A DNA stretch of 64,000 bases, from the NCBI RefSeq assembly GCF_008065115.1, contig NZ_CP042913.1, positions 5,157,257 to 5,221,256 on the forward strand, in the 5' to 3' direction. Below are positions 1 to 64,000 of this stretch, in pieces. This stretch comes from Bythopirellula goksoeyrii (GTDB taxonomy: Bacteria; Planctomycetota; Planctomycetia; Pirellulales; Lacipirellulaceae). The position numbers were made by a program, and so were the translations under genes. The notes beneath the pieces were generated by a model, which was not told where the DNA came from, ran no database searches, and saw nothing but the letters and a program-made list of their open reading frames with translations. Numbering within the stretch: position 1 is the stretch's first letter; each line of letters opens with the position of its first letter.

Positions 1-2067
1 AGTGAAGCATCGACGGTCCTGAGTTCTTCCTTGGACCTCGATGAGACGCTAGCCAAGGTTACGCAGTTGTGTGTTCCTGCGCTATCTGACTGGGCATTCC
101 TCGACCTGCTTGATGAGACCGGCGAAGTCCGCCGCGTCAAGGTTTCCCACGCTGATCCGACTCTAGACGAGCTGGCAGAGCGAGTTGCCAAATTTCCTGC
201 GAAGCCTGATGCCTTAGAGCATCCTCCCGCCAAAGGCTTATTTGCTGGAGACGCTTTCGTGATTCCTGATTTCACTGAAGAAATGCTCGAAAAGGCTGCC
301 CACAATGAGGAGCATAAAAACGTAATTCGCACGGTTGCTCCCAGGTCCTTTCTTGTGGTACCGCTAGTTACCCGAGGGAAGCCCTCCGGAGCGTTGACTC
401 TGCTAATGACGGATCACTCGGGACGTAGATACGGCGAGAAAGATCTCAAGGTTGCTAAGGAATTGGCACGCCGTGCGGCAACCGCAATTGATAATTCGAA
501 GCTCTATGAAGCAGGACGCCAAGCAAATATCGCGAAGAGCGAGTTTCTGGCCAACATGAGCCATGAAATCCGCACACCAATGACCGCGATTTTGGGTTAT
601 GCCGATCTATTGGCTGCTCGGGAGGACGATCGGGAAAAATCAAACTTCCTTCAGGTAATAAAAAGGAACGGGATATTCCTATTGGATATTATCAACGACA
701 TTCTAGATCTCTCAAAGATTGAAGCAGGCAAACTGGAAGTATCTCGTGAGAAGTTTGCTCCCCAGCAAGTGGTTGCCGATGTACGTTCTACGATGGACGT
801 CCGAGCTAGAGAAAAGCGACTAGAATTCAAAGTTGAGTACGTCGGAAAATTGCCTGCAAAAATCGAAAGCGATCCCAAGCGGCTCAGGCAAATACTCATT
901 AATTTGGTTGGGAACGCGATCAAGTTCACTGAGAAAGGAAGCGTGAGGTTGGCCGTTCGGTATTTGGACGACTTGCCAGATCCTCACTTGCGGTTTGACG
1001 TTACTGACACTGGAGTGGGTATCGCGAAAGAGCAGCTTGACTCTCTATTTGAATCCTTCTCACAGGGTGATGCATCCGTAACACGGCGTTTTGGTGGAAC
1101 CGGACTGGGATTAGCGATCAGCCAGCGTCTTGCCCATATGATGGGTGGTGAAATCAATGTCACTAGCACGCTAGGCGAAGGAAGTACCTTTACTTGTACG
1201 ATCCAGACGGGAAATATCCAAACAGAGAGTTTCCACGATACCCCAGCCGAACACAAGGAACTAGAAGAGGTATCACCTCTCGCCAGCCCTCAGCGATTGT
1301 CATGCCGAGTTCTTGTGGTGGATGATCGAAGGGATGTTCGGTTCTTAACTAGGCGTATTTTGACCGATGCGGGTGCTGAAATCGCTCAAGCCGAAGATGG
1401 GCTTCATGCCCTCGAAATGCTTGAGCAATCGACAAGCCAGGGAAAGCCTTGGGACCTGATCCTCTTGGACATGCAAATGCCACGGATGGATGGCTATCAG
1501 GCCGCGGCTCGAATGCGAGAAATTGGATTTGAAGGGCCGATCATTGCTTTGACAGCCGATGCAATGCACGGAGACATGCAGCAGTGCCTCGAAAGTGGAT
1601 GCAACGCTTATTTGAGCAAACCAATCGATACTCAGCAGTTGCTCAATGTAGTCACCCATTTTACAAATCAACAGAATGAGCAAGATGTCGTTTCACCACG
1701 CGTACTTATTGTGGACGACTCAAAGGATGCTTGCACAGCAACGCAGGAACTCCTCATGATGCGCGGATTTGATGTTGAGACGGCATTCGACGGGGCTTCG
1801 GCACTTAGCGTTGCCGAAAGTTTCGTTCCCCAGGCAATTGTCCTGGATATTTCGCTGCCCGACATGTCAGGCTTCGAAATATTGAGCCGCCTGAAAGAAA
1901 TGCCCCAACTCAGCACGACGAGGTTCTACGCACTAACCGGCGATGGTCGTAGCGATGACCCTCGCCACTGGCAGCAAGCCGGATTTCACCATCATATGAC
2001 CAAGCCGACAGACCTTGATCTCCTTGAAGAACTTCTTCGCAGCAGTGAAGAGAATCGCACCGAATGA
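1..2067 (+). CDS. Hybrid sensor histidine kinase with two receiver domains, 5' end outside the window
   Basis: The reading frame is open from base 1 and the first in-frame start-like codon is only a TTG at 31, so the gene most likely begins upstream. Numbering from that TTG, residues ~1-155 resemble a GAF sensor domain. A HisKA segment follows with the H-box FLANMSHEIRTPM (phospho-acceptor His ~178). The HATPase domain has the N-box NLVGNAIKF, DTGVGI and GGTGLGLAIS. Two receiver domains follow: ~424-545 (VDD, phospho-site in LLDMQMP, SKP) and ~560-675 (VDD, VLDISLP, TKP). There is no output or HPt domain, so signal relay to another protein is expected. No membrane segment is seen in the visible part. 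It ends 3 bp from a convergent gene. Function is certain at family level; the signal sensed is unknown. Confidence 0.95.
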   Translation, partial: SEASTVLSSSLDLDETLAKVTQLCVPALSDWAFLDLLDETGEVRRVKVSHADPTLDELAERVAKFPAKPDALEHPPAKGLFAGDAFVIPDFTEEMLEKAAHNEEHKNVIRTVAPRSFLVVPLVTRGKPSGALTLLMTDHSGRRYGEKDLKVAKELARRAATAIDNSKLYEAGRQANIAKSEFLANMSHEIRTPMTAILGYADLLAAREDDREKSNFLQVIKRNGIFLLDIINDILDLSKIEAGKLEVSREKFAPQQVVADVRSTMDVRAREKRLEFKVEYVGKLPAKIESDPKRLRQILINLVGNAIKFTEKGSVRLAVRYLDDLPDPHLRFDVTDTGVGIAKEQLDSLFESFSQGDASVTRRFGGTGLGLAISQRLAHMMGGEINVTSTLGEGSTFTCTIQTGNIQTESFHDTPAEHKELEEVSPLASPQRLSCRVLVVDDRRDVRFLTRRILTDAGAEIAQAEDGLHALEMLEQSTSQGKPWDLILLDMQMPRMDGYQAAARMREIGFEGPIIALTADAMHGDMQQCLESGCNAYLSKPIDTQQLLNVVTHFTNQQNEQDVVSPRVLIVDDSKDACTATQELLMMRGFDVETAFDGASALSVAESFVPQAIVLDISLPDMSGFEILSRLKEMPQLSTTRFYALTGDGRSDDPRHWQQAGFHHHMTKPTDLDLLEELLRSSEENRTE

Positions 2068-2070
2068 ACC

Positions 2071-3417
2071 CTACTCGTAGTCCTCCGAGCTGTTATCTGA
2101 CTCCTGCATGATACGAGATCTCACGAACGACTCCTCGTCTCGCAATCGGGGCATGTGGGCATATTCAGGAAATGAATAGTCGGCTTTCAGCGCTATGCCG
2201 GCTCCTTCTCCATTCGCCAAATTAGTCATCCGTCGTCGCTCAGACATCTCATTCATCAAGTTCTGAAAATTATCGCAAGCTACTAGTTTGGCCGTTTCTG
2301 GTTTCAACCGTTCCAGTAGTGGTTCAAACTTGGACAATTCCTTAGGGGCGTTGCTTACTCCTCCTACTACGTCTGATCCCAACATGAAACGCGTCGGATA
2401 CTTCTCGATAAGTTGTGCCCAATTCTCCAAATCATTCTTGATATAGTTCTCCCATACGACCCAGGAAAGATCGATCGAGACATGTTCAGAGAATACTTTC
2501 AGCACTTCTTCGATCCAGTAGGGCAAGTTTTCCACTTGTACTCGTCGACTTGTACCTGCGTGGCACCAGATGAATTCTGTGGAACGACGACCGGATCCAG
2601 GTTCCTCGTGGCAATAGCGGAACAACTCGATCAACTCATCTAGATAAACGGGAGACCTCTCTAGCCCCGGACGAGAAACAGGGGCAATATTGTGATGGAT
2701 GCTCACGGGAAGACTGTTCTCTCCGGCAAACTTGCATATTCGCAATATAGCGGGATGATTGCTGCGAGGTCTTTCTCCCAGCTGCAAATGTGTCAGGTCA
2801 TCGTGACGAGACATAATCTCGCCAACACCTTGCCAGACACCAGGATACTCCTGGATGCGCTGCACGACCTGATCGACTGCACCAAGGTCTGTCGGATCGA
2901 AGGCACAGAGAAACGGTGCAATACGATTCAGCTCGGCGATCTTTTTCTTATTGTCGGCGAATCTCGATCGATATTCTATGATCGATTCAGCAATAGTAGC
3001 GTCTGAGTCACGAGCTAGCAGCACATGCGATTCATTATCTAAGTAGCCATCCGGACGCTCGTATGTTTCGTTCACTGCCCATTTCTTGAAAACGGGCAAA
3101 CCGCATACCATTGCTGAGTCGATGTGACCACGATCCATGCTTTCCAAAAGGCCTGCTACACGACGCCAGCGCTCTCCCACGGGCAAGACGGCATATCGCT
3201 GGTGATCGAACTCCCCTCGTTTTGATCCGGGGAATTTCTCGTCAGTATTGAGGAACTCTCCTCTCTGGAGAAAGTTCAGCAGATGGATGTGACAGTCAGA
3301 ATAGTTTCGTTGCGATGCATTTTCTTCTGCTTGCAAGTAACTAGAAACATTGCATTCGACAGAAACTAGACAGCTCACACTCGCGATACACAAATATCTT
3401 ACAAATGGATTTCTCAT
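2071..3417 (-). CDS. Exported amidohydrolase-2-type protein (metal-dependent TIM barrel)
   Basis: The chosen ATG at 3417 begins MRNPFVRYLCIASVSCLVS, a plausible signal peptide or lipoprotein-like leader. A longer frame reaches 3543 but would overlap the upstream gene and put a non-secretory stretch before the leader. The mature part opens with SDCHIHLLNF, an HxH metal-binding motif typical of amidohydrolases, followed by VGEIMSRHDD, VSIHHN, EFIWCHAG and FMLGSDVVGG, matching the later metal-ligand strands of the amidohydrolase_2 family. Length is 448 residues. The substrate is unknown and the family includes decarboxylases and lactonases. It follows the DUF2254 gene by ~95 bp and may be last in that minus-strand group. 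Confidence 0.8.
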   Translation of the reverse strand: MRNPFVRYLCIASVSCLVSVECNVSSYLQAEENASQRNYSDCHIHLLNFLQRGEFLNTDEKFPGSKRGEFDHQRYAVLPVGERWRRVAGLLESMDRGHIDSAMVCGLPVFKKWAVNETYERPDGYLDNESHVLLARDSDATIAESIIEYRSRFADNKKKIAELNRIAPFLCAFDPTDLGAVDQVVQRIQEYPGVWQGVGEIMSRHDDLTHLQLGERPRSNHPAILRICKFAGENSLPVSIHHNIAPVSRPGLERSPVYLDELIELFRYCHEEPGSGRRSTEFIWCHAGTSRRVQVENLPYWIEEVLKVFSEHVSIDLSWVVWENYIKNDLENWAQLIEKYPTRFMLGSDVVGGVSNAPKELSKFEPLLERLKPETAKLVACDNFQNLMNEMSERRRMTNLANGEGAGIALKADYSFPEYAHMPRLRDEESFVRSRIMQESDNSSEDYE

Positions 3418-3512
3418 GGCGATGATTCTACTAAGCTCTTTTCCAGCCGAGGGCGGAAGCCCAAGGTAATAAAGGGAACACCCGTAGGCGTACTCCGGCG
3501 GCGAATAACACA

Positions 3513-4892
3513 CTACTCCTGCTGGCTCGACAAGCCCTTCCAATCTTGACTGAAAGGCTCATGATCATCGGGATTCTCTCCCAATGCCTTAAGGACAAAC
3601 CAGTAGCGTTCCGCAAGGTCATCGCGATCATTTTCTTCCGAAATCGCAGTTACACAACCACGATAAATCATCTCCGCTTGTCGAAGGACGGCTGCTTTCT
3701 GCTTATCGCCATCAACGCACAGTGCGATTTTTTCTAGCGATTCAAGAAGTCGCAACGAAACGGAAACGGTTCCAGAGCTATGCTGGCGGATCTGGTCGAA
3801 TGCACAATCGAGAACATTGGGGAATGTATATCCTCGGGCGATCACGCGTAAATTCCCTTCTTCATCGAGTCGATAGGGAACCGGCATGTCGCGTTTGGCA
3901 AGCCGCCGCAACATGGCTCCTAGACGATCGACACAGCGGATAGCGGTAAAAGGATCATTGATTCCTGGAGACAAAGCTCGTACGGCGACTTCTACTAGTT
4001 CGCTGACGGCACACTCCATATCCTGTTGTGTGGTTCTCCGATTGCCTACGATCAAAGTTTTGTTCAACTTCTCCTGGACTTCTTCATCAAGATTGGTACC
4101 GGGTTGAACCTCAGCGATAGGAATTCCTTGCATGAGGAAGTCTCCAGGGCGGGAAATCAACTTGATAACTAGGTCAGACTTTTTCGCCAGACCGATAATC
4201 CCTTCGAAGTCGACTGCCTGCAGATATCCTTCTTTGGTTGCTTCAACCGGTGCTGGCTGGGGTGATCGTTCGGAGAAGAGTTCAACAGCTTTCTTTTCAC
4301 TCTCAACCAGATCGTCGCTTTTTTCGCCGATGTTTTCCGGAAAGATTCGAGAAATTGAGTCTTCTAAGTCTTCAGCAACTTCAGCGACGACGTTGTCCGC
4401 CTGTGTTGCACTAGCCACCCGATGGAGGCAGTAAATCAATATATAGAGTGTAACTAATGCGAAGAGCAGTGCGAGATAAATCGATACAAAGGGAAGAAAC
4501 ACGGTGTCTTCAGAATGGGAAAAAGCCGTCAGTAGTAAGAGGCTGTAGAGACTCGTCGCTAGACATGCTCCCAAGGCAAGCTGTGTGATCGAGTCACTCA
4601 GGAAATTGCGCAATAGTCGGGGGCCGAATTGCGAGGAAGTGATCGAAAGAGCAACGATGGTCACTGAAAACACCAACCCTGCTGCCGTGATCATAGCCCC
4701 TGCCAACGTCGTCAAGGTGGCGCGCGCTGTTTCCGGACTGGAATGCATCCACGCAGGAATCGAGGAGGACACATAACGATCCACTTCGGGCATCGTAAAG
4801 CCAAGCACAAATGCAAGGAGCGTCAATAACGAGGGGATAAACCAGAACCCACTACGGAAATTGTCCCAAAGATTTACTAGCCAAGTTCTCAT
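3513..4892 (-). CDS. DUF2254 family membrane protein
   Basis: This 459-residue protein begins MRTWLVNLWDNFRSGFWFIPS and has four predicted membrane helices in the first ~165 residues. The helix region SSETARATLTTLAGAMITAAGLVFSVT is split by short loops and is typical of DUF2254. A soluble C-terminal half contains GYLQAVDFEGI and the conserved stretch ALSPGINDPFTA, which is a hallmark of the family. The biochemical role of DUF2254 is not established; it is usually annotated as a predicted membrane protein. It lies 77 bp downstream of an AI-2E-type permease gene, so co-transcription with the MgtC-like/AI-2E group is likely. No unusual feature is visible. Confidence 0.9.
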   Translation of the reverse strand: MRTWLVNLWDNFRSGFWFIPSLLTLLAFVLGFTMPEVDRYVSSSIPAWMHSSPETARATLTTLAGAMITAAGLVFSVTIVALSITSSQFGPRLLRNFLSDSITQLALGACLATSLYSLLLLTAFSHSEDTVFLPFVSIYLALLFALVTLYILIYCLHRVASATQADNVVAEVAEDLEDSISRIFPENIGEKSDDLVESEKKAVELFSERSPQPAPVEATKEGYLQAVDFEGIIGLAKKSDLVIKLISRPGDFLMQGIPIAEVQPGTNLDEEVQEKLNKTLIVGNRRTTQQDMECAVSELVEVAVRALSPGINDPFTAIRCVDRLGAMLRRLAKRDMPVPYRLDEEGNLRVIARGYTFPNVLDCAFDQIRQHSSGTVSVSLRLLESLEKIALCVDGDKQKAAVLRQAEMIYRGCVTAISEENDRDDLAERYWFVLKALGENPDDHEPFSQDWKGLSSQQE

Positions 4893-4969
4893 AAACCCAT
4901 CTTAACCTACAAGTTGAACGATAGTTGAAACTACGAAGATATGAAATGCACGACATCGACAGATGGTGG

Positions 4970-6058
4970 TTATCCAGCTACGGGTTCTTTCTCATCGCTA
5001 ACGATACGATCTCGCAACAGCTTCAATAGAGTGTAAAACAAGGCAGCAATCATAGGGCCGACGAAGATGCCGACCAAGCCGATCAATTGGATTGCCCCCA
5101 ACACGGTAATAAAGGCCACGAGGGGATTCATTTTGGTTTCGCTGCCGATAACATACGCACGAATAAGATTATCGGAAGTGGAGATAAGTAGTGCACAATA
5201 AACAGCCAACAGACCTGCTGCTAGGTACCGTTCTTCTAAGGCTAACCAGGCAGCGACGAGAAATACGACGCTGCTGCCACCAACAAACGGAATGAATGCA
5301 AAGAACATGGTAATTGTCATCAACAATAATATGTTGGGAACTCCCGCTACAAGAAAGCCGATTCCGGCCAAAACTGCCTGAGCAAGTGCTGCAACGACTG
5401 TTCCTAATACAACCCCCCGGCACACTTTCCCGAATTGATCGGCCAGGGCAAATTCCTCTTTCGCTTCAAGAGGGAGAAACCTATGCAACTGCTTCATAAG
5501 CTGAGGACCGTCTGCTAGAAAGTAATAGAGGGCAAGTCCTGTTACGATGAACCCGATCGCAAAGTCGATAAGATCACCGGCAAAACTTGCCGTCTTTTCA
5601 TAGACCCTTTTGACAAAACCCTCCCCTGCCCTTGAGATGAGTTCATCGACTTTGCGCCGCTGCTTAAGGGGAAGATCTTGATAAAACTTCTCAACTGTTT
5701 GGGCGAGACGTGACTTCTCAAGTTCCTCAAGATTTTCTTTTAGCTTGGAGTCCTCGCCTTCTTTTTCCAAGCTGGAAATCTGGCCGGCCACATTCGCTAA
5801 CTGGGCTCCTGCCATCAATAGTGCGCCACCAATGGGCAAGAGAATCAACAACAGAATACCTAAGCTCGTCACAATCGCAGCCAGGCGTTCATGCCCACCT
5901 AAATGTGAGACAACCCACTCATAAATGGGTCGAAACAAGACTGCCAGTACGGTGGCGAATAGCAGCGAAAAGACAAAAGGCTCAATAACCTGATAGAACA
6001 GGACACCGATCAAGAGGACCGTTGCCAACAACAGGTAGAGTGAAAGCTGTCGCGACAC
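4970..6058 (-). CDS. AI-2E family transporter (PerM-like permease)
   Basis: This is a 362-residue polytopic membrane protein. It begins with two helices (LSLYLLLATVLLIGVLFYQ and VIEPFVFSLLFATVLAVLF). A central charged, helical loop rich in Glu and Lys (~95-150) follows, then six or so helices. The C-terminal half has PFVGGSSVVF and the conserved LIGLVGIFVGPMIAALFYTL, both typical of the UPF0118/AI-2E family. Members have been linked to autoinducer export or Na+/H+ exchange, so the substrate here is open. The gene sits between the small helical protein gene (38 bp upstream) and the DUF2254 gene, consistent with one minus-strand transcript. Confidence 0.9.
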   Translation of the reverse strand: MSRQLSLYLLLATVLLIGVLFYQVIEPFVFSLLFATVLAVLFRPIYEWVVSHLGGHERLAAIVTSLGILLLILLPIGGALLMAGAQLANVAGQISSLEKEGEDSKLKENLEELEKSRLAQTVEKFYQDLPLKQRRKVDELISRAGEGFVKRVYEKTASFAGDLIDFAIGFIVTGLALYYFLADGPQLMKQLHRFLPLEAKEEFALADQFGKVCRGVVLGTVVAALAQAVLAGIGFLVAGVPNILLLMTITMFFAFIPFVGGSSVVFLVAAWLALEERYLAAGLLAVYCALLISTSDNLIRAYVIGSETKMNPLVAFITVLGAIQLIGLVGIFVGPMIAALFYTLLKLLRDRIVSDEKEPVAG

Positions 6059-6096
6059 GGTTACTCCTCTACAAGCCAGAAAACGTCAGAATGGAT

Positions 6097-6561
6097 TCAA
6101 TCCCTATGCATCTGGCCATATTCAGACACACAATCAGCAATATTTCGCAGATGGTGATCTTGGATCTGCTGAAGTTCTCCGAAAAGCTCCTCGAGTTTCG
6201 TGGCACTGGTCTGCTCTTGGACAAGCTCATATACCCTTTGCAAAGCTTCTTCTGCAGCAAGCAACTGCCCTAGTAAGCTTTGAGTATCCTGTTCGTCAGC
6301 CGCTGAGAGCGCGTCCATAGCCTCCTCTAAATCTTCGACACCATCAAATTGAATCCAAGTCTGAAGAAGTTCCGCTGAGGTATCTTTTCGGTATTCATCC
6401 AGACACTCTTTGAACTGCTGCTCGTGCTGAGAGACTTCCTGAAACAAACCGGCAAGCAAATCGTTGTTGGCTTTCAGTTCATGCCGCCGAGTGAAGTCGC
6501 GCAGAAATTCACGAAGTTTCTCTGCATGCACCAGGATGTCTTTAACTTGAAGATATGCCAT
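6097..6561 (-). CDS. Small all-helical cytoplasmic protein, function unknown
   Basis: The product has 154 residues and is acidic and almost entirely helix-forming, with heptad-like leucines (AEKLREFLRDFTRRHELKAN, then LLGQLLAAEEALQRVYELV). It has no signal peptide, no Cys and no membrane segment. The pattern of four long amphipathic helices recalls ferritin-like or rubrerythrin-like four-helix bundles. However, the EXXH metal motifs that would support iron binding are not obvious, so this is only a fold guess. The gene starts ~27 bp after the stop of the MgtC-like gene and precedes the AI-2E-type permease gene, so it is probably part of that operon. Confidence 0.7.
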   Translation of the reverse strand: MAYLQVKDILVHAEKLREFLRDFTRRHELKANNDLLAGLFQEVSQHEQQFKECLDEYRKDTSAELLQTWIQFDGVEDLEEAMDALSAADEQDTQSLLGQLLAAEEALQRVYELVQEQTSATKLEELFGELQQIQDHHLRNIADCVSEYGQMHRD

Positions 6562-6588
6562 AGAAAAGTGAACCCTGCAAACAAAGTT

Positions 6589-7086
6589 TTATGGATTGGA
6601 CTCCGCAGATCCGCTATTGTTTTCCTGGACACTCTTGGGTGCTAGGGTACTAACCTCGAACTTTCCGATTATGAACAACACCACAAAGGTAATGATAACA
6701 GAAGTGATTGCTAGTGCGTAATTCCCCAACCCACAAGCAACCCCAATGCCCCCCACGACCCAAATCGTAGCGGCGGTCGTCATTCCTTGCACTTGCCCAC
6801 GAGACTGTATGATGGCACCTGCACCTAGAAACCCCAGGCCACCGATGACTCCTGAAATAATTCGAATCGGGTCAGAAGTAATTTTTTCGCCCGGATAGAG
6901 TTCTGCAATTCCGCTATAGAGCTCCAATGCCGCAAGTGTGGCTGTGGCAGCACCAATTGCTACAAGCATATTGGTGCGCAATCCAGCAGGTTTGTCACTT
7001 ACCTCACGTTCCCAACCTAGAATACCGCCACAGGCAGCCGCTCCCACTATGCGCATTAGGATGTTGTAGAACTCTAAGTCGAACAT
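6589..7086 (-). CDS. MgtC/SapB family membrane protein
   Basis: This 165-residue membrane protein shows the MgtC/SapB signature: AAACGGILGWEREVSDKPAGLRTNMLVAIGAA. A second conserved block follows, RIISGVIGGLGFLGAGAIIQ, then MTTAATIWVVGGIGVACGLG. About four helices fill the protein, and the C-terminal soluble ACT-like domain of true MgtC is absent, as in short SapB-type members. MgtC proteins are linked to low-magnesium growth and to inhibition of F1Fo ATP synthase; the short forms are poorly characterised. It is the first gene of the minus-strand group 7086-2071 and its promoter should lie in the spacer upstream of 7086. Confidence 0.92.
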   Translation of the reverse strand: MFDLEFYNILMRIVGAAACGGILGWEREVSDKPAGLRTNMLVAIGAATATLAALELYSGIAELYPGEKITSDPIRIISGVIGGLGFLGAGAIIQSRGQVQGMTTAATIWVVGGIGVACGLGNYALAITSVIITFVVLFIIGKFEVSTLAPKSVQENNSGSAESNP

Positions 7087-7478
7087 GCAGACTTCCCTGG
7101 TTTAGGCGATTTCATACGTCTCGTTCAACTGTAGGCAAAGAGCAATCGGCATACCAGAACTAGACGATTCCCCCCTCAACAGGCAATAAATCGAGAAGTC
7201 CCGATCATCGAGAACGCTGGAAATGGGCTTGATCGATCAGAAGCCAGGATGGTTCCCAAACGAACACCATTAGATCATCTGACGGTCCACAAATAGGGCC
7301 TTATTGGCTAGCGAATGGCTGGCTACGCTTTTTGCAAGGATTTCCGCGGTAGATCATGACCCTGTCGGCTCTGGATCCCATAGTTCAAGGCACTCTCGCG
7401 TTCCGGGAATGCACTGGCACGCAATATGCACCCCAAAAGGTACGGACACGGATCTCGGAGACAACTGAGGAACATAAC
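7087..7478. other. Intergenic region between divergent genes
   Basis: This ~390-bp spacer separates the divergent MgtC-like and Fis-type HTH genes and must hold promoters for both directions. The plus frame is open from 7356, but the convincing start is the ATG at 7479. A GG/GC pair resembling a sigma-54 promoter (7320-7336) has the wrong spacing. I see no RNA gene or repeat here. Confidence 0.5.
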
Positions 7479-7916
7479 ATGGCAACTGCTCAACTACCTA
7501 CCCTAGCCCATGGGATCGATGGACGCGAGAGAAGTGTCCAAAGTGAATATCGCGAGGACCTTAACTTTCGGCTACATGTTGCCAGGGTTGAAGAGTCAGA
7601 GCCTTCACCAAAAGATCTCCCAAAGACCCTAAGGGTGCCACTCTCGCCATTGCGAACAAATGGAAAGACTTCTCAGGGCGTTGGACACGAGAAGTCAGAA
7701 ACATTTGTTTCAACGATGTTTGACAACGGCCATATTGAGAATGGTTTATCACAACTCCCATTAGCGGGTCACTCACTCGCTGATTTAGAACGCGAAACCA
7801 TTCAACAAACACTGAAAGTCAACGATGGTAGCAGAAAACAATCTGCAAAAATACTAGGCATATCGGTTCGTACTTTACAACGCAAGCTGAAAGAGTACAG
7901 CAACGACGGCAACTGA
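7479..7916 (+). CDS. Fis-type helix-turn-helix protein (NtrC C-terminal domain only)
   Basis: The ATG at 7479 is preceded by CTGAGG at a good ribosome-binding distance, giving 145 residues. The first ~90 residues are polar and without recognisable domain. The last ~45 form a Fis/HTH_8 domain: LADLERETIQQTLKVNDGSR, then KQSAKILGISVRTLQRKLKEY. This is the DNA-binding tail of NtrC-family activators, but no receiver and no AAA+ domain with GAFTGA is present. It therefore cannot activate sigma-54 polymerase by itself and probably acts as a small DNA-binding protein. It opens the plus-strand accessory stretch. Confidence 0.8.
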   Translation: MATAQLPTLAHGIDGRERSVQSEYREDLNFRLHVARVEESEPSPKDLPKTLRVPLSPLRTNGKTSQGVGHEKSETFVSTMFDNGHIENGLSQLPLAGHSLADLERETIQQTLKVNDGSRKQSAKILGISVRTLQRKLKEYSNDGN

Positions 7917-7968
7917 CTCGAAGCAGACTTGGAATTGCGACGTTCTCTTGAATGATTGGCAGGACGCT

Positions 7969-8139
7969 ATGAAGTTCCTTCGCGTGCTCTTGCTGGCAGT
8001 TTTCATTCTAGCGCATCTCTCTACGACAGGCTGTACTCCCAAGCGTGTGGCGAAGGACGCACTTTGTAATGCACAAAGCTTCGTCCTTCTTCTCCAATAC
8101 CATCCATTGCAGAAATTCCGCCATCAGCCCTATGGATAA
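7969..8139 (+). CDS. Putative small lipoprotein or exported peptide
   Basis: From the ATG at 7969 (AGGA four bases upstream) the product is 56 residues. It has a charged N-terminus, a hydrophobic core (LRVLLLAVFILAHL) and STTGC, a weak lipobox. The remaining ~30 residues have no recognisable motif and no low-complexity bias, so the gene could be decayed or spurious. It lies between the Fis-type gene and the Rho-N-like gene, both on the same strand. Only the signal-peptide pattern supports coding. Confidence 0.4.
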   Translation: MKFLRVLLLAVFILAHLSTTGCTPKRVAKDALCNAQSFVLLLQYHPLQKFRHQPYG

Positions 8140-8154
8140 TAGCGAGTAACTTCG

Positions 8155-8400
8155 ATGAGTGCTGACCAACTACTGAAAATACCTTCTTCTGAGATGTCCC
8201 TGGAACACGACGTCACAAGTGCGTCGTCCACATCCGTCGATTTTTCGGAGGTTGATGCTTGTACTGCTTCGAATCAGATCGTGTCCCATGAATTCAGTAT
8301 CGATGAATTGCGCGAGATCGCCCATCACTTCGGCGTTCCGCATCTTGCCCAAATAACAGATCGGGAAGCACTTGTTGAATCAATTCGACGAAGTCTCTAA
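8155..8400 (+). CDS. Small protein with C-terminal Rho-N/SAP-like domain
   Basis: The product is 81 residues. The first ~45 are Ser/Asp-rich and probably disordered. The last ~35, FSIDELREIAHHFGVP followed by HLAQITDREALVESIRRSL, match the helix-extended-loop-helix pattern of the Rho N-terminal and SAP nucleic-acid-binding domains (xELRxIAxxxGVxxLxxxTRxxLVxxI). The neighbouring gene at 8658 ends with a similar domain, so the two may share a nucleic-acid-related role. There is no signal peptide. The domain call rests on pattern resemblance only. Confidence 0.6.
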   Translation: MSADQLLKIPSSEMSLEHDVTSASSTSVDFSEVDACTASNQIVSHEFSIDELREIAHHFGVPHLAQITDREALVESIRRSL

Positions 8401-8429
8401 TTTCCGCAGCCAAACTTGCGAAGGATATA

Positions 8430-8606
8430 ATGCTCAAAATTCAGTGCGGTTACGAACCCTGCCAATGCGCCCTTCTAGATGACCAAGGAGTGACTGTGGA
8501 CAACGTTCACTACTGCTGCCAAGGATGTGCGGAGGGTCGTGGCTGCGAATGCCCCAATTGCAACTGCGCGAACAAGATTCGGCACGAAGTGACTCCGCCC
8601 AAATAG
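8430..8606 (+). CDS. Bacterial metallothionein (SmtA/BmtA-like)
   Basis: An ATG at 8430, preceded by AAGGA at 8421-8425, opens a 58-residue reading frame. Nine Cys are arranged as in bacterial metallothioneins: QCGYEPCQC near the N-terminus, HYCCQGCAEG in the middle and GCECPNCNC near the C-terminus. The spacing C-x4-C-x-C, YCC-x2-C-A and C-x-C-x2-C-x-C fits the SmtA family that binds Zn or Cd in a thiolate cluster with His help; here there are two His. The product is cytoplasmic (no signal peptide). It sits within a run of small plus-strand genes that may respond to stress. No SmtB-type repressor is adjacent. Confidence 0.85.
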   Translation: MLKIQCGYEPCQCALLDDQGVTVDNVHYCCQGCAEGRGCECPNCNCANKIRHEVTPPK

Positions 8607-8657
8607 ATTTCGTAGAGTCAGTGTTTAGAGTTTAACGCTTCCTTTTTGAGGTGTATT

Positions 8658-8957
8658 ATGCCACAAGCCTGGAGTGACAAAGACGAACGTCAGTACGAGC
8701 ACATCAAGAAGAGCGCTCGTGATCGGGGTAAATCAGAGGAGAGGGCTGAAGAAATTGCTGCGCGCACTGTCAATAAAACTCGTCGCGAATCTGGACGCAC
8801 CCCTAACAAATCTACACAGGGAACAGGCAATCCTAGCTCGCCACTTGAAGATCGGACCCTCAAAGAATTGAAGAATCTTGCTTCTGAGCGCGATATCGAG
8901 GGCCGCAGTAAGATGAACAAGTCCCAATTGGTCAAAGCCCTTCGTAAGCAATATTGA
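8658..8957 (+). CDS. 'Plasmid stabilization'-type small basic protein with C-terminal Rho-N domain
   Basis: The ATG at 8658 follows a GAGG ribosome-binding site six bases upstream and gives 99 residues. The N-terminal half (WSDKDERQYEHIKKSARDRG, then KSEERAEEIAARTVNKTRRE) matches the short chromosomal family usually annotated as plasmid stabilization proteins; that name is historical and does not show plasmid function. A Ser/Pro/Gly linker leads to TLKELKNLASERDIEGRSKM plus NKSQLVKALRKQ, a good Rho N-terminal-like domain that would bind single-stranded nucleic acid. It is highly charged with no membrane segment. Confidence 0.75.
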   Translation: MPQAWSDKDERQYEHIKKSARDRGKSEERAEEIAARTVNKTRRESGRTPNKSTQGTGNPSSPLEDRTLKELKNLASERDIEGRSKMNKSQLVKALRKQY

Positions 8958-8975
8958 TCGCTGGCTACCTATACG

Positions 8976-9680
8976 CTTTCTAAACCTCATTCCAATGTAG
9001 GCCCTCTTGCCTATGAGATGTGGCTTGATGAATACCATGCCGATGGGCTTCGGCTCGACATGACCGTCTCATGCGCACTGTTGATGGTAACGAGATTTCC
9101 AAGATTTCAGAGGGATGGATATCATTCGATGGTTGATCAATCAAATTGTCGAACATCATCCCAGCCACATAACGACTGCTGAAGACCTTCGAGACAATAA
9201 CTATCTCACACTCGACCAATCTATGGGCGGTGCTGGCTGCAATGCCCAGTGAGACGCCCCCTTTGTTTACAGTGTGCGAAATGTCATCACGGAGGTACTG
9301 GACGAACATCGATCGCTCGACTCACAAAGCCAGGCACTCTGCCAGAAGTTCAATGTGGACGCATTCGAACGCGCGATCTACACGGAATCGCATGACGAAG
9401 TTGCGAACGGAAGCAAGCGACTTCCCTCGGCCAGGGATAACGTCCTTTTGCTGGCTGTGGGGCCCCACATGCTGGTTAAACAGAGGTCCAACTGGTTATT
9501 CTTTTGCCGGTCAGTTTGTCTCTGCAGTAAGTCACTTTGACCAAGCGAGCCTCGAATCACCTTACTTCACCGCCTTAGGGCGTGCCCTGTTTGCTAGGCA
9601 TGGAGTTTGCATTTACTTTCTCACAACCAGCGGGTGTGTCCTGCGGGATGTTTCAGAAGGGACATCTCTTGCTGCTGAAT
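8976..9680 (+). pseudogene. Decayed GH13 1,4-alpha-glucan branching-enzyme-like gene
   Basis: Three reading frames joined in order give recognisable GH13 sequence. Frame from ~8976: PLAYEMWLDEYHADGLRLDM, with the nucleophile Asp of GLRxD. Frame from 9071: RTVDGNEISKISEGW. Frame from 9124: IRWLINQIVEHHPSHITTAE, with the general acid Glu in AED, then GGAGCNAQ, a TGA stop at 9250, DAPFVYSVRNVITEVLDEH and AFERAIYTESHDEVANG, with the third catalytic Asp. A weaker match (PAGVSCGMFQKGHLL, resembling APGxPMLFQGQEFL) lies near 9627-9671. At least two frameshifts and an in-frame stop, plus the missing N-terminal half, show that it is dead. The family assignment is from memory of GH13 motifs; whether branching enzyme or a trehalose-pathway relative is uncertain. 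The 3' limit is approximate. Confidence 0.65.
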
Positions 9681-9965
9681 CGAAAAGCATCGATACACCG
9701 ATGTCTACACATAGGCATCAATCAGCGTGACTAAACAGTTGTATTCGTCACACTCAGATAAAATCGAAAGCGAAAGTAACGACATGCGGTTGACCTATGT
9801 TTTGCCGCACGTAGTGACTTGCAGCCAGTGGTTTTCACGCGTTCATGCTAGATTTGTTGTTGGCTAGCAGATAGTCCTTCTGGTTCGATAAATCATTTTA
9901 TTGTAGCTGTGTGCCTTTGGAGACGCAGTTTTTGTAGCAACTCCACATATTGAAAGGAGAGTACG

Positions 9966-11768
9966 ATGTCTATTAGAAATTTGCTTGTCACCACCTTAAC
10001 ATGCTGCGGTATGGCCATCGGAATACCAGGCTACTTTGCGACAGCGGACGAATGGTGGGAAGACTCGCCATACTACGAAGAAGAAGCGTGGTATGACGTC
10101 ACCGAGTGGTTCGACGGAAATGATTACACGTATACAGGGACTACAGATTCCGACGACGACTGGGGATATGACTCGGACTACGATTATGACTATGACACGG
10201 GCTACTACGATGGTTATGGTTATAACTATTATGGCGATTACTATGACACCTATGGTTATGATAACCGCTATGAGCCCGATAATTGGTTTTATGACTACTG
10301 GGATGATGGGTACGCCTACTACAATGATTGGGATAACGACGGCATCTATGATACCTCCTATTCCTACTACGACTACGATGGGGATGGATTCTATGATGCC
10401 TACTTTTCCTACAACGACTGGGATGACGACGGAATCTATGATGACGTCGAATACTATGCCTTCAATGACAATGGCAATGACCAAGGCAATTCGGCCAATT
10501 CTTCAAAACAGAACCAGAAGGACAGGAAGAGCCGTGGTCAGCAAGAGCCCGAAAGTTCAAAACGGCAAATGGTACAAGGTGAGGTCCTTAAGACCAAGAA
10601 GGCCTCGGTTCGGGACACGAAACACCTCATTGTTCAGCTAGAGAAATCGGGGGGGAACAAGTGCCTTGTCGACTTAGGTCCTGCCAACAGATTGCAGGAA
10701 ATGGACATTCAGGAAGGCGATCAGATCTCAGTACGGGGACCCATGACCAAAGCTGGCGATCGCCGGATTCTGATTGCCCAAGAGATCAAAGGGCCAGATC
10801 AGTCTCAGGGTGCCAAGCAGATCCAACGCGATGGACAAGAGTTCCGAGGAAGGGTTGCTGACACCCGAACCAAGAAGATTCGAGGCAAGCAGCATACCTT
10901 TTTTATCCTTGCTTCTGCAGACAAGGACAAAAAAATGCTGGTTGACTTGGGAGCGACAGATCAACTTGATATCGATCCTGAGCAAGACGATCAGATCCGT
11001 GTGACGGCCGTACCGGTCAAGGTTAATGACCGTGTGGTCCTCATGGCTCAAGAAGTGAACTGCAAAGGTAAGAAATGCAAGACTGATCAGTCTGCTGGAA
11101 AATCGCACAAGAGTCGCAATCAGCAAGACCGACATCAAAGCGATTGGCAAAGTCGTACAACTCAAGCTTCGAGTCAGCGACCAGCCCGCAGCATAACGGG
11201 CCAAGTGCAAAGCACACGGGAAGTCACTGTGCGTGGTAATGACCGCAAGCTGGCAACGATCAAGTCGCGGAATGGCGATCGTTTGATGGTCGATCTCGGC
11301 CCTGCAGGCGAGTTTGATGAGCACCTCCGCAATGGTGACACGATCACTGTTCGAGGTCCCATGGTGAAAACGTCGGACAATAAGCCTGTAATTCTTGCTC
11401 GCACACTCGAAAGAGATGGCGAGAAGATTGAGCTGGGGCGACGCGGTACGATGCACAGCGATGCTACCCAGAAAACCATTCGAGGTGAAATCGAATCGAC
11501 ACGGAAAGTAACTGTCCGAGGAAAGCAACGCCACATGGCGAAGATCGAAACTGACGAGGGTAATACCGTGATCGTTGATCTAGGTCCGCCTACTGTATTA
11601 GATAGGGACCTCGCAGAAGGAGACCAGCTTGTGGCAAGCGGAGCGTTGGTCAAGGCAGGCAATCAAATCGTACTGATTGCTTATGAGGTCGAAGACTCAA
11701 ATGGGAGCATGATCGCCGTTGATCGTCGTGAATCAAATTCGCGTAAACGAGAGAGCAGCAGCAACTAG
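9966..11768 (+). CDS. Exported Tyr/Asp-rich protein with EF-hand-like motifs and four OB-like repeats
   Basis: The ATG at 9966 follows AAAGGAGA. Residues 1-27 are a signal peptide. Residues ~28-170 are extraordinarily rich in Tyr, Asp, Gly and Trp, and include three DxDxDG-type calcium-binding motifs: DWDNDGIYD (~121), DYDGDGFYD (~136) and DWDDDGIYD (~151). After a polar basic linker come four related ~73-residue modules at ~202-274, 292-364, 410-482 and 504-576. Each follows the pattern G-x-V-x-x-T(R/K)-x-x-x-VRG, then VDLGP, GDxIxVRGP and a final xxILIAxEV, with predicted beta-strands suggesting a small barrel (OB-like). I recognise no named family. It is secreted or periplasmic; possible roles are calcium, matrix or polymer binding. 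A strong terminator follows the stop codon. Confidence 0.8.
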   Translation: MSIRNLLVTTLTCCGMAIGIPGYFATADEWWEDSPYYEEEAWYDVTEWFDGNDYTYTGTTDSDDDWGYDSDYDYDYDTGYYDGYGYNYYGDYYDTYGYDNRYEPDNWFYDYWDDGYAYYNDWDNDGIYDTSYSYYDYDGDGFYDAYFSYNDWDDDGIYDDVEYYAFNDNGNDQGNSANSSKQNQKDRKSRGQQEPESSKRQMVQGEVLKTKKASVRDTKHLIVQLEKSGGNKCLVDLGPANRLQEMDIQEGDQISVRGPMTKAGDRRILIAQEIKGPDQSQGAKQIQRDGQEFRGRVADTRTKKIRGKQHTFFILASADKDKKMLVDLGATDQLDIDPEQDDQIRVTAVPVKVNDRVVLMAQEVNCKGKKCKTDQSAGKSHKSRNQQDRHQSDWQSRTTQASSQRPARSITGQVQSTREVTVRGNDRKLATIKSRNGDRLMVDLGPAGEFDEHLRNGDTITVRGPMVKTSDNKPVILARTLERDGEKIELGRRGTMHSDATQKTIRGEIESTRKVTVRGKQRHMAKIETDEGNTVIVDLGPPTVLDRDLAEGDQLVASGALVKAGNQIVLIAYEVEDSNGSMIAVDRRESNSRKRESSSN

Positions 11769-11794
11769 GAGGTAGCAACCTTGAAGCTGAAGTG

Positions 11795-11835
11795 CGCCGC
11801 TTGAACCATCCCAGTTTGAGCGGCGTATTTTTTTG
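11795..11835 (+). terminator. Rho-independent terminator
   Basis: A 12-bp stem, CGCCGCTTGAAC (11795-11806) with GTTTGAGCGGCG (11814-11825) including two G-T pairs, is followed by a run of T residues (from 11827). It ends the transcript of the Tyr/Asp-rich protein gene and lies just before the convergent minus-strand gene. Confidence 0.85.
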
Positions 11836-11840
11836 TTTCG

Positions 11841-12317
11841 CTAGTCGGCCACGCCTCGATCACGTTGAAATGCCTCGACATACCAGGTGTCGATGGCGTT
11901 TTCCTGCATGCGAATGCGAATGATCAATGCAATTGTTTCTCCGATTAGAGAGGGGATTATACCATCAATCTCTGCTTCATCTCTCTGGGGAGCATTCTCG
12001 GCAGCATCTACCAGTTTCTTGGTTTTTGCAAACGCTTCGCTGAGTTTTTCGACCTCTTTCAGAATTGCTTCGTCTTCTTTACGTAGTTTTTCTATGTGGG
12101 GAATTTGAGAATCGTCTTGTTTCACAATCTCCTTATATTGTGCTTCATGCGATGAAGATATGTGAGCAGCGTAATTCGTTGACAAAGCTTCTAATTCTTG
12201 TTGCCCCCGTTCTGCCCAACCATACATCTCCCCTGGGACTACCGGGGTTTCCAGTTGTTTTTCGAACTTGGCCAATTGCTCAACAAGCTCAGCGTCACTC
12301 TTTGATTGCTCAGACAT
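11841..12317 (-). CDS. Hypothetical coiled-coil protein
   Basis: The ATG at 12317 has AAGGA upstream at good spacing; an in-frame TTG eight codons earlier is less likely. The 158-residue product is charged and predicted helical throughout: KSDAELVEQLAKFEKQLETP, then HIEKLRKEDEAILKEVEKLS and EAFAKTKKLVDAAENA, a likely coiled coil. The C-terminal part (GIIPSLIGETIALIIRIRMQ) is amphipathic. There is no Cys, signal peptide or membrane helix. I recognise no family. It is convergent with the upstream plus-strand gene, separated by the terminator, and followed by ~110 bp before the avtA end. Confidence 0.65.
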   Translation of the reverse strand: MSEQSKSDAELVEQLAKFEKQLETPVVPGEMYGWAERGQQELEALSTNYAAHISSSHEAQYKEIVKQDDSQIPHIEKLRKEDEAILKEVEKLSEAFAKTKKLVDAAENAPQRDEAEIDGIIPSLIGETIALIIRIRMQENAIDTWYVEAFQRDRGVAD

Positions 12318-12426
12318 TAAAGAATTCCTTGAATTGTTCAAAATTTGAAAGGATGGTCCTGTCCTTCGGCGGAGCCTGCTACTAGCTTGATTGTAACCTT
12401 ATGAAGCAAGTTGCAAAACCAGATAA

Positions 12427-13716
12427 TTAGCCAGTTGAACGAGCCGAATCGTGAATCCGCTGCAATTCGTCAGCCATTATCTTAATCCCTTCGGCTACTG
12501 TCTCCTCTGCTTGAGAGAAAGTCATGCGAATACATTGCCGCTGATGAGACCAATTTTCGCTCGTATTAAGTCCGAAGAAAAAATATTCTCCCGGCACGAT
12601 CAACACCCCGCGTTTCTTCAATCGCTCGTAAAGTTCTTTGGTAGTGATAGGCAGCTCTGGGAACCATAGCCATAGAAAAAACGCCCCTTCGCTACGGTGA
12701 ACGAGATAGGGAAAGCCGTTGCCGAAATGCTCGGTCACGAGTGCCTGAGCGGTTTGCGATTTGGCTTGATAGTAAGGGCGAATGACTTCACGAGAAAGTT
12801 GCAGGATTTCGCCGCTGGCTAGCAATGGCTCGACCATCGTTTGCCCTATGTTTGTATTTGCCAAGCCAACGATACAGGTCATCGATTGAATGCGGCGGAC
12901 GATCTCTTCGCTAGCCAACACTATGCCGGTACGAGTACCCGGAAGACCAAGCTTGGAGAGACTAAAGGTCATTACCATGCCTGGATTCCACATGGGCTGG
13001 ATCGGCTCGTAGACTGCGCCGGGAAATGGTTCGCCGTAGGCGTTGTCTACCAGAAATGGGATTTCTCGTTCGGCCGCAAGTTGAGCAAGATGGCTAACCT
13101 CGTCGTCGGTAAGCACGTTGCCGGTAGGATTCGTGGGCCGACTAACGCAGATCGCACCGATATCGTCGCCTACTTCGAGCGAATCGAAATCGATGCGGTA
13201 CTTAAATGAATGCTCATCGAGCTGATCGATCAGGGGATGTTGACTCGCAAACAAACCGGGGCCTAAACCTTGGTCTGCGTATCCGATGTACTCTGGCACG
13301 ATAGGGAGGAGGATCCGCCGGTGGTTTCCGCTGGGCATTTCACCAGCGAGCAGGGCAAACAAGAAAAAGAACGCCGTTTGCCCCCCCATGGTCACAGCAA
13401 TATTTTCAGGCCCTACATCCCAGCCGTAGGCTTGGCGAAGACACTCGGCAACGGACTTGCGAAATCGCGGATTGCCTGCTGGACCGTCGTAATTCGAAAG
13501 CATCCGATCGCAGAGAGGCTGATCGGCTACAATCTCCGCGAGTCTTTGTCTCCAGAGTGCTTGCATTTGAGGAATGTGCGCGGGATTTCCCCCGCCGAGC
13601 ATGAGCATCTGCGACGAATTTCCGCCGGCAAGGGCTGCGCCGAGATCGTCCATTAGTTCGACGATGCCGCTGGGCCCCGAAAGGGCCTGACCAATCTTGC
13701 TGAGTTGGAGATTCAT
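12427..13716 (-). CDS. avtA: Valine-pyruvate aminotransferase (AvtA-type, PLP-dependent)
   Basis: This 429-residue fold-type I aminotransferase matches AvtA along its length. Diagnostic parts are the N-terminal LSGPSGIVELMDDLGAAL, MLGGGNPAHIPQM and SNYDGPAGNPRFRKSVAECL. PTNPTGNVLTDDEV and VDNAYGEPFPG follow, then the PLP lysine in SLSKLGLPGTRTG. The enzyme transfers the amino group between valine and pyruvate and contributes to alanine and branched-chain amino acid balance. Start is the ATG at 13716. It stands alone; a nested palindrome (13801-13923) lies upstream, between it and the preceding minus-strand gene. Confidence 0.93.
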   Translation of the reverse strand: MNLQLSKIGQALSGPSGIVELMDDLGAALAGGNSSQMLMLGGGNPAHIPQMQALWRQRLAEIVADQPLCDRMLSNYDGPAGNPRFRKSVAECLRQAYGWDVGPENIAVTMGGQTAFFFLFALLAGEMPSGNHRRILLPIVPEYIGYADQGLGPGLFASQHPLIDQLDEHSFKYRIDFDSLEVGDDIGAICVSRPTNPTGNVLTDDEVSHLAQLAAEREIPFLVDNAYGEPFPGAVYEPIQPMWNPGMVMTFSLSKLGLPGTRTGIVLASEEIVRRIQSMTCIVGLANTNIGQTMVEPLLASGEILQLSREVIRPYYQAKSQTAQALVTEHFGNGFPYLVHRSEGAFFLWLWFPELPITTKELYERLKKRGVLIVPGEYFFFGLNTSENWSHQRQCIRMTFSQAEETVAEGIKIMADELQRIHDSARSTG

Positions 13717-13800
13717 GGCACGGTGTCATGGCGTTTTAGGGATTTCAATGAGAGCAACTCAAACAATTATCACAGATGGAGTGCTTGAACATAACTGAGG

Positions 13801-13923
13801 GTGTCCGGTAATTCGTTTACTTTCATTACGAGGTACTCCGAGAAATCTGGCTAGATCCCTCGGAGTACCTCGGGTTGACAGTTTGCTTTGTCCTTGAATG
13901 AAGCGAGTGCAATTCCCGGACAC
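13801..13923. repeat. Nested imperfect palindrome (MITE- or REP-like), possible terminator
   Basis: Outer arms GTGTCCGG (13801-13808) and CCGGACAC (13916-13923) enclose a perfect 14-bp inner stem, CGAGGTACTCCGAG (13829-13842) with CTCGGAGTACCTCG (13859-13872), loop 16 nt. It lies directly after the quinone oxidoreductase gene, so it may end that transcript. Only one copy is in the window. Confidence 0.7.
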
Positions 13924-13934
13924 TTTTTACATAA

Positions 13935-14915
13935 TTACGTACATTCGACCAATACTTTGCCTACCGCACTATTCTCGACGGCATGGTGGGCAGCGATCGT
14001 TTCGGCCAATGGGAATCGCTCGCCAAGGTGGTGGGTAAGGCTTCCTTCGCCAAGCCATTGAGTGATATCAATGAGAGCCTGCTGCAGCAACTCAGCAGAG
14101 GAGCCAAAGACCAAAACAGGTCGAATGATGATGCTGCGATACATGAGATCATAGAACGGCAAAGTGGGTTCTGGGTTTGCTTGCGAGGCGTAGGTTGCAA
14201 TGATGCCACCTGGGCGAACTGCGCGAAGATTCGTCGGCAAATTGCCACCGAATTCAACTTCCACCACGCGATTGGCACCCACGCCGTCGGTGATTTCCAA
14301 CACTCGATCGGCAACATCTGTCGTGCGGTAATTAATCACATGGTCGGCACCAGCGCTGGTCGCAAGTTCCGCCTTTTCTTCGGTGCTGACGGTTGTAATG
14401 ACACGGGCACCCGCGAGGCGCGCGAATTGAACAGCATAGCGACCGACGGCTCCCGCCCCTCCCGTGACGAGTACGGTCTTGCCCGCGACTTCTCCATCGC
14501 TGAAGACGCTGCTGTAGGCAGTGAGTGCGGGGATGCCTAGGCATGCGCCTTCTGCAAAATCGCAATTTTCGGGTAGCGGTACGGCTTGATCTGCGGGGAG
14601 TGAAACGAATTCCGCTGCAGTACCAAAGTCACGTTCCCACTGGGCGGCGTAGAGCCACACGCGCTCGCCAACTCGTCCAGGATCAACTCCTTCGCCAACA
14701 ACATCGATCACTCCTGCACCATCGAAGTGGGGCACAACTCGTGGGGCAGCCATGGTCCCGCGACCACCCAGCCGGCGTTTCACGTCGATGGGATTCACTC
14801 CAGAAACGTGAATCGCCACTCGTACCTCACCAGGACCAGGTTGAGGATCTGGCATCTCTCCAAATTCCAGCACCTCCGGTGCGGACCCCAACTTTTCGTA
14901 CCATATGGCTTTCAT
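13935..14915 (-). CDS. NADPH:quinone oxidoreductase-like protein (zinc-free MDR family)
   Basis: Start at the ATG 14915 follows AAGGAA; an in-frame GTG six codons earlier is less likely. The 326-residue product has the N-terminal GroES-like fold (VSGVNPIDVKRR, VPHFDGAGVIDVVGEGV) and a Rossmann fold with GGAGAVGRYAVQFARLAGA. The catalytic-zinc Cys/His set of alcohol dehydrogenases is missing, which is typical of quinone oxidoreductases. It would reduce quinones or other enones with NADPH in the cytoplasm. Its ATG lies one base after the stop codon of the MOT1-type transporter gene, so the two are almost certainly translated from one mRNA. A functional link between them is not obvious. Confidence 0.9.
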   Translation of the reverse strand: MKAIWYEKLGSAPEVLEFGEMPDPQPGPGEVRVAIHVSGVNPIDVKRRLGGRGTMAAPRVVPHFDGAGVIDVVGEGVDPGRVGERVWLYAAQWERDFGTAAEFVSLPADQAVPLPENCDFAEGACLGIPALTAYSSVFSDGEVAGKTVLVTGGAGAVGRYAVQFARLAGARVITTVSTEEKAELATSAGADHVINYRTTDVADRVLEITDGVGANRVVEVEFGGNLPTNLRAVRPGGIIATYASQANPEPTLPFYDLMYRSIIIRPVLVFGSSAELLQQALIDITQWLGEGSLTHHLGERFPLAETIAAHHAVENSAVGKVLVECT

Positions 14916-14916
14916 G

Positions 14917-16125
14917 TCATAGGTTTCCTTCACTGGTTATTTCGGAAGTATTCTCTCTCCGTTCTCGCCACTGCCAGAAGTACCATATTGCGGTGCCAAT
15001 CAAAAGTCCTATTAAGAACCCCTGCTTAATGCCAAAGGCAATCGCACCGACCAACAAGACAATCGTGAACTTTTTTTTCTCATCAGCCATGTCGCGTACC
15101 AACAACATTAGCACCACTGCTTCAAAGAGCAAAATGACTCCCAAGACTGGTCGTGGATAGGCTGCGACCAGCACATCGACAGTGCTTCCCAGCAGCAGGC
15201 CGAGTAACAGGTACATCGTACCGTAAATGACCACCGAACCACCAGTTCTGGCACCAAATGCATAGTGTCCCGCCAATCCGCCGCAACCGTGGCAAACAGG
15301 AATTCCTCCTAGCAACGACGCAAAGAAGTTTGCTACTGCGTAGGTGATGCCGATTTTTCGTACCCCGATAGCCCGCTGCGGAAAGAGGTCGTGGAGCGTT
15401 TGCTCAGTGGCAATCACCGAGTTTGAGAGGGAAAGTGGAATCTGGGGCAAGGCCAACACGATCAAGCCCGTCCAGATGGCGTCCCAGGTGGGGATATTGA
15501 GAGTCGGCAAGTTGATGGAATGTGCCAAGTGCACAGACGACCAATCTATGGTCGCCAAACTGGCATAGAGAAGTCCCAACAAAATCACCAACAGGGCGGC
15601 GGGCACACGACGGTTTCCCCAAAGGAGCACGACGATAATAAAGCAAACCATGGCCAAGACATAGCCGCTCGTTCCTAGCGAAGGGACATAATCCTTGAGT
15701 GCCATCGAAGCCAGTTTTAGACCAAGTCCAAACTGAATTCCCCGAACCACACAACGGGGAATCGCCCGCGCGAGCCAAGTCAAGGCACCCGTAAGGCTCA
15801 GACCGAGCATAATAACAGCAATCGCCAAACCAGCACCGAAGAGCACATCACCGGCGATCTTCTGCGTGATGACTAACACCGCCATCGCTTTGAGCGGTTG
15901 CATCGGCATCGGCACGCCATAAAGAATCCCTGTGAGGATTTGCAACAGACCGAAGACGATAAAAACGGTCGAGCCATTGAGGCCGGCTGCTGGGATCATT
16001 GCGACAATCAGCGGGAGATCGGTTCCAATATCTCCAAAACTTCCTGCCAACTCGTTCCGGTCGAAGCGGATCCAGGCAGAGTTGGAGTGTTTTGTTTGGG
16101 AATCGGCATCGTTCATGGTCGACAT
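14917..16125 (-). CDS. Molybdate/sulfate transporter of the MOT1 type
   Basis: This 402-residue membrane protein has about ten helices. It shows the two family signatures: LAGSFGDIGTDLPLIVAM near the N-terminus and IPVCHGCGGLAGHYAFGARTGG in the middle. These place it in the MOT1-like group (MFS_MOT1), relatives of SulP permeases that lack a STAS domain; none is present here. Some members carry molybdate, others sulfate, and sequence alone does not decide. The end overlaps the ribosome-binding region of the quinone oxidoreductase gene (1-base gap). It is divergent from fhcA, whose MoCo/W enzyme complex needs molybdenum or tungsten, which may be coincidence or a hint. Confidence 0.87.
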   Translation of the reverse strand: MSTMNDADSQTKHSNSAWIRFDRNELAGSFGDIGTDLPLIVAMIPAAGLNGSTVFIVFGLLQILTGILYGVPMPMQPLKAMAVLVITQKIAGDVLFGAGLAIAVIMLGLSLTGALTWLARAIPRCVVRGIQFGLGLKLASMALKDYVPSLGTSGYVLAMVCFIIVVLLWGNRRVPAALLVILLGLLYASLATIDWSSVHLAHSINLPTLNIPTWDAIWTGLIVLALPQIPLSLSNSVIATEQTLHDLFPQRAIGVRKIGITYAVANFFASLLGGIPVCHGCGGLAGHYAFGARTGGSVVIYGTMYLLLGLLLGSTVDVLVAAYPRPVLGVILLFEAVVLMLLVRDMADEKKKFTIVLLVGAIAFGIKQGFLIGLLIGTAIWYFWQWRERRENTSEITSEGNL

Positions 16126-16246
16126 TATCCAATATCAACAATCGTTTCACAAGAATCGGAATCTCGCAGCTACGCTCGCAAGAGCGTGGTTTGGAAGCGA
16201 AACCAGTCCCTGAAGAAGGTAGCTAGAATTCCAGTATCGAAGTAGA

Positions 16247-17881
16247 ATGCGACTCACGATGTCTAAAGAATTCACGAAAATCAGCGGTGGCACACTCTAC
16301 GACCCAGCCAATGGGATCGATGGCGAAGTGCGTGATCTGTGGATCTCAGCAGGCAAGATCGTCGCTCCACCGAGCGATCCGCAAATCCGTCCCACATGCA
16401 CAATCGATGCCAGCGGCTTGGTCGTAATGCCGGGCGGAATCGATATGCACTGTCATATCGCCGGCCCCAAAGTGAACGCAGCACGTAAACTGCGGCCCGA
16501 TGACCGGCGAAACGCGGAGCCAGTCCGTCGCACTGCGAGGACGCGTAGCGGTACCATGGGAAGTGTACCAAGCACGTTTGCCACCGGCTACAAGTACGCG
16601 GCCCTGGGTTACACAACCGCCTTCGATGCCGCAGTACCGCCGCTGTTGGCGGCTCATGCCCATGCTGAGTTTGCGGACACGCCATGCCTGGATAAAGGTT
16701 GCTACCTGTTGATGGGTAACAACCACTACGTGATGAAAAGCATCCGTGACAAAGAGCCTGCTAAGCTACGGGCGTTCATTGGTTGGCTGTTGTCGCGAGG
16801 CAAAGGCTACGCGCCGAAGCTGGTAAATCCTGGCGGCGTCGAAGCCTGGAAAGGACGCAACGGTTCGCGCAACACGGGTCTCGACGATACTGTGCCCCAC
16901 TTCGATGTAACGCCACGGCAAATCATTAGCGAAGTCGCTCAGGCGGCTGCGGACTTACGTTTGCCGCACCCGGTACACATTCACTGCAATCAACTCGGCA
17001 TGCCCGGCAATTGGCAGACGACCCTCGAAACCATGCGGGCCCTTGAAGATCGTCGAGGACATCTGACGCACATCCAGTTCCACAGCTATGGCGGCGGGGA
17101 TGCCGACGAAGGAACCTTCTCCAGCAAGGTCGCCGGACTGGCGGACTACGTCAACACCCATCCACAATTGACCGTCGATGTGGGGCAGGTGCTGTTTGGT
17201 GAAACCACGAGCATGACTGGCGACGGGCCTTTGGGGCATTTTCTGGCAAATCTCTACGGTCGCAAATGGATTAGCTGCGACGTGGAGATGGAAGCCGGCT
17301 GCGGCATCTCTCCGATCGAATACAAGAACAAGTCCCTCATTCATGCTTTGCAGTGGGCCATCGGCCTGGAATGGTATCTGATGGTCGAGGATCCCTGGCA
17401 GGTGATGATGAGTACCGATCACCCCAACGGTGGATCGTTTCTTGCCTATCCACAGATCATTCGTCTCTTGATGGATCGTACGTATCGCAGCGACATGCTC
17501 AAGAGTTGCCACCCAAATGTCGTGAAACGATCATCACTCGCTGATCTGGACCGAGAATACACGCTCAACGAAATCGCCATCATCACCCGTGCTGGCCCGG
17601 CTAAGATCTTGGGGCTCATCGACAAGGGCCACCTAGGACTAGGTGCCGCTGCCGATATCACGATCTACACGCCGAACGAAAACCAGGAGACGATGTTTGA
17701 ACTCCCACGCATGGTGATCAAAGCGGGCGAAATTGTAGTCGAGCAAGGAGAGATCCGCAGCACTCCGCAGGGGAACATCCTGCATGTCGATGCGGACTAC
17801 GATCGTGAAGTCGAACCAGACATCCAGGCTTGGTTCGAGGACAATTACTCGGTGAACTTCGCGAACTACGGAGTGGAATAG
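16247..17881 (+). CDS. fhcA: Formylmethanofuran dehydrogenase/formyltransferase-hydrolase subunit A
   Basis: The 544-residue product matches FhcA/FmdA, the amidohydrolase subunit of the complex that handles formyl-methanofuran in H4MPT-linked C1 metabolism. Visible features are ISGGTLYDPANGIDGEVRDL, the metal-binding PGGIDMHCHIAGPKVN, GYKYAALGYTTAFDAA, HPVHIHCNQLGMPGNW, QFHSYGGGDADEGTF, EMEAGCGISPIEYKNKS and the late metal ligand in STDHPNGGSF. The ATG at 16259 is an alternative start; neither has a strong ribosome-binding site. Subunits B, C and D and other H4MPT genes are not in the window, as expected if C1 genes are scattered. In bacteria such as methylotrophs the complex oxidises formaldehyde-derived C1 units to formate. 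Confidence 0.94.
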   Translation: MRLTMSKEFTKISGGTLYDPANGIDGEVRDLWISAGKIVAPPSDPQIRPTCTIDASGLVVMPGGIDMHCHIAGPKVNAARKLRPDDRRNAEPVRRTARTRSGTMGSVPSTFATGYKYAALGYTTAFDAAVPPLLAAHAHAEFADTPCLDKGCYLLMGNNHYVMKSIRDKEPAKLRAFIGWLLSRGKGYAPKLVNPGGVEAWKGRNGSRNTGLDDTVPHFDVTPRQIISEVAQAAADLRLPHPVHIHCNQLGMPGNWQTTLETMRALEDRRGHLTHIQFHSYGGGDADEGTFSSKVAGLADYVNTHPQLTVDVGQVLFGETTSMTGDGPLGHFLANLYGRKWISCDVEMEAGCGISPIEYKNKSLIHALQWAIGLEWYLMVEDPWQVMMSTDHPNGGSFLAYPQIIRLLMDRTYRSDMLKSCHPNVVKRSSLADLDREYTLNEIAIITRAGPAKILGLIDKGHLGLGAAADITIYTPNENQETMFELPRMVIKAGEIVVEQGEIRSTPQGNILHVDADYDREVEPDIQAWFEDNYSVNFANYGVE

Positions 17882-17888
17882 GTTCTTC

Positions 17889-18007
17889 TGTCATCCCGAC
17901 GGGAGTTCTACGACCAGAGGGATCTGGGTGGCAAAATCAACACGTACTTGAATGCGAGTGATGGTTCTACCCAGATTCCTCGGTCGTGTTACTCCCGCGG
18001 AATGACA
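17889..18007. repeat. Inverted-repeat element, copy A
   Basis: About 119 bp with ~40-bp imperfect terminal arms beginning TGTCATCCCGACGGGAG and, read on the other strand, TGTCATTCCGCGGGAG, each followed by ACGACC..AGGRATCTGGGT. Related copies are at 28327-28446 and 59226-59343. It lies between the convergent ends of fhcA and the aminotransferase gene. Confidence 0.85.
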
Positions 18008-18012
18008 TGTTA

Positions 18013-19149
18013 CTACTCCGCTAATTCCCGCAGCACCTTCAACCCTCGCTCTAGTGTCTCCATCGAGGCCGCATAGGAGATGCGAAAATGGGTGTCGCGC
18101 TCGCTGAAGATGTTGCCGGGGATAATGAGTAGTTCCCGCTCGATGGCCCGCATGACAAAATCGGCGCCACTCCCCTGCCCTGCGGGCCCGCGTTTTTTTG
18201 CTGTAGGCACCTTGGGAAAAACGTAGAAAGCTCCTCCGGGGGGCGCTACTTCGTAGCCCGCATCCTTCAAGCCATCTACGACAAAATCTCGGCGTTTGCG
18301 ATACTCGGCAACTTGCTTGCCCATATCAGTTTCCAGTGCTGCCAGCCCGGCCCATTGGAGCGGGTGCGGTGCACAGACAAACGTATATTGCTGCAACATG
18401 GTGAGCTTATCGATGATCGCCGCCGGTCCATGAATCCAGCCGAGCCGCCATCCCGTCACGCCGTAGGTTTTGCTGAACCCGTCTACGACCAAGGTTTGAT
18501 CGTTCCACTTGGCAGGACTGGGAGGCACACCGTCATAGCTGAATGTGCGATAAATCTCGTCACTCAACAGAGCAATATTGTGCTTGGCGGCCAACTCGGC
18601 GACCGCCCGCATACTTTCCTCGTTCGCCACGACTCCGGTAGGATTCGCGGGGCTGTTGATTAGAATCAATTTCGTTCGCGGCGTAATGGCCGCGGCGATC
18701 CTGTCTGGATCAATCGCGAAATCTGGATAGGTGTCGATCATCACGCACTTGCCGCCTACCATACGGACCAGAGCCGGGTACATCACGAAGTAGGGGTCCA
18801 TGAAGATGACTTCGTCGCCCGGATCAACCAGCGCCAGCATCGCCATCACGAGCGAACCACTCGTGCCGGAAGTGACCAACACGCGCTGATCGGTATGTCC
18901 ATACTCGGCATCGACACGCGCCTGGAGTGCTTCGCGCAAGGGGGGAATCCCTTGCGTGAGACTGTAGCCATTCTTGTCGCCACGAATCGCGTCGACTGCC
19001 GCGTCCTTCACAGCGTCTGGCACGGGGAAATCGGGCTGGCCAATCGAAAGATTGATCGGGTCGGCCATCTTCGCCGCCAAGTCGAACACCTTGCGGATGC
19101 CAGAGCTATCGAAGTCGTTCGTACGTTGTGCGAGCCAGGGATGGGACAT
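18013..19149 (-). CDS. Class I/II pyridoxal-phosphate aminotransferase (aspartate/aromatic type)
   Basis: This 378-residue fold-type I aminotransferase has the expected landmarks: INLSIGQPDFPVPDAV, the cofactor-binding TSGTSGSLVMAM, INSPANPTGVV, LSDEIYRTFSYDG, the PLP lysine in VDGFSKTYGVTGWRLGW, and FRISYAAS with the substrate carboxylate Arg. The subgroup includes aspartate, aromatic amino acid and LL-diaminopimelate-like enzymes; the exact substrate cannot be chosen from sequence. The start MSHPWLAQRT is well placed. Downstream is inverted-repeat copy A. Upstream, a spacer with the GGAATGCGGATTGCGG motif separates it from the EamA permease gene. Confidence 0.9.
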   Translation of the reverse strand: MSHPWLAQRTNDFDSSGIRKVFDLAAKMADPINLSIGQPDFPVPDAVKDAAVDAIRGDKNGYSLTQGIPPLREALQARVDAEYGHTDQRVLVTSGTSGSLVMAMLALVDPGDEVIFMDPYFVMYPALVRMVGGKCVMIDTYPDFAIDPDRIAAAITPRTKLILINSPANPTGVVANEESMRAVAELAAKHNIALLSDEIYRTFSYDGVPPSPAKWNDQTLVVDGFSKTYGVTGWRLGWIHGPAAIIDKLTMLQQYTFVCAPHPLQWAGLAALETDMGKQVAEYRKRRDFVVDGLKDAGYEVAPPGGAFYVFPKVPTAKKRGPAGQGSGADFVMRAIERELLIIPGNIFSERDTHFRISYAASMETLERGLKVLRELAE

Positions 19150-19190
19150 CTGAATTCGGAATGCGGATTGCGGAATTGGGAATGTGGTAG
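19150..19190. repeat. Low-complexity GGAATGCGGATT-type repeat
   Basis: Reads GGAATGCGGATTGCGGAATTGGGAATG; the same words recur at 20141-20180 and, on the opposite strand, near 47490-47510 (ATTCCGCATTCC). Function unknown. Confidence 0.55.
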
Positions 19191-19226
19191 CCGCGACTCG
19201 ACGAGTCGCCGGTTCAGCGTATTATC

Positions 19227-20138
19227 TTACGCCAACGGTTCCTGCTGCGGTAGCGTGGGTTTTGCGGCGCCCCATTGCACCAGGGCGACCATTGCCAAAG
19301 TGCCGGCCATCGCCGCGATTTGTAGTGTCGTGAGTTGTTCGCTATCGTATTGGCCCCACAGGATGGCGATCAGTGGGATCACATACGTGACCATCCCGGC
19401 GAATAATGGACCTTGGTGTTTTACCAATTGGATGAACAACAAGATAGCCAGTCCCGTGCTGAAGGCGGCTAGCAGCGCAATCGATATGATTGCCATCGGC
19501 CAGCCGTGAGGATTTGACGGTCCACCCAACCCCGTCTCGGCGAGGAACCGGGTTGCGAACTGCAGTGGCACCAACAGCGCCCCTCCGCAGGCGAGGAACA
19601 ACACGGTGAGCGGTAACGACGGCAGGTGGTCGAGTTTCCATTTGATGTACGTGTTCCCAGCAGCGTAAGTGACGGGCACCGTCAGTGCCAACGCCAATAC
19701 CCAGGGTGAGATGCCCCGCTGCGCGCCATCGTGTACAACTCCCGCCAAACAAATCAGCCCTCCGATCACGCCGATCATCTGCCGCGCCGTGGGCCAGATT
19801 CCCAGCATCGGGATTGAAACCAGGATTGTCACCAGGGGCACGAGTGTGACCATCAAACCGAAATAACCATGCTCGTTGGCCTGGGTCATCACGTAGGGCA
19901 ATACCGTAAATGGCCAGGCATTGGCGAGCGCACCCACAAAGAGTACATGCTTCCAGTCACTCGGAGCGATTCGTACTCGGGGCCCTCTCCACCACCACAC
20001 GAGGCTCAGCACCAAGGCCCCACCCAACAGGCGGCACATGCCGATGGTCAGCGGACCGAGCGCCACCGCCGCGCGATCCATGAGGATGAAGCTGGTGCCC
20101 CAGGTCAGACAGATGAACAAGAAACTGAGGTAGGGCAT
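19227..20138 (-). CDS. EamA/DMT family permease
   Basis: I start at the ATG 20138 (MPYLSFLFICLTWGTSFI), which opens the first membrane helix. The frame extends 25 codons further, but that part is encoded by the low-complexity repeat at 20141-20180 and is probably not translated. The 303-residue product has ten predicted helices in two EamA repeats. The first begins FICLTWGTSFILMDRAAVAL and the second after LALALTVPVTYAAGNTYIKW. The family exports or takes up small metabolites such as amino acids; the substrate is unknown. It may be co-transcribed with the aminotransferase gene downstream (77-bp spacer). Confidence 0.87.
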   Translation of the reverse strand: MPYLSFLFICLTWGTSFILMDRAAVALGPLTIGMCRLLGGALVLSLVWWWRGPRVRIAPSDWKHVLFVGALANAWPFTVLPYVMTQANEHGYFGLMVTLVPLVTILVSIPMLGIWPTARQMIGVIGGLICLAGVVHDGAQRGISPWVLALALTVPVTYAAGNTYIKWKLDHLPSLPLTVLFLACGGALLVPLQFATRFLAETGLGGPSNPHGWPMAIISIALLAAFSTGLAILLFIQLVKHQGPLFAGMVTYVIPLIAILWGQYDSEQLTTLQIAAMAGTLAMVALVQWGAAKPTLPQQEPLA

Positions 20139-20140
20139 GG

Positions 20141-20180
20141 AGGGGAATGCGGAATGGGGAAAGCGGATTGCGGAATGAAA
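20141..20180. repeat. Low-complexity GGAATGCGGAATGG-type repeat
   Basis: Repeated words GGAATG, GCGGATTG and GCGGAATG directly upstream of the EamA start codon. It resembles the segment at 19150-19190. Confidence 0.5.
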
Positions 20181-20271
20181 AATGGTGAGCCGGATCGACT
20201 CGAACATGGACATGGAAAAGAATGCAGAATACCCGACTCACGGCTATGTGAGGAGTGACAAAGACATATTA

Positions 20272-20343
20272 TCTCTCGCAGAGGCGCAAAGTCGCAGAGA
20301 AGAGTTTTTTTCTTCTCTGAGTCTCCACGCCTCTGCGAGAGAC
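20272..20343 (-). terminator. Long hairpin downstream of the M56 fusion gene
   Basis: Arms of ~30 bp (TCTCGCAGAGGCGCAAAG with, on the other strand, TCTCGCAGAGGCGTGGAG, both continuing to AGAGAAGA) flank a short T-rich loop. It begins at the stop codon of the 1347-residue gene. It could stop transcription but has no long U-tract after the stem, and it looks like a dispersed repeat of the 'CTCTGCGNCTCTGCG' kind. Confidence 0.6.
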
Positions 20344-23300
20344 TATTCCTGTTCGAGCGCAGACCGGAGCTTTTCTTTGATCTCCGACCACTCAATCGAC
20401 GAAGCGACCAACAGGCCGTCGGGCCCGATGAGGAAATACGTCGGTACGGAACTGATGGCCAGTTGGCGGGCCATGTCGGAGTCGTCGCCGAGGTAATTTT
20501 GTGACCAGTTCCAGCCGTTACGCTCGGCGAGTTGCTTGGCCTGATCGCGGTCCTTGTCGATGTTCAGGCCCACGAAAGTGACTGGCTGCTCAGACAGGTC
20601 ATCGAGCGTGGCCTTCATCTCGGGCATATGCTCGAGACAAGAGGCACACCAACTTGCCCAGACGTGCATCAACACGTAGCGCCCCTTCATATCGAAGATG
20701 GTGCGTTCTTGTCCGCTGGGATCGAGAAATTTGTATACCTGCATGCTCTCACCGACGCGGGGTCCGGCTCGACAGGGGACCTCAATCTTGCCGAGGTCTT
20801 TGGTGCCGGTGGCTTGGTCGGACTCAGTGACTTCGACCGCTACCACTTTTGAGCCGATGGTTTCGACGAGGCAGCCGGCGGGTTGTTCGTAGAGTTGCAG
20901 GACGAGATCATAGGTTCCCGGTGGGACGCCGTTGATTTGCATGTCCCCTTCGGGTGATAGTTTGACGAAATAGTTTTCGCGAGTCCCAAGCCAATCATGA
21001 AATCCTGGATTACGCAACCACGAGGGTTGAACACCATCGCTCGGGTCGAAACTCCAACTTGCAAACTGAGCTGGTATGTCGATTCCTCGATCCCGTGAAA
21101 TCAAGTAATTCAGCGACCATTGCTTGCTGAGTTTCGTATCTTCGCGACCAGTTTCGACCACTTGGCCGGTGATCGTCGTTCCTTCGCCACCTAGATTTAC
21201 GGTTCGCTGCTCGCCAGGCTTGAGTTCAAGTGGCATCGAGGGACTTGAAGTCAGCGGCGAATCTTGCCAAGGGCCGAGGGAGGCGCGGAGGCTACCTTGG
21301 ATGGGTGGTAAGCGATCGAACTGGAATCTCCCTTGATCGTCTGATTGCGCATAATAAGAATCCTGAAAACGTGGTTCTCCAAGTTGTCCGCTCGGCATGG
21401 GAGAAAAATAGATGGATTGACCGGCAACTGGCTTGCCATCTTGCAGTAATCTCCCCGAGATGCTTGCCCACGGCTGGAGTTGCATGTCACCGATCGAGTC
21501 CTCCTCAGGATCGAAGAGTTTTTCAAAGACGCCAAGGTCGTGCAGAACACGGACTCGTACTAGTTCGGCGGTTGCGTTCAAAACGAAGCGACCGCCACTG
21601 TCGGTCCGCACGATTCGCTCTCCATAGGCATCCGGCTCTCCATTGCTCGTTGAGGGAACCCAAGTCGGAGTCCCCTCGATCACCATGGCATCCTCAATCG
21701 GCGCGCCGGTAGCATCGACAACTCGACCCTCACGAGCAGCTGCCGGTTCGAGTTGGACGTTGTGAATCGCCCGTCCATCCAGCGGGCCATACGACTGATC
21801 ACTTACAATAGACCGATAGCCATCTGCTTCGAAACGAACGCGATAGCGATCCTCAAGGTCGCCACTACCCGTTAGAGGCAGCTCGTAGCGGCCGTTGGCC
21901 CCCTGCTTTGTATCCAAGTAGCGTGTGCTGAAAAAGTTGGGGCGGAAGACAATAACGGGCATGGCCTGAAACTTCTCGATTTCCTCACCAGTCGTGGCAT
22001 CTTTCACCGTACCAACGACAACCCGCGCGTCCGCCAACGTGATAATGTGGGGATCGCTTTTGGCAACGAGGGAAATCTCTTGAGGAGCGAAGCCTTTTGC
22101 GCCAACGCTGTACTTGACGGGTTCTTCAGGCGCCCAATCCCACACGTAGACACCGTTTTCATCCGCCCTTCGAGGAACACCATAGTCGGGGACGTTTGGG
22201 TGTTTGTGATTGTGAAGTGCATTCGAACCGTTCCAGGTATCCGGATTGCTGCTATTGGCGAGATACACCCCAACCTTGGAGACTGGATTGCCAGACGTGT
22301 CTACGAAGCGGATCTCAATGCGCTTGCCTGGCCGAAGCTCGAAACGTAATTGTTTCGAATCATTCCCTACCTCAACCATACGCCGCTGTGCTGCAAAACC
22401 GGGGGCTACTATCGTGATCGGGTGTTTTCCAGCTGAGAGCGGCGGTGTGCGGAAGGTGCCGTCCGCATTGACCTCCTTCTCGTATACACCGTCATAGAAG
22501 TACGGCTCATCGCTCCAAACGACCCACCCTTTCTCAACTGGGTTTCCCTCGTGGTCGGTGACGATTCCAGATACGGACTTTCCCCGCTGGAGAATGATCG
22601 TCGCTTCGCCGCTACGAAGCTCGGCAGCACCAACACCTTGTGCTTTTTGGACGTCACCCCAGTTCACGTCGCTGATATAGTCGTCGTGACTGAGTTTTAG
22701 ATAAAATGAATAGTCGGTCCCCCCATCAGGATGCGCCGGTGCTGAATTAAGTTTCCACCGCCCTTCTTCATTCGTCTTTACTGTTGGCTGTCCGAACGAA
22801 TCAGTCAACCAAGTGCTGATCGATTCAGAGCTGTCTTCGACCTGCACGCGAACATGGACTCCTTCGATGGGATTGTCCTCCGAGTCGACAATGCGACCGC
22901 CAAGATTGTGCCCCTTTGCTAGCCGAAATTCGATCTCGTCGGGAATCAACTCGCCATCCCGGTGGCTTCCCTCCGAAAAATTCTTGAACTCACCGACGTA
23001 TCCCGATTGCTTTGGCCATAGCCGAAGAATGTGGAGCCGTTTCGGTATTTGAAGCACCACTGTCCCGTCAGCGTCGGCTGTGTGTATCTTTTCCGTGCGT
23101 GGGCCTTCGTACCCTTCGGGATACCAAATCCCAACGGTCAGCATCGCACCTTCCAGCGGCTTCCCTCCGTCGTCGAGGATGCGGATGCGCATCTCTCGAA
23201 GCAAATCGTTTTGCACCTTCGATTCGGCCGTCTTATCGTTTCCGGCTTCCTGTGCAAGTAGGTTCGAGACAGGCTCCGCCTGTGACTCCAGTCGCATTGA

Positions 23301-24386
23301 ACCAATTACTAGCACCAGCGCCGTTGCCGCCACCAACAGTACTCGAGCCGCTTTGCGGCTTAGCGAAACATGCGACCGGGCCTTGTCGAGAATCGCCATA
23401 ATACGATTCTCCACATTGGAGCTATGGGCCATGCCGACGACGGTGGAAAGGGTGCGATGGCGATAAGAGCGGGCGACGTCTAACAGCACGTCGGCGTAGT
23501 CGGTCTGAGGTTGGCCGCAGGCGATCACCAGATCGTCGCAGGCCAGTTCTCGCAGTTTGCGCATTTGAAAGAGGCCGACCCAGCAAAGGGGATTGAACCA
23601 GTAAAGTGCGCATACAAGTCCGGCTATCAACTGAGCGAGTACGTCGTGCCGTTTCACATGGGCCAGTTCATGGAGCAGTACGAAACGGCGACGCTGTGGA
23701 CACCACTGATCAGCATCTCGCGGTAGAATCACGGTGTGGCGAACGAGACCGGCGGTCAAAGGCGATTGGGCTTCCAGTAGCTTGAGCAGCGTTACTTGGC
23801 GGCGCAGTCCCAGCGAACTTGCCGCTTCCTGCAGAGCGATTTTCCATGATTGTTCGTAAACCTTGGTGCAGCGACGCAACAAGCGCATCAGCGATACTTG
23901 TTGCCATGTTGTGCGAAGAAGGCAAGCTAGGGTTCCGGCAAACCAAAAAGCTCCCAGGAGAAGTGTCCAGGAGAACCGAGGGGACCCGGATGTTGGAGAC
24001 AGATTCTCTGATGTTGGTTGTCGAATCTTCGCCGGGGTGTGTGACTTTTCTTTGCTGACAGGCGTGACTTGTTGAACTGGCACGCGTGCCACCAGACTGC
24101 CTGCAGTTGGCAATGCCTGCTTTTCTATTCTCGGCGGGGGGACAGAGAATCGAGGCTCTTCTGCGAGCGGCAAGGTCGGTAAGATCGGCAAATTCCAAGT
24201 TGGAGAAATAAGAGCAACGACGGGAATGATGAGGCACCCGCAAAATCCCAAAACCCACCAGCGATGAATGGTCGCCGCCGAACGATATCGAAGAAGGAAA
24301 GCTCCAGCCGCAGTTATCGACATCAAGAGAAGCGACTTCAGAATGATATCGAGCATAAAGTATTCGGAGAACAAATCGTGGCTCAT
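20343..24386 (-). CDS. M56 (BlaR1-like) membrane peptidase fused to carboxypeptidase-regulatory repeats and a TlpA-like thioredoxin domain
   Basis: This is a 1347-residue multidomain protein. Residues ~10-60 and ~138-160 are membrane helices. The M56 zinc peptidase motif HELAHVKRHD is near 239 and further helices follow to ~370. From ~395 to ~1200 there is a series of beta-sandwich carboxypeptidase-regulatory/CnaB-like repeats (for example GGRIVDSEDNPIEGVHVRV, VSGIVTDHEGNPVEKGWV, REGRVVDATGAPIEDAMV, ISGRLLQDGKPVAGQ). The last ~110 residues are a thioredoxin/TlpA domain with the redox pair WCASC and a cis-Pro in ISSVPTYFLIG. In BlaR1 systems the M56 protein senses a ligand outside and cleaves the BlaI repressor inside. 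The adjacent BlaI-type gene supports the same logic. Binding of an extracellular ligand by the repeats and redox sensing by the C-terminus are inference. The start has no clear ribosome-binding site. Confidence 0.9.
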   Translation of the reverse strand: MSHDLFSEYFMLDIILKSLLLMSITAAGAFLLRYRSAATIHRWWVLGFCGCLIIPVVALISPTWNLPILPTLPLAEEPRFSVPPPRIEKQALPTAGSLVARVPVQQVTPVSKEKSHTPAKIRQPTSENLSPTSGSPRFSWTLLLGAFWFAGTLACLLRTTWQQVSLMRLLRRCTKVYEQSWKIALQEAASSLGLRRQVTLLKLLEAQSPLTAGLVRHTVILPRDADQWCPQRRRFVLLHELAHVKRHDVLAQLIAGLVCALYWFNPLCWVGLFQMRKLRELACDDLVIACGQPQTDYADVLLDVARSYRHRTLSTVVGMAHSSNVENRIMAILDKARSHVSLSRKAARVLLVAATALVLVIGSMRLESQAEPVSNLLAQEAGNDKTAESKVQNDLLREMRIRILDDGGKPLEGAMLTVGIWYPEGYEGPRTEKIHTADADGTVVLQIPKRLHILRLWPKQSGYVGEFKNFSEGSHRDGELIPDEIEFRLAKGHNLGGRIVDSEDNPIEGVHVRVQVEDSSESISTWLTDSFGQPTVKTNEEGRWKLNSAPAHPDGGTDYSFYLKLSHDDYISDVNWGDVQKAQGVGAAELRSGEATIILQRGKSVSGIVTDHEGNPVEKGWVVWSDEPYFYDGVYEKEVNADGTFRTPPLSAGKHPITIVAPGFAAQRRMVEVGNDSKQLRFELRPGKRIEIRFVDTSGNPVSKVGVYLANSSNPDTWNGSNALHNHKHPNVPDYGVPRRADENGVYVWDWAPEEPVKYSVGAKGFAPQEISLVAKSDPHIITLADARVVVGTVKDATTGEEIEKFQAMPVIVFRPNFFSTRYLDTKQGANGRYELPLTGSGDLEDRYRVRFEADGYRSIVSDQSYGPLDGRAIHNVQLEPAAAREGRVVDATGAPIEDAMVIEGTPTWVPSTSNGEPDAYGERIVRTDSGGRFVLNATAELVRVRVLHDLGVFEKLFDPEEDSIGDMQLQPWASISGRLLQDGKPVAGQSIYFSPMPSGQLGEPRFQDSYYAQSDDQGRFQFDRLPPIQGSLRASLGPWQDSPLTSSPSMPLELKPGEQRTVNLGGEGTTITGQVVETGREDTKLSKQWSLNYLISRDRGIDIPAQFASWSFDPSDGVQPSWLRNPGFHDWLGTRENYFVKLSPEGDMQINGVPPGTYDLVLQLYEQPAGCLVETIGSKVVAVEVTESDQATGTKDLGKIEVPCRAGPRVGESMQVYKFLDPSGQERTIFDMKGRYVLMHVWASWCASCLEHMPEMKATLDDLSEQPVTFVGLNIDKDRDQAKQLAERNGWNWSQNYLGDDSDMARQLAISSVPTYFLIGPDGLLVASSIEWSEIKEKLRSALEQE

Positions 24387-24424
24387 GATATTGAATCGCT
24401 GTTATAGGTACTTGAGAAGAAAAG

Positions 24425-24525
24425 GACCGCGGATATTCGCGGATTGGGCGGATGTGCGCAGATCATTCCATTCGAACAACAACCCGTCCGCGTTAATTTG
24501 CTAAATCCGCGATTATCTGCGGCCT
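24425..24525. repeat. Dispersed CGCGGATT/ATCTGCGG-type repeat
   Basis: Contains CCGCGGATATTCGCGGATT and, after ~45 bp, TCCGCGTTAATTTGC and AATCCGCGATTATCTGCGG. The same word family occurs at 29958-30057. It fills the spacer between the M56 fusion gene and its repressor gene. Confidence 0.55.
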
Positions 24526-24596
24526 ATTTCTTCTTCCACTGCTTCTTTGTTTCTTCATGTTCAAACCTTTTTGCTACGATCCGGCAACTCGTTGGG

Positions 24597-24992
24597 TTAC
24601 TTCTCTTGTTTCCGTGCCTTCTGAATGGCCAGTTGCAATCGGTCCAGGTCTTCTTCCTTCAGATGCTTTGCCGAGTCATCAATCAGGGCGGCCAAAGCAT
24701 CTCCGGGCGAGTTTGGAAAGAACGTTTGTATGAGACTCCGCAGTGCCGAGCGGCTGGCGGAGCGCCGCGACTGGACGGGTGAATAATAGTGCTTCACGTC
24801 GGACCGGTCGCGACGGATCAGGCCTTTGCGCTCGAGGTGCCCGATCATGGTGCGGACCGCGGAGTAGCTGGGGGGGTTGGCCAGGCGCTGGCGCACGTCG
24901 GCGACGGAGGCTCGCTCCAGTTGGTAGATCACGTCCATGATCTGCTGTTCGCGGGTTGCCAGAGTGTGTGTTGCCGGTTTCTTTTTGGGCAC
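24597..24992 (-). CDS. BlaI/MecI/CopY family transcriptional repressor
   Basis: The GTG at 24992 is preceded by AGGGAC and gives 131 residues starting VPKKKPATHTLATREQQIMD. An upstream ATG in frame would run through the operator region and is unlikely. The winged-helix domain shows QQIMDVIYQLERASVADVRQRL, YSAVRTMIGHLERKGLIRRD and HYYSPV, as in BlaI/MecI. A helical dimerisation tail follows. It should repress its own gene and the M56 fusion gene ~210 bp downstream, and be inactivated by proteolysis when the M56 protein is triggered (known for BlaR1/BlaI). The two 16-bp dyads just upstream are the likely binding sites. Confidence 0.93.
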   Translation of the reverse strand: MPKKKPATHTLATREQQIMDVIYQLERASVADVRQRLANPPSYSAVRTMIGHLERKGLIRRDRSDVKHYYSPVQSRRSASRSALRSLIQTFFPNSPGDALAALIDDSAKHLKEEDLDRLQLAIQKARKQEK

Positions 24993-25012
24993 GATTGAGT
25001 CCCTATCGCAGG

Positions 25013-25046
25013 TGTTAATCGATTGACATGTGTTAATATATTGACA
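25013..25046. promoter_or_regulatory. Pair of BlaI-type operator dyads
   Basis: Two direct copies of the near-palindrome TGTTAAT-NN-ATTGACA: TGTTAATCGATTGACA at 25013-25028 and TGTTAATATATTGACA at 25031-25046, centres 18 bp apart. They lie 20-55 bp upstream of the repressor GTG, where they would cover its promoter. Identical half-sites and the position support autoregulation. Confidence 0.8.
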
Positions 25047-25116
25047 CCACGGGGTGGCTGTCAAGACATGTCCTCGGGTTTTGAAAAGGTTTTCTGATGA
25101 CGCGTTTCGCTCCGCC

Positions 25117-25386
25117 TCATTTTACTCGGCAGGCGCGGCTAACGGAGGGCGCAGTGCATGGGGAGCGCTCCCCTACGGAGATGCGGCTAAACGGTTGGCG
25201 ATCGCGGTGGAGGATTACTTCCATTGCTTCGAGTTCGGTATAGTACATCGCGCTGGGGTCGATCTTCTCAGCTTCGAGCCAGTCGAGGTGGGACTTCATG
25301 CGAGGTTGTTCTGCGAGCCAGGGCAACACGGCGAGCCAACCGAGGGCGATCAAACAGATGACTGCTAGTAAGCGTAGCAAGCCCAT
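25117..25386 (-). CDS. Small single-pass membrane protein
   Basis: From the ATG at 25386 (an adjacent ATG at 25389 is equivalent) the product is ~89 residues. A hydrophobic helix (GLLRLLAVICLIALGWLAVL) is followed by a soluble part with EWLEAEKIDPSAMYYTELEA-like sequence, actually LDWLEAEKIDPSAMYYTEL, then EAMEVILHRDRQP. The balanced hydrophobic and charged composition argues for a real gene; the last ~25 residues look less constrained. No family is recognised. The frame continues upstream only because it reads through the inverted repeat at 25386-25453. It is downstream of the YeiH-type permease gene, and just upstream of the repressor operator region. Confidence 0.6.
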   Translation of the reverse strand: MGLLRLLAVICLIALGWLAVLPWLAEQPRMKSHLDWLEAEKIDPSAMYYTELEAMEVILHRDRQPFSRISVGERSPCTAPSVSRACRVK

Positions 25387-25453
25387 CATTCCCGCGCAGG
25401 CGGGAATCCAGGTGTCACGTCTCAACTCTGGGTTCCCGCCTGTGCGGGAATGA
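25386..25453. repeat. TCATTCCCGCGCAGGCGGGAA-type inverted repeat
   Basis: Arms TCATTCCCGCGCAGGCGG.. (25386 on) and, on the opposite strand, TCATTCCCGCACAGGCGG.. (ending 25453) with ~15-bp interior. Each arm itself contains the small palindrome CCCGCNNNGCGGG. It is a single copy here and abuts the start codon of the small membrane protein. Confidence 0.8.
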
Positions 25454-25477
25454 CTTGAAGAGATTTCTGACATACTG

Positions 25478-26929
25478 CTAGGGAACCATCTGGTTGATGT
25501 GATCGGCGAAGATTACGCGGAACATCAGCCAGGCCATGAATAGGGTCAGGCACAAGTTCAACGTCTGGCCACATAAGTACAACACGAGCGGTTTGCCGCC
25601 GCGAAGATAGGGCGTCAGTTCTCTGAAATTGGTTTCCAAGCCGATGCTAACGAAGGCAAGACAGAACAACCAGCCGCGCAGAGTCTTGGTAGAACCCTGG
25701 ATCGTGGCGTCGACTAGTTCGGGGCCGTGGTTGAGTCCTACGTAGAGGAGCGAGAACACCGCAGACGCCAGGACGAAACCGATGACAAACTTGGGAAAGC
25801 GATACCAGATTTCCATAGCACCAAGGCGATGCCCCTCGGGGTCTTTCTCAACACATGTCACCCAGTAGATGGCAACCGCGAAGGCGACGACGCCGATGAG
25901 GATGTTCTGGATCATTTTTACGGTTGCGGCCACTTCCAACGCACGATCCCCCAGCGCGGCACCAGCGGCGGCGACGGCACCGGTGGAGTCGATCGTTCCC
26001 CCCAGCCAGGCCCCGCCGAGAATCTCGTCCATGCCAACCGCTTTGATGATCGCGGGCATGACCACCATCATGATGACGGTGAATGTGAGCGACATGCCGA
26101 TGGCCAGCGAGAGTTCCTCCTTCTTGGCTTTGCAGGCGGCAGCGGTGGCAATTGCGGCGGAGACCCCGCAGACGGACATGTCGGCGGAGATAACTATATT
26201 GAGCGATCGCGACTCGATCTTGAGCACTTTTTGACCAAAGATATATGTGCTGATCAGTACGATCGGGGTGACGACCCAGGCGACGAAGATGCCGGGTAGC
26301 CCAAGGGCCAGAAGACGACTCATGAGCACTTCGGCGCCAAGTAGGACGAGGCCGGTCTTGATGTAGAACTCGGTTAGGATAGCCGGCATGAGTAGGGCAG
26401 GCGTTCCGACCGTGTTGGAAATGATCAAGCCGACGGCAAGCGCCCAGAGGGCGTACTCCAAATTGTAGGCTTTGATGACACTCTGCCCGGCCATGACGTA
26501 GGCCAATGTGGCCAGCAGGAAAACTAAGGGAAACGCCTTCCAAAAATCACGTGCTGAGTTGCCACGTAAGCGAATCGCCAGCGCGAACAGCACCCCGATC
26601 ACTGCAAATGCGCCGACAATTCCTGGGATGGTGCTGATAGGTAGAGTTCTTGAACTGTCTGATTGTGAGAATGCATTGAGTGGATTGCTGCGCCACGAAC
26701 TGGGCTTGGCGAGCCAGGCTTCCAACGGGCTGGAGAGTTCGACCGGATCGCCACTCAGTGGCAACTCGGAAAGAAGCTGCGCATTGCTCCACCAGACGGC
26801 GACGAACGAGAGTGCGAGCAGAATTGCACCACACCAGACAGCCCACCAATCTTCGGAGGTGCGTAGTTCGGTGAAGAGGCTGGGGTGCGTCGAGGGGGGT
26901 GGATCGATTTCATTTGCTGTTTCAGGCAT
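25478..26929 (-). CDS. YeiH family putative sulfate exporter (UPF0324 type)
   Basis: The ATG at 26929 ([19 protein letters not shown]) is preferred; the frame extends 18 codons further and would overlap the next gene. The 483-residue product has an N-terminal soluble segment, one helix, a periplasmic-looking loop (~60-100) and then about ten helices. It carries the family blocks [51 protein letters not shown] and [18 protein letters not shown]. YeiH homologues have been proposed to export sulfate or sulfonate products, but biochemistry is thin. The extra N-terminal helix and loop are longer than in the E. coli type. Confidence 0.88.
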
Positions 26930-26972
26930 GATTTCCCATGTAAAGAGTGCAAACACCATTTGACGAAAAAGG

Positions 26973-27476
26973 TTATTCGTCAATTGGTATCGAATTTTTG
27001 TTCGGCAATACCATGAGCAGGATCAAGCCGACCATTCCAAGAATACCGAGCCATCTCACGTTGCTTGAAAATCCCTTGCCTTGCGCGTAATTCATACAGC
27101 CCCAAACCATTGCCGGCAAACTAGCGATGACAAAAGCAACTGCAATCAGGACACTCACTTCTCCAGTCAATGAAAGTAGCAACCCAATTAACTGAAGCAG
27201 GACGCCTACACCCAGACCTCTATTTGTGTTCGTTCTATACTGAGAGGGGATCGTTCTCGTGTTGTATCCTACGGCTGTCATCAGCACGGCCAGACCAGTG
27301 AGTGTACAACCCAATCCTAAGCCGCCGAAGAGATTGATTTTCCTATCCTCTTCGACGTTCAAAGAATACCGCTGAGGATTGCTCATCGCGGCGAAATAGA
27401 GCCCTACCACAATGAGAAGTAAGCCGACGACGGCAACGAAGAAGATGCACCAATGTTTACTTTGTGGAGCAGGCAT
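26973..27476 (-). CDS. Four-helix membrane protein, function unknown
   Basis: The ATG at 27476 gives 167 residues ([20 protein letters not shown]); the longer frame overlaps the CPTC protein gene. Four helices are clear: [59 protein letters not shown] with [17 protein letters not shown], and [17 protein letters not shown]. No catalytic or transport motif is seen. It is the last gene of the long minus-strand respiratory run and lies ~40 bp upstream of the YeiH-type gene, so it could belong to either. Its function is not inferred. Confidence 0.65.
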
Positions 27477-27501
27477 GACGCGCCCTCCTGCGGGGTCGCG
27501 G

Positions 27502-27789
27502 CTATACGTTCGATTCGAGTTCGCGTTGGCGGGCGCGGCGGATCGAGAGGTAGGCTGCACCGCCGAAAGTGCCGATCAAGACGAAGGGCATCGCCATCAT
27601 GAACAGGATGCTGTAGAAGTAGCCGGCGGCTCGTGCCTGGGAGAGAGGATCGTCGTCGGCCAACACGTCCTTGCAGGTGGGACAGGCAATTGCGTCGGAG
27701 GTGAGGAGCGCGATAGCCATGCAGACAAATGCGAACATCGCTATATGAAACCAGTGTCTTGATTGCGGCATATTGGAAGGCATATTCAT
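27502..27789 (-). CDS. Small exported CPTC-containing membrane protein
   Basis: The product is 95 residues. A signal peptide (HWFHIAMFAFVCMAIALLTS) is followed by AIACPTCKDVLADDDPLSQA, a C-x2-C pair in a short exported segment, then a membrane helix (YFYSILFMMAMPFVLIGTFG) and a basic tail (YLSIRRARQRE). The layout suggests a metal- or redox-active CxxC anchored to the membrane. Its place directly after DUF420 and SCO genes suggests a role in oxidase assembly, which is inference from context only. No named family is recognised. Confidence 0.7.
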   Translation of the reverse strand: MNMPSNMPQSRHWFHIAMFAFVCMAIALLTSDAIACPTCKDVLADDDPLSQARAAGYFYSILFMMAMPFVLIGTFGGAAYLSIRRARQRELESNV

Positions 27790-27811
27790 TATCCTGTGCC
27801 TCTATTTTAGA

Positions 27812-28309
27812 TCAGAGATCGGCGGGTGGCCAGAGGTGGTAGAGCATTACGTAGACGACCACGCCGGTTATCGACACATAGAGCCAAATCGGCAGCGTCC
27901 AGCGGGCTATTTTGCGATGCTTGGCCAGATAGCGGCTGCGGTCCTCTGCTGGCAGTTCGCTCGCTTTCTTGAAACCCGTGCCCAGCAAGGCGTAGGCAAT
28001 CGTCGCTGCGGCGAGAAACGGAACGGTCATGGCCAGCACGACGTGAGTAACAAGGATCACCAAGTAGACGACTTTGACGAATCCGGGATGCGTGAATCGC
28101 ACACTGCCGGCGGAATAGTGATAGGTCAGGTAGCTCACCAGGAACAGGCAGGAGACCAGAAACGCGGAAAGCATCACCCAGCCATGCGCCTGTCGGTGGC
28201 CACGCTTGATAAGAACAAATCCCAAGACCAACAAGACAGTGGCAATCGAATTGAGAACCGCGTTGAGATGCACCAGGGGATTGACGGCAAGTGAGAATAG
28301 TGGATTCAT
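27812..28309 (-). CDS. DUF420 family membrane protein
   Basis: This 165-residue protein has about five helices: PLVHLNAVLNSIATVLLVLG, HGWVMLSAFLVSCLFLVSYL, YLVILVTHVVLAMTVPFLAA and WTLPIWLYVSITGVVVYVML. It contains the conserved His-rich pattern of DUF420 (LNAVLN, HGWVML, YLTYHYSAG, TLPIWLYVSITGVVVYVMLYHLW, each a short piece). DUF420 genes are regularly found with cytochrome oxidase and SCO genes and the Bacillus/Staphylococcus relative CtaM is needed for oxidase maturation. The same role is likely here, since it follows the SCO gene. The spacer upstream contains inverted-repeat copy B. Confidence 0.88.
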   Translation of the reverse strand: MNPLFSLAVNPLVHLNAVLNSIATVLLVLGFVLIKRGHRQAHGWVMLSAFLVSCLFLVSYLTYHYSAGSVRFTHPGFVKVVYLVILVTHVVLAMTVPFLAAATIAYALLGTGFKKASELPAEDRSRYLAKHRKIARWTLPIWLYVSITGVVVYVMLYHLWPPADL

Positions 28310-28326
28310 AGAATTGAAAGGCGAAC

Positions 28327-28446
28327 TGTCATTCCGAGGGGAGTTGTACGACCTGAGGAATCTAGTTGGAACAATTACTCGCTATCGATGTCTCTCCGTA
28401 CTGCAACCCAGATCCCTCTGGTCGCGGAGCTCCCATCGGGATGACA
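28327..28446. repeat. Inverted-repeat element, copy B
   Basis: About 120 bp with arms TGTCATTCCGAGGGGAG.. and, on the other strand, TGTCATCCCGATGGGAG.., each continuing into CGACC..AGGRATCT. It lies between the SCO and DUF420 genes and interrupts the respiratory gene run. Confidence 0.85.
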
Positions 28447-28461
28447 GCTAGCGACTACTAC

Positions 28462-29133
28462 TCACTTACTAGCCGTGGCCGGGAGGCCACGGTTCTTTGC
28501 CGAAGCGATTTCGTTGGAGAAAGTCTCAGAAGGTGGATCCTCCGCTAAACATTCCAAGAGCAACTTGCGCAGTTTTTCCGATTGGCTGATGCTGGTGGCG
28601 TCGTACATGCCGCGGACCTTGCCCGCGCGGTCGATCACCACGGCGTAGTCCTTGTGTCCTCGCCAGGAGACGGGCATCTTCATGATGTCTTCGCCAACGC
28701 GCTTGATGTAATCGAAATCACCCGTGCAAAAGAGCCAGCGTTCGGGATCTGCTTTATATCGGTCGGCGTATTCACTGAGTACTTCGAGCGTGTCATTGTC
28801 GGGATCGACCGTGATGCTTACCCAAGTGACGTCCTCCAGTTCAGGCTTATCGTGCAGAAACTTGATATTGGCGTTGAGTCGGGGGCATTGGCCGGGGCAA
28901 CTGGCGAAGAAAAACGTAGTAACCCAAACCTTGCCCTTCATGGCTTCTGAACGAAAGGGTTCGCCGCTGCGCTCGGTGAGTTCAAATTCCTCCAGAGGTG
29001 GGCCATCGAATTGAATTCCCCCCACGGAACGCTCCGCTTCAATTTGATGCACTTTGTACCAGGTCCAAATGCCATAGCTGCCAACGAAGAGCACCATGAG
29101 CGATAACCAATAGGGGAGCATACTACTTTTCAC
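28462..29133 (-). CDS. SCO1/SenC-type copper chaperone
   Basis: The GTG at 29133 has AGGAG seven bases upstream and overlaps the stop codon of the ABC permease gene (GTGA), so it is the likely start; ATG 29121 is an alternative. One N-terminal helix (MLPYWLSLMVLFVGSYGIWT) anchors a thioredoxin-like domain. The copper-binding CPGQC motif is in FFFASCPGQCPRLN, with the partner His probably in SWRGHKDYAVVID. SCO proteins deliver copper to the CuA site of oxidase subunit II or reduce its cysteines. Residues ~195-224 form an extra polar tail. It lies in the oxidase cluster, supporting this role. Confidence 0.9.
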   Translation of the reverse strand: MKSSMLPYWLSLMVLFVGSYGIWTWYKVHQIEAERSVGGIQFDGPPLEEFELTERSGEPFRSEAMKGKVWVTTFFFASCPGQCPRLNANIKFLHDKPELEDVTWVSITVDPDNDTLEVLSEYADRYKADPERWLFCTGDFDYIKRVGEDIMKMPVSWRGHKDYAVVIDRAGKVRGMYDATSISQSEKLRKLLLECLAEDPPSETFSNEIASAKNRGLPATASK

Positions 29134-29921
29134 AGCAAATCTCCTGTCGTGCGGGTCGCGGCGATACGCCAGGAAAGCACTACCATGAGTGTGGCAAACG
29201 CTAGCGAGACTGCCCAACAAACCGGCAAGCTGGGCAATACATTAACCATACTCTCATCGCCGAAGTGGAGATAGTGGCGCAAACCTGCCACGCCGTAGGT
29301 GAGAGGATTAAAACGTGAGATAAGCGTGATCCAGCTTTCTGGATCATCAGGAAATAAAGCCCCCGAGAGCAACCACATGGGAAACAGGAACACGCTCATG
29401 ATGGCATGGAATCCCTGAGTTGATTCCATCCGCCAGGCAAGAAAGAATCCCAAGCCGGTGAGTGCGATAGCAAGAACGGCCATGAGAAAGACCGACATCA
29501 CGATGTCGAGCGGTGAACCGGGCAATCCAAGTGTCACGCAGCCTAGTGCCAGAAACATCAGGGCTTGCAAGAGTGCAATGGCTGCCCCACCGACTATTTT
29601 TCCAAAGACCATCGCCCAGCGCGGAGCGGGCGCCACGAGGACCGATTGCAAGAATCCTTCCCGGCGATCTTCGATGATTGAAATCGTCGCGAAGATGGCT
29701 GTGAACAAGAGGATCATCGCAATTGTGCCGGGAAAGAAAAACTCGAAACCTAGGTCATTGCCGCGTAGGCCCAAACTGAACAATGCCCAGAACATGATCG
29801 GCTGCACGAGCGCACCGATCACACGGTTACGCTGGCGGAAGAAGCGCACGAGTTCGCGCTGCGCCAAGGTGAGGACCACGGGGAGTGCGGGTACTGGTGT
29901 TGCTTCCTGAGTGATATTCAT
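29130..29921 (-). CDS. ABC-2 type transporter permease
   Basis: This 263-residue permease begins with an ATG preceded by AAAGGGG. It has six helices and family features such as QRELVRFFRQRNRVIGALVQ, FFFPGTIAMILLFTAIFATI, SIIEDRREGFLQSVLVAPAP and LFPMWLLSGALFP. It pairs with the ATPase gene just upstream (30086-31024) and overlaps the SCO gene by 4 bp, so translation is coupled to copper-chaperone production. The substrate is unknown. ABC-2 pairs next to oxidase genes may help assembly, comparable to NosFY in nitrous oxide reductase maturation, but this is inference. Confidence 0.9.
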   Translation of the reverse strand: MNITQEATPVPALPVVLTLAQRELVRFFRQRNRVIGALVQPIMFWALFSLGLRGNDLGFEFFFPGTIAMILLFTAIFATISIIEDRREGFLQSVLVAPAPRWAMVFGKIVGGAAIALLQALMFLALGCVTLGLPGSPLDIVMSVFLMAVLAIALTGLGFFLAWRMESTQGFHAIMSVFLFPMWLLSGALFPDDPESWITLISRFNPLTYGVAGLRHYLHFGDESMVNVLPSLPVCWAVSLAFATLMVVLSWRIAATRTTGDLL

Positions 29922-29957
29922 ATTGCCCCTTTAGCGTCAGTTCATGCAAAAAAAATG

Positions 29958-30057
29958 GGACGCGGACAAACGCAGATTCAGCTGATTGACGCAGATGAAA
30001 AATAAACCAATCACTTTGATCTGCGTTCATCTGCCAAATCCGTGTTCATCTGCGTTC
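29958..30057. repeat. Dispersed ATCTGCG-type repeat
   Basis: ACGCAGATTCAGCTGATTG, ACGCAGATGAAAAAT, GATCTGCGTTCATCTGCC and GTGTTCATCTGCGTTC form an imperfect inverted repeat between the ATPase and permease genes of the ABC exporter. The word family is the same as at 24425-24525. Confidence 0.65.
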
Positions 30058-30085
30058 TATTTCTTACTGCAAACGAGATAACAAT

Positions 30086-31024
30086 CTACTCCTGACTTTC
30101 GTTCCAAAACCTATGGCCCGTGCGATCAATGAACACATCTTCGAGTGTCGGTTTGCCAAGGGTGATGGCTTCGATATCCTCGGGGAACGCTTCGACCAAG
30201 CGGGCTATCCATTGGTGCCCTTCAGGTTGTTCGAGTCGCACGCTGCCATCGAGTACGGTGGCGTCACAATTGAATTTTACCCGAATGGCATCGGCGAGTT
30301 CAGTGGGCCTCGGCGTGCGGATGGTGATCGCATCGCCACCAACCGAGGCTTGTAAAGCAGCGGGGGTGTCCAATGCGGCCAATTTGCCGGTGTGCATGAT
30401 CGCAATTCGGTCGGCTCGTTCGGCTTCTTCCAGAAGATGTGTCGTGAGGACAATTGTTACGCCATCGGACTCACGAATCTGATGCAGATATTTCCACAAG
30501 TCGCTACGGGCTCCCGGGTCGAGACCGGTGGAGGGTTCATCTAGGAGCAACAGTTGCGGGCGATGCAATAAGCCTTTGGCAAGTTCAACGCGGCGGCGCA
30601 TTCCTCCTGAAAGTGTTTCGGTGAGATCCCCTGCACGATCGGCGATTCCTACAGCGGTGAGCATCTGATCGATGCGTGATTTGAGTTCTTTGCCGCCGAG
30701 TCCATAGAGTTTTCCCTGGTGGTGGAGATTCTCGGCGACTGAAAGTTTTTTATCGAGGCTCGGTGCCTGGAATACGACCCCCAGTTTGCTGCGAATTGCG
30801 TTGGCCGATCGGCGCAGATCATTGTCCAGGATAGTAATTTCACCCTCTTGCAACGGAATCAGCGTCGAAAGCACACGAAAGAGAGTCGTCTTTCCGCTGC
30901 CATTGGGACCCAGAAAGACAAATACCTCGCCCTGCGCGATGGAAAGCGAGAGCTGATCGACCGCGACCCGCGTACCGTAACGATGGGTACAGGCGGAAAT
31001 CTCAATCGCAGAGTCGGCAGCCAT
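30086..31024 (-). CDS. ABC transporter ATP-binding protein (CcmA/NatA/DrrA type)
   Basis: This 312-residue ATPase has a complete nucleotide-binding domain: Walker A in FLGPNGSGKTTLFRVLS, Q-loop in VVFQAPSLDKKLSV, the signature LSGGMRRRVELAKGLLHRP, Walker B LLLLDEPSTGLD and the H-loop in TTHLLEEAERAD. A ~90-residue C-terminal regulatory part follows, ending LGKPTLEDVFIDRTG, as in the DrrA/NatA export group. It works with the ABC-2 permease encoded downstream. It lies ~60 bp after the oxidase subunit IV gene, within the same minus-strand run. The cargo is unknown. Confidence 0.92.
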   Translation of the reverse strand: MAADSAIEISACTHRYGTRVAVDQLSLSIAQGEVFVFLGPNGSGKTTLFRVLSTLIPLQEGEITILDNDLRRSANAIRSKLGVVFQAPSLDKKLSVAENLHHQGKLYGLGGKELKSRIDQMLTAVGIADRAGDLTETLSGGMRRRVELAKGLLHRPQLLLLDEPSTGLDPGARSDLWKYLHQIRESDGVTIVLTTHLLEEAERADRIAIMHTGKLAALDTPAALQASVGGDAITIRTPRPTELADAIRVKFNCDATVLDGSVRLEQPEGHQWIARLVEAFPEDIEAITLGKPTLEDVFIDRTGHRFWNESQE

Positions 31025-31082
31025 TACATAAACCAGTGCGGACGGCAGTCCGCTCGGTCAGTCGGAAGGGGTTGGGTTGAAG

Positions 31083-31559
31083 CTACGCCGCCGGTTTCTT
31101 CGTGTCGGGTTGCTCGGTGTGAGGCTCTGCTGGTGCATGGTCAACAGCATGTTCGGAAGCTTCTTTGGCGGGTCTTTCGGCTGCATGGATCATCCGCTGG
31201 TGCGAAGCATGACGAAAACGTAAGCCAACGTCAGGTATTAAGGCCAAGATCAACAAGAGTGACATAATGCTGGCAGGCACAGTAAGCACCCATTTCCAGT
31301 TGGCTTCCCATTTGAGATGCATGAAGAACATGATCACCAACATCGCTTTGGTGCAGGAGACGGCCATCATGAAGGCGCGGCTGACTTCCACGGGGACATG
31401 AGTGCGCCAGAAGGGGAAATAGGTTAGGAACGACATCGTGGTCAGCACACACAATGCAATGAATATCCCGATGAAGAGGCGGATATCATGTTGATGCTCC
31501 CCTTCGTGGCTGTCGGCGTTGAAAGCATGTTCTTCGTGTGAATGATCGGAAGTTGTCAT
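31083..31559 (-). CDS. coxD: Cytochrome c oxidase subunit IV (caa3-type)
   Basis: This 158-residue protein has a His-rich N-terminus (SHEEHAFNADSHEGEHQHD), three membrane helices (LFIGIFIALCVLTTMSFLTY, AFMMAVSCTKAMLVIMFFMH, WVLTVPASIMSLLLILALIP) and an Ala/Pro/His-rich C-terminal tail. The core VSCTKAMLVIMFFMHLKWE is typical of prokaryotic COX4 (CtaF/CoxD). The subunit stabilises the oxidase and has no cofactor. The His-rich ends are longer than usual and might bind metal, which is a guess. It follows the subunit III gene by ~50 bp. Confidence 0.88.
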   Translation of the reverse strand: MTTSDHSHEEHAFNADSHEGEHQHDIRLFIGIFIALCVLTTMSFLTYFPFWRTHVPVEVSRAFMMAVSCTKAMLVIMFFMHLKWEANWKWVLTVPASIMSLLLILALIPDVGLRFRHASHQRMIHAAERPAKEASEHAVDHAPAEPHTEQPDTKKPAA

Positions 31560-31610
31560 GTGAGGCCCCGGCGATTCGTTGAATCGCGGCTATGAAGTAA
31601 TGACTGATTC

Positions 31611-32606
31611 TTAAAACAGGTAGAGCAATGGGAACAGAAAGATCCACACCAGGTCGACGAAGTGCCAATAGAGGCCCACGTTTTCGATGGTACCAAACGC
31701 AGCGCGGTCGAGCGTCATCGAAAGTAAAATGGCGAAGGCGATCAACCCCACTACCACGTGCAAGGCATGAAATCCCGTGAGCAAGAAGTAGGTACTCGCC
31801 CACATATTGCCGCCGGGAATCATGATCGGCAGTTTCAGCCAGGGATACCTGTCGTTGAGACCTTCCAGGTGACCGCCACTCTCGGGAGATTCTTGTTCAG
31901 TCGCTACCAAATGAAACTGCGAATTGCTCGTGGTAGCGTGGGAAGCCGTGGGGCGATGTTCGTGGATGCTCGCTCGAGGGTAAATCTCGTCAGCAAGCTC
32001 GAACAACTTGACCCTCCCGGCCGGCGAATCGGGTTCGCTACGAAGCGTTACTTCAGCGGCATCGACCTTGCGGAGCAGATCATCGACGAGACTCAAGCGG
32101 TCGGTGTCTTCTTCGGTCTTGTCCGTCTTGTTCTCTAAATCGGTTTTGAGCGTCATGAGCCGAGTGCGTACCCCCTGGGCATAGTACACATCGGGCTTTT
32201 CGTAGATCTGACTATGAGGCAACTGGGGATAGATGCCATGGGAAAACTTGGCGCTATACTCATACATCTTGATCCCAAGGAAAATGAGCCCCAAGAGAAA
32301 TGTCAACAACATCCAACCCTTGGCACTAGAAGCATTATTCTTCTTGGCGGCTTCCAAGGCCAACACGACCGTCACACTGGAGCAGATCAGCACGAAAGTA
32401 TTCGTGGCACCCCAGATTTCCGCGAGGTGAACATCGTGGGTCGATGGCCAGGCAATCGCACCAAATCGCAACACGATATAAGTGCCAATCAACCCGGCGA
32501 AAAACATAATTTCGGTCGACAGAAACAACCACATGAAGGCCTTGCCATTGGGAATGGGCAACGCCGGCTGATAGTCGAATTGCGGTGCGTGATGGTCGTC
32601 GGACAT
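31611..32606 (-). CDS. coxC: Cytochrome c oxidase subunit III with a large soluble insertion
   Basis: The product is 331 residues, whereas bacterial subunit III of the caa3 type is usually ~200. Recognisable parts are [80 protein letters not shown] and [20 protein letters not shown]. Between the third helix (~120) and the next (~268) lies a ~145-residue hydrophilic insertion rich in charged residues ([20 protein letters not shown] and [20 protein letters not shown]), probably exposed and partly helical. Subunit III stabilises the binuclear centre and proton uptake in subunit I. The insertion's role is unknown; it could dock a partner of this unusual chain. Confidence 0.93.
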
Positions 32607-32645
32607 TGGTTCGTGGTCAGTGGTTAGTGGTCAGATGTCAGTTGC
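32607..32645. repeat. GTCAGTGG-type spacer repeat
   Basis: GGTCAGTGGTTAGTGGTCAG followed by ATGTCAGTTGC, between the subunit III and heme O synthase genes. It belongs to the degenerate short-repeat spacers of this cluster. Confidence 0.55.
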
Positions 32646-33551
32646 TTACAGGGTTACTACTAGCAGCATGGCGAGCCATGAGGGGAGGTAAATTAACGAG
32701 GCCCTCAGCAAAAATCTTGCGGATTGATTATCGCGGAAAATTGCGAAACGGATAGAGAGGCCGAGCAGGATCGCTCCCAGTGCAAGAGTCCATGTCAGGT
32801 ATAATAAAGGGCTGCCACTTGTGGGAACCACGGCTGGGATCAAGCTCACAGGAATTAGTGCGGCAGCCCCCAACACCGCTTGGGCACCGGCACGCATGCC
32901 GGTCGGATCGACAACAGTCAACATGCGGTGACCCGCGGCAGCGTAGTCTTCTCGATAAATCCAAGCGATAGCCATGAAATGCGGAAACTGCCAGAGGAAC
33001 AAGACGCCTGCCAAGGTCCAGGCGGTGAGCCCGAGGGGAGTTCCCGTCGCGGTCCAACCCATGAGAATCGGAATCGCTCCCGCGACTGCGCCGACTGTTG
33101 TATTCAAAGGACTGCGCGTCTTGAGCGGAGTGTAGACCAAGACATAGAGAATCCAACTCACCAGACCTAGCACGGCAGTCAGCATATTGACTTGCCAAAT
33201 CAAGAGAGCCATACCAGCCAAAAGTGTCAGGACAGACAACATAACTGCTTCGCCAGAAGCAATTCGGCCTGCCGGAAGAGGACGATCGGCAGTCCGAGGC
33301 ATACGAGCATCGTTCGCGCGTTCCCACCATTGGTTAGCGATACTGGCACTAGCAGCCACCAACCCAGTGCCAGCCAATGCGAACAGCAGAACACGCATAT
33401 CGAGCGTGTGCGGTGCTGCCAGACAGGCTGCTGCGCTGGCCACGATCAATTCCAAGAGGACGATGCGTGGCTTCGTGAGTTCAAGATAGTCGGCAAGGCG
33501 AGCAGCGAGGGCTTTCGTGGAACTTTCGACAGTAAGAATCGAGGTGCTCAT
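32646..33551 (-). CDS. ctaB: Protoheme IX farnesyltransferase (heme O synthase)
   Basis: This 301-residue UbiA-family membrane enzyme has about nine helices. Its prenyl-binding motif is in SIANQWWERANDARMPRTAD followed by RPLPAG, and the second Asp-containing motif is in FLWQFPHFMAIAWIYREDY. It adds farnesyl to heme b to make heme O for the A-type oxidase. Its start codon overlaps the end of ctaA by 4 bp, so heme O and heme A synthases are translationally coupled. Its place inside the oxidase gene run agrees with the need for heme A. Confidence 0.94.
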   Translation of the reverse strand: MSTSILTVESSTKALAARLADYLELTKPRIVLLELIVASAAACLAAPHTLDMRVLLFALAGTGLVAASASIANQWWERANDARMPRTADRPLPAGRIASGEAVMLSVLTLLAGMALLIWQVNMLTAVLGLVSWILYVLVYTPLKTRSPLNTTVGAVAGAIPILMGWTATGTPLGLTAWTLAGVLFLWQFPHFMAIAWIYREDYAAAGHRMLTVVDPTGMRAGAQAVLGAAALIPVSLIPAVVPTSGSPLLYLTWTLALGAILLGLSIRFAIFRDNQSARFLLRASLIYLPSWLAMLLVVTL

Positions 33552-34558
33552 AGGGCGACCCCCAATCGTGACGATGCAGACCCTATCGTTTTGGGAATTC
33601 CGATCCTCAACTGTCGAGCGGCACGCAAAGCAATGGCTAGCGAGGTCACCAGGATCAGCGAACCCACAGCGACATGACTTGTTACGATGACGGCCTGGTA
33701 GGCATTGTCGGCGGTATTGGCAAAAGTGAGTTCACCGAAAATGCGTGAAGCCCAGCGAGGCAAACCATATTTTACAATCCAAGTCGATCCGCCGAGTGCG
33801 ATTTGAAATCCAATGAGCGATGCCAAGAGCCAACAGCGGCCAGACGGTAAGCCACAGCGGTTAGCCTGCCAAACCAGCAGGACTCCGTGTACCACAATCG
33901 CGAGAGCCAAGAGTACGTGAAAATAAACGGCTGCTTGAAAAATGGCCGCTGCGGATTTGCCAACAAGATGCGGGCTGTGCCGTACGACTGCACCGGCAAC
34001 AAGTTGCAAAAAGGCAAGAATTGTGGTGAGGACGGCCAAGCGGAAGAATTTCGCTGACTGTGGATTACTTGCTACGCCGGCAGGCGGCTGGGAGTCCTGC
34101 CACCATCGTGATGTGAAAACAACCATCGCTGCGCACATAGCGAAAAACAGCGGGCCCGTGCAACCGTGCACCAAAGCCAGGGTACGCTCGTCGAATACCA
34201 CTCGCATGCCGCCCAGGGCACCCTGCAGGATGACCCCAACAAGTATCGCGAGACTAAACATGCGAACCCAGTGACGTGGTTCCTTTTTCCATGTGATTGC
34301 TACTAGTCCAATTGCCAGCAGGCCGACGGTCATTCCCAGCAGCCGATGCCCATGCTCAATGAACTTGTCCCCGGTGGAACTGAGCCACGGATAAAACGGC
34401 ATGAAGTAGCCGTCCGAGGTGAGCCAATCGCGGAATGCCATTCCTGCGCCCGTGGTAGTAACGAGCCCGCCCCACCAGATCAGGGGAAAGGTCGCGCACG
34501 CCAAAAACCACGCCCAGCGGTGGACTAGGGGGCTTCGAATTGATTGCAAGGAGTTCAT
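33548..34558 (-). CDS. ctaA: Heme A synthase (COX15/CtaA)
   Basis: I use the ATG at 34558 (MNSLQSIRSPLVHRWAWFLA); the frame reaches 34603 but the extra 15 residues precede the first helix and lie in repeat-like DNA. The 336-residue product has eight helices in two four-helix halves. Heme-ligand His candidates are in FIEHGHRLLGMTVGLLAIGL, ALVHGCTGPLFFAMC, YFHVLLALAIVVHGVLLV and VIVTSHVAVGSLILV. The enzyme hydroxylates the C8 methyl of heme O to give heme A. The Cys pair of Gram-positive CtaA is not seen, so it is closer to COX15 types. Confidence 0.9.
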   Translation of the reverse strand: MNSLQSIRSPLVHRWAWFLACATFPLIWWGGLVTTTGAGMAFRDWLTSDGYFMPFYPWLSSTGDKFIEHGHRLLGMTVGLLAIGLVAITWKKEPRHWVRMFSLAILVGVILQGALGGMRVVFDERTLALVHGCTGPLFFAMCAAMVVFTSRWWQDSQPPAGVASNPQSAKFFRLAVLTTILAFLQLVAGAVVRHSPHLVGKSAAAIFQAAVYFHVLLALAIVVHGVLLVWQANRCGLPSGRCWLLASLIGFQIALGGSTWIVKYGLPRWASRIFGELTFANTADNAYQAVIVTSHVAVGSLILVTSLAIALRAARQLRIGIPKTIGSASSRLGVAL

Positions 34559-34559
34559 G

Positions 34560-34640
34560 TGATAGGGGGGTAGACGAATAAATGTCCAAGGTCCAATGCA
34601 CAATGACCAAAAGTTGATTGGTCATTGGTCATTGGGAATT
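34560..34640. repeat. ATTGGTCATTGGTCATT-type spacer repeat entering the coxA 3' end
   Basis: Repeated words GGTCCAATG, CAATGACC and ATTGGTCATTGGTCATTGGG span the ctaA-coxA spacer and continue into the last codons of coxA (34622 on). Confidence 0.55.
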
Positions 34641-36409
34641 GCTTTTTCTTTCGGCGGTTGCGTCTGAGGGTAGTAGTCCTCATCCACTTCTGGCGAGCCG
34701 TACTCGTACGGTCCGCGGTAGATGATTGGCTGGAAATCGAAATTACCATGGCCAGGTGGGCTGGGTGCTTGCCATTCGAGGCCGTTTGCTTTCCAAGGGT
34801 TGCGTCCCGCGCGGGGGCCGAAGAACATGCTGTAGAAAAAATTAACCACAAAAATAGATTGCGAAGCCATCAGCAAAAATGCGCACCAACTGATGAACTG
34901 GTTTACCTCAAGTAGATTGCGGAAGGTTTCGTAGTGATAGGGATCGGCCAACCGACGTGGAAAGCCCTGCATGCCCAGAATGTGCATCGGGTAGAACACA
35001 CAGTTCATCAGGATGAAAGTGAGTGAAAAGTGAACCTTACCCCAGGAATCGTTCATCATGCGACCAAACATCTTGGGGAACCAATAATAGATCCCCCCAA
35101 AGACGGCCATTGCCGTGCCGCAGAAGAGTACGTAATGGAAATGGGCGACGATATAGTAGGTATCGTGAATGAAAATATCAACCGGCGTGGCTGCCATGAA
35201 GATGCCGCTGAGTCCCCCGATGATAAACATCGAGACAAACGAAATGGCAAAGAGCATTGGCGTGGTGAATTGAATCTTACCGCCCCAGAGTGTGCCAAGC
35301 CAGTTGAAGGTTTTGATCGCACTAGGGAGTGCGATCATCATCGTCGACACCATGAAGGTCATGCCAAGCATGGGATTCATTCCGGAGACAAACATGTGAT
35401 GACCCCAAACGATGAATCCCAGGCCCGCGATACCGGAGATGGAATAGACCATCGGCTTGTAACCAAACAGGGGCTTGCGGGCAAAGGTACTAAGGATATC
35501 GGAGACCATGCCCATCGCGGGGAGGATCATGATATAGACTGCCGGGTGGCTATAGAACCAGAACAAATGCTGCCAAAGCAGTGGCTGTCCGCCACCCGTT
35601 TCCATCGGTGAGTTATTGGCCATCGCCCCTTCAGGCAGAAAGAAACCCGTACCGATCATACGGTCGGACAACTGCATGAAGCCTGCCGCGGTGAGAACGG
35701 GGAGTGCGAAAGCCTGCAGCACTGCGGTAATAAACATACCCCAGATAGTCATTGGCAGGCGAAACATCGTCATGCCAGGAGCGCGCATTTGGATGATAGT
35801 CGTCATGTAATTGATCGAACCCATCATGGATGAGATTCCGACGAACGTAACACCCAAGAGCCAGAGAGTCTGGCCTTCTAAACTACCGGGCGCCGCTTGC
35901 TGTATCACTGACAACGGAGGATACGAGGTCCAACCCCCTTGGGCGGCACCTCCTTCCACGAAGAAACTACTTCCGATGAAAAAGAACGCTGGCCACATGA
36001 ACCAGTAGCTCAGCATGTTGAGCACCGGCACAGCCATGTCGTCGGCACCGATCATCAGCGGGATCAAAAAATTGCCAAACGCACCTGCCAGGATCGGGAT
36101 GATCACAAAAAAGATCATTACAGTCGCGTGCATGGTGACGAGCATGGTGTAATTCTCAGGAGCAATCTGGCCTCCCTCGGGTCCTGCCAACAAGTTGCCC
36201 AGCAGCGGCATGGGTCGCCAAGGATAGGCCAACTGCCAACGAATGCCCATCGCTAATAGGCCTCCCACCGAAAACCAGATCAGCGTGCTAAACAAGAATT
36301 GCAGCCCGATGATCTTGTGATCGAGAGAGAAGACGTAGGTCTTCAGGAAGCTGCTCGTAGGGGCGTGTTCGCCATGGGCAGCATGGGTATCAGCAGTAAC
36401 GGTACTCAT
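34622..36409 (-). CDS. coxA: Cytochrome c oxidase subunit I (A2-type heme-copper oxidase)
   Basis: The 595-residue catalytic subunit has twelve or more helices. The heme a and binuclear-centre ligands are present: the first His in YTMLVTMHATVMIFFVIIP, WFYSHPAVYIMILPAMGM with the CuB His and cross-linked Tyr region, IVWGHHMFVSGM with two CuB His, and DTYYIVAHFHYVLF with the two late His. In place of HPEV the helix VI motif is YSHPAV, the Tyr-Ser signature of A2-subfamily oxidases that lack the Glu of A1 enzymes. It reduces O2 and pumps protons using electrons from cytochrome c or CuA. The C-terminal tail (AIPNDQ) is encoded by spacer-like repeat DNA. Confidence 0.97.
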   Translation of the reverse strand: MSTVTADTHAAHGEHAPTSSFLKTYVFSLDHKIIGLQFLFSTLIWFSVGGLLAMGIRWQLAYPWRPMPLLGNLLAGPEGGQIAPENYTMLVTMHATVMIFFVIIPILAGAFGNFLIPLMIGADDMAVPVLNMLSYWFMWPAFFFIGSSFFVEGGAAQGGWTSYPPLSVIQQAAPGSLEGQTLWLLGVTFVGISSMMGSINYMTTIIQMRAPGMTMFRLPMTIWGMFITAVLQAFALPVLTAAGFMQLSDRMIGTGFFLPEGAMANNSPMETGGGQPLLWQHLFWFYSHPAVYIMILPAMGMVSDILSTFARKPLFGYKPMVYSISGIAGLGFIVWGHHMFVSGMNPMLGMTFMVSTMMIALPSAIKTFNWLGTLWGGKIQFTTPMLFAISFVSMFIIGGLSGIFMAATPVDIFIHDTYYIVAHFHYVLFCGTAMAVFGGIYYWFPKMFGRMMNDSWGKVHFSLTFILMNCVFYPMHILGMQGFPRRLADPYHYETFRNLLEVNQFISWCAFLLMASQSIFVVNFFYSMFFGPRAGRNPWKANGLEWQAPSPPGHGNFDFQPIIYRGPYEYGSPEVDEDYYPQTQPPKEKAIPNDQ

Positions 36410-36480
36410 AGGATAACTCGGTTGAGTTGTCAGTTGTCAGTGGTCAGTGGTGGGTGATGCATCAGATTGTTAATCATTCA
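36410..36480. repeat. GTCAGTTGTCAGTGG-type spacer repeat
   Basis: GTTGTCAGTTGTCAGTGGTC followed by AGTGGTGGG in the coxB-coxA spacer. The same words occur at 32607-32645 and 47394-47430. Confidence 0.6.
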
Positions 36481-37254
36481 TCACTCCTCTTCAGGAACTT
36501 GTACTGTCATCTTGTCTTGTTCGGCACTGAGTTCGACCAGCTTGGCGTCGTACTCATCGCGGGGGAGGAAAAACACCCGGCCCTTCATTTTGTAATGACC
36601 CCAGCCGCACAATTCGGCGCAAACGATATCGAATCCACCAGTCTTCTTGCCCTTGAACCACATCTTCTGCGCCATGCCGGGCACCACGTCCTGCTTCACG
36701 CGCAGGTTCGGCAAGAAAAAGCTATGCAGCACATCACCACTGGTGATTTTCAACATGATCTGTTCATTCACAGGCAGATAGAGCTTGCCATCGGTGCGAA
36801 CGATGTCGTCCTGGGTGTACAACTCTCCGTCGGGGCCCGGATAGCGGAAGTCCCAATTGAATTGCCGACCTGTGACTTCCGCAGTAAAGGGGATCGCCGG
36901 GGCGTCGATCTTGTCAGCTGCCCACGCCTGCATCTGATAGATGGCAATAAACAAAAGTGTCACTGCTGGAATAATCGTCCAGACCAGCTCCAAGGCGTGA
37001 CTTCCATGGGAAAACTTGACGGACTCTTTGTTTGACTTGCCGTCGTATTTCCAAAGAAAATAAAAGAGGACGCTCTCGGTGACGATAAAGACGATACCCG
37101 TCAGATACAGAATGAACATGAACAAGTTGTCGATCGTTCGACCTTGTTCTGAGACATCACGAGGGAGCCAGATATTGAAATGCGGCGCAAACACAAAGGT
37201 TGCCACTCCGAAAAGTGGAACCAGGAAAAACAAAAAACTCCAAAAATGTTTCAC
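36481..37254 (-). CDS. coxB: Cytochrome c oxidase subunit II (CuA)
   Basis: This 257-residue protein begins with a helix (KHFWSFLFFLVPLFGVATFV) and has two further helices (NLFMFILYLTGIVFIVTESV, LELVWTIIPAVTLLFIAIYQ). The cupredoxin domain follows. CuA ligands are in DVLHSFFLPNLRVKQDVVPG (first His) and DIVCAELCGWGHYKMKG (two Cys, Glu backbone, His, Met). The acidic/aromatic patch WAADKIDAP marks the electron entry region. No fused cytochrome c domain is present; the separate diheme cytochrome gene just upstream may supply electrons. Placed directly before coxA. Confidence 0.96.
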   Translation of the reverse strand: MKHFWSFLFFLVPLFGVATFVFAPHFNIWLPRDVSEQGRTIDNLFMFILYLTGIVFIVTESVLFYFLWKYDGKSNKESVKFSHGSHALELVWTIIPAVTLLFIAIYQMQAWAADKIDAPAIPFTAEVTGRQFNWDFRYPGPDGELYTQDDIVRTDGKLYLPVNEQIMLKITSGDVLHSFFLPNLRVKQDVVPGMAQKMWFKGKKTGGFDIVCAELCGWGHYKMKGRVFFLPRDEYDAKLVELSAEQDKMTVQVPEEE

Positions 37255-37294
37255 GATCGCTCTCCACGCAAGTGAGACTGACGAAACAACAACA

Positions 37295-38587
37295 TCAGTT
37301 CACAAGTTCAGTATTAATCGGCAAGGCTTTCTGTGGCTGACTGGCAGCTTCATAGGGCAACGACAACACATAATCGACAATGTTCCACATCTCTTCCTCG
37401 GTAAGCGTGCCTTGAGCTCCGGGACTGGCCGGGCCGCTGCCAGGCATCGGTGTCCCGGCGATACCTGCATAGATTCGCCAGAACAGATCAATCCGACGAT
37501 TCCCTCCACGGAAGACCCCTAGTCTGAGATTTCGAGGAATGGCATTGCGAACTGGAAACAACGACGCGGCAACTTCTTCGCGCTCTCTGGCAAATTGGGG
37601 ATCGCCAGAGTCATCAGCAACCGAGTCCAGGAATTGCAAATGGGCCTTATTCCAGATGTCGTAGTCGTCCTGTTGACCATCACCCAGACCGGTGGGGCCA
37701 TGGCACTTCATACAGTTAGCGCGCGCGCCGTAGAACAACTCGCGGCCTTTTGCCGCTGAAGCGGCAAACGCTTCCTTGTCATGAATGTCCGTGGGGATTG
37801 CTCCTTCTTCGGGCACAATAATCTGCTCATTGACTTCATTCCAGCCTTCGACAATCTCGGCGAGTATTTCGGTAATTGCCGCGCGTTGTTCTTCGTCATT
37901 CTCGGGATCAAGAGGAATGAGTTTCATTTTCGGTTCCCCCTCTTCGTCGAGTACGGGATCGCCATTCTCATCCGTCACTTCCTCTTCGCCTAAATCATTG
38001 TAGACGTAATTGGTCAGCGCAGTTTCCATCTGACCACGCATACTCAGGTACTTCACGTACTCGACGAGCGCCTCGATCTCTGCTGAGGCAAGTAGTGAGA
38101 ACGAGGGCATCGCAGAACCAGGAATTCCATTTACCAGAACTCGGTGAAGATCTTCGTCAGTCGGCTTGGCGGGATTGTAGGTCGACTTGAACTTGTAAAC
38201 TCCCTGACGGTAGTCGCGAGGATAGGGATTCAAGAAAAGTGCCGTCGGTCCCTGCCCATCCCCATCGATGCCGTGGCAATGGGAACAATGCAGTCGATAG
38301 AGTCCAAAAGCGGCCCCTTTATCATCCGTCCAGGCAGGGCCGGCTGCCATCTTTAACCGACGCATGTCGAGACCCGTTTCAGGCAAGACAAACGGTTCAT
38401 CGGGTGTGCCAAACATACCTCCCAGCACATCAGCAATCTGCTCCTGGTACGGCTCTGGAGTTGGTGTGGCATCAGAGAGCATCTGCACCATGTTGAGGTG
38501 GAACTGCGGCGTTTGAAAATCGCAGCCCGCAACCAACAGGGCCAAGCAACCTAACCAACAGATTGAACGCAAACAACGGTTCATCAA
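37295..38587 (-). CDS. Diheme cytochrome c lipoprotein
   Basis: The 430-residue product has a lipoprotein signal (ICWLGCLALLVAGC). Two c-type heme sites are seen: HCSHCHGIDGDGQGP (~105-110) and NCMKCHGPTGLGDGQ (~292). Axial Met candidates are in GIPGSAMPSFSLLA and GIAGTPMPGSG. Between the domains is an acidic, Glu/Asp-rich segment (EEVTDENGDPVLDEEGEPKM). The protein is anchored outside the cytoplasmic membrane and probably carries electrons from the quinol-oxidising part to CuA of the adjacent coxB product. This role is inferred from gene order. A second ATG (38584) is equally possible. Confidence 0.9.
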   Translation of the reverse strand: MMNRCLRSICWLGCLALLVAGCDFQTPQFHLNMVQMLSDATPTPEPYQEQIADVLGGMFGTPDEPFVLPETGLDMRRLKMAAGPAWTDDKGAAFGLYRLHCSHCHGIDGDGQGPTALFLNPYPRDYRQGVYKFKSTYNPAKPTDEDLHRVLVNGIPGSAMPSFSLLASAEIEALVEYVKYLSMRGQMETALTNYVYNDLGEEEVTDENGDPVLDEEGEPKMKLIPLDPENDEEQRAAITEILAEIVEGWNEVNEQIIVPEEGAIPTDIHDKEAFAASAAKGRELFYGARANCMKCHGPTGLGDGQQDDYDIWNKAHLQFLDSVADDSGDPQFAREREEVAASLFPVRNAIPRNLRLGVFRGGNRRIDLFWRIYAGIAGTPMPGSGPASPGAQGTLTEEEMWNIVDYVLSLPYEAASQPQKALPINTELVN

Positions 38588-38701
38588 ACGTCTACCAAAC
38601 TTAGTGTTACTTTGAAATCTCTAAACATTATGACCATTTCGTGAATAGTCTAGTTGAGTAAGTAAAAAAGCCGCACTCACCTACTCACCTACTCACTCCA
38701 C
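38588..38701. repeat. Spacer with ACTCACCT repeats
   Basis: Includes AGTTGAGTAAGTAAAAAAG and CTCACCTACTCACCTACTCA. It is a degenerate short-repeat spacer between the cupredoxin-like and diheme cytochrome genes. Confidence 0.5.
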
Positions 38702-39628
38702 CTACAAACCAAACGCAGCACTGGGGACTGTGAGGTTTAGCTCCTTCACTTCATCCTCGCCAAGCTTCACATTAAACCGGCCTTTCTTAGACCACTTTAA
38801 CTCTTTTGCTTCGGGAGTCGCCAAAACCAACGAACTACCTGGCCCAGCCGCACTTTCGTGCCAGACCTGAAATTCCAAGTCCTCTCCGGCCGGTAGGTTG
38901 GCAATCTCAAAACTTCCTTCCTCAGTGGTGACGGCAACATAGCCATTCTCACGAGGCAAGAAGTAGGCCAACATCCACGGGTGAATACTGCAACGCACGC
39001 TCACAGGAACCGCTTCTTCTTTTTGCGGTTTGAATGCGATAGTCTCTCCAACGGGAATCGTTTGATTGAAGCTGTTCTTACCTTCGATATTTGTGTTATG
39101 CCCTACGGGATCGCTATTCTTAATGTCCATCGTATTGCCCAATACGAAGGGGAACACATGGGTAAGAAAGACACATTCTTTTTGATCAAAAAGGACTTGC
39201 TCACCTTTGGGTTGTGCCGACTCGTGCACACGCGAGGCCTTGCGGACAAAAATGGCAACGTTGGCAATTCCCTTGGTGGCGGAATCCACCAAGAGAGTCT
39301 GCTGCAAAGGAGCCTTGCCATTGATCGTGCAGGCGGCCATGTCCTTATTCACGTTGTAAGGCGGCATCGTAGGTGGATTGCCATCGAAGACAAACTTGCC
39401 CTTGAGAGTCGCCCAACCGGTGCCGGTTACCACCGTGGCACCTCCCTCTCCACCAGTACTATCTCCCAAAAGTGCTTCGCGCGCCTTCGCAGCAGCAGCA
39501 GCATTCGCCACAGGACCCAAATCGGTAACACGACGACAGCCCATGAGCATCAGCCCCATGAGCATCGCAGCGCCGGCGTAGCGAAAGTACAACTTGGTTT
39601 GCACGTGTGTCACTTGTTCAACCATCAT
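38702..39628 (-). CDS. Cupredoxin-like lipoprotein (paralogue 1)
   Basis: The ATG at 39628 (or the next ATG 39625) lies 7 bp after the stop of the upstream paralogue. The 308-residue product has a lipoprotein-like leader (AAMLMGLMLMGC), an Ala-rich linker and a beta-sandwich domain starting TLKGKFVFDGNPP. Putative type 1 copper ligands are the His in DPVGHNTNIEGKN and the C-x2-H-P-W-M set in RCSIHPWMLAYF. The final ~90 residues form a second beta-domain (FEIANLPAGEDLEFQVWHE), like carboxypeptidase-regulatory modules. It is probably an outer-face electron carrier; copper binding is inferred from the ligand pattern. Confidence 0.8.
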   Translation of the reverse strand: MMVEQVTHVQTKLYFRYAGAAMLMGLMLMGCRRVTDLGPVANAAAAAKAREALLGDSTGGEGGATVVTGTGWATLKGKFVFDGNPPTMPPYNVNKDMAACTINGKAPLQQTLLVDSATKGIANVAIFVRKASRVHESAQPKGEQVLFDQKECVFLTHVFPFVLGNTMDIKNSDPVGHNTNIEGKNSFNQTIPVGETIAFKPQKEEAVPVSVRCSIHPWMLAYFLPRENGYVAVTTEEGSFEIANLPAGEDLEFQVWHESAAGPGSSLVLATPEAKELKWSKKGRFNVKLGEDEVKELNLTVPSAAFGL

Positions 39629-39635
39629 CGAGTGC

Positions 39636-40421
39636 TTACTTACCCAGTGTCTTGGCGGGAACTTTGATTTCGCCCAAGTCAAGCGTTTCGCCAGAGGCAA
39701 TCTTCAACTTGGCTCGGCCTTTGCGGTCCGTCTTGCCGTCGGACAGCTTCATATCGCGCATGTTACCTTTGGCCTCATGCCAAAAAATGAATTCATGTTC
39801 GCCGGCAGGGATATTCACGATCTCAAACTCACCGTTCTCATCGCTGATTGCTACATAGGGATCTTCGCGGACAACGGCATGGGCCTTCATCCAAGGGTGC
39901 ACGTTGCAAGCCACAGGTGCAGGGACTGGTTCCGCTTTTTGCAGGGTCTTGGTGATTGGCTTGTCGTTGGTAACCATCTCGTTGAAGCCTGGGTTGGCGA
40001 CAAATGAGGCATTCGTGTTGTGACCGATTCCTGCATCATCGTTTCGAATCTCGAACGGCTGATTTGTCCGGATGGCAATTACATGCGGTTCGAAGCGGCA
40101 ACCCTTGTTGTCAAGCACAACGGGTTCACTAGCGGTGGCTTCGTAGTCGGGATGCACATCGAGCGATTGGCCGCGTTTGGTGTAGATATACACGACTACA
40201 TTGGCAAGTTCGCCACCTTCTCCAACCACGATCGTCTCGTCGACCAGGTCGTGCTTGCCACAATACTCAGTGTCTTTGTTGACATTGATGGCAGCCGGAT
40301 CACCGACCGACCCGTCAACAACAAACTTACCCTTGAGGGATCCCCAGTCGGCAGCACCAACCTGGCTAGCCAAGGTTAGTGTGATGACAGCAGATGTAAG
40401 AATCGCAATATTGCTTCGCAT
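39636..40421 (-). CDS. Exported cupredoxin-like protein (paralogue 2)
   Basis: This 261-residue protein has a signal peptide (NIAILTSAVITLTLASQVGA) and the same build as the next gene: a domain starting DWGSLKGKFVVDG, the His in AGIGHNTNASF, the C-x2-H-P-W-M set in ACNVHPWMKAHAVV, and a C-terminal FEIVNIPAGEHEFIFWHEAK. The pattern H...C-x2-H-x2-M fits a type 1 copper site. Proteins of this kind are often annotated as methylamine-utilisation or plastocyanin-like. Being between the multiheme cytochrome and the oxidase genes, it is a candidate soluble electron shuttle; this is inference. Confidence 0.82.
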   Translation of the reverse strand: MRSNIAILTSAVITLTLASQVGAADWGSLKGKFVVDGSVGDPAAINVNKDTEYCGKHDLVDETIVVGEGGELANVVVYIYTKRGQSLDVHPDYEATASEPVVLDNKGCRFEPHVIAIRTNQPFEIRNDDAGIGHNTNASFVANPGFNEMVTNDKPITKTLQKAEPVPAPVACNVHPWMKAHAVVREDPYVAISDENGEFEIVNIPAGEHEFIFWHEAKGNMRDMKLSDGKTDRKGRAKLKIASGETLDLGEIKVPAKTLGK

Positions 40422-40446
40422 TGTTGTTTGCTCCTCTGTTAGTAAA

Positions 40447-43400
40447 TCACTCTAAGGATGCCGTGTCGCCATCGGCATCGGAGGTTGGAGGTGCATTGGC
40501 GTCGGCCGCAGCTTTCACCATGGGAGTAACCTCCGTTTGCCGTTTGGCATACGTATCAAAATTCAATAAAAGGTCTACGAGACCGGTCAATTGTTCAAGG
40601 CTTGTCCCGGGGAACAAGTTCTGAGCGACGCCACCCAAATGTGGTGCGTCTGCATTGAAAGGAATATTCACAGGCATACCTGTGTAAGGCAGAATTCGCT
40701 TCGGATTGGCGACCCAATTGCGGATGAATTCAGGCCGCAAACGCGAGTGGACATCTGCGAGATTTGGGCCAAACGTGGTCGGGTCTCCCTGTGGGTAGAA
40801 GTCTTCCACGGCATGGCACTTCACGCAGTAGTTGCCGTTGACCACGATATTCATCGCATCGCTGAGCCGTTCAGGATGCTCGGCTTCCTTCTCAGCGATA
40901 TAGCTGCCACGTTGACTACGGTTGTATTCGTACGGATATTCAGCTCCCGAGGAGGCGGCAAAGTAGTTCACCAGTTTGGATGCTTCCTCGCTCGACATGT
41001 GGAAGTTCGGCATCCGCATCACAACCGCGGGACGAATTTCGGTTGGGTCCATCAGGAAGCCATGCAACCAATCGGGCTGCACTTTCTCGCCTTCCTGCAT
41101 CAGCGGCGGTGGCAACCAGCCCCAAGCCTCGGAACCTTTGACTTGCGGATTCGCCAGCTTGGCATGCTCGATTACCTTCGGATAGAGATAACGCGCCAAA
41201 TCACCACCCCAGGCAGGAAAGGCTTTCCCTTCGGCTGGTCCATAATCGGTGCGGCTAGCAGGAACCATCGGATCTTGAATCCCCACATTCCATGCTTCCC
41301 CTGCGATTAGCGTATCTCGCCATAATGTGAAGCGATAATAGGGGTCCGACTCGTCATCGTCGGGTTCCAGCTCTAAGCCATCGATGTCAAATTGCAGAGG
41401 TTCACCCGTTTCCTCGCTCATCACAGGCAAGCCATTGAGCGTCGTGTGCATCCGTCCGCCCGAATCAATCACGAGAGATTCAGCGATCTCCTGCTGGGAA
41501 AAATGCTTCTCTAGGAAAGGAAAGTCTTGCACCTGGATTGGAGACTCGAATTCTCCTTCGGTAAAGGCAACCTTCCACTCTTCCATCTTGAGCGTGTGGC
41601 AGCCAGCACAGTTGAATTGGTCGAGCACATGACGTCCCGCGACTTCCGCGGCCCGGCGGGCATCCGGATGATAGACGAACTTATCGGCCGGCGGTTCGCT
41701 CACCAATCCCAAGACAAACGTCATCACCGCTTCACGCTCATCCTCGGTGAAGGGGAACTTCGGCATCCGAAGTCGCTCGTTGTAGCCTTTGTTCTTGGTT
41801 GTCTTGTAGTCGAAGCTACGTGGCATGCGAAGCTTTTGCCAAAGGAATCCGTCACGGGAGTGGCTTACCAGCGACTGAAGGAAATAGCTGATGCCATCTT
41901 GCACATAGTCGCCTGGATTCAGATGGCCATGACCACCGCCATCGTGTGCCTCGGCCCCGTGCGCATCACCCGAATGTTTGTCAGCGTGAGGATCGCCAGA
42001 TCCTGAAAGAAAGGCATGGATGTTCTCAAACGCCAGCTTCGAGCTATCCTTACGGCCCCAGTCGGCCAGTCCGGTTCCGATCGGCTTCGCATCCTCGAAT
42101 CCGGGGATATCGTGGCAACCGAAACAACCATACTTGCTGATAGTGCGCCGGGCAACAAAGTCCTGCAGTTGTTGCGTACGATTAGCGAAGTTCTTTTTCA
42201 GGAGCAGCTTTTCATCTGCCTTGAGCTTCGGTTCCAGCGAATCCGGGATGCCAGTCTTGACGAATTCCTCAGCACGGGCTGCAGGAATCGCATCACTGGA
42301 GAGCCACTCCTGAGCCAAGTCGGCGAGGGCCGTGAGATCATCGCCGGACCAATCTCTAGCAGGCACATCCGTTGGCTTCCAGTCGGAAGGTGTTCCCAAG
42401 AGGAAAGCCCTGATGTCGGCTGCTGGGTCTGTGACCTTGCCCGTCGACTGATTCTGCGCATCTTTCTCCTCGATGGGAGTGAGATATAGCTCAGGCATCT
42501 TCGTACGCGGATTATAATCATGAGGTTGCTTGATCCAACTGTACAACCACTTCTTGCCAATGTCGTTGTTCAACTTGGCACCAACTCGAGACAAATCAGG
42601 CCCTTGATTGGCAGCAATACCAGGGAAGGCTTCGTGCGAGTGACATGCCAGGCACCCGCGCGATTCAAAGAGCCACTTGCCACGTTCAGCTGAAGCAGTC
42701 TCGGTGACTTCCTTGGGAGGAGTCAGATATTTGAATTCAGAACTATTAGCCAGCAGATACTCGCTCAAAGCGTGAATCTCGACGGCTTCGTACCGCTTGG
42801 TCTTGTCGAGTTCCTCAGGGTCTTCGCCCAAATGTTCCCACAGACCAAAGAACTGCGGCATGCGAGTCGAGGGCCGGAAATTCGATGGCAACTTGATCCA
42901 GCTGTAGAGCCAGTCGTATTCGACCTTGGATTTCAAATATCGCAAGCTGGGGCCAACTTTGCGATAGGTACCGGGGACTTCGACATCTTTCAATCCATCA
43001 GCAAGCTTGTGTGTTTCAGCACTTAATCGTGCCTCGTCGCTCGTCTGAGAACTGGAAGCCAATTTGGCATCCGACTTGAGTGCATCGAACAGGGAATGAC
43101 GCACACTACTGTCATCAGGATGGCTTCGTAGTGTCGTAGCCCAGCCCTTCTCTTGATCGTTCAGCGTGTCATCACGGAGAAGTTGCGCCGCCACCTCGCT
43201 GTAATTCGGTTCCAATCGGATGTCTGGTCCAACTCGCTTATCGGGCCCGTCGAATCCATTGATCTCGTGACAGCCGTAGCAGCCGTATTGCTCAACCAAC
43301 GTCCAACCTTCAACCAACTTGGGGGCAGGAGGCTCGGGGAACCGCTCGCTCGGTTCTAGCGATCCCTTGTCGTAGTGACACTTCAGACAGTTGCTCTCGA

Positions 43401-45030
43401 CAAAGCGCTGCGGCTTCATGGGAAAAATCCAGTGATGGTTGTCGAACCAACCATACTTGTGAAGCCATTCGTCTTGTTGATCGAAGTCATTCGGAGTGTG
43501 AGAAGTCCACTTGAATTCAGTACCACTTCCCTGCCCATCATGGCAAACCGTGCAGCCCATCACCTTCTCAGGGTGCGGACTCGAATCGGTGAGATAAAGG
43601 TCTAGTCGTGGATGTGACGTAAAGGGATGATCCAAACCACGGCGAACTTTCAATTCAGCAGGCTCGCCCCAGGAAACTAGCGTCAGAAGATAATTGGCAA
43701 CCGACTCTTTGTTATCTACCGGAATACCGCCAGCCGCTTCGATGATGTCGCCCGACTCCAATCCTGCCTGCGCGGCCAAAGAACCAGGCAGCGCGTAATG
43801 TACGATGGCATGCTCGCCAGCACCCACGATGACGTCATTGGTGAGCTCCAGCCCGTAAACTTCGTTCAGCCCCGAGCCGTCTGCAGGGGCTTCTTCAGGG
43901 GTCGGTATTTTGATCGTCAAATCTCGTTTGGATTCAGGCAACGTGGGGAACGCAGGTTCCGTAGCTCTGCCGGCCGCCGTCGTTGAAATGTCCTGGTGAC
44001 AGGTCTTGCAACGGTCAAAGCGGGCGGCCTGTGAAAAGTTGTAATTAATCGTGAGATCAGGAAGCCAAATCTGATCGATCTGCACATTGCCACTGTAGAG
44101 GGCGTTGAGAATCGGCCAGCGGGTGATCCACTCACCAAGTCGGCTGAAACCGGTCGGTTGCGTTTTCTGAGCTTGCTCAGAGAGCCGACTAAGTTCGGTT
44201 TCCATCGTGCTCCGTTCTTTGAGCAGCACCGCTTTGCGGTCGTTGATCGAGGCCACGACCTCTTCGAGACTCCTGCGATAGTTGTTGGCAGCCGCGAGAT
44301 CGACTGTAAGCTCAGCGATGCTCTTTGAATACTCGTCAATCTGCTTTTGTTTTTCCGCTCTGCGCTTCTCATCGACGCCTTCACTGACCATGAGGCCCAA
44401 AGCACTGACGGCTGCCGTGCGGTTTGCTGCCACAAACTTGCGTGTTCCAGCAAGCGTTTTTTCGCGACGCCGAGCTTCGTCGATGTAGTCAGTCATTAAA
44501 CTAAGTAACTTCTCGCGGGCTACTGCAGTAGAAGCATAGCTGGAAAGTAGCTCACGTTGATCTTGGGGATCTACCTGAGCTTTGGCATCCGTGTTTTCGG
44601 CGGCCCCCTCGTCTGTCCCCTCTATACGGTCACGGACTTCTGCCGCCTTGGTGGCAGCCTCGTTGACCTTCTGCAGCTGGTTTTCGAGAGCAGAGAAATC
44701 GGACTCTGGTAAAGAAAGTCGTTCGTTTTCTGCCTTCACTGAAGACTCAAATTCTTCCACGTCGGCAGGATCTACCGGCTCACTCTCGGCTTCGCGCAAT
44801 TCTTTGTCGAAATTCTCTAGCTTGGAAGAGAACTGATCTGCCAGCGAATCGTGTCGCGCCTGAATAATCCAGGCACTCTTCTTGCGATTCTCCAGCTGCA
44901 TGCTTTTCCACTGGCGATTGTGGTCCTTGGCCAGGAGCCACAACGTAGCAATCGTCATCACCAGTGCCGTAGCACCGAAGATGATGTGCATGATTTTTTG
45001 GTCGTACCAGGTTTGTTCGCTTGCAGGCAT
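40447..45030 (-). CDS. Giant octaheme cytochrome c with coiled-coil and PDZ-like regions
   Basis: This 1527-residue protein has one N-terminal helix (~13-34), and is then exposed outside the membrane. Residues ~45-290 are charged and strongly helical, probably a long coiled coil. Eight CxxCH heme sites occur at about 341, 493, 548, 584, 793, 969, 1141 and 1402. Between the first and second heme, residues ~395-465 look like a PDZ domain (PGSLAAQAGLESGDIIEAAG). A His-rich loop lies at ~1014-1036. Several cytochrome-c-like folds have RMP/KMP-type Met candidates (TRMPQFFG, TKMPELYL, LRMPKFPF, MRMPNFHM, YTGMPVNI). It follows the cytochrome b genes where cytochrome c1 would be expected, so it probably takes electrons from the Rieske centre. 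I recognise no named family. Confidence 0.9.
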   Translation of the reverse strand: MPASEQTWYDQKIMHIIFGATALVMTIATLWLLAKDHNRQWKSMQLENRKKSAWIIQARHDSLADQFSSKLENFDKELREAESEPVDPADVEEFESSVKAENERLSLPESDFSALENQLQKVNEAATKAAEVRDRIEGTDEGAAENTDAKAQVDPQDQRELLSSYASTAVAREKLLSLMTDYIDEARRREKTLAGTRKFVAANRTAAVSALGLMVSEGVDEKRRAEKQKQIDEYSKSIAELTVDLAAANNYRRSLEEVVASINDRKAVLLKERSTMETELSRLSEQAQKTQPTGFSRLGEWITRWPILNALYSGNVQIDQIWLPDLTINYNFSQAARFDRCKTCHQDISTTAAGRATEPAFPTLPESKRDLTIKIPTPEEAPADGSGLNEVYGLELTNDVIVGAGEHAIVHYALPGSLAAQAGLESGDIIEAAGGIPVDNKESVANYLLTLVSWGEPAELKVRRGLDHPFTSHPRLDLYLTDSSPHPEKVMGCTVCHDGQGSGTEFKWTSHTPNDFDQQDEWLHKYGWFDNHHWIFPMKPQRFVESNCLKCHYDKGSLEPSERFPEPPAPKLVEGWTLVEQYGCYGCHEINGFDGPDKRVGPDIRLEPNYSEVAAQLLRDDTLNDQEKGWATTLRSHPDDSSVRHSLFDALKSDAKLASSSQTSDEARLSAETHKLADGLKDVEVPGTYRKVGPSLRYLKSKVEYDWLYSWIKLPSNFRPSTRMPQFFGLWEHLGEDPEELDKTKRYEAVEIHALSEYLLANSSEFKYLTPPKEVTETASAERGKWLFESRGCLACHSHEAFPGIAANQGPDLSRVGAKLNNDIGKKWLYSWIKQPHDYNPRTKMPELYLTPIEEKDAQNQSTGKVTDPAADIRAFLLGTPSDWKPTDVPARDWSGDDLTALADLAQEWLSSDAIPAARAEEFVKTGIPDSLEPKLKADEKLLLKKNFANRTQQLQDFVARRTISKYGCFGCHDIPGFEDAKPIGTGLADWGRKDSSKLAFENIHAFLSGSGDPHADKHSGDAHGAEAHDGGGHGHLNPGDYVQDGISYFLQSLVSHSRDGFLWQKLRMPRSFDYKTTKNKGYNERLRMPKFPFTEDEREAVMTFVLGLVSEPPADKFVYHPDARRAAEVAGRHVLDQFNCAGCHTLKMEEWKVAFTEGEFESPIQVQDFPFLEKHFSQQEIAESLVIDSGGRMHTTLNGLPVMSEETGEPLQFDIDGLELEPDDDESDPYYRFTLWRDTLIAGEAWNVGIQDPMVPASRTDYGPAEGKAFPAWGGDLARYLYPKVIEHAKLANPQVKGSEAWGWLPPPLMQEGEKVQPDWLHGFLMDPTEIRPAVVMRMPNFHMSSEEASKLVNYFAASSGAEYPYEYNRSQRGSYIAEKEAEHPERLSDAMNIVVNGNYCVKCHAVEDFYPQGDPTTFGPNLADVHSRLRPEFIRNWVANPKRILPYTGMPVNIPFNADAPHLGGVAQNLFPGTSLEQLTGLVDLLLNFDTYAKRQTEVTPMVKAAADANAPPTSDADGDTASLE

Positions 45031-45106
45031 AAGTAGGTAGTTAGCTATTAGCTGTTAGCAATTAGTGGATGCAGTTAGCTAATCGCTAAAAGCTAAACGC
45101 TAACAG
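45031..45106. repeat. TTAGCTATTAGCTGTTAGC-type spacer repeat
   Basis: GTTAGCTATTAGCTGTTAGC, then AGTTAGCTAATCGC and TAAAAGCTAAACGCTAACAG form short direct and inverted words between the cytochrome b C-half and octaheme genes. Confidence 0.65.
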
Positions 45107-46531
45107 CTAAAAATTAAAGAAAAACTCCGGAATCGCAATCAAATATTTCAATTGAAAAACCCACCGCAGCACCATCTTGATGGGCAGCGATGCCATAAAC
45201 AGCAACAGATTTGCCATAATCATGAATCGCACGAAACCCATCCGCTGGTAAAAGCTGCGGAAGATTGTCAGGGCCATGATCGGCGGCAGAGCAATAAAAT
45301 AGCCAAGCACCAACAACGTGCCAGGAAGCTCGCGGCCAAACAGCAGCGAGAAAAACTCCAAAAACGGATTCAAGAATGCCGTTAGCCATTCAGGAAGCGG
45401 AAACCATGGCATATCGGCAAAGGAAAGCGCGCCAGGAAGGCTCATATTCAGCCCCCGCTGCCAAACATATTCCGAAAGATTCACATTATTGAGTGCTTCC
45501 ACCTTATGCGCATCCCAATGCTCGTAGGGACCGAAGAAGTTCCAGTTCGGACCTCGCAGGAGGGTCCCCAGCACAATCAAGGTGATCCACATTTCCAGGA
45601 AGCCAAACTGGAATACGGTATAGCTAAAGGGGCGTTCTTTGATGGTGTAGTAACCGTTGCCCTTCTTATTGAAATCAAGATAAGGAATCGCCATCAGGCC
45701 AGCCACAATCATGCTAGGCAGAACCACACCAGCCATCCAGGGATCGTAGTAGACAAGCATTTCCTGCAAGCCCAGGAAGTACCAAGGTGCCTTCGAAGGA
45801 TTAGGAGTCTTGACGCTGCTGGCCGCCTCTTCCAAGGGAGCAGGCAAGGCGATCGCCCAAAAAATCAAAAACGCTGTCAGAGCGATCATGCAGATCAATT
45901 CGGTATAGACCAAATCGGGCCACACGAGGATCTTTTCGTCGTCGAGTTTCTCCAGTGGTGGTTCTCCGTTGGCGATGCGCTCGTCGTTAATGACTGCCCG
46001 ATAGGTTGCCAGCCAAGTGAAAAAGGCCAGCAAGAACACGAGCATGACGATCGGCACATTATCAGGCTTCGCCACGATATCGTAGAAGTCGGGGTCCGTC
46101 ATCGACAACCCGAGGAATAACCACATCAGATTCCAAATGGCCCAGGCAATTGCCGGTCGGACGAAGAAGCCACGGAACAAATACAGCACGACAAGGGCAA
46201 GAGTAGAACCCACGCTGTAGACTACGGGGCCCGTACTCTTGTTGATCGCCTCGCGCAGCCATTCTGGTAGGGATACCAAGCTCAAGTTGCCGCTGCCAGC
46301 AATCGCTGCCAGAATTGCGAAGACCATGGCCACCAGTAGCCATACCACCACGTTGGTTATTGCAACACTCTTACCCCCGATTCGCATCGGGAGCCCGATC
46401 CAGTCTTTCGTCTGATCGGACCGCCAAAGATACAAAGCGGCCAGGCCGTTCATCAGCGCAAGCGCAATGTAAAACGGCAGCAAGAAAGAAGCTACCATTT
46501 CCTGAAACTGAATTTCCGACAGTCCGTGCAT
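45107..46531 (-). CDS. Cytochrome b C-terminal half (subunit IV-like) with extra N-terminal helices
   Basis: The 474-residue product is far longer than PetD-type subunit IV (~160). Residues ~10-180 hold about five extra helices. The recognised part starts near KILVWPDLVYTELICMIALT and continues through PNPSKAPWYFLGLQEMLVYY, DPWMAGVVLPSMIVAGLMAI and further C-terminal helices (PGTLLVLGYFIALPPIMALT). In the Qo-site loop the usual PEWY reads APWY. With the cytochrome b N-half encoded just upstream it forms the quinol-oxidising core. It carries no CxxCH motif. The extra helices may bind the octaheme cytochrome encoded next, which is inference. Confidence 0.88.
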   Translation of the reverse strand: MHGLSEIQFQEMVASFLLPFYIALALMNGLAALYLWRSDQTKDWIGLPMRIGGKSVAITNVVVWLLVAMVFAILAAIAGSGNLSLVSLPEWLREAINKSTGPVVYSVGSTLALVVLYLFRGFFVRPAIAWAIWNLMWLFLGLSMTDPDFYDIVAKPDNVPIVMLVFLLAFFTWLATYRAVINDERIANGEPPLEKLDDEKILVWPDLVYTELICMIALTAFLIFWAIALPAPLEEAASSVKTPNPSKAPWYFLGLQEMLVYYDPWMAGVVLPSMIVAGLMAIPYLDFNKKGNGYYTIKERPFSYTVFQFGFLEMWITLIVLGTLLRGPNWNFFGPYEHWDAHKVEALNNVNLSEYVWQRGLNMSLPGALSFADMPWFPLPEWLTAFLNPFLEFFSLLFGRELPGTLLVLGYFIALPPIMALTIFRSFYQRMGFVRFMIMANLLLFMASLPIKMVLRWVFQLKYLIAIPEFFFNF

Positions 46532-46616
46532 ATTTTAGTGATTGGTGGTTAGTGGTTGGTGGCCGGTGAAGAGTGTCTAGCAACTAGAGACCAGCCACTC
46601 ACCACAAACCACGCTC
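46532..46616. repeat. TGGTGGTTAGTGGTTGGTGG-type spacer repeat
   Basis: ATTGGTGGTTAGTGGTTGGT and, inverted, CCAGCCACTCACCACAAACC flank the middle of the spacer between the two cytochrome b genes. Confidence 0.6.
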
Positions 46617-47393
46617 TTACAGCGGTCCGCTGATCCCGCCGTCTTTTCTTACTCGCCAGAAGTGGATTGCCAACAGCAAGGCCACGCCAAGCGGGATCGC
46701 GATACAGTGCAAAATATAAAATCGATTGAGCGTTTCTTCACCTACTTCGCGCGCACCCAATAGCGCAAAGCGCGCGTCAGAGGCGTTGGTAATCATGTCG
46801 ACCCCGCCGAGGGTCAACAACTGCTGCCCCGGGCCTTCATGCCCCAGAAACGGAGTCGCCCGAGCCATATTCGAACCGACCGTAATAGCCCAGACCGCTA
46901 ATTGATCCCAAGGGAGCAGATAACCGGTAAAGGACAACAATAGGGTTAATAACAGCAGAAACACCCCGACGACCCAGTTAAACTCGCGCGGTGGCTTGTA
47001 GCTGCCCGTGAGAAACACGCGATACATGTGTAGCCAGACCGTAATGACCATCGCATGGGCGCCCCAGCGATGGATCTCACGCAGGATTCCCAGGGAATGC
47101 ACGTCGCGGAGCATTTGAATATCCGTATACGCCCACTCGACCGTGGGGCGATAATAAAACATCAACAATACACCGGTGACCGTTTCGACGAGAAACAAGA
47201 AGAAGGTCACACCACCCATACACCAAGTATAGGAAAGAGCGATGCCTTGCTTCTTGATCGAGACCGGATGCAAGTGCAAGAAGAAGTTGGTCAACATCAC
47301 CACAATCCGATTACGGCGATCAACCGGCATCGGGTGACGAAAAATACTCTTCCAAATCTGCGATTCGCGAATCGTTTCGCCTAAATCGGGCAT
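46617..47393 (-). CDS. Cytochrome b N-terminal half (cytochrome b6-like)
   Basis: This 258-residue protein has four helices and the two heme-b His pairs: [20 protein letters not shown] (two or three His in helix B) and [20 protein letters not shown] followed by HFWRVR (helix D). The loop [20 protein letters not shown] is typical of cytochrome b/b6. Residues 1-45 form an amphipathic N-terminus with [12 protein letters not shown]. It holds the Qi and part of the Qo quinol sites. It is encoded between the Rieske gene and the cytochrome b C-half, the order found in split bc complexes. Confidence 0.93.
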
Positions 47394-47507
47394 AGTAGTT
47401 AGTTGTCTGTGGTCAGTGGTCAGTTATTGGAGAGCCGGGTCGACCCCGACCCCGGTTTGCTCTCGACTCTTCTCAATTCAGCATCCGTAATACGAATTCC
47501 GCATTCC
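47394..47507. repeat. Spacer with GTCAGTGG and ATTCCGCATTCC words
   Basis: TGTGGTCAGTGGTCAG near 47410 and CGAATTCCGCATTCC near 47492. Two of the window's low-complexity word families meet in the spacer between the Rieske and cytochrome b genes. Confidence 0.5.
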
Positions 47508-48539
47508 TTAAACTGGGATGAAGGAAGTTGGCTCTTCCCACTGCCCCATTTCCTCCTGGTATGTGCGGCTTTTGTCGATTTCAATCTGCCCATCGTCGGC
47601 GACGCGGATGGCATATCGCTCCAATGGTCGCGGGGCAGGCCCCTCGAAGTTGATGCCATCCTTGTAGAAACCGCTACCATGACAGGGGCATTTGAATTTT
47701 TGCTCGGCTTCGAGCCAGTTCGGCGTGCACCCCAGGTGGGTACAGACCGACTTGAGCGCAAATATCTCTTGCTGCCCATTGAATTCTGTGTTCACCACCC
47801 AGACGCCGAACTGCGCCTTAAACTTCGTCTGCACCTGTCCGGCGGGAAACGCATCAGGGAAGCCGACTTTGAATTTGCTCGGTGGTTCCCGTCGCACATT
47901 GGGGAACATGAATTTCACAGTCGCCAGCGTCCACAAGGCGCCAACCGCCGCGAGTCCCCAGAAACCCGTATGCAGAAAGCCACGACGTGTTTCGTCCACA
48001 GATTCAGCCGATTTTTTTCCCGCACCTGCAGGTTTGGCTTTAGCGTAATCCGGCTTCTCCGGCATGGGAGGAACCACGATCTGCGGCTTTGCCTTAGCGG
48101 TGGGACTCGCCTTTTCCTTGGCGGCAGCCTCTGCCTTGGAAGTCGGACCTGCTTTGGATGATTTCTTCGCTGCAGCTAGAATACTCGCCGTGTCGCGAGG
48201 CTCGCTCGGCGCGGCAGCAGCGGGCTTCTTCGCGGGAGCTTCCTTCTTTGCAGCAGCGGGCTTCGGAGCGGGCTTTTTCTCCGCAGGCTTCTCGGCGGCA
48301 CCACTATCACCGCTCCGGGCAGCGGCCAACATCTCGGCCACACTGAGACGGCCTCCGCTGGCAGACTTCGCGGGAGCAGGCTTGGCAGGCTTCGACTCCG
48401 ATGCTTGGGGCTCTGCTGCTTCGGGGGCTGCGGCCTCGGGAGCCTCCGCTGGCTCATCTGCAGGCGCATCGCTTCCACCGTCAGCCTTGCGGGCTGCGGC
48501 TAGCATTTCAGCCACAGACATTTTTTTCTTGTCAGCCAT
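47508..48539 (-). CDS. Rieske iron-sulfur protein with long repeat-bearing N-terminal extension
   Basis: The 343-residue product has the Rieske motifs SVCTHLGCTPNW (Cys266, His268, Cys271) and FKCPCHGSGF (Cys284, Cys286, His287): four residues bind the 2Fe-2S cluster and two form the disulfide. A membrane helix (~190-210) follows DETRRGFLHTG, a twin-arginine-like entry. The first ~185 residues are a cytoplasmic, Ala/Pro/Lys-rich tail containing three related motifs: MSVAEMLAAARKAD (7-20), LSVAEMLAAARSGD (65-78) and TASILAAAKKSS (117-128). The Rieske protein moves electrons from quinol to the c-type acceptor. It is the first gene of the respiratory run; the tail is far longer than the usual ~40 residues before the helix. 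Confidence 0.94.
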   Translation of the reverse strand: MADKKKMSVAEMLAAARKADGGSDAPADEPAEAPEAAAPEAAEPQASESKPAKPAPAKSASGGRLSVAEMLAAARSGDSGAAEKPAEKKPAPKPAAAKKEAPAKKPAAAAPSEPRDTASILAAAKKSSKAGPTSKAEAAAKEKASPTAKAKPQIVVPPMPEKPDYAKAKPAGAGKKSAESVDETRRGFLHTGFWGLAAVGALWTLATVKFMFPNVRREPPSKFKVGFPDAFPAGQVQTKFKAQFGVWVVNTEFNGQQEIFALKSVCTHLGCTPNWLEAEQKFKCPCHGSGFYKDGINFEGPAPRPLERYAIRVADDGQIEIDKSRTYQEEMGQWEEPTSFIPV

Positions 48540-49081
48540 CGCTCAATCCACCCACAGCAACTTCTGCGAACCGCCGCACAGCTTCCCACCTAATACAGGC
48601 ACTCAACTCAAGCCCTTCGAGAGAGTGCGCACATCACTAGAGAGAGTTTTACACCTGAATCCAACAGCTACAAGCCCTTTGTTGATAGGAACTTAGGACT
48701 TTCTGAAGGCACTCGCCATAGATTGTGACATTTTTCACAAACTAATTTGCTAGGCTACGATGCCCCCTCTCAATTGTCAACCGCCCTTTTTACCAGAACC
48801 TTAACTCTCTACCTAGTCACCAATTCACTCGTCGATCAATATCTCGGTGATGTAGTGAGCGGATCGGCGTTAGCCGTTCGTTTTGAATCACCGGTTGCCA
48901 ACTCCGTTTCGCTGAAGGGGGGACTACCTTTTTCTTATCAGCCTGGTTCTTTGTCACATTCGATTGCGTCTCAACAGTAAGTATCGGTGAGTTACGTGAA
49001 AGGTAATTATTAGGTAAAATCGCGGCAGCAAATTTGGCAAGTTAATCATTGGTGGCTAATCGAGATAGCGGGGCATCTGTA
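48540..49081. other. Intergenic region between the divergent respiratory run and purD
   Basis: This ~540-bp spacer must carry the promoter of the Rieske-led gene run and that of purD. It contains one perfect CRP/FNR-family-like palindrome (48723-48740). A frame at 48747-48980 starts with TTG and does not look like protein. No RNA gene was recognised. Confidence 0.6.
48723..48740. promoter_or_regulatory. CRP/FNR-family-like binding palindrome
   Basis: TTGTGACATTTTTCACAA has perfect TTGTGA-N6-TCACAA symmetry, the consensus type for CRP- and FNR-family regulators. It is ~185 bp upstream of the Rieske start codon and ~340 bp upstream of purD. Confidence 0.6.
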
Positions 49082-50371
49082 ATGAAGGTACTGGTAGTCG
49101 GCGGAGGTGGTCGCGAACATGCCCTCGCCTGGAAGCTTGGCCAGAGCAAGCGTGTCGATCAGGTGTTCGTCGCCCCCGGCAATGCGGGGACTGCCGAGGA
49201 AGACTCGGCTGCAATCGAGAATGTCGAAATCGGTGATACCAACATTCCTCAATTGCTGGCCTTTGCCAAAAAGAACCCAATCGATCTGACCGTGGTCGGC
49301 CCCGAAGCTTCGCTGGCAGCGGGGATTGTGGATGCCTTTACCGCCGAGGGCCTGCGCATCTTTGGACCCAACAAGCAGGCGACCGAACTCGAAGCGAGCA
49401 AAGTTTTCTGCAAGAACCTGCTTCGCCATGCCGATGTTCCGACGGCCGACTTTCGTACGTTTCGCGACCTGGAGAGTGCCCGCTTGTTTCTCGACGAGCG
49501 CGAAGATACTCCCATGGTCGTCAAGGCGGATGGCCTGGCTGCCGGCAAAGGGGTCATCGTCTGCTCAAACCGGGCAGAAGCCATCGAAGCGGTTGAGCGA
49601 ATTATTCTTACCGAAGAGTTTGGTGCTGCGGGCCAGCAACTCGTTATCGAAGATCGCCTGGTGGGTCAAGAAGCAAGCGTGCTGGCAATCACCGATGGTC
49701 ACACGATCCTCACCATGCCCGCCGCGCAAGATCACAAACCGGCTTACGACGGAGACCGGGGTCCCAACACTGGGGGCATGGGTGCCTATAGCCCGACCCC
49801 CTTGGTAACCGACGAACTGATGCGTAGCGTCGAAGAAAAAGTTCTCGTCCCCACGGTGCATCAACTCAAGCGGATGCGCAAACCCTTCAAGGGCATCCTG
49901 TACGCAGGTCTGATGATCACCAAGCAAGGCCTCAAAGTATTGGAGTACAACGTGCGCTTTGGCGACCCTGAGTGCCAGCCTCTGATGATGCGTCTCCAGA
50001 GTGACCTGGTCGATGTGTTGGAAGCCGCTGCTGATGGACGCCTCGATGAAGCCCCCGACATGATTTGGGATCCACGCCCAGCAGTCTGTGTGGTAATGGC
50101 CAGCGAAGGTTATCCGGGCGACTACACCAGGGGGCACGCGATTCGTGGACTCACCGAAGCCGCGGCGGTCCCCGATGCCAAGGTATTTCACGCGGGAACG
50201 AAAATGGTGGATGGCCAAGTGGTGACAAACGGTGGCCGAGTCTTGGGTGTGACTGCCCTGGGTAGCAGCATCTCTTCTGCAAAACTGCAGGCTTATACTG
50301 CCGTTAAATGCATTCGCTGGAACGGGGCATGGTGTCGTAAAGACATATCTGACAAGGCCTTAGCGCCCTAG
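49082..50371 (+). CDS. purD: Phosphoribosylamine-glycine ligase (GARS)
   Basis: The ATG at 49082 (MKVLVVGGGGREHALAWKLG) is the family start; the frame runs 11 codons further upstream without support. The 429-residue product has the ATP-grasp features of GARS: VVGPEASLAAGIVDAF, PMVVKADGLAAGKGVIVC, EASVLAITDGHTILTM, PAAQDHKPAYDGDRGPNTGG, MGAYSPTPLV and VLEYNVRFGDPECQPLMMRL. It joins glycine to 5-phosphoribosylamine in purine synthesis. The C-terminus (KCIRWNGAWCRKDISDKALA) matches the usual end. It is divergent from the respiratory run and not near other pur genes. Confidence 0.97.
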   Translation: MKVLVVGGGGREHALAWKLGQSKRVDQVFVAPGNAGTAEEDSAAIENVEIGDTNIPQLLAFAKKNPIDLTVVGPEASLAAGIVDAFTAEGLRIFGPNKQATELEASKVFCKNLLRHADVPTADFRTFRDLESARLFLDEREDTPMVVKADGLAAGKGVIVCSNRAEAIEAVERIILTEEFGAAGQQLVIEDRLVGQEASVLAITDGHTILTMPAAQDHKPAYDGDRGPNTGGMGAYSPTPLVTDELMRSVEEKVLVPTVHQLKRMRKPFKGILYAGLMITKQGLKVLEYNVRFGDPECQPLMMRLQSDLVDVLEAAADGRLDEAPDMIWDPRPAVCVVMASEGYPGDYTRGHAIRGLTEAAAVPDAKVFHAGTKMVDGQVVTNGGRVLGVTALGSSISSAKLQAYTAVKCIRWNGAWCRKDISDKALAP

Positions 50372-50490
50372 CTGCTTGCACTTACAGGCTAGTTACCCAG
50401 CTTCTCTTGAACTGTATCCCCTGGGGATCCGTATAATACCGGAGAGAAAGCGGTCGATCCCAAACCACTTCCTAGTCCGCCAGCAACTAC

Positions 50491-50940
50491 ATGCACCTCA
50501 CCGCCACCACCATTCGAACAGTCGTCATCCTGCTTACGGGATTCGGTATGGTCTTGCCGTCGAATGCCGTCTCGCCATGTCGCTGTGCTCAGCGTAACGG
50601 CGGTTGTGCACGACAATCAGAACCCACTCGGGCGTGCTGCAGCACTCGAAAATCCTGCTGTGCAGATAAGGCGGACTCTGGCATTGAGTTTGCCTGCTCT
50701 GGGGCAAAGGCCTGTACCTACTGCCCTTGTTGCAGCAAGCCGACTTCACCTATAGCTCCTTCGCCACAGCCGAACAATATCTCAATTGATCACGATCTTA
50801 CTGTGACCTTTGCCGGGGCGATCCCTGCTCTCAACGCACCGGTCGATGAACCACTGTGCTATTTCGCCAACGAGAGGGGCAGTCCGCCCGGCTATTCTGC
50901 CTTACGTCTCCACGAGTTGAAATGTGTGTGGCTGAATTAA
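50491..50940 (+). CDS. Exported Cys-rich protein
   Basis: The 149-residue product has a signal peptide (TIRTVVILLTGFGMVLPSNA) and about fourteen Cys, twelve of them between residues ~30 and ~82: SPCRCAQRNGGCARQSEP, RACCSTRKSCCADK, FACSGAKACTYCPCCSKP. The arrangement suggests disulfide-rich or metal-binding structure after export. The last ~70 residues are ordinary (SIDHDLTVTFAGAIPALNAP). No family is named from memory with confidence. It is 120 bp after purD and ~80 bp before another exported Cys-rich gene, so these two may work together. Confidence 0.7.
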   Translation: MHLTATTIRTVVILLTGFGMVLPSNAVSPCRCAQRNGGCARQSEPTRACCSTRKSCCADKADSGIEFACSGAKACTYCPCCSKPTSPIAPSPQPNNISIDHDLTVTFAGAIPALNAPVDEPLCYFANERGSPPGYSALRLHELKCVWLN

Positions 50941-51022
50941 CGTGGAAGCGGAAATTGATTTTTGATATTCCGTTCTTGTTAATTCCTCTTAAAGCGAGAC
51001 TACTTCTCGCAGGAGATTTCAA

Positions 51023-51244
51023 ATGTCCTTTACAGGAAAATTGCTTGCCGGCGCTTTAGTATCCGGCGCATCCATTTTTGGTTTCAACGCATTCGCCGGG
51101 AGCGGTACCACAGCTGCCTGCTGTTATGGTGATTCGTGCACCTGCGAAAACTGCGACTGCGCAGACGGCACTTGCACCAATTGCGAGTGCGAGAATTGCA
51201 CTTGTGAAAACTGCGAATGCGGCGGCGACTGCAAACGCGACTGA
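51023..51244 (+). CDS. Exported metallothionein-like CxC-repeat protein
   Basis: The ATG at 51023 follows CAGGAG. Residues 1-25 form a signal peptide (KLLAGALVSGASIFGFNAFA). The mature ~48 residues contain fourteen Cys, mostly in C-x-C-x2-C units: CCYGDSCTCENCDCADGTC and TNCECENCTCENCECGGDC. The density and spacing resemble metallothioneins, yet the protein is directed out of the cytoplasm. Asp/Glu/Asn fill the gaps, giving a very acidic, thiol-rich peptide. It should bind soft metals (Cu, Zn, Cd) if reduced, or be a disulfide knot. A strong terminator follows ~35 bp after the stop codon. Confidence 0.8.
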   Translation: MSFTGKLLAGALVSGASIFGFNAFAGSGTTAACCYGDSCTCENCDCADGTCTNCECENCTCENCECGGDCKRD

Positions 51245-51278
51245 TCGCATTGCAGGTCAATTGAAACCGAAGTGACAC

Positions 51279-51313
51279 CCCTCGGCTGCCCATGTGGTAG
51301 CCGAGGGTTTTTT
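51279..51313 (+). terminator. Rho-independent terminator
   Basis: Stem CCCTCGGCT (51279-51287) with AGCCGAGGG (51299-51307), loop 11 nt, then TTTTTT (51308-51313). It ends the transcript of the CxC-repeat protein gene. Confidence 0.92.
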
Positions 51314-51433
51314 GTTGGGCTCCGTGGGGCATCCATCTTGGCTGTCAATACACGTCACTACATGCTGGAAGCCTGCACCTCATTTTCATTGGCGTAAGGC
51401 CAGTTGGCATGTACTGACTCTGTAAGCTTCCCG

Positions 51434-54400
51434 TTAACAGACCTGTTCAAGTAGTTGAGTAAAATTACACCGCCGACCAGTTCCGATCCCAATTAGGCTT
51501 GCTATTGCAATTAGTAAGGAGGAAGGTTCAGGCACCTGGGTCGTCGAAGACGGAGGATTTGTGCCCGTGAGTTGTCGCTGCCAAAAGAGAAAATCTCTTC
51601 CATCGGTGTCGGCATCTCCGTCGGCATCTCCGTCGGCATCTCCGTCGGCATCTCCGTCGGCACCGGTGCCGTAGGATTGTTGCCAGATGGATAAGTCGCC
51701 ATCATTCACGAAACCATCGCCATTGAAGTCTGCTGGGGCAAGAGCAGTAGTAAGCACTCTGAACTGCAACAGTTCATTACCCAATACAGATAAATCGAAG
51801 TTCAATTGGTGGCGATCAGGAGAAATGATCAGCATTCCTTCAGGACCTAAAGTTAACCCTCGGTCGGCATCAGTACCGTAGTCTCCTATCGAACCTAGCA
51901 AGGCATCTGTGGAAACCAAAGAAGACTGATTGAACAGGATACCCAGAATCTCTCCGCCAAACGTGATTGAACCGGTGGCATCTTCAGTCATCGAACTGTC
52001 TTGTGCGAAAGGATCAAAGCTCAAGACATAGCTATTGAACTTCGTGCCCATTGGAATTTGGCCCACCGTCGCTTGGCCCACATTTGTCAACGTCACCCCG
52101 CCATTGATAATCGCGTCGACTGATAGTGAACCTTCAAGTACGTCGCTACGTTCGTGGATCAATTGCAATTGAGATGATTCGGATGCCCCTAATGAGATAC
52201 TTGTGGGGCGCATAGGCGAAGTAACTCTTCCAGAATATGACGCCACTTGGTAGTCCGTAGGACTCAGTACAGAGTTATATCTGTCTTGGACATTGCTTGA
52301 AGTAACGGCATAGTTGTAAAAACGCAATTCAGCGATTTCGCCTCTTAGACCCCCCGAAAATGGTAGATCTCCACTCCCTCCATTTCCTCCTAGACCGTTG
52401 CCACCGACATTGCCCAAACCCGCCATGTCGTACGTGTCCCATTGAGGACTCTCACTGGCCCCCAGCAAGCCATTGACACGGGTAACAAGTGCACCGTTTA
52501 CATAGATCTCTTGATAGCGATCGTTAGGATCATCATTGAACACAGCAACAAGATGCACGAAACCCTGAGTTGGATCAGCAAACCGATCGATTCTTGCCGT
52601 AGCACTAAACCCTTTGAGAGTTCCTATTCCCGTATCTGCTCCTGACAACCCCAAAACTCGAAATCGCAAATCATTCTTCAAGCCGTCGCTGTCAGCGTCT
52701 CCGAGAGTAACTGAGATTCCACCAGTTGCATCTCCGGATTCCATGAGAATTCCATTCTCAGTCAAGCTATCCAGCCGGACCCAGAACTCCATAGTAGCCG
52801 AGCGGTTCCAATCCGGCGTTCCGGCATTAGGGGTCGTTTTCCGAGGACCATCGTCAGCTACTTGCAGAAAGTTTTGGCGCATAACATCTCCCCCATCAAA
52901 ATAAAACGCCTGGCGGGAGAGGCCAGGCTGAAAGGGGGATGTACTTGAGATGGTTGGCTGTTCTGAGCCTCCGCCAAAATTCCAGGTTTCGCGCCCTTTG
53001 TACCGAAGGTCGGTAGTCGAGCGCCAGTTCGTAGCTTCGCTTCCAGGCTGGTTAGCATACCAATCGATGGCAACGTCTTTTTTCACATCGTAAGCGAATG
53101 GAGCATCAATAGCCTCCAAGTAGTTCTCCAGTTTCGCTTTCAATTCGGCAGACTTTAATGGCATTGAATTGAAAAGATTCACCGACTCACTCAGATCATC
53201 CTTCAGATTGTAGAGAAAGTATTGATCGGTACCCCCATTCTCTGCCCATTCCACATAGAGCTTATAATCTCCGTCGCGTACGGCCGACGATGGTTTCGTA
53301 CGAAAGTTTGGTCCAATCGCAAAATTCATGGGCCAATGAAAATAAACCTCTCCACTCGTATGAAAGTTTCTGGGCAAGAAGTCCATGCCTGAAGGCAGAT
53401 TTCCAGCGTTATTCAAAACAGGTGCAAAACTACCTGACTCAACATTAGCAGGTAATGGAGAAGCGTAGCCAGCCAATTCTGCGATCGTCGCATAGAGATC
53501 GGTCGTTGTGATGGGTACGTCGCTCACACTTCCTGCTTGAATATTGGGACCACTCACGATAAAAGGTACGCGAAGACCTCCTTCCCTGACTGAAGCCTTG
53601 CCTTCTCGTAGTGGTGTATTCTTGCTGAAAGCAAGTGGGGCACCGTTGTCGGAAGTGTAAAATATATACGTATTGTCCGAGATTCCGAGTTGGCTGATTT
53701 TATCCAAAATCAGACCAAAGGATGTATCTAAATCTTCGGTCATCGCGGCATAGTCAGAATTATCATGTACTGCGCCTGGGGGGAGTACATCGTACTTATC
53801 TCTGATTTCCTGTCGCGAGCGAATAGGAGGATGTACAGCCTTCTCTGAGACCTGTAGGAAGAACGGTTGATCGTTAGACACGCGATCCTCAATAAATGAG
53901 TTGGCCATGCCTGCCAACTTGTAGACACCCCAGGGATCTACTTCATCAGGGGGCAGTGGATTTAAGTCTTCTCCAAAATCATAACCTACAGCTTGTGGTG
54001 TGGTAGTTCTTGGGATGTCCAAATGCCATTTACCCAAATGGGCCGTAACATAACTCGGATTGGCCTGCTTGATGATGCGAGGAAGTGTTAGTCCCGTAGG
54101 ATCGAACACTTCTGGCGTAGGAGGGGTTAAGGGTAAATCCGTATAGCCACCCTCCCAACGAATTGAACCTTCTGGCAGAGCATGAGGCATATCTCCCATC
54201 TGCAGGGCGTTATGGTTGCGGCCAGACTGAATCGAAGCCCTGGTCGTGGCACACACGGGAGAAGAAGAATAGCCCTGCGAGAATCTCATCCCCGCAGAGG
54301 CCAATTGTTCCAAACGAGGTGTCTGATAAAAATCGCTTTTCGAACCTGGAACAGTTGGATCCATCTGCACCGATGTTCCATTCCAACCTTGATCGTCTAC

Positions 54401-54514
54401 AAGTATAACGATGATATTTGGAGGGGAATCACTCGCTTGGACGGACGACACGAGAACAAGACAGATTATCCATAGAATCTTAAACGCATCGGTTGAAAAG
54501 AGATATCTGTACAT
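51434..54514 (-). CDS. Large secreted sulfatase with LamG-like, dockerin-like and PEP-CTERM regions
   Basis: The ATG at 54514 (MYRYLFSTDAFKILWIICLV) opens a signal peptide; the longer frame to 54565 adds an unlikely leader. In the 1026-residue product, ~30-480 is a type I sulfatase (NIIVILVDDQGWNGT, HLGKWHLD, FYTSDNGAPLAFSKNTPLRE). At the formylglycine site the motif reads VCATTRASIQSG: Cys ~88 is present but the usual Pro of CxPxR is Thr. Residues ~510-750 resemble a LamG/concanavalin-like domain, ~760-940 is a beta-rich module, then PADFNGDGFVNDGDLSIWQQ is a dockerin-like repeat, a GDAD expansion and a PEP-CTERM end (VPEPSSLLIAIASLIGIGTG plus RR). It likely acts at the cell surface on sulfated polymers. 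Confidence 0.93.
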   Translation of the reverse strand: MYRYLFSTDAFKILWIICLVLVSSVQASDSPPNIIVILVDDQGWNGTSVQMDPTVPGSKSDFYQTPRLEQLASAGMRFSQGYSSSPVCATTRASIQSGRNHNALQMGDMPHALPEGSIRWEGGYTDLPLTPPTPEVFDPTGLTLPRIIKQANPSYVTAHLGKWHLDIPRTTTPQAVGYDFGEDLNPLPPDEVDPWGVYKLAGMANSFIEDRVSNDQPFFLQVSEKAVHPPIRSRQEIRDKYDVLPPGAVHDNSDYAAMTEDLDTSFGLILDKISQLGISDNTYIFYTSDNGAPLAFSKNTPLREGKASVREGGLRVPFIVSGPNIQAGSVSDVPITTTDLYATIAELAGYASPLPANVESGSFAPVLNNAGNLPSGMDFLPRNFHTSGEVYFHWPMNFAIGPNFRTKPSSAVRDGDYKLYVEWAENGGTDQYFLYNLKDDLSESVNLFNSMPLKSAELKAKLENYLEAIDAPFAYDVKKDVAIDWYANQPGSEATNWRSTTDLRYKGRETWNFGGGSEQPTISSTSPFQPGLSRQAFYFDGGDVMRQNFLQVADDGPRKTTPNAGTPDWNRSATMEFWVRLDSLTENGILMESGDATGGISVTLGDADSDGLKNDLRFRVLGLSGADTGIGTLKGFSATARIDRFADPTQGFVHLVAVFNDDPNDRYQEIYVNGALVTRVNGLLGASESPQWDTYDMAGLGNVGGNGLGGNGGSGDLPFSGGLRGEIAELRFYNYAVTSSNVQDRYNSVLSPTDYQVASYSGRVTSPMRPTSISLGASESSQLQLIHERSDVLEGSLSVDAIINGGVTLTNVGQATVGQIPMGTKFNSYVLSFDPFAQDSSMTEDATGSITFGGEILGILFNQSSLVSTDALLGSIGDYGTDADRGLTLGPEGMLIISPDRHQLNFDLSVLGNELLQFRVLTTALAPADFNGDGFVNDGDLSIWQQSYGTGADGDADGDADGDADGDADTDGRDFLFWQRQLTGTNPPSSTTQVPEPSSLLIAIASLIGIGTGRRCNFTQLLEQVC
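51610..51657. repeat. 12-bp tandem repeat inside the sulfatase gene
   Basis: Four perfect copies of CGGCATCTCCGT plus partial units at both sides. On the coding strand it gives the GDAD-GDAD acidic repeat in the second half of the dockerin-like region. Copy number could vary by slippage. Confidence 0.95.
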
Positions 54515-54607
54515 GTATCGACTCGAGGCAGTCAAGTAATCAAAGTACTTTAGACGTGAACACAAAGTTCAATGCTAGAAAAATCAGTAGTGGAAAACTG
54601 GAGATCT

Positions 54608-55525
54608 CTATGTGCCAGAAGCATGCACTGCTTTTTGATTAGCGTAGGGAGCCCTAGAGAGTTCAGGGTCTACAGCCTTCGGAAAATCTGACCACAATGG
54701 TTCGCTAAGCCCCAGTATGTTGCTTAGTTGATGCACGTCGTCGGCAAGCGATTCTCGCAGCCATTCGAGCGTCGCCTGCGATGGGCCGGGAGGTTTCTCG
54801 GGGGCCGGAGGGAGTAGCCATTGATACATAGCTAGCCGCAACTTCGGAGGCAACATGCGACGAACGAAGTTCTTGTAAAGGGAATTCCCGGCGACCCCTT
54901 TCCAAAAAGAGGTTTTCACTGGCTTGCCGTCAGATTTGTTGTAAACTTTTTCGAATTTGATTTTGAAACCCTGGGGCGCAAGTCCCAGAAACTCGCCGAC
55001 ATCTGCCACGATTTCCTGGCGCCGGGATTTGTAGTCTTCGAACCCCACGACCTTGACGCGATCCCTGCCAATCGCTTCGAGCCACGGCTGCAATTGGTAG
55101 GCATAGCTGCTGTAGTCTATGTAGCGGGAGTGACGTCGGATATCGGTGTCGACCGCGCCGCTCACTAGCCCAGCGCTGTACTCGTGGTGGTGTTGGCTCA
55201 AGATGCGATCAATCGGGTGGCGCACCACGTAAATCACCTTGAATCCCTCGGGGAGCACATTCAAGGCTCGACTGACTACTCCGTCGTAGTCAGGCCGTTT
55301 GGCATAGTTGGTCGAGGCGTCGAGAACCAACTGGCTCTTATGGGCACCGGCGTAAAGTTCCGCATATTCTTGCCGCCCCTCTTTCGTAAGCATGCGATCG
55401 GTACAGAGGCGCCCAGGTTCCTTGTCTTGTGCCAGGTAAACATTGGGATGAGTCGCCAAGTCGATGTAGAGCCCGGTCGTACCAGACTTCATCGCGCCTA
55501 TCAGCAGAACATTCGGAAAGGCCAT
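54608..55525 (-). CDS. PAPS-dependent sulfotransferase
   Basis: This 305-residue protein shows the sulfotransferase signatures. The 5'-phosphosulfate loop is in NVLLIGAMKSGTTGLYIDLA and the 3'-phosphate motif is in VIYVVRHPIDRILSQHHHEY. It belongs to the heparan-sulfate/Stf0-like branch with KEPGRLC after the first motif. The enzyme would transfer sulfate from PAPS to a carbohydrate or other acceptor, unknown here. It lies ~95 bp upstream of the sulfatase gene on the same strand, so one transcript may encode both sulfate addition and removal. No signal peptide is present, so it is cytoplasmic. Confidence 0.9.
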   Translation of the reverse strand: MAFPNVLLIGAMKSGTTGLYIDLATHPNVYLAQDKEPGRLCTDRMLTKEGRQEYAELYAGAHKSQLVLDASTNYAKRPDYDGVVSRALNVLPEGFKVIYVVRHPIDRILSQHHHEYSAGLVSGAVDTDIRRHSRYIDYSSYAYQLQPWLEAIGRDRVKVVGFEDYKSRRQEIVADVGEFLGLAPQGFKIKFEKVYNKSDGKPVKTSFWKGVAGNSLYKNFVRRMLPPKLRLAMYQWLLPPAPEKPPGPSQATLEWLRESLADDVHQLSNILGLSEPLWSDFPKAVDPELSRAPYANQKAVHASGT

Positions 55526-55762
55526 GAGCGGTTCCTCGGTTGTAAGAGCTTGATTACTGAACGTGAGGCGTAATAAGTCGCCGTGAGTCGCACGACGAAC
55601 AGACTCCAGTATCGCTAAGTATCATGAAGAGGTCGCCAACAAATGATGAACAGATAGCGAAGTATTGATTAACGTCATGTGAAGTAACAGTTAATCACCG
55701 GCAAATCAGAACTTGCCAAGATGCCACAAGACATCCGCACCTCATTTTGCCATAATGCATGC

Positions 55763-58700
55763 ATGTCCCCCCTCCGCTACATCTTCGCAAGCCTCTGGCA
55801 ATATCGACTCACGCATTTTGCAGTGGCATTGGGGGTGGCGGTTGCCACAGCAGTCATTACAGGGGCGCTGCTGGTAGGTGACTCGGTACGCGGCAGTTTG
55901 CGCGGTCTCACACTGGAGCGGCTCGGCGGGGTCGATACGGTGCTCGTGGGTGAACAACCGTTTCGTGAGGTGCTCGCTGAAGAATTCGCGAAGGCTGTGG
56001 GGAAGGAAAGTGAGTTCAAAGGATTCGCTCCGCTGTTGTTGGTGCCGGGGAGTCTGTCGGCGACCGAGGGGGAGCAAACGAAACAGGCGACGCATCTTTC
56101 GATTCTTGCTGTGACGGATGAATTTTGGCAATTGGGTGAGGTTGGGCCCGCTAAGCCGACAAGCGGCGACGACGTTGCCATTTCGCAAGCAATTGCAGAC
56201 GAACTTGGTGCTGCCGTGGGTGATGAGGTGCTGCTGCGAGTTTCGCTGCCCAGCAATATCCCTGCCGACAGTACGCTGGGCGAAAAGGAAGATGCGACCA
56301 CATCACGGCGGTTGCAGATCGTTGCGATTCTCAACGAAGGAATTTCACGATTTAGTCTGCAACCGAGCCAGCTTCAACCGCGCAATGTGTTCGTGTCGCT
56401 AACGACCATGCAGCGACTCCTGGAACTTCCTGATCGAGCGAATGTGATTGCCATCGGCAGTGTGGATGGCGACCAACCAAGCACGTCCGCCGAGCAAGCC
56501 GCATTGAAAAAGGGCCTGCGGCCAGAGTTGGCAGACTTTGGGTTGAATGTAAAAGAGATCGAGTTAAATAACCCGCGAAGTCACTCCGGGATCAGCAATT
56601 TCTTACAATTATCGGCGGAGCGACTGGTGCTTTCTCCGAAGCTAGTTGAGACAGTTCGCAAACGTTTCAAATATGATGAACCCTATCCTAGTGGCTCCCT
56701 GGAGTACGATGGAGGGGGACCTTCAATACGGCCCGTGATTACCTATTTGGCCAACACGATCCAACTTGGCGATAAGAAGATTCCCTACTCGACTGTCACG
56801 GGCATCAATTCCAATGCCGAACTGGGACCACTCCGCGATGAAAAAGGTCAACCGATTCTCCTGGCCGAAGATGAAATCGCGCTCAACGATTGGTCCGCTC
56901 GCCGGCTTAGCGCTCAGGTTGGCGATAAGATCACGCTCACCTACTATGAACCAGAGACCACCCACGGTCGGCTGATCGAAAAGAGCACCTCGCCACTCAC
57001 CCTGCGCGTGATTGCCCCTCTTCAAACCGACGACGGCCAACCAACCGCCGTAGCTGATCCACAGTTTACGCCAGAGCTACCCGGCGTGACCGACGAACGC
57101 TCGATCAGCGATTGGGACTTGCCATTCAAACTTGTGGAGAAAATCGAGCCGGAGGACGAGGCCTATTGGGATGAGTACCGTACCACGCCGAAGGCGTTTG
57201 TCTCGTATTCGCTCGCAGAAAAACTGTGGTCGACTCGCTGGGGATCTGTTAGTGCATTGCGGCTGCCGATTGAACTCGGCGCACCTACAGTTTCTCAACT
57301 CACTGAGTTTCTGACGGCAGCGATCAAGCCGAGCGATTTGGGGATGAAACTGCTGCCAGTCAAACAGCAGGGACTTGCTGCCGCACGAGGCACCACCTCA
57401 TTCGAGGGGCTATTTCTGGGCTTCAGTTTTTTCCTGTTGGCGTCAGCGGTAATGTTGATTGCCTTGTTGTTTCGCCTCGGTGCCGAGAGCCGTGCCGCCG
57501 AGGTGGGCATTCTTGCCGCAACAGGCTGGGGGGCAAAGCGTTTGCGGCAAGTCTGGCTCGGCGAAGCGGCGATTGTGGCCCTGGTAGGGGCCGTAGTCGG
57601 CGTGTTGGGTGGCATCGCCTATGCCGCGTTGATGATTCACGGCCTCACCACGTGGTGGGTGGCGGCCACCGTGACACCGTTCTTGAAGTTGCACATCACG
57701 CCGCAAAGTTTGCTCACCGGGTTCGCCATTGGCGTGATTGTATCGTTGGTGACCATTGTTTGGTCACTGAGAAAACTCCTGCGCATTCCTCCGCGGCAAC
57801 TACTGGCCGGTGACGCGAGCGACCCGAGCGACATCCGCTCACTACAATCGAAACCACGTAGGCAATGGCTCTCAGTCCTTCTCTTCATCCTGGCTGTTGG
57901 AATTGCAGCAGGAGCACTTGCCGGTGGACTTCGAGATGTAGCTCAAGCGGGAGCCTTTTTTGGTAGTGGTGCGCTGGTGCTGGCCGGACTGCTGATCTGG
58001 CTGCGAGGCCGTTTGAGACAAGCAAGCGTATCGGCACCTAACGCACTCTCACTTGCTGGCCTTTCGGTCCGTAATGCCCGCCGCAATCCAGGAAGAACAA
58101 TTCTGGCTGTAGCCCTGGCAGCGGTCGCCAGTTTTTTGATCGTCGCGTTGAGTGCTTTTCGATTGGCACCAACGGAGAGTGGCACAGGAGGATTTGACCT
58201 CATAGCGACCTCCGATCTGCCTATCTATTTTGATCTCAATACTGCCAACGGCAGAAAAGAACTCGGCTTCACTGAAGAGGATGAAAAACTGCTGTCAGAG
58301 TCTACGATTTACTCTTTTCGCGTCCACGGGGGGGAAGACGCCAGTTGCCTTAACTTGTATCAAACGACCCAACCCCAGGTGGTAGGCGTGCCAGAGAGTT
58401 TTTATGCTGACAATCAGTTCGGATGGGCTGCGCGGAAGGAAGGGAACCAGACCACGGGCTGGTCATTGCTTGACACGGCGTACGAGAAAGACCTGCAAAC
58501 CATTCCTATCATCCTCGATCAGAACACCGCAACCTACAGTTTGCACTTAGGGGGAATTGGCGCACAGATCACGCTACGCGATGCCGCGGACCAACCGGTT
58601 ACCGCCGAGGTAGTAGGCTTGCTGTCCGGGAGCATTCTGCAAGGGAATGTGCTGATGAGTGAAACGAATTTCCTGCGACTCTATCCAGACGAAGCAGGAC

Positions 58701-59221
58701 GATCGCTGTTCTTGATTCTCGCCGATTCTCCATCCAACGTGGATAAGATCTCCGCGTTGCTGGAATCGAGGTTGGTGGATTTTGGTTTCGACGCAGTGAA
58801 TGCCCACGATCGGCTTGCCGATTTTCTGGCGGTGCAGAATACCTATCTGTCAACTTTCCAGTCACTTGGTGCATTGGGTTTGCTGCTGGGAACTATCGGT
58901 CTGGCCGTCGCTCAACTGCGCAGTGCTTTCGAACGTCGAGGAGAACTTGCCCTGATGCGCTCCGCCGGTTTCCGACGACGACGACTTAGCGAGATGCTGC
59001 TGGGAGAAAATACTGTGCTCTTGATCGCCGGTTTGGGATTCGGTTGTCTGGCAGCATTGGTCGCCACCCTGCCCCACTGGGCCCTGCGCCAAGCCGGCAT
59101 CCCTTGGGTGACACTCGCGTTTATGTTGGGCGCGGTCGCGATTGCCGGCATCGTCGCTGGTTGGCTGGCGGTGCGAGCAGCACTGCGTATGCCGTTGTTG
59201 TCGGCGCTGCGAGGTGAATAG
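55763..59221 (+). CDS. Large FtsX/MacB-type ABC permease without ATPase
   Basis: The ATG at 55763 (MSPLRYIFASLWQYRLTHFA) starts the first helix; the frame extends 14 codons upstream without a plausible start. The 1152-residue product is a double FtsX-type permease: helix 1, a large periplasmic domain with KEGDV-like beta-rich MacB_PCD character (~45-540), helices ~555-680 (GLFLGFSFFLLASAVMLIAL), two more helices, a second periplasmic region, and a second FtsX domain near the C-terminus (TFQSLGALGLLLGTIGLAVA, EMLLGENTVLLIAGLGFGCL). Family members usually pair with a LolD/MacB-type ATPase to move lipids or lipoproteins or to transmit force; no ATPase gene is adjacent. The partner must be elsewhere. 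Confidence 0.88.
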   Translation: MSPLRYIFASLWQYRLTHFAVALGVAVATAVITGALLVGDSVRGSLRGLTLERLGGVDTVLVGEQPFREVLAEEFAKAVGKESEFKGFAPLLLVPGSLSATEGEQTKQATHLSILAVTDEFWQLGEVGPAKPTSGDDVAISQAIADELGAAVGDEVLLRVSLPSNIPADSTLGEKEDATTSRRLQIVAILNEGISRFSLQPSQLQPRNVFVSLTTMQRLLELPDRANVIAIGSVDGDQPSTSAEQAALKKGLRPELADFGLNVKEIELNNPRSHSGISNFLQLSAERLVLSPKLVETVRKRFKYDEPYPSGSLEYDGGGPSIRPVITYLANTIQLGDKKIPYSTVTGINSNAELGPLRDEKGQPILLAEDEIALNDWSARRLSAQVGDKITLTYYEPETTHGRLIEKSTSPLTLRVIAPLQTDDGQPTAVADPQFTPELPGVTDERSISDWDLPFKLVEKIEPEDEAYWDEYRTTPKAFVSYSLAEKLWSTRWGSVSALRLPIELGAPTVSQLTEFLTAAIKPSDLGMKLLPVKQQGLAAARGTTSFEGLFLGFSFFLLASAVMLIALLFRLGAESRAAEVGILAATGWGAKRLRQVWLGEAAIVALVGAVVGVLGGIAYAALMIHGLTTWWVAATVTPFLKLHITPQSLLTGFAIGVIVSLVTIVWSLRKLLRIPPRQLLAGDASDPSDIRSLQSKPRRQWLSVLLFILAVGIAAGALAGGLRDVAQAGAFFGSGALVLAGLLIWLRGRLRQASVSAPNALSLAGLSVRNARRNPGRTILAVALAAVASFLIVALSAFRLAPTESGTGGFDLIATSDLPIYFDLNTANGRKELGFTEEDEKLLSESTIYSFRVHGGEDASCLNLYQTTQPQVVGVPESFYADNQFGWAARKEGNQTTGWSLLDTAYEKDLQTIPIILDQNTATYSLHLGGIGAQITLRDAADQPVTAEVVGLLSGSILQGNVLMSETNFLRLYPDEAGRSLFLILADSPSNVDKISALLESRLVDFGFDAVNAHDRLADFLAVQNTYLSTFQSLGALGLLLGTIGLAVAQLRSAFERRGELALMRSAGFRRRRLSEMLLGENTVLLIAGLGFGCLAALVATLPHWALRQAGIPWVTLAFMLGAVAIAGIVAGWLAVRAALRMPLLSALRGE

Positions 59222-59225
59222 AAAA

Positions 59226-59343
59226 TGTCATCCTAAAGGGAACCGTGCGACCTGAAGGATCTAGGTTGCAAGACCAGCACGGTTGGAGAATAAGAAGAGT
59301 GGCTTCGCAGATTCCTCAGTCGTGAAACTCCTCCGGAATGACA
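59226..59343. repeat. Inverted-repeat element, copy C
   Basis: About 118 bp starting TGTCATCCTAAAGGGA and, on the other strand, TGTCATTCCGGAGGAG, with CGACCTGAAGGATCTAGG and CGACTGAGGAATC in the arms. Copies A and B are at 17889 and 28327. It is directly after the FtsX-type gene. Confidence 0.85.
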
Positions 59344-59427
59344 TATACTCTAGCGGCTAGCGGGTGCTTGGTTTACAGTTAGAGGTAGATTTCACCCGCC
59401 CCCTTCCTATTTCCCCCGCCTATTGTC

Positions 59428-60525
59428 ATGAATCTTTTGTTTGTGATCGCTTCGTTCGCCGTCACCATCTTGGCCTGGGGAATGTATGGGCCGGTGCTCC
59501 ATTGGGGACAGCACGCCATGTCGACCACGGGAGGGATGGCATCACTGCGTCCCTTTGTCTGTGTGGGACTAGCCTATTTTGGCATCGGAGTCGCCGTGCC
59601 AGCGGTGCTGTTGAAGATGCGCGGAGAGGCGGGCGATTGGACGGTCAAGGGAATTCTCTTCAGCCTGGCGGGGGGAGCACTCGGTGCAATTGGCGCCCTG
59701 GGAATCGTCTTGGCATTCAAACTTGGCGGCAAACCGGTTTACGTAATGCCGCTGGTTTTTGGTGGGGCTCCGGTCGTGAACGCGTTTCTCACGATCTATC
59801 TGGCGGGCAAGATGAAAGAGATCGGATCGATATTCATCGCCGGCATGATCATGGTCCTGCTGGGCGCTACCACCGTGCTGGTGGCAAAACCTAGTCCCCC
59901 GACTCCAGAAAAAACTGCTCCAGCCGCTGAGAGTACGGTAGCAGAGGTCGAAGGAGCAGTGGTTGCCGAAGCCCACACCTTTCGCGATTGGGTTCTGCGG
60001 ATCGCCGCCATTGGCTTGGTAATCTGTTGCTGGGGTTCCTACGGGCCGGTACTACACATCGGTCAGGCGGCAATGCACCACAGCCGCCTGAGGCCGCTGA
60101 TCTGTGTGGGACTGGCGTACTTTGCCATCGCAGTGATAGTGGGAAATCTCTGGTTGGCTGCAACAGGTGAAGCAAGCGAATACAACTTTCTTGGAACACT
60201 TTGGAGTCTGGCAGGCGGTGCAGCCGGTGCGATCGGTGCACTGGGCATCATCATGGCCTTCAACTTTGGTGGTCGGCCGGTTTATGTCATGCCACTGGTG
60301 TTCGGTGGGGCCCCTGTGGTGAATACCCTGTTCACCACCACGATGAATGGACTTTGGAGCGAGATCAACGCCCTGTTCGTCGCAGGGCTACTGCTGGTAA
60401 TCGCCGGAGCAGCAATCGTGTTGGTATTTGCCCCGCGGGGTGCGCCGCCACCGAAGAAAACGATCCCCGAGCCTGAGCCTGAACCGGTTCCAATTGAACC
60501 TGTGCTGGACTCACCACCGGAGTAA
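59428..60525 (+). CDS. Internally duplicated DMT-like membrane protein
   Basis: The 365-residue product consists of two related halves (~1-150 and ~188-340). Matching blocks are WGMYGPVLHWGQHAMS and WGSYGPVLHIGQAAMH, LRPFVCVGLAYFGIGV and LRPLICVGLAYFAIAV, FSLAGGALGAIGALGIVLAF and WSLAGGAAGAIGALGIIMAF, and GGKPVYVMPLVFGGAPVVNA and GGRPVYVMPLVFGGAPVVNT. Each half has about four or five helices; the linker and the C-terminal tail are Pro/Glu-rich. The fold recalls DMT-type sugar or metabolite transporters (GRP-like), but I do not recognise a characterised family. It converges with the S46 peptidase gene. Confidence 0.75.
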   Translation: MNLLFVIASFAVTILAWGMYGPVLHWGQHAMSTTGGMASLRPFVCVGLAYFGIGVAVPAVLLKMRGEAGDWTVKGILFSLAGGALGAIGALGIVLAFKLGGKPVYVMPLVFGGAPVVNAFLTIYLAGKMKEIGSIFIAGMIMVLLGATTVLVAKPSPPTPEKTAPAAESTVAEVEGAVVAEAHTFRDWVLRIAAIGLVICCWGSYGPVLHIGQAAMHHSRLRPLICVGLAYFAIAVIVGNLWLAATGEASEYNFLGTLWSLAGGAAGAIGALGIIMAFNFGGRPVYVMPLVFGGAPVVNTLFTTTMNGLWSEINALFVAGLLLVIAGAAIVLVFAPRGAPPPKKTIPEPEPEPVPIEPVLDSPPE

Positions 60526-60529
60526 AAGC

Positions 60530-60547
60530 GGGGGATTGCAATCCCCC
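60530..60547. terminator. Perfect palindrome between convergent genes
   Basis: GGGGGATTGCAATCCCCC is an 18-bp perfect palindrome located just after one stop codon and 17 bp before the other convergent end. It may stop transcription in both directions, but no T-run follows. Confidence 0.5.
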
Positions 60548-60563
60548 GGTGTTGCCGATTGGG

Positions 60564-62621
60564 TTATTTCCCCAATTGATCCGCTAGTTCCTCTGCGTTG
60601 TAAATACTCCGCAGGGCTTCGCGGATGCCGCTCGAGTGGACTGAGACGGCTCGTGAGACTGCATCGTCGTACATATAGTCAGCAGTAAGGCTTTGGATGT
60701 TGCCGTCGAAAATAATACCGACAAACTCGCCAGCACGATTCACCACAGGACTACCCGAGTTGCCGCCAATGATGTCCGCCGTTGAGACAAAGTTGAGAGG
60801 CGTCTTCAAGTCGATACGGCTCTTGGCTTCATTCCAGGAGGGGGGCAAGATCCAAGGTTTCTTGGCCTCGTGAGCCGCCTGATGGGCGAAAGCCCCGGCG
60901 AAGGTTGTCCAAGGCGGCACATCACGGCCATCTTCCTCATAACCTTTCACCACCCCAAAAGACAATCGCAGCGTGAAAGTGGCATCGGGGTATCCTGAGG
61001 TCCCTTCCACGGCAACGCGAGCTTCCTCGATTTGCGAATAGGCCTGCCGTTCGATCTCTTCGAGTGATTCCTTTTTCTTGCGTCTGGCGCGATATTCTTT
61101 TTCCAAGCTGCGGAAGAACTGAATCATCGGATCCTGGGAACTCTTGATCGCTTCCACCCCTCCCTCGGCTAGCTCCCGGCGATATTCGACTCGATTAAGT
61201 TGTGACTCACCGATTAACTGAGCGGCCCGCTCAAATGGATTCTTGCCGTCGAGCGCCGTCACTACGAGTGGATCGTCACCCCCCCGCTGTTCAACAAACA
61301 TGGACAACTGAGACGACAATTTGGCAACTTCCAGATCGTCGTAAATCGTCGCCGGGGAAAAGAGTTCATGCTCCAGCGATTCGCGACCCGAGTCGCTAAA
61401 CTCGCGCAGACGATCTTCGCTCGGCTTCTGATCCTCCTGAGCCATCAGGACCAACTCTTTGGCAATTTCGTAGTACCGCTCGCGGAAATCAACCCCACCA
61501 TTGAGCAGTGCGCGTTTTTCTGGTTGAACATCGGCTACTTCCTGCCAAGCCTCGGCATAGTGCTCCAACTCGGGGTTGGCTCTCACCTTAGCCAGAAGTT
61601 CTTCTTCACGAGTGGTTTTCTCGGCAAGGAATTTCGGGTTTTGTAACCCAACAAGCATCCCTGTTATCGCCTTGCGACTGTTTTGAATGCCAAACAACTC
61701 ATCCTGCCCACGCCGTTGATGCTCGGGACTTTGGTAGCAAAACTGCTGGATGGCGACTTCCATCCTACACAGGTAATCGAGATAAGAGGGAAGCGAGTTG
61801 TCCCGCAACGTCTTGAGAGCCGCTGTAGTCAGGCCGCGATCGGTGCGGGCTGGATTGCCGGAGACGAAAACCACCTCTCCATCCCCCGCTCCATGCTCCG
61901 ACCACTTGAGATAATGATCGATCTTGGCCGGCTTGCCGTCCTCGTAGACGCGAAACATGGTGACGTCCATGTTGTAGCGCGGAAATTCGAAGTTGTCCAT
62001 GTCGCCACCGAAGAAGGCGGCTGAGCTTTCCGGTGCCCACACCAGCCGCACATCGGTGTACTTCTTATAGCGATAGAGATGATACTTCGCCCCGCCAAAG
62101 AGTGTAATCACATCGCTGCGGAGTCCCGTTTCGTCGAGCGACTCTTGCTCGATGACGGACATCGCTGCTCGGCGAGCCTTGTGGGATTCTTCCGCATCGA
62201 GATCGTCGGCCACGGCATCGTTCACCCGATCTGTGACGTCTTGGATCGACACCAACTGGTTGAGTTCCAGGTCGGGAGCCTTCAGCTCGTTTTCAGGCCC
62301 CGCGGCAAGGAATCCGTTTTCGTAATAGTTCGATTCCGGTGTGGAAAGTTTGTGCAACGTATCAGCTGCAACATGGTGGTTGGTGATTACGAGGCCGTTG
62401 CTAGAAACGAACGACGCCGATCCTCCTGAGCTAAACCGTACGCTGGAAAGCATAATATGGTCGGCCCACTCTTGCGTGGGATCGAAATCGTATTCTTGCT
62501 TAAGAATCTCGTGGGGCAGGTCGTTGAAAAGCCACATCCCCTCTCCCGCTTGCACGTGAGGCGCAGAATGGAGACAGGCGAGCACGGAAACGTAACTAAG
62601 GTTTAGAAAGGATCGGGTCAT
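60564..62621 (-). CDS. S46 family dipeptidyl-peptidase
   Basis: The 685-residue product has a signal peptide (FLNLSYVSVLACLHSAPHVQ) and matches the S46 peptidases (DPP7/DPP11 type) along its length. The catalytic triad is visible: His in GLVITNHHVAADTLHKLS, Asp in FFGGDMDNFEFPRYNMD and Ser in IIGGNSGSPVVNRAGEFVG. S46 enzymes remove dipeptides from the N-terminus of oligopeptides; specificity depends on the S1 residue, which I cannot assign. It is periplasmic or secreted, as for the family. It stands alone, convergent with the duplicated membrane protein gene. Confidence 0.95.
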   Translation of the reverse strand: MTRSFLNLSYVSVLACLHSAPHVQAGEGMWLFNDLPHEILKQEYDFDPTQEWADHIMLSSVRFSSGGSASFVSSNGLVITNHHVAADTLHKLSTPESNYYENGFLAAGPENELKAPDLELNQLVSIQDVTDRVNDAVADDLDAEESHKARRAAMSVIEQESLDETGLRSDVITLFGGAKYHLYRYKKYTDVRLVWAPESSAAFFGGDMDNFEFPRYNMDVTMFRVYEDGKPAKIDHYLKWSEHGAGDGEVVFVSGNPARTDRGLTTAALKTLRDNSLPSYLDYLCRMEVAIQQFCYQSPEHQRRGQDELFGIQNSRKAITGMLVGLQNPKFLAEKTTREEELLAKVRANPELEHYAEAWQEVADVQPEKRALLNGGVDFRERYYEIAKELVLMAQEDQKPSEDRLREFSDSGRESLEHELFSPATIYDDLEVAKLSSQLSMFVEQRGGDDPLVVTALDGKNPFERAAQLIGESQLNRVEYRRELAEGGVEAIKSSQDPMIQFFRSLEKEYRARRKKKESLEEIERQAYSQIEEARVAVEGTSGYPDATFTLRLSFGVVKGYEEDGRDVPPWTTFAGAFAHQAAHEAKKPWILPPSWNEAKSRIDLKTPLNFVSTADIIGGNSGSPVVNRAGEFVGIIFDGNIQSLTADYMYDDAVSRAVSVHSSGIREALRSIYNAEELADQLGK

Positions 62622-63244
62622 GGGGATTCCTCGTCGGTGAATAGCAATTTAAGCCGTGTCGTAACGCGACACACGGTCTAAAGATCTATGGCGACTATCA
62701 GGCAGAATGGTAACACAAACCACCTGATTTCCCCAAACCAAGAAGGTGCGGCTGCAGAATGCTTTAAGCAGGCCAAAAAATGCAGGCGCGGACGAAATCT
62801 TCGGCCGCGCCTGCTAGCCCCCCTGGGTGTTTCGTGGCAGATGCGTTGCCGTTGAAGGCCACAGCACTGCTGTCAGATCGTATCTCGAGTGGTTGCTTGT
62901 CGTGGGGGGCTGACCTCAGAAACACTCTCATTTTGACTATGAACTTATCGGCCTCGTGAGATTGCGGCTTTGGTAAAGTTTGATGGATAACTAGAATTTG
63001 CCGATTCGCGGCAGCCCAATTCGTAGGCGGGAGACAATCTCCCTTAGATTCCCCGCCTACGCGTCGCACTTTCCCAGGAAGCGACATCGCTAGCATTCGA
63101 CCGTGACAGCATGAACACCTGACTTTTTGCCGATTTCGACTCACAAACTTTGACGATTGCGCCGATTTTGAGGAATAACGGGGTCGGCGTGCGCCGACGA
63201 TTGACCCGTTGGTCCGCCGGCGTCGTGCAAAAAGGGAGTTCGCC
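62622..63244. other. Intergenic region with orphan minus-strand terminator
   Basis: This ~620-bp spacer lies between the divergent S46 peptidase and MotA/TolQ-type genes. It has a strong hairpin (62775-62814) oriented as a minus-strand terminator with no convincing gene upstream of it. A minus frame at 62764-63294 does not look like protein. An unannotated minus-strand transcript is possible. Confidence 0.5.
62775..62814 (-). terminator. Rho-independent terminator for a minus-strand transcript
   Basis: Perfect 10-bp stem GCAGGCGCGG (62782-62791) with CCGCGCCTGC (62805-62814). On the minus strand the hairpin is followed by ATTTTTTGG. The nearest annotated minus-strand gene upstream of it is absent, so its transcript is unknown. 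Confidence 0.7.
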
Positions 63245-64000
63245 GTGTCACGAGTTTCATCAATCTCCGAATGGCTGTTACGCCAATCATTCATCTGGGG
63301 CGGCCTGTCCTGTTTAGCTTTTTATGCGCTGGTCGTAGGCGGAAGTGAACCTGGGTCGACCGTCCAGCGCTACTTCGCTGGCCATTGGATCAACTACGCA
63401 ACGACCACGATCTTCTTCGTGGGATTGGCGGCGCTGGTGATCAAGATGCTCGGCCTGATGGTGCAATTCGCCACCCTGGACAACATCAAACTACCCGCGT
63501 CGGGAGCTAAAGGGCAGTCGGTCGATGAGACGCCAGCCTTGCTCGAAGGACTTGGAAAGCTCTCCCCTGCCCTGCAGAATTGCTACCTCGCCGAGCGACT
63601 CCGCAATGCACTGGAATACGTAGAACGTAAAGGCACGGCCGACACCATCGAATCGCATCTCCACCATTTAGAAGATGCCGACGCGACTCGTTCGCATCAG
63701 AGCTACTCGATGGTGCGAATCATTTTTTCCACTATTCCTATCTTGGGGTTCTTGGGAACGGTTATCGGTATCACCATGGCCATTGCCAAGCTGGATCTCT
63801 CGGCAGACGCGATGGACACGTCGCTACCCGCCGTGGTGGCCGGCTTGAGCGTGGCGTTCGATACCACGGCCCTGTCGCTGGTGCTCTCGACGTTGCTGCT
63901 CTTCGTAAAATTCTGCGTGGAGAAAGTCGAGAATAGGCTGCTGAGTTCCGTAGATACGTCGGCGGCCAAACAGCTAGTCGGCCGCTTCCAACGTTTGGGC
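63245..64000 (+). CDS. MotA/TolQ/ExbB proton channel family protein, 3' end outside the window
   Basis: A GTG at 63245 follows AAAGGGAG six bases upstream. The 252 visible codons run in frame to the window edge. The protein has helices SFIWGGLSCLAFYALVVGG, WINYATTTIFFVGLAALVIK, the conserved pair MVRIIFSTIPILGFLGTVIG and GLSVAFDTTALSLVLSTLLL, as in MotA/TolQ/ExbB proteins. Between the second and third helix is a ~115-residue cytoplasmic loop. The family makes proton-driven motors for flagella, Tol-Pal or TonB; a partner (MotB/TolR/ExbD) may be encoded beyond the window. Subtype is undecided. Confidence 0.9.
   Translation, partial: MSRVSSISEWLLRQSFIWGGLSCLAFYALVVGGSEPGSTVQRYFAGHWINYATTTIFFVGLAALVIKMLGLMVQFATLDNIKLPASGAKGQSVDETPALLEGLGKLSPALQNCYLAERLRNALEYVERKGTADTIESHLHHLEDADATRSHQSYSMVRIIFSTIPILGFLGTVIGITMAIAKLDLSADAMDTSLPAVVAGLSVAFDTTALSLVLSTLLLFVKFCVEKVENRLLSSVDTSAAKQLVGRFQRLG

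Follow-up and report, generated by a model that had tools for sequence, protein, structure and literature searches.

Textbooks usually present two designs of complex III, bc1 and b6f. Replacement of cytochrome c1 or f by an octaheme cytochrome c has already been described in Kuenenia, Nitrospina gracilis and Methylomirabilis (PMC3578206, PMC12954380), and the original prediction for the locus described here overstated the novelty of such a replacement. In Kuenenia stuttgartiensis, Kustd1480-1485 include a Rieske protein and a b6-like cytochrome b together with a protein resembling subunit IV; in this set a large octaheme cytochrome (Kustd1485) replaces cytochrome f. By published description, the operons of Nitrospina gracilis and Methylomirabilis oxyfera, which are known from the genome only, contain an Fe-S subunit, a split b6-like cytochrome b and an octaheme cytochrome c; an atypical octaheme cytochrome is the sole putative c subunit beside the bc-like genes of N. 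gracilis (both in extracts of PMC3578206). The Geobacter ext cluster also includes a Rieske protein and multiheme cytochromes (extracts of PMC5877670). The Ext cytochromes differ in having 4, 5, 10 or 12 hemes, occur with a porin, and are linked to selenite/tellurite and Fe(III) reduction. Finally, complexes of the Kuste3096-3097 type combine a Rieske protein with an unsplit cytochrome b that has PEWY or PDWY and two or one C-terminal c hemes.

A conserved Rieske/split cytochrome b/octaheme unit

We analyzed a 64,000-nucleotide stretch of Bythopirellula goksoeyrii DNA (the window), in which four open reading frames follow the order that had been read from the sequence: Rieske protein, split cytochrome b, and a 1527-residue octaheme protein. 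The genes are colinear, with 76-114 bp between neighbors (ORF list):

47508..48539, minus strand: Rieske [2Fe-2S] protein, 343 aa (Pfam Rieske, 1.3e-9)
46617..47393, minus strand: cytochrome b N-half, b6 type, 258 aa (Pfam Cytochrome_B, 2.5e-39)
45107..46531, minus strand: cytochrome b C-half, or enlarged subunit IV, 474 aa (Pfam Cytochrom_B_C, 1.5e-4)
40447..45030, minus strand: octaheme c-type cytochrome, membrane anchored, proposed c1/f stand-in, 1527 aa (Pfam Cytochrom_C, 1.6e-15)

No further exit subunit is visible in the unit, in agreement with the earlier statement that it holds no other c1-like gene. The arrangement is not due to chance: of 88 planctomycete cytochrome b loci that were fetched, 75 have the octaheme gene directly after the subunit IV gene, as do 73 of 80 named loci, so that the linkage between C-half and octaheme genes, offered earlier as a check, is strongly conserved and not invariable. 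Loci of relatives were scored by stop-to-stop frames and profiles; longest-ORF calling was unreliable at many GC-rich loci.

The Rieske protein begins with an Ala/Lys/Pro-rich tail of about 175-180 residues, followed by a Tat-like RRGFL signal. No membrane helix reached the threshold of the hydropathy scan, and the top NCBIfam model was b6f-type PetC, with a score under its cut-off. The top models of the two cytochrome b halves were ExtP and ExtQ of the Geobacter cluster (ExtO/ExtP/ExtQ), both under cut-off; the N-half scored 264 bits against ExtP (cut-off 290) and 187 bits against cytochrome b6 (cut-off 325). Three motifs characterize the halves:

47265..47276, minus strand: HLHP (His40, His42) in the N-half; present in 164/169 cytbN frames
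47220..47222, minus strand: Cys58 of the N-half, expected attachment site of heme c_i (c_n) as in b6f; WC.GG in 162/169 cytbN frames
45779..45790, minus strand: APWY in the C-half, replacing PEWY of the quinol-oxidation site; APWYF in 167/167 cytbC frames

Cys58, at the position expected for heme c_i and in a column conserved at 90% or more (alignment A2), identifies the cytochrome b as b6 type, a point absent from the original prediction. Judging by matching residue numbers, His40 corresponds to His43 of Kuste4571 and His62 of Kustd1481, which AlphaFold3 predicts to ligate an additional b heme at the interface of the dimer. The APWY residues of the C-half (248-251) are invariant (alignment A4). 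Subunit IV has nine hydrophobic segments by hydropathy and about ten long helices in a single-chain AlphaFold2 model (mean pLDDT 81.7), for which a fold search returned no match at E < 1.

The unit resembles b6f in its split cytochrome b, the Cys for heme c_i and the small blue-copper-like carrier genes nearby, but it has no cytochrome f, carries APWY at the quinol site, ends in an octaheme exit subunit and has a much enlarged subunit IV. Compared with bc1, there is no separate c1, and the cytochrome b is split with APWY rather than unsplit with PEWY. It also differs from the Kuenenia unit: the NAD(P) oxidoreductase subunit gene between the Rieske and octaheme genes is absent, the octaheme protein is 1527 aa with a PDZ insert rather than about 950 aa, subunit IV has nine or ten helices rather than five, and an aerobic aa3 oxidase operon lies downstream.

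Eight hemes with eight conserved ligand candidates

The octaheme protein contains eight CXXCH motifs, at residues 341, 493, 548, 584, 793, 969, 1141 and 1402.

44929..44985, minus strand: predicted membrane helix, residues 16-34 (hydropathy; single helix)
43624..43941, minus strand: PDZ domain, residues 364-469, between heme 1 and heme 2 (Pfam PDZ_6, 2.4e-7)
40675..44010, minus strand: stretch with all CXXCH motifs (eight) plus the eight candidate distal ligands (alignment columns)

The candidate distal ligands are H473, H486, H511, M724, M845, M1089, M1340 and M1452, in columns conserved in 136/136 sequences (134/136 for M1452). Because the near-invariant columns outside the motifs number exactly three for His and five for Met, the alignment predicts three bis-His and five His/Met hemes, giving eight concrete ligand predictions that can be checked by spectroscopy. 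An enzyme with a catalytic heme is disfavored, as there are as many conserved distal candidates as hemes. The PDZ insert is not general in the octaheme family.

No Foldseek match to the octaheme model reached 0.001, and the 50 entries listed were all PDZ-bearing; the matches listed by VIA-align were to PDZ and SoxX, with the remaining heme domains barely covered. A PDB profile search found 199 distinct sequences, and the 60 listed align over one cytochrome c domain; among these 60 is alternative complex III subunit A (E 3.8e-10).

The presumed Kuenenia homologue (L103, recognized by residue numbers and gene order) is a 956-aa frame with 8 CXXCH that shares the motifs and ligands, and its locus agrees with the published Kuenenia numbering in HLHP and the Arg/Lys residues. 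The anammox-type loci L103, L105 and L106 each have a 566-569 aa frame between the Rieske and octaheme genes, which is the NAD(P) oxidoreductase according to PMC12954380. We treat this protein as an add-on and not as a defining feature of the octaheme-type complex.

Candidate small-carrier genes precede an aa3 oxidase

Downstream of the octaheme gene, the window continues with candidate carriers and an oxidase operon:

39636..40421, minus strand: cupredoxin-like protein, candidate electron carrier, 261 aa (H...C-x2-H-x2-M pattern)
38702..39700, minus strand: second cupredoxin-like protein, 332 aa as called
37295..38587, minus strand: diheme cytochrome c, 430 aa
36481..37254, minus strand: cytochrome c oxidase subunit II (CoxB 4e-50; CxxxCxxxHxxM; no CXXCH)
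34622..36409, minus strand: cytochrome c oxidase subunit I, aa3 type (sequence and profile matches)
31611..34603, minus strand: CtaA-, CtaB- and COX3-like genes of the oxidase operon (used as search labels)

The CtaA, CtaB and COX3 names are our assignments from sequence, and CxxxCxxxHxxM in subunit II is the CuA motif. The two cupredoxin-like proteins had no cupredoxin match in Pfam or NCBIfam. They are candidate cupredoxins by their motif, H...C-x2-H-x2-M, the pattern of type 1 copper ligands; its ligand columns are conserved in 125-127 of 128 aligned members, and CxxHxxM in 123/128. The TTG start of the second gene overlaps the preceding gene, and the true start is probably later, at a lipoprotein-like MLMGCRR. 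Where at least 4 kb of room remained downstream (62 planctomycete loci), a cupredoxin-like gene follows in 46 within the fetched stretch. Since the octaheme gene is separated from COX2 by two cupredoxin-like genes and a gene for a diheme cytochrome c, the gene order favors small carriers over a fixed wire.

No c1 or f match, but fused b-c pairs elsewhere in the genome

Profile searches of the 6.47-Mb genome found no match anywhere to cytochrome c1 (PF02167) or cytochrome f (PF01333); the same profiles matched 1 and 2 of 14 control genomes, respectively. The original prediction had named as evidence against it a canonical c1 or f that is encoded elsewhere and co-purifies with the Rieske/b pair; no gene of this kind was found, and on this basis we reject a canonical c1 elsewhere. 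Across planctomycetes, PF02167 matched in 15 of 292 genomes (8 above cut-off), and these matches span only 21-55 model positions within long frames.

The genome does hold two more Rieske/cytochrome b pairs, of the Kuste3096-3097 type, whose unsplit cytochrome b, with PEWY or PDWY, carries a c-heme domain fused at its C-terminus (two CXXCH in L111, one in L112). One of these pairs adjoins a second oxidase. The fused pairs went unmentioned in the original prediction.

A probable octaheme-type complex III and its alternatives

The unit likely encodes an octaheme-type Rieske/cytochrome b complex, the complex III of a respiratory chain. The earlier proposal that the octaheme protein stands in for c1 or f is supported by its conserved linkage to the C-half and by the negative c1 and f searches, allowing for the fused c domains elsewhere in the genome. 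From these genes we infer the following electron-transfer steps, quinone type and stoichiometry. Quinol, probably menaquinol, would be oxidized at the outer site, where the b6-like cytochrome b meets the enlarged subunit IV. One electron would pass through hemes bL, bH and c_i to reduce quinone at the inner site, and the second would pass to the Rieske cluster and, by a predicted contact, to the octaheme protein, held by its one N-terminal membrane helix and taking the role of cytochrome c1 or f. Its hemes may carry or store electrons and would deliver them to small carriers, namely both cupredoxin-like proteins and the diheme cytochrome c, which in turn would reduce the CuA center of the adjacent aa3 oxidase. 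Several observations weigh against this scheme: the Rieske protein shows no membrane helix at the hydropathy threshold, the cupredoxins are assigned by motif, Rieske and octaheme genes are distant from cytochrome b in L099-L101, and some related genomes have fused-type complexes only.

The original prediction had instead suggested a fixed wire, in which the octaheme protein joins the Rieske center straight to the oxidase in a bc-oxidase supercomplex with no mobile carriers. The protein is large and anchored, the aa3 oxidase genes lie downstream in the same direction, and 24 of the 62 planctomycete loci with room have COX1 downstream on the same strand. Against this, cupredoxin-like and diheme cytochrome genes intervene in the window, COX1 was not seen in the fetched stretch of the other 38 loci or of 14 of 18 loci with room from other phyla, and a homologue (L103) occurs in Kuenenia, an anammox bacterium whose metabolism proceeds without oxygen (PMC12954380). 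We therefore regard a fixed wire as unlikely. The surplus of hemes, eight where one suffices, could also mean that the protein passively stores electrons and is not a route for them, and the three predicted bis-His hemes would be expected, on established knowledge, to lie below the Rieske potential. However, the unit has no other exit subunit, the genome has no c1 or f, and the ligands are kept across several phyla, which suggests a family-wide route and makes a passive store quite improbable.

It is highly improbable that the octaheme protein forms a side branch, acting on some substrate or on other acceptors, with a fused b-c complex as the true complex III. Two such complexes are present, one of them beside the second oxidase, and relatives apparently without the octaheme protein show only fused complexes in the places seen. 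Yet the octaheme gene is tightly linked to cytochrome b, and no open catalytic heme is predicted, because the conserved distal His/Met candidates equal the hemes in number. Overall, the unit is a genuine and widely distributed variant of a class of complexes that is known but has received little study.

Distribution and wider meaning

Among sampled planctomycetes that carry a b6-type cytochrome b, 128 of 135 have the octaheme protein (cut-offs of E < 1e-60 for cytochrome b and E < 1e-10 for the octaheme protein, set after the tables were seen); because a Fisher test on these data ignores shared ancestry, they are given as counts. A third complex III design, discussed for anammox and a few nitrogen-cycle bacteria, goes with b6-type cytochrome b in most of these planctomycetes. 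It also occurs in other phyla, the named loci including the titles Acidobacteriota, Bdellovibrionota, Marinimicrobia, Gemmatimonadota, Latescibacterota and Omnitrophota, with oxidase genes beside the octaheme locus in a few.

More tentatively, the complex might represent an ancient third class of Rieske/cytochrome b complexes next to bc1 and b6f, present in at least seven phyla as named in the titles of mostly metagenome-assembled genomes. The hallmarks of such a class would be an exit subunit with eight hemes of fixed ligation (three bis-His, five His/Met), APWY at the quinol site, heme c_i, and an HLHP His pair that may bind an additional b heme joining the dimer halves; the complex would feed cupredoxins and an aa3 oxidase in aerobes, the NAD(P)H module having been added later by anammox bacteria. 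If cultured aerobes carry the octaheme complex, they could be used for questions left open in Kuenenia: how electrons leave the Rieske center via eight hemes, whether the predicted interface heme, whose ligand is almost invariant, exists, and how a quinol site functions when the PEWY glutamate is missing.

Certain genomes from the same order and class carry fused-type b-c complexes only and give weak octaheme-profile matches (best 2.8e-13), so the octaheme complex appears to be dispensable in planctomycetes. In loci L099-L101, the Rieske and octaheme genes lie about 10 kb away from cytochrome b.

An octaheme protein probably in place of cytochrome c1 or f

The four genes proposed for this complex in Bythopirellula goksoeyrii were borne out at their claimed positions; they are colinear on the minus strand, with gaps of 76–114 bp, and Pfam matches identify their Rieske, cytochrome b N-half, cytochrome b C-half and cytochrome c domains.

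47508–48539, minus strand, Rieske protein
46617–47393, minus strand, cytochrome b N-half
45107–46531, minus strand, cytochrome b C-half (subunit IV)
40447–45030, minus strand, octaheme protein (1527 residues)
39636–40421, minus strand, cupredoxin-like protein
38702–39700, minus strand, cupredoxin-like protein
37295–38587, minus strand, diheme cytochrome c

The octaheme protein carries CXXCH at residues 341, 493, 548, 584, 793, 969, 1141 and 1402 and, by hydropathy, a single N-terminal membrane helix (residues 16–34). At the threshold of the same scan, no membrane helix was found in the Rieske protein, which has an Ala/Lys/Pro-rich N-terminal extension of about 175–180 residues with two copies of SVAEMLAAAR.

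The genome is a 6.47-Mb single contig, and a cytochrome b search of it found three places, including the one in the window. The other two encode an unsplit cytochrome b with a Rieske protein alongside: one (L111; G000:C1:500000-516000) has PEWY and a fused c-heme domain with two CXXCH, and the other (L112; G000:C1:5444000-5461000) has PDWY and a fused c-heme domain with one CXXCH, and adjoins a second oxidase (COX1 and a heme-bearing COX2). Three of the seven Rieske domains in the genome adjoin a cytochrome b. Neither cytochrome c1 nor cytochrome f had a match anywhere in the 6.47 Mb. Together with the conserved linkage described below, this leaves the core of the original prediction, that the octaheme protein stands in place of c1 or f, well supported.

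Linkage to cytochrome b in Planctomycetota

Searches of 292 sampled planctomycete genomes matched the octaheme protein in 200 (E ≤ 0.001; many are short heme-motif matches) and the cytochrome b N-half in 191 (many weak). At stricter cut-offs, with rows copied by hand (cytochrome b E < 1e-60, octaheme E < 1e-10), 128 genomes had both, 7 cytochrome b only, 5 octaheme only and 152 neither.

Linkage was scored as an octaheme gene on the same strand, no more than 400 bp 3′ of the C-half, in 88 regions around b6-type cytochrome b matches from 87 of the 135 genomes with strong cytochrome b matches; selection was not blind. Genomes G019, G066 and G103 were left out because the two matches lie on separate contigs. 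The sample likewise lacks G096, G180, G262 and a number of fragmented genomes with multiple copies, in which the matches are separated in the same way. The octaheme gene directly follows the C-half in 75 of the 88 regions, or in 70 of 83 without the five regions (L103, L105, L106, L108 and L127) for which a cytochrome b copy near the octaheme match had been chosen. It is next in order in L077 and L079, where an overlong frame places it outside the distance limit, and adjoins a second cytochrome b copy in L107. In L071, L080 and L099–L101, which were widened to reach it, the gene is rearranged within the fetched region; in L099, L100 and L101, all of a single planctomycete family, the Rieske gene is paired with the octaheme gene about 10 kb away from both cytochrome b genes. 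A hexaheme subunit of the Kuste4573 kind is found instead in L102 and L104, and no octaheme gene was found near cytochrome b in L061, L065 and L093, whose genomes have a homologue elsewhere.

Eight CXXCH occur in 68 of the 75 linked octaheme frames; the other seven meet a contig end (L075, L078, L082, L091 and L094) or are split 6+2 (L088 and L109). No complete single frame of the family with another number was seen.

Occurrence in other phyla

A scan of named genomes with a cytochrome b alignment gave at least 584 relatives, of which the best 80 loci, selected on cytochrome b alone, were kept. Of these 80, 73 have a frame of the octaheme family after the C-half: 59 are complete with eight CXXCH, 12 are cut at a contig end and 2 lie in two frames (L142 and L207). 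The seven misses are five loci at a contig end (L140, L163, L180, L184 and L194), one rearranged (L193) and one with none (L201). By record title, the counts were 40/44 for Planctomycetota, 12/12 for Acidobacteriota, 7/9 for Bdellovibrionota, 4/4 for Marinimicrobia, 2/3 for Omnitrophota, 1/1 each for Gemmatimonadota and Latescibacterota, and 6/6 for ambiguous titles (three Kuenenia, one Nealsonbacteria, two without a name); nearly all are metagenome-assembled genomes, so individual phylum labels may be wrong, and the set overlaps the planctomycete set by at least one contig (L132 = L031). Four loci titled Kuenenia or Nealsonbacteria (L136, L137, L161 and L192) have a cytochrome b 79–90% identical to that of B. 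goksoeyrii, and their labels look wrong. Rieske frames from other phyla are mostly shorter than 260 residues.

Phyla cluster in a quick tree of both cytochrome b halves (9 changes over all groups, the least possible being 7; 4 each for Planctomycetota and Acidobacteriota; Bdellovibrionota a single clade, 98), which has long branches and is not a dated history.

Cytochrome b features and the Kuenenia complexes

The top NCBIfam models for the two halves were Geobacter ExtP and ExtQ, both under cut-off. Of 169 N-half frames, 162 have WC.GG around Cys58, the expected heme c_i site, and 164 contain HLHP (window 47265–47276). At the expected place of PEWY, all 167 C-half frames have APWYF (window APWY, 45779–45790); the predicted C-half structure has about ten long helices, with low confidence around APWY.

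One sampled genome, G078, has two such cytochromes b, with the leading His of HLHP at position 43 in one and position 62 in the other; Arg/Lys residues stand at 247 and 266/267. PMC12954380 gives the same numbers for Kuste4571 and Kustd1481 of Kuenenia. On this agreement G078 is very probably Kuenenia; its octaheme protein (L103) is of one family with that of the window. The same source describes an AlphaFold3 prediction in which the dimer interface of the Kuenenia cytochrome b holds an additional b heme; the first His of HLHP in the window is at the position of its predicted ligand, which is kept far beyond anammox bacteria.

Replacement of c1 or f by an octaheme protein is already known from other bacteria. 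For Nitrospina, PMC3578206 reports a cytochrome b that is b6-like and split, accompanied by an octaheme cytochrome c of atypical kind, and it places the same operon in Kuenenia and Methylomirabilis; PMC12954380 reports two Kuenenia complexes in which a hexa- or octaheme cytochrome replaces cytochrome f. For Planctomycetes, PMC4013037 mentions b6f-type Rieske proteins, one from Schlesneria, and a fused cytochrome b-c1. The literature searched gave no description of the octaheme complex in Acidobacteriota, Bdellovibrionota or Marinimicrobia, nor in planctomycetes other than anammox bacteria; subscription literature, ten Brink 2013 for one, may cover part of this.

Downstream genes and candidate electron carriers

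Downstream of the octaheme gene lie the two cupredoxin-like genes and the diheme cytochrome c gene, and after them COX2, whose product carries a CuA motif, then COX1, and CtaA-, CtaB- and COX3-like genes. A COX4-type gene comes next, and beyond two ABC-transporter-like genes lie those for SCO1/SenC and a DUF420 protein. From gene content, octaheme locus and oxidase genes read as one putative respiratory unit from quinol to oxygen. No description was found in the literature searched for this variant form: very large, cupredoxin- and oxidase-linked, and lacking any gene of an NAD(P)H module.

The tandem cupredoxin-like proteins (38702–40421) had no match naming them in Pfam or NCBIfam; the family keeps H...C-x2-H-x2-M columns in 125–127 of 128 aligned members, the type 1 copper pattern. 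Of the 88 planctomycete regions, 82 carry an octaheme gene, and in 62 of these at least 4 kb lie beyond it. The fetched stretch of these 62 loci shows a cupredoxin-like gene downstream in 46 (directly adjoining in 41), COX1 in 24 and a diheme cytochrome in 23. Twelve further named loci, mostly planctomycetes and some possibly duplicating the first set, gave 11 (10 adjoining), 5 and 6 for their fetched stretches, and 18 loci from other phyla gave 6 (5 adjoining), 4 and 0.

The original prediction also made the octaheme protein a fixed wire to the oxidase. This is possible, but it is not the best reading: cupredoxin-like genes are more frequent downstream than COX1, and thus a small carrier, not the oxidase, is the most constant partner in planctomycetes. 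Outside planctomycetes, neither is constant downstream.

Elsewhere in the window, a sulfatase (51434–55525) adjoins a sulfotransferase; it carries a laminin-G-like domain, plus a dockerin-like stretch that scored below cut-off.
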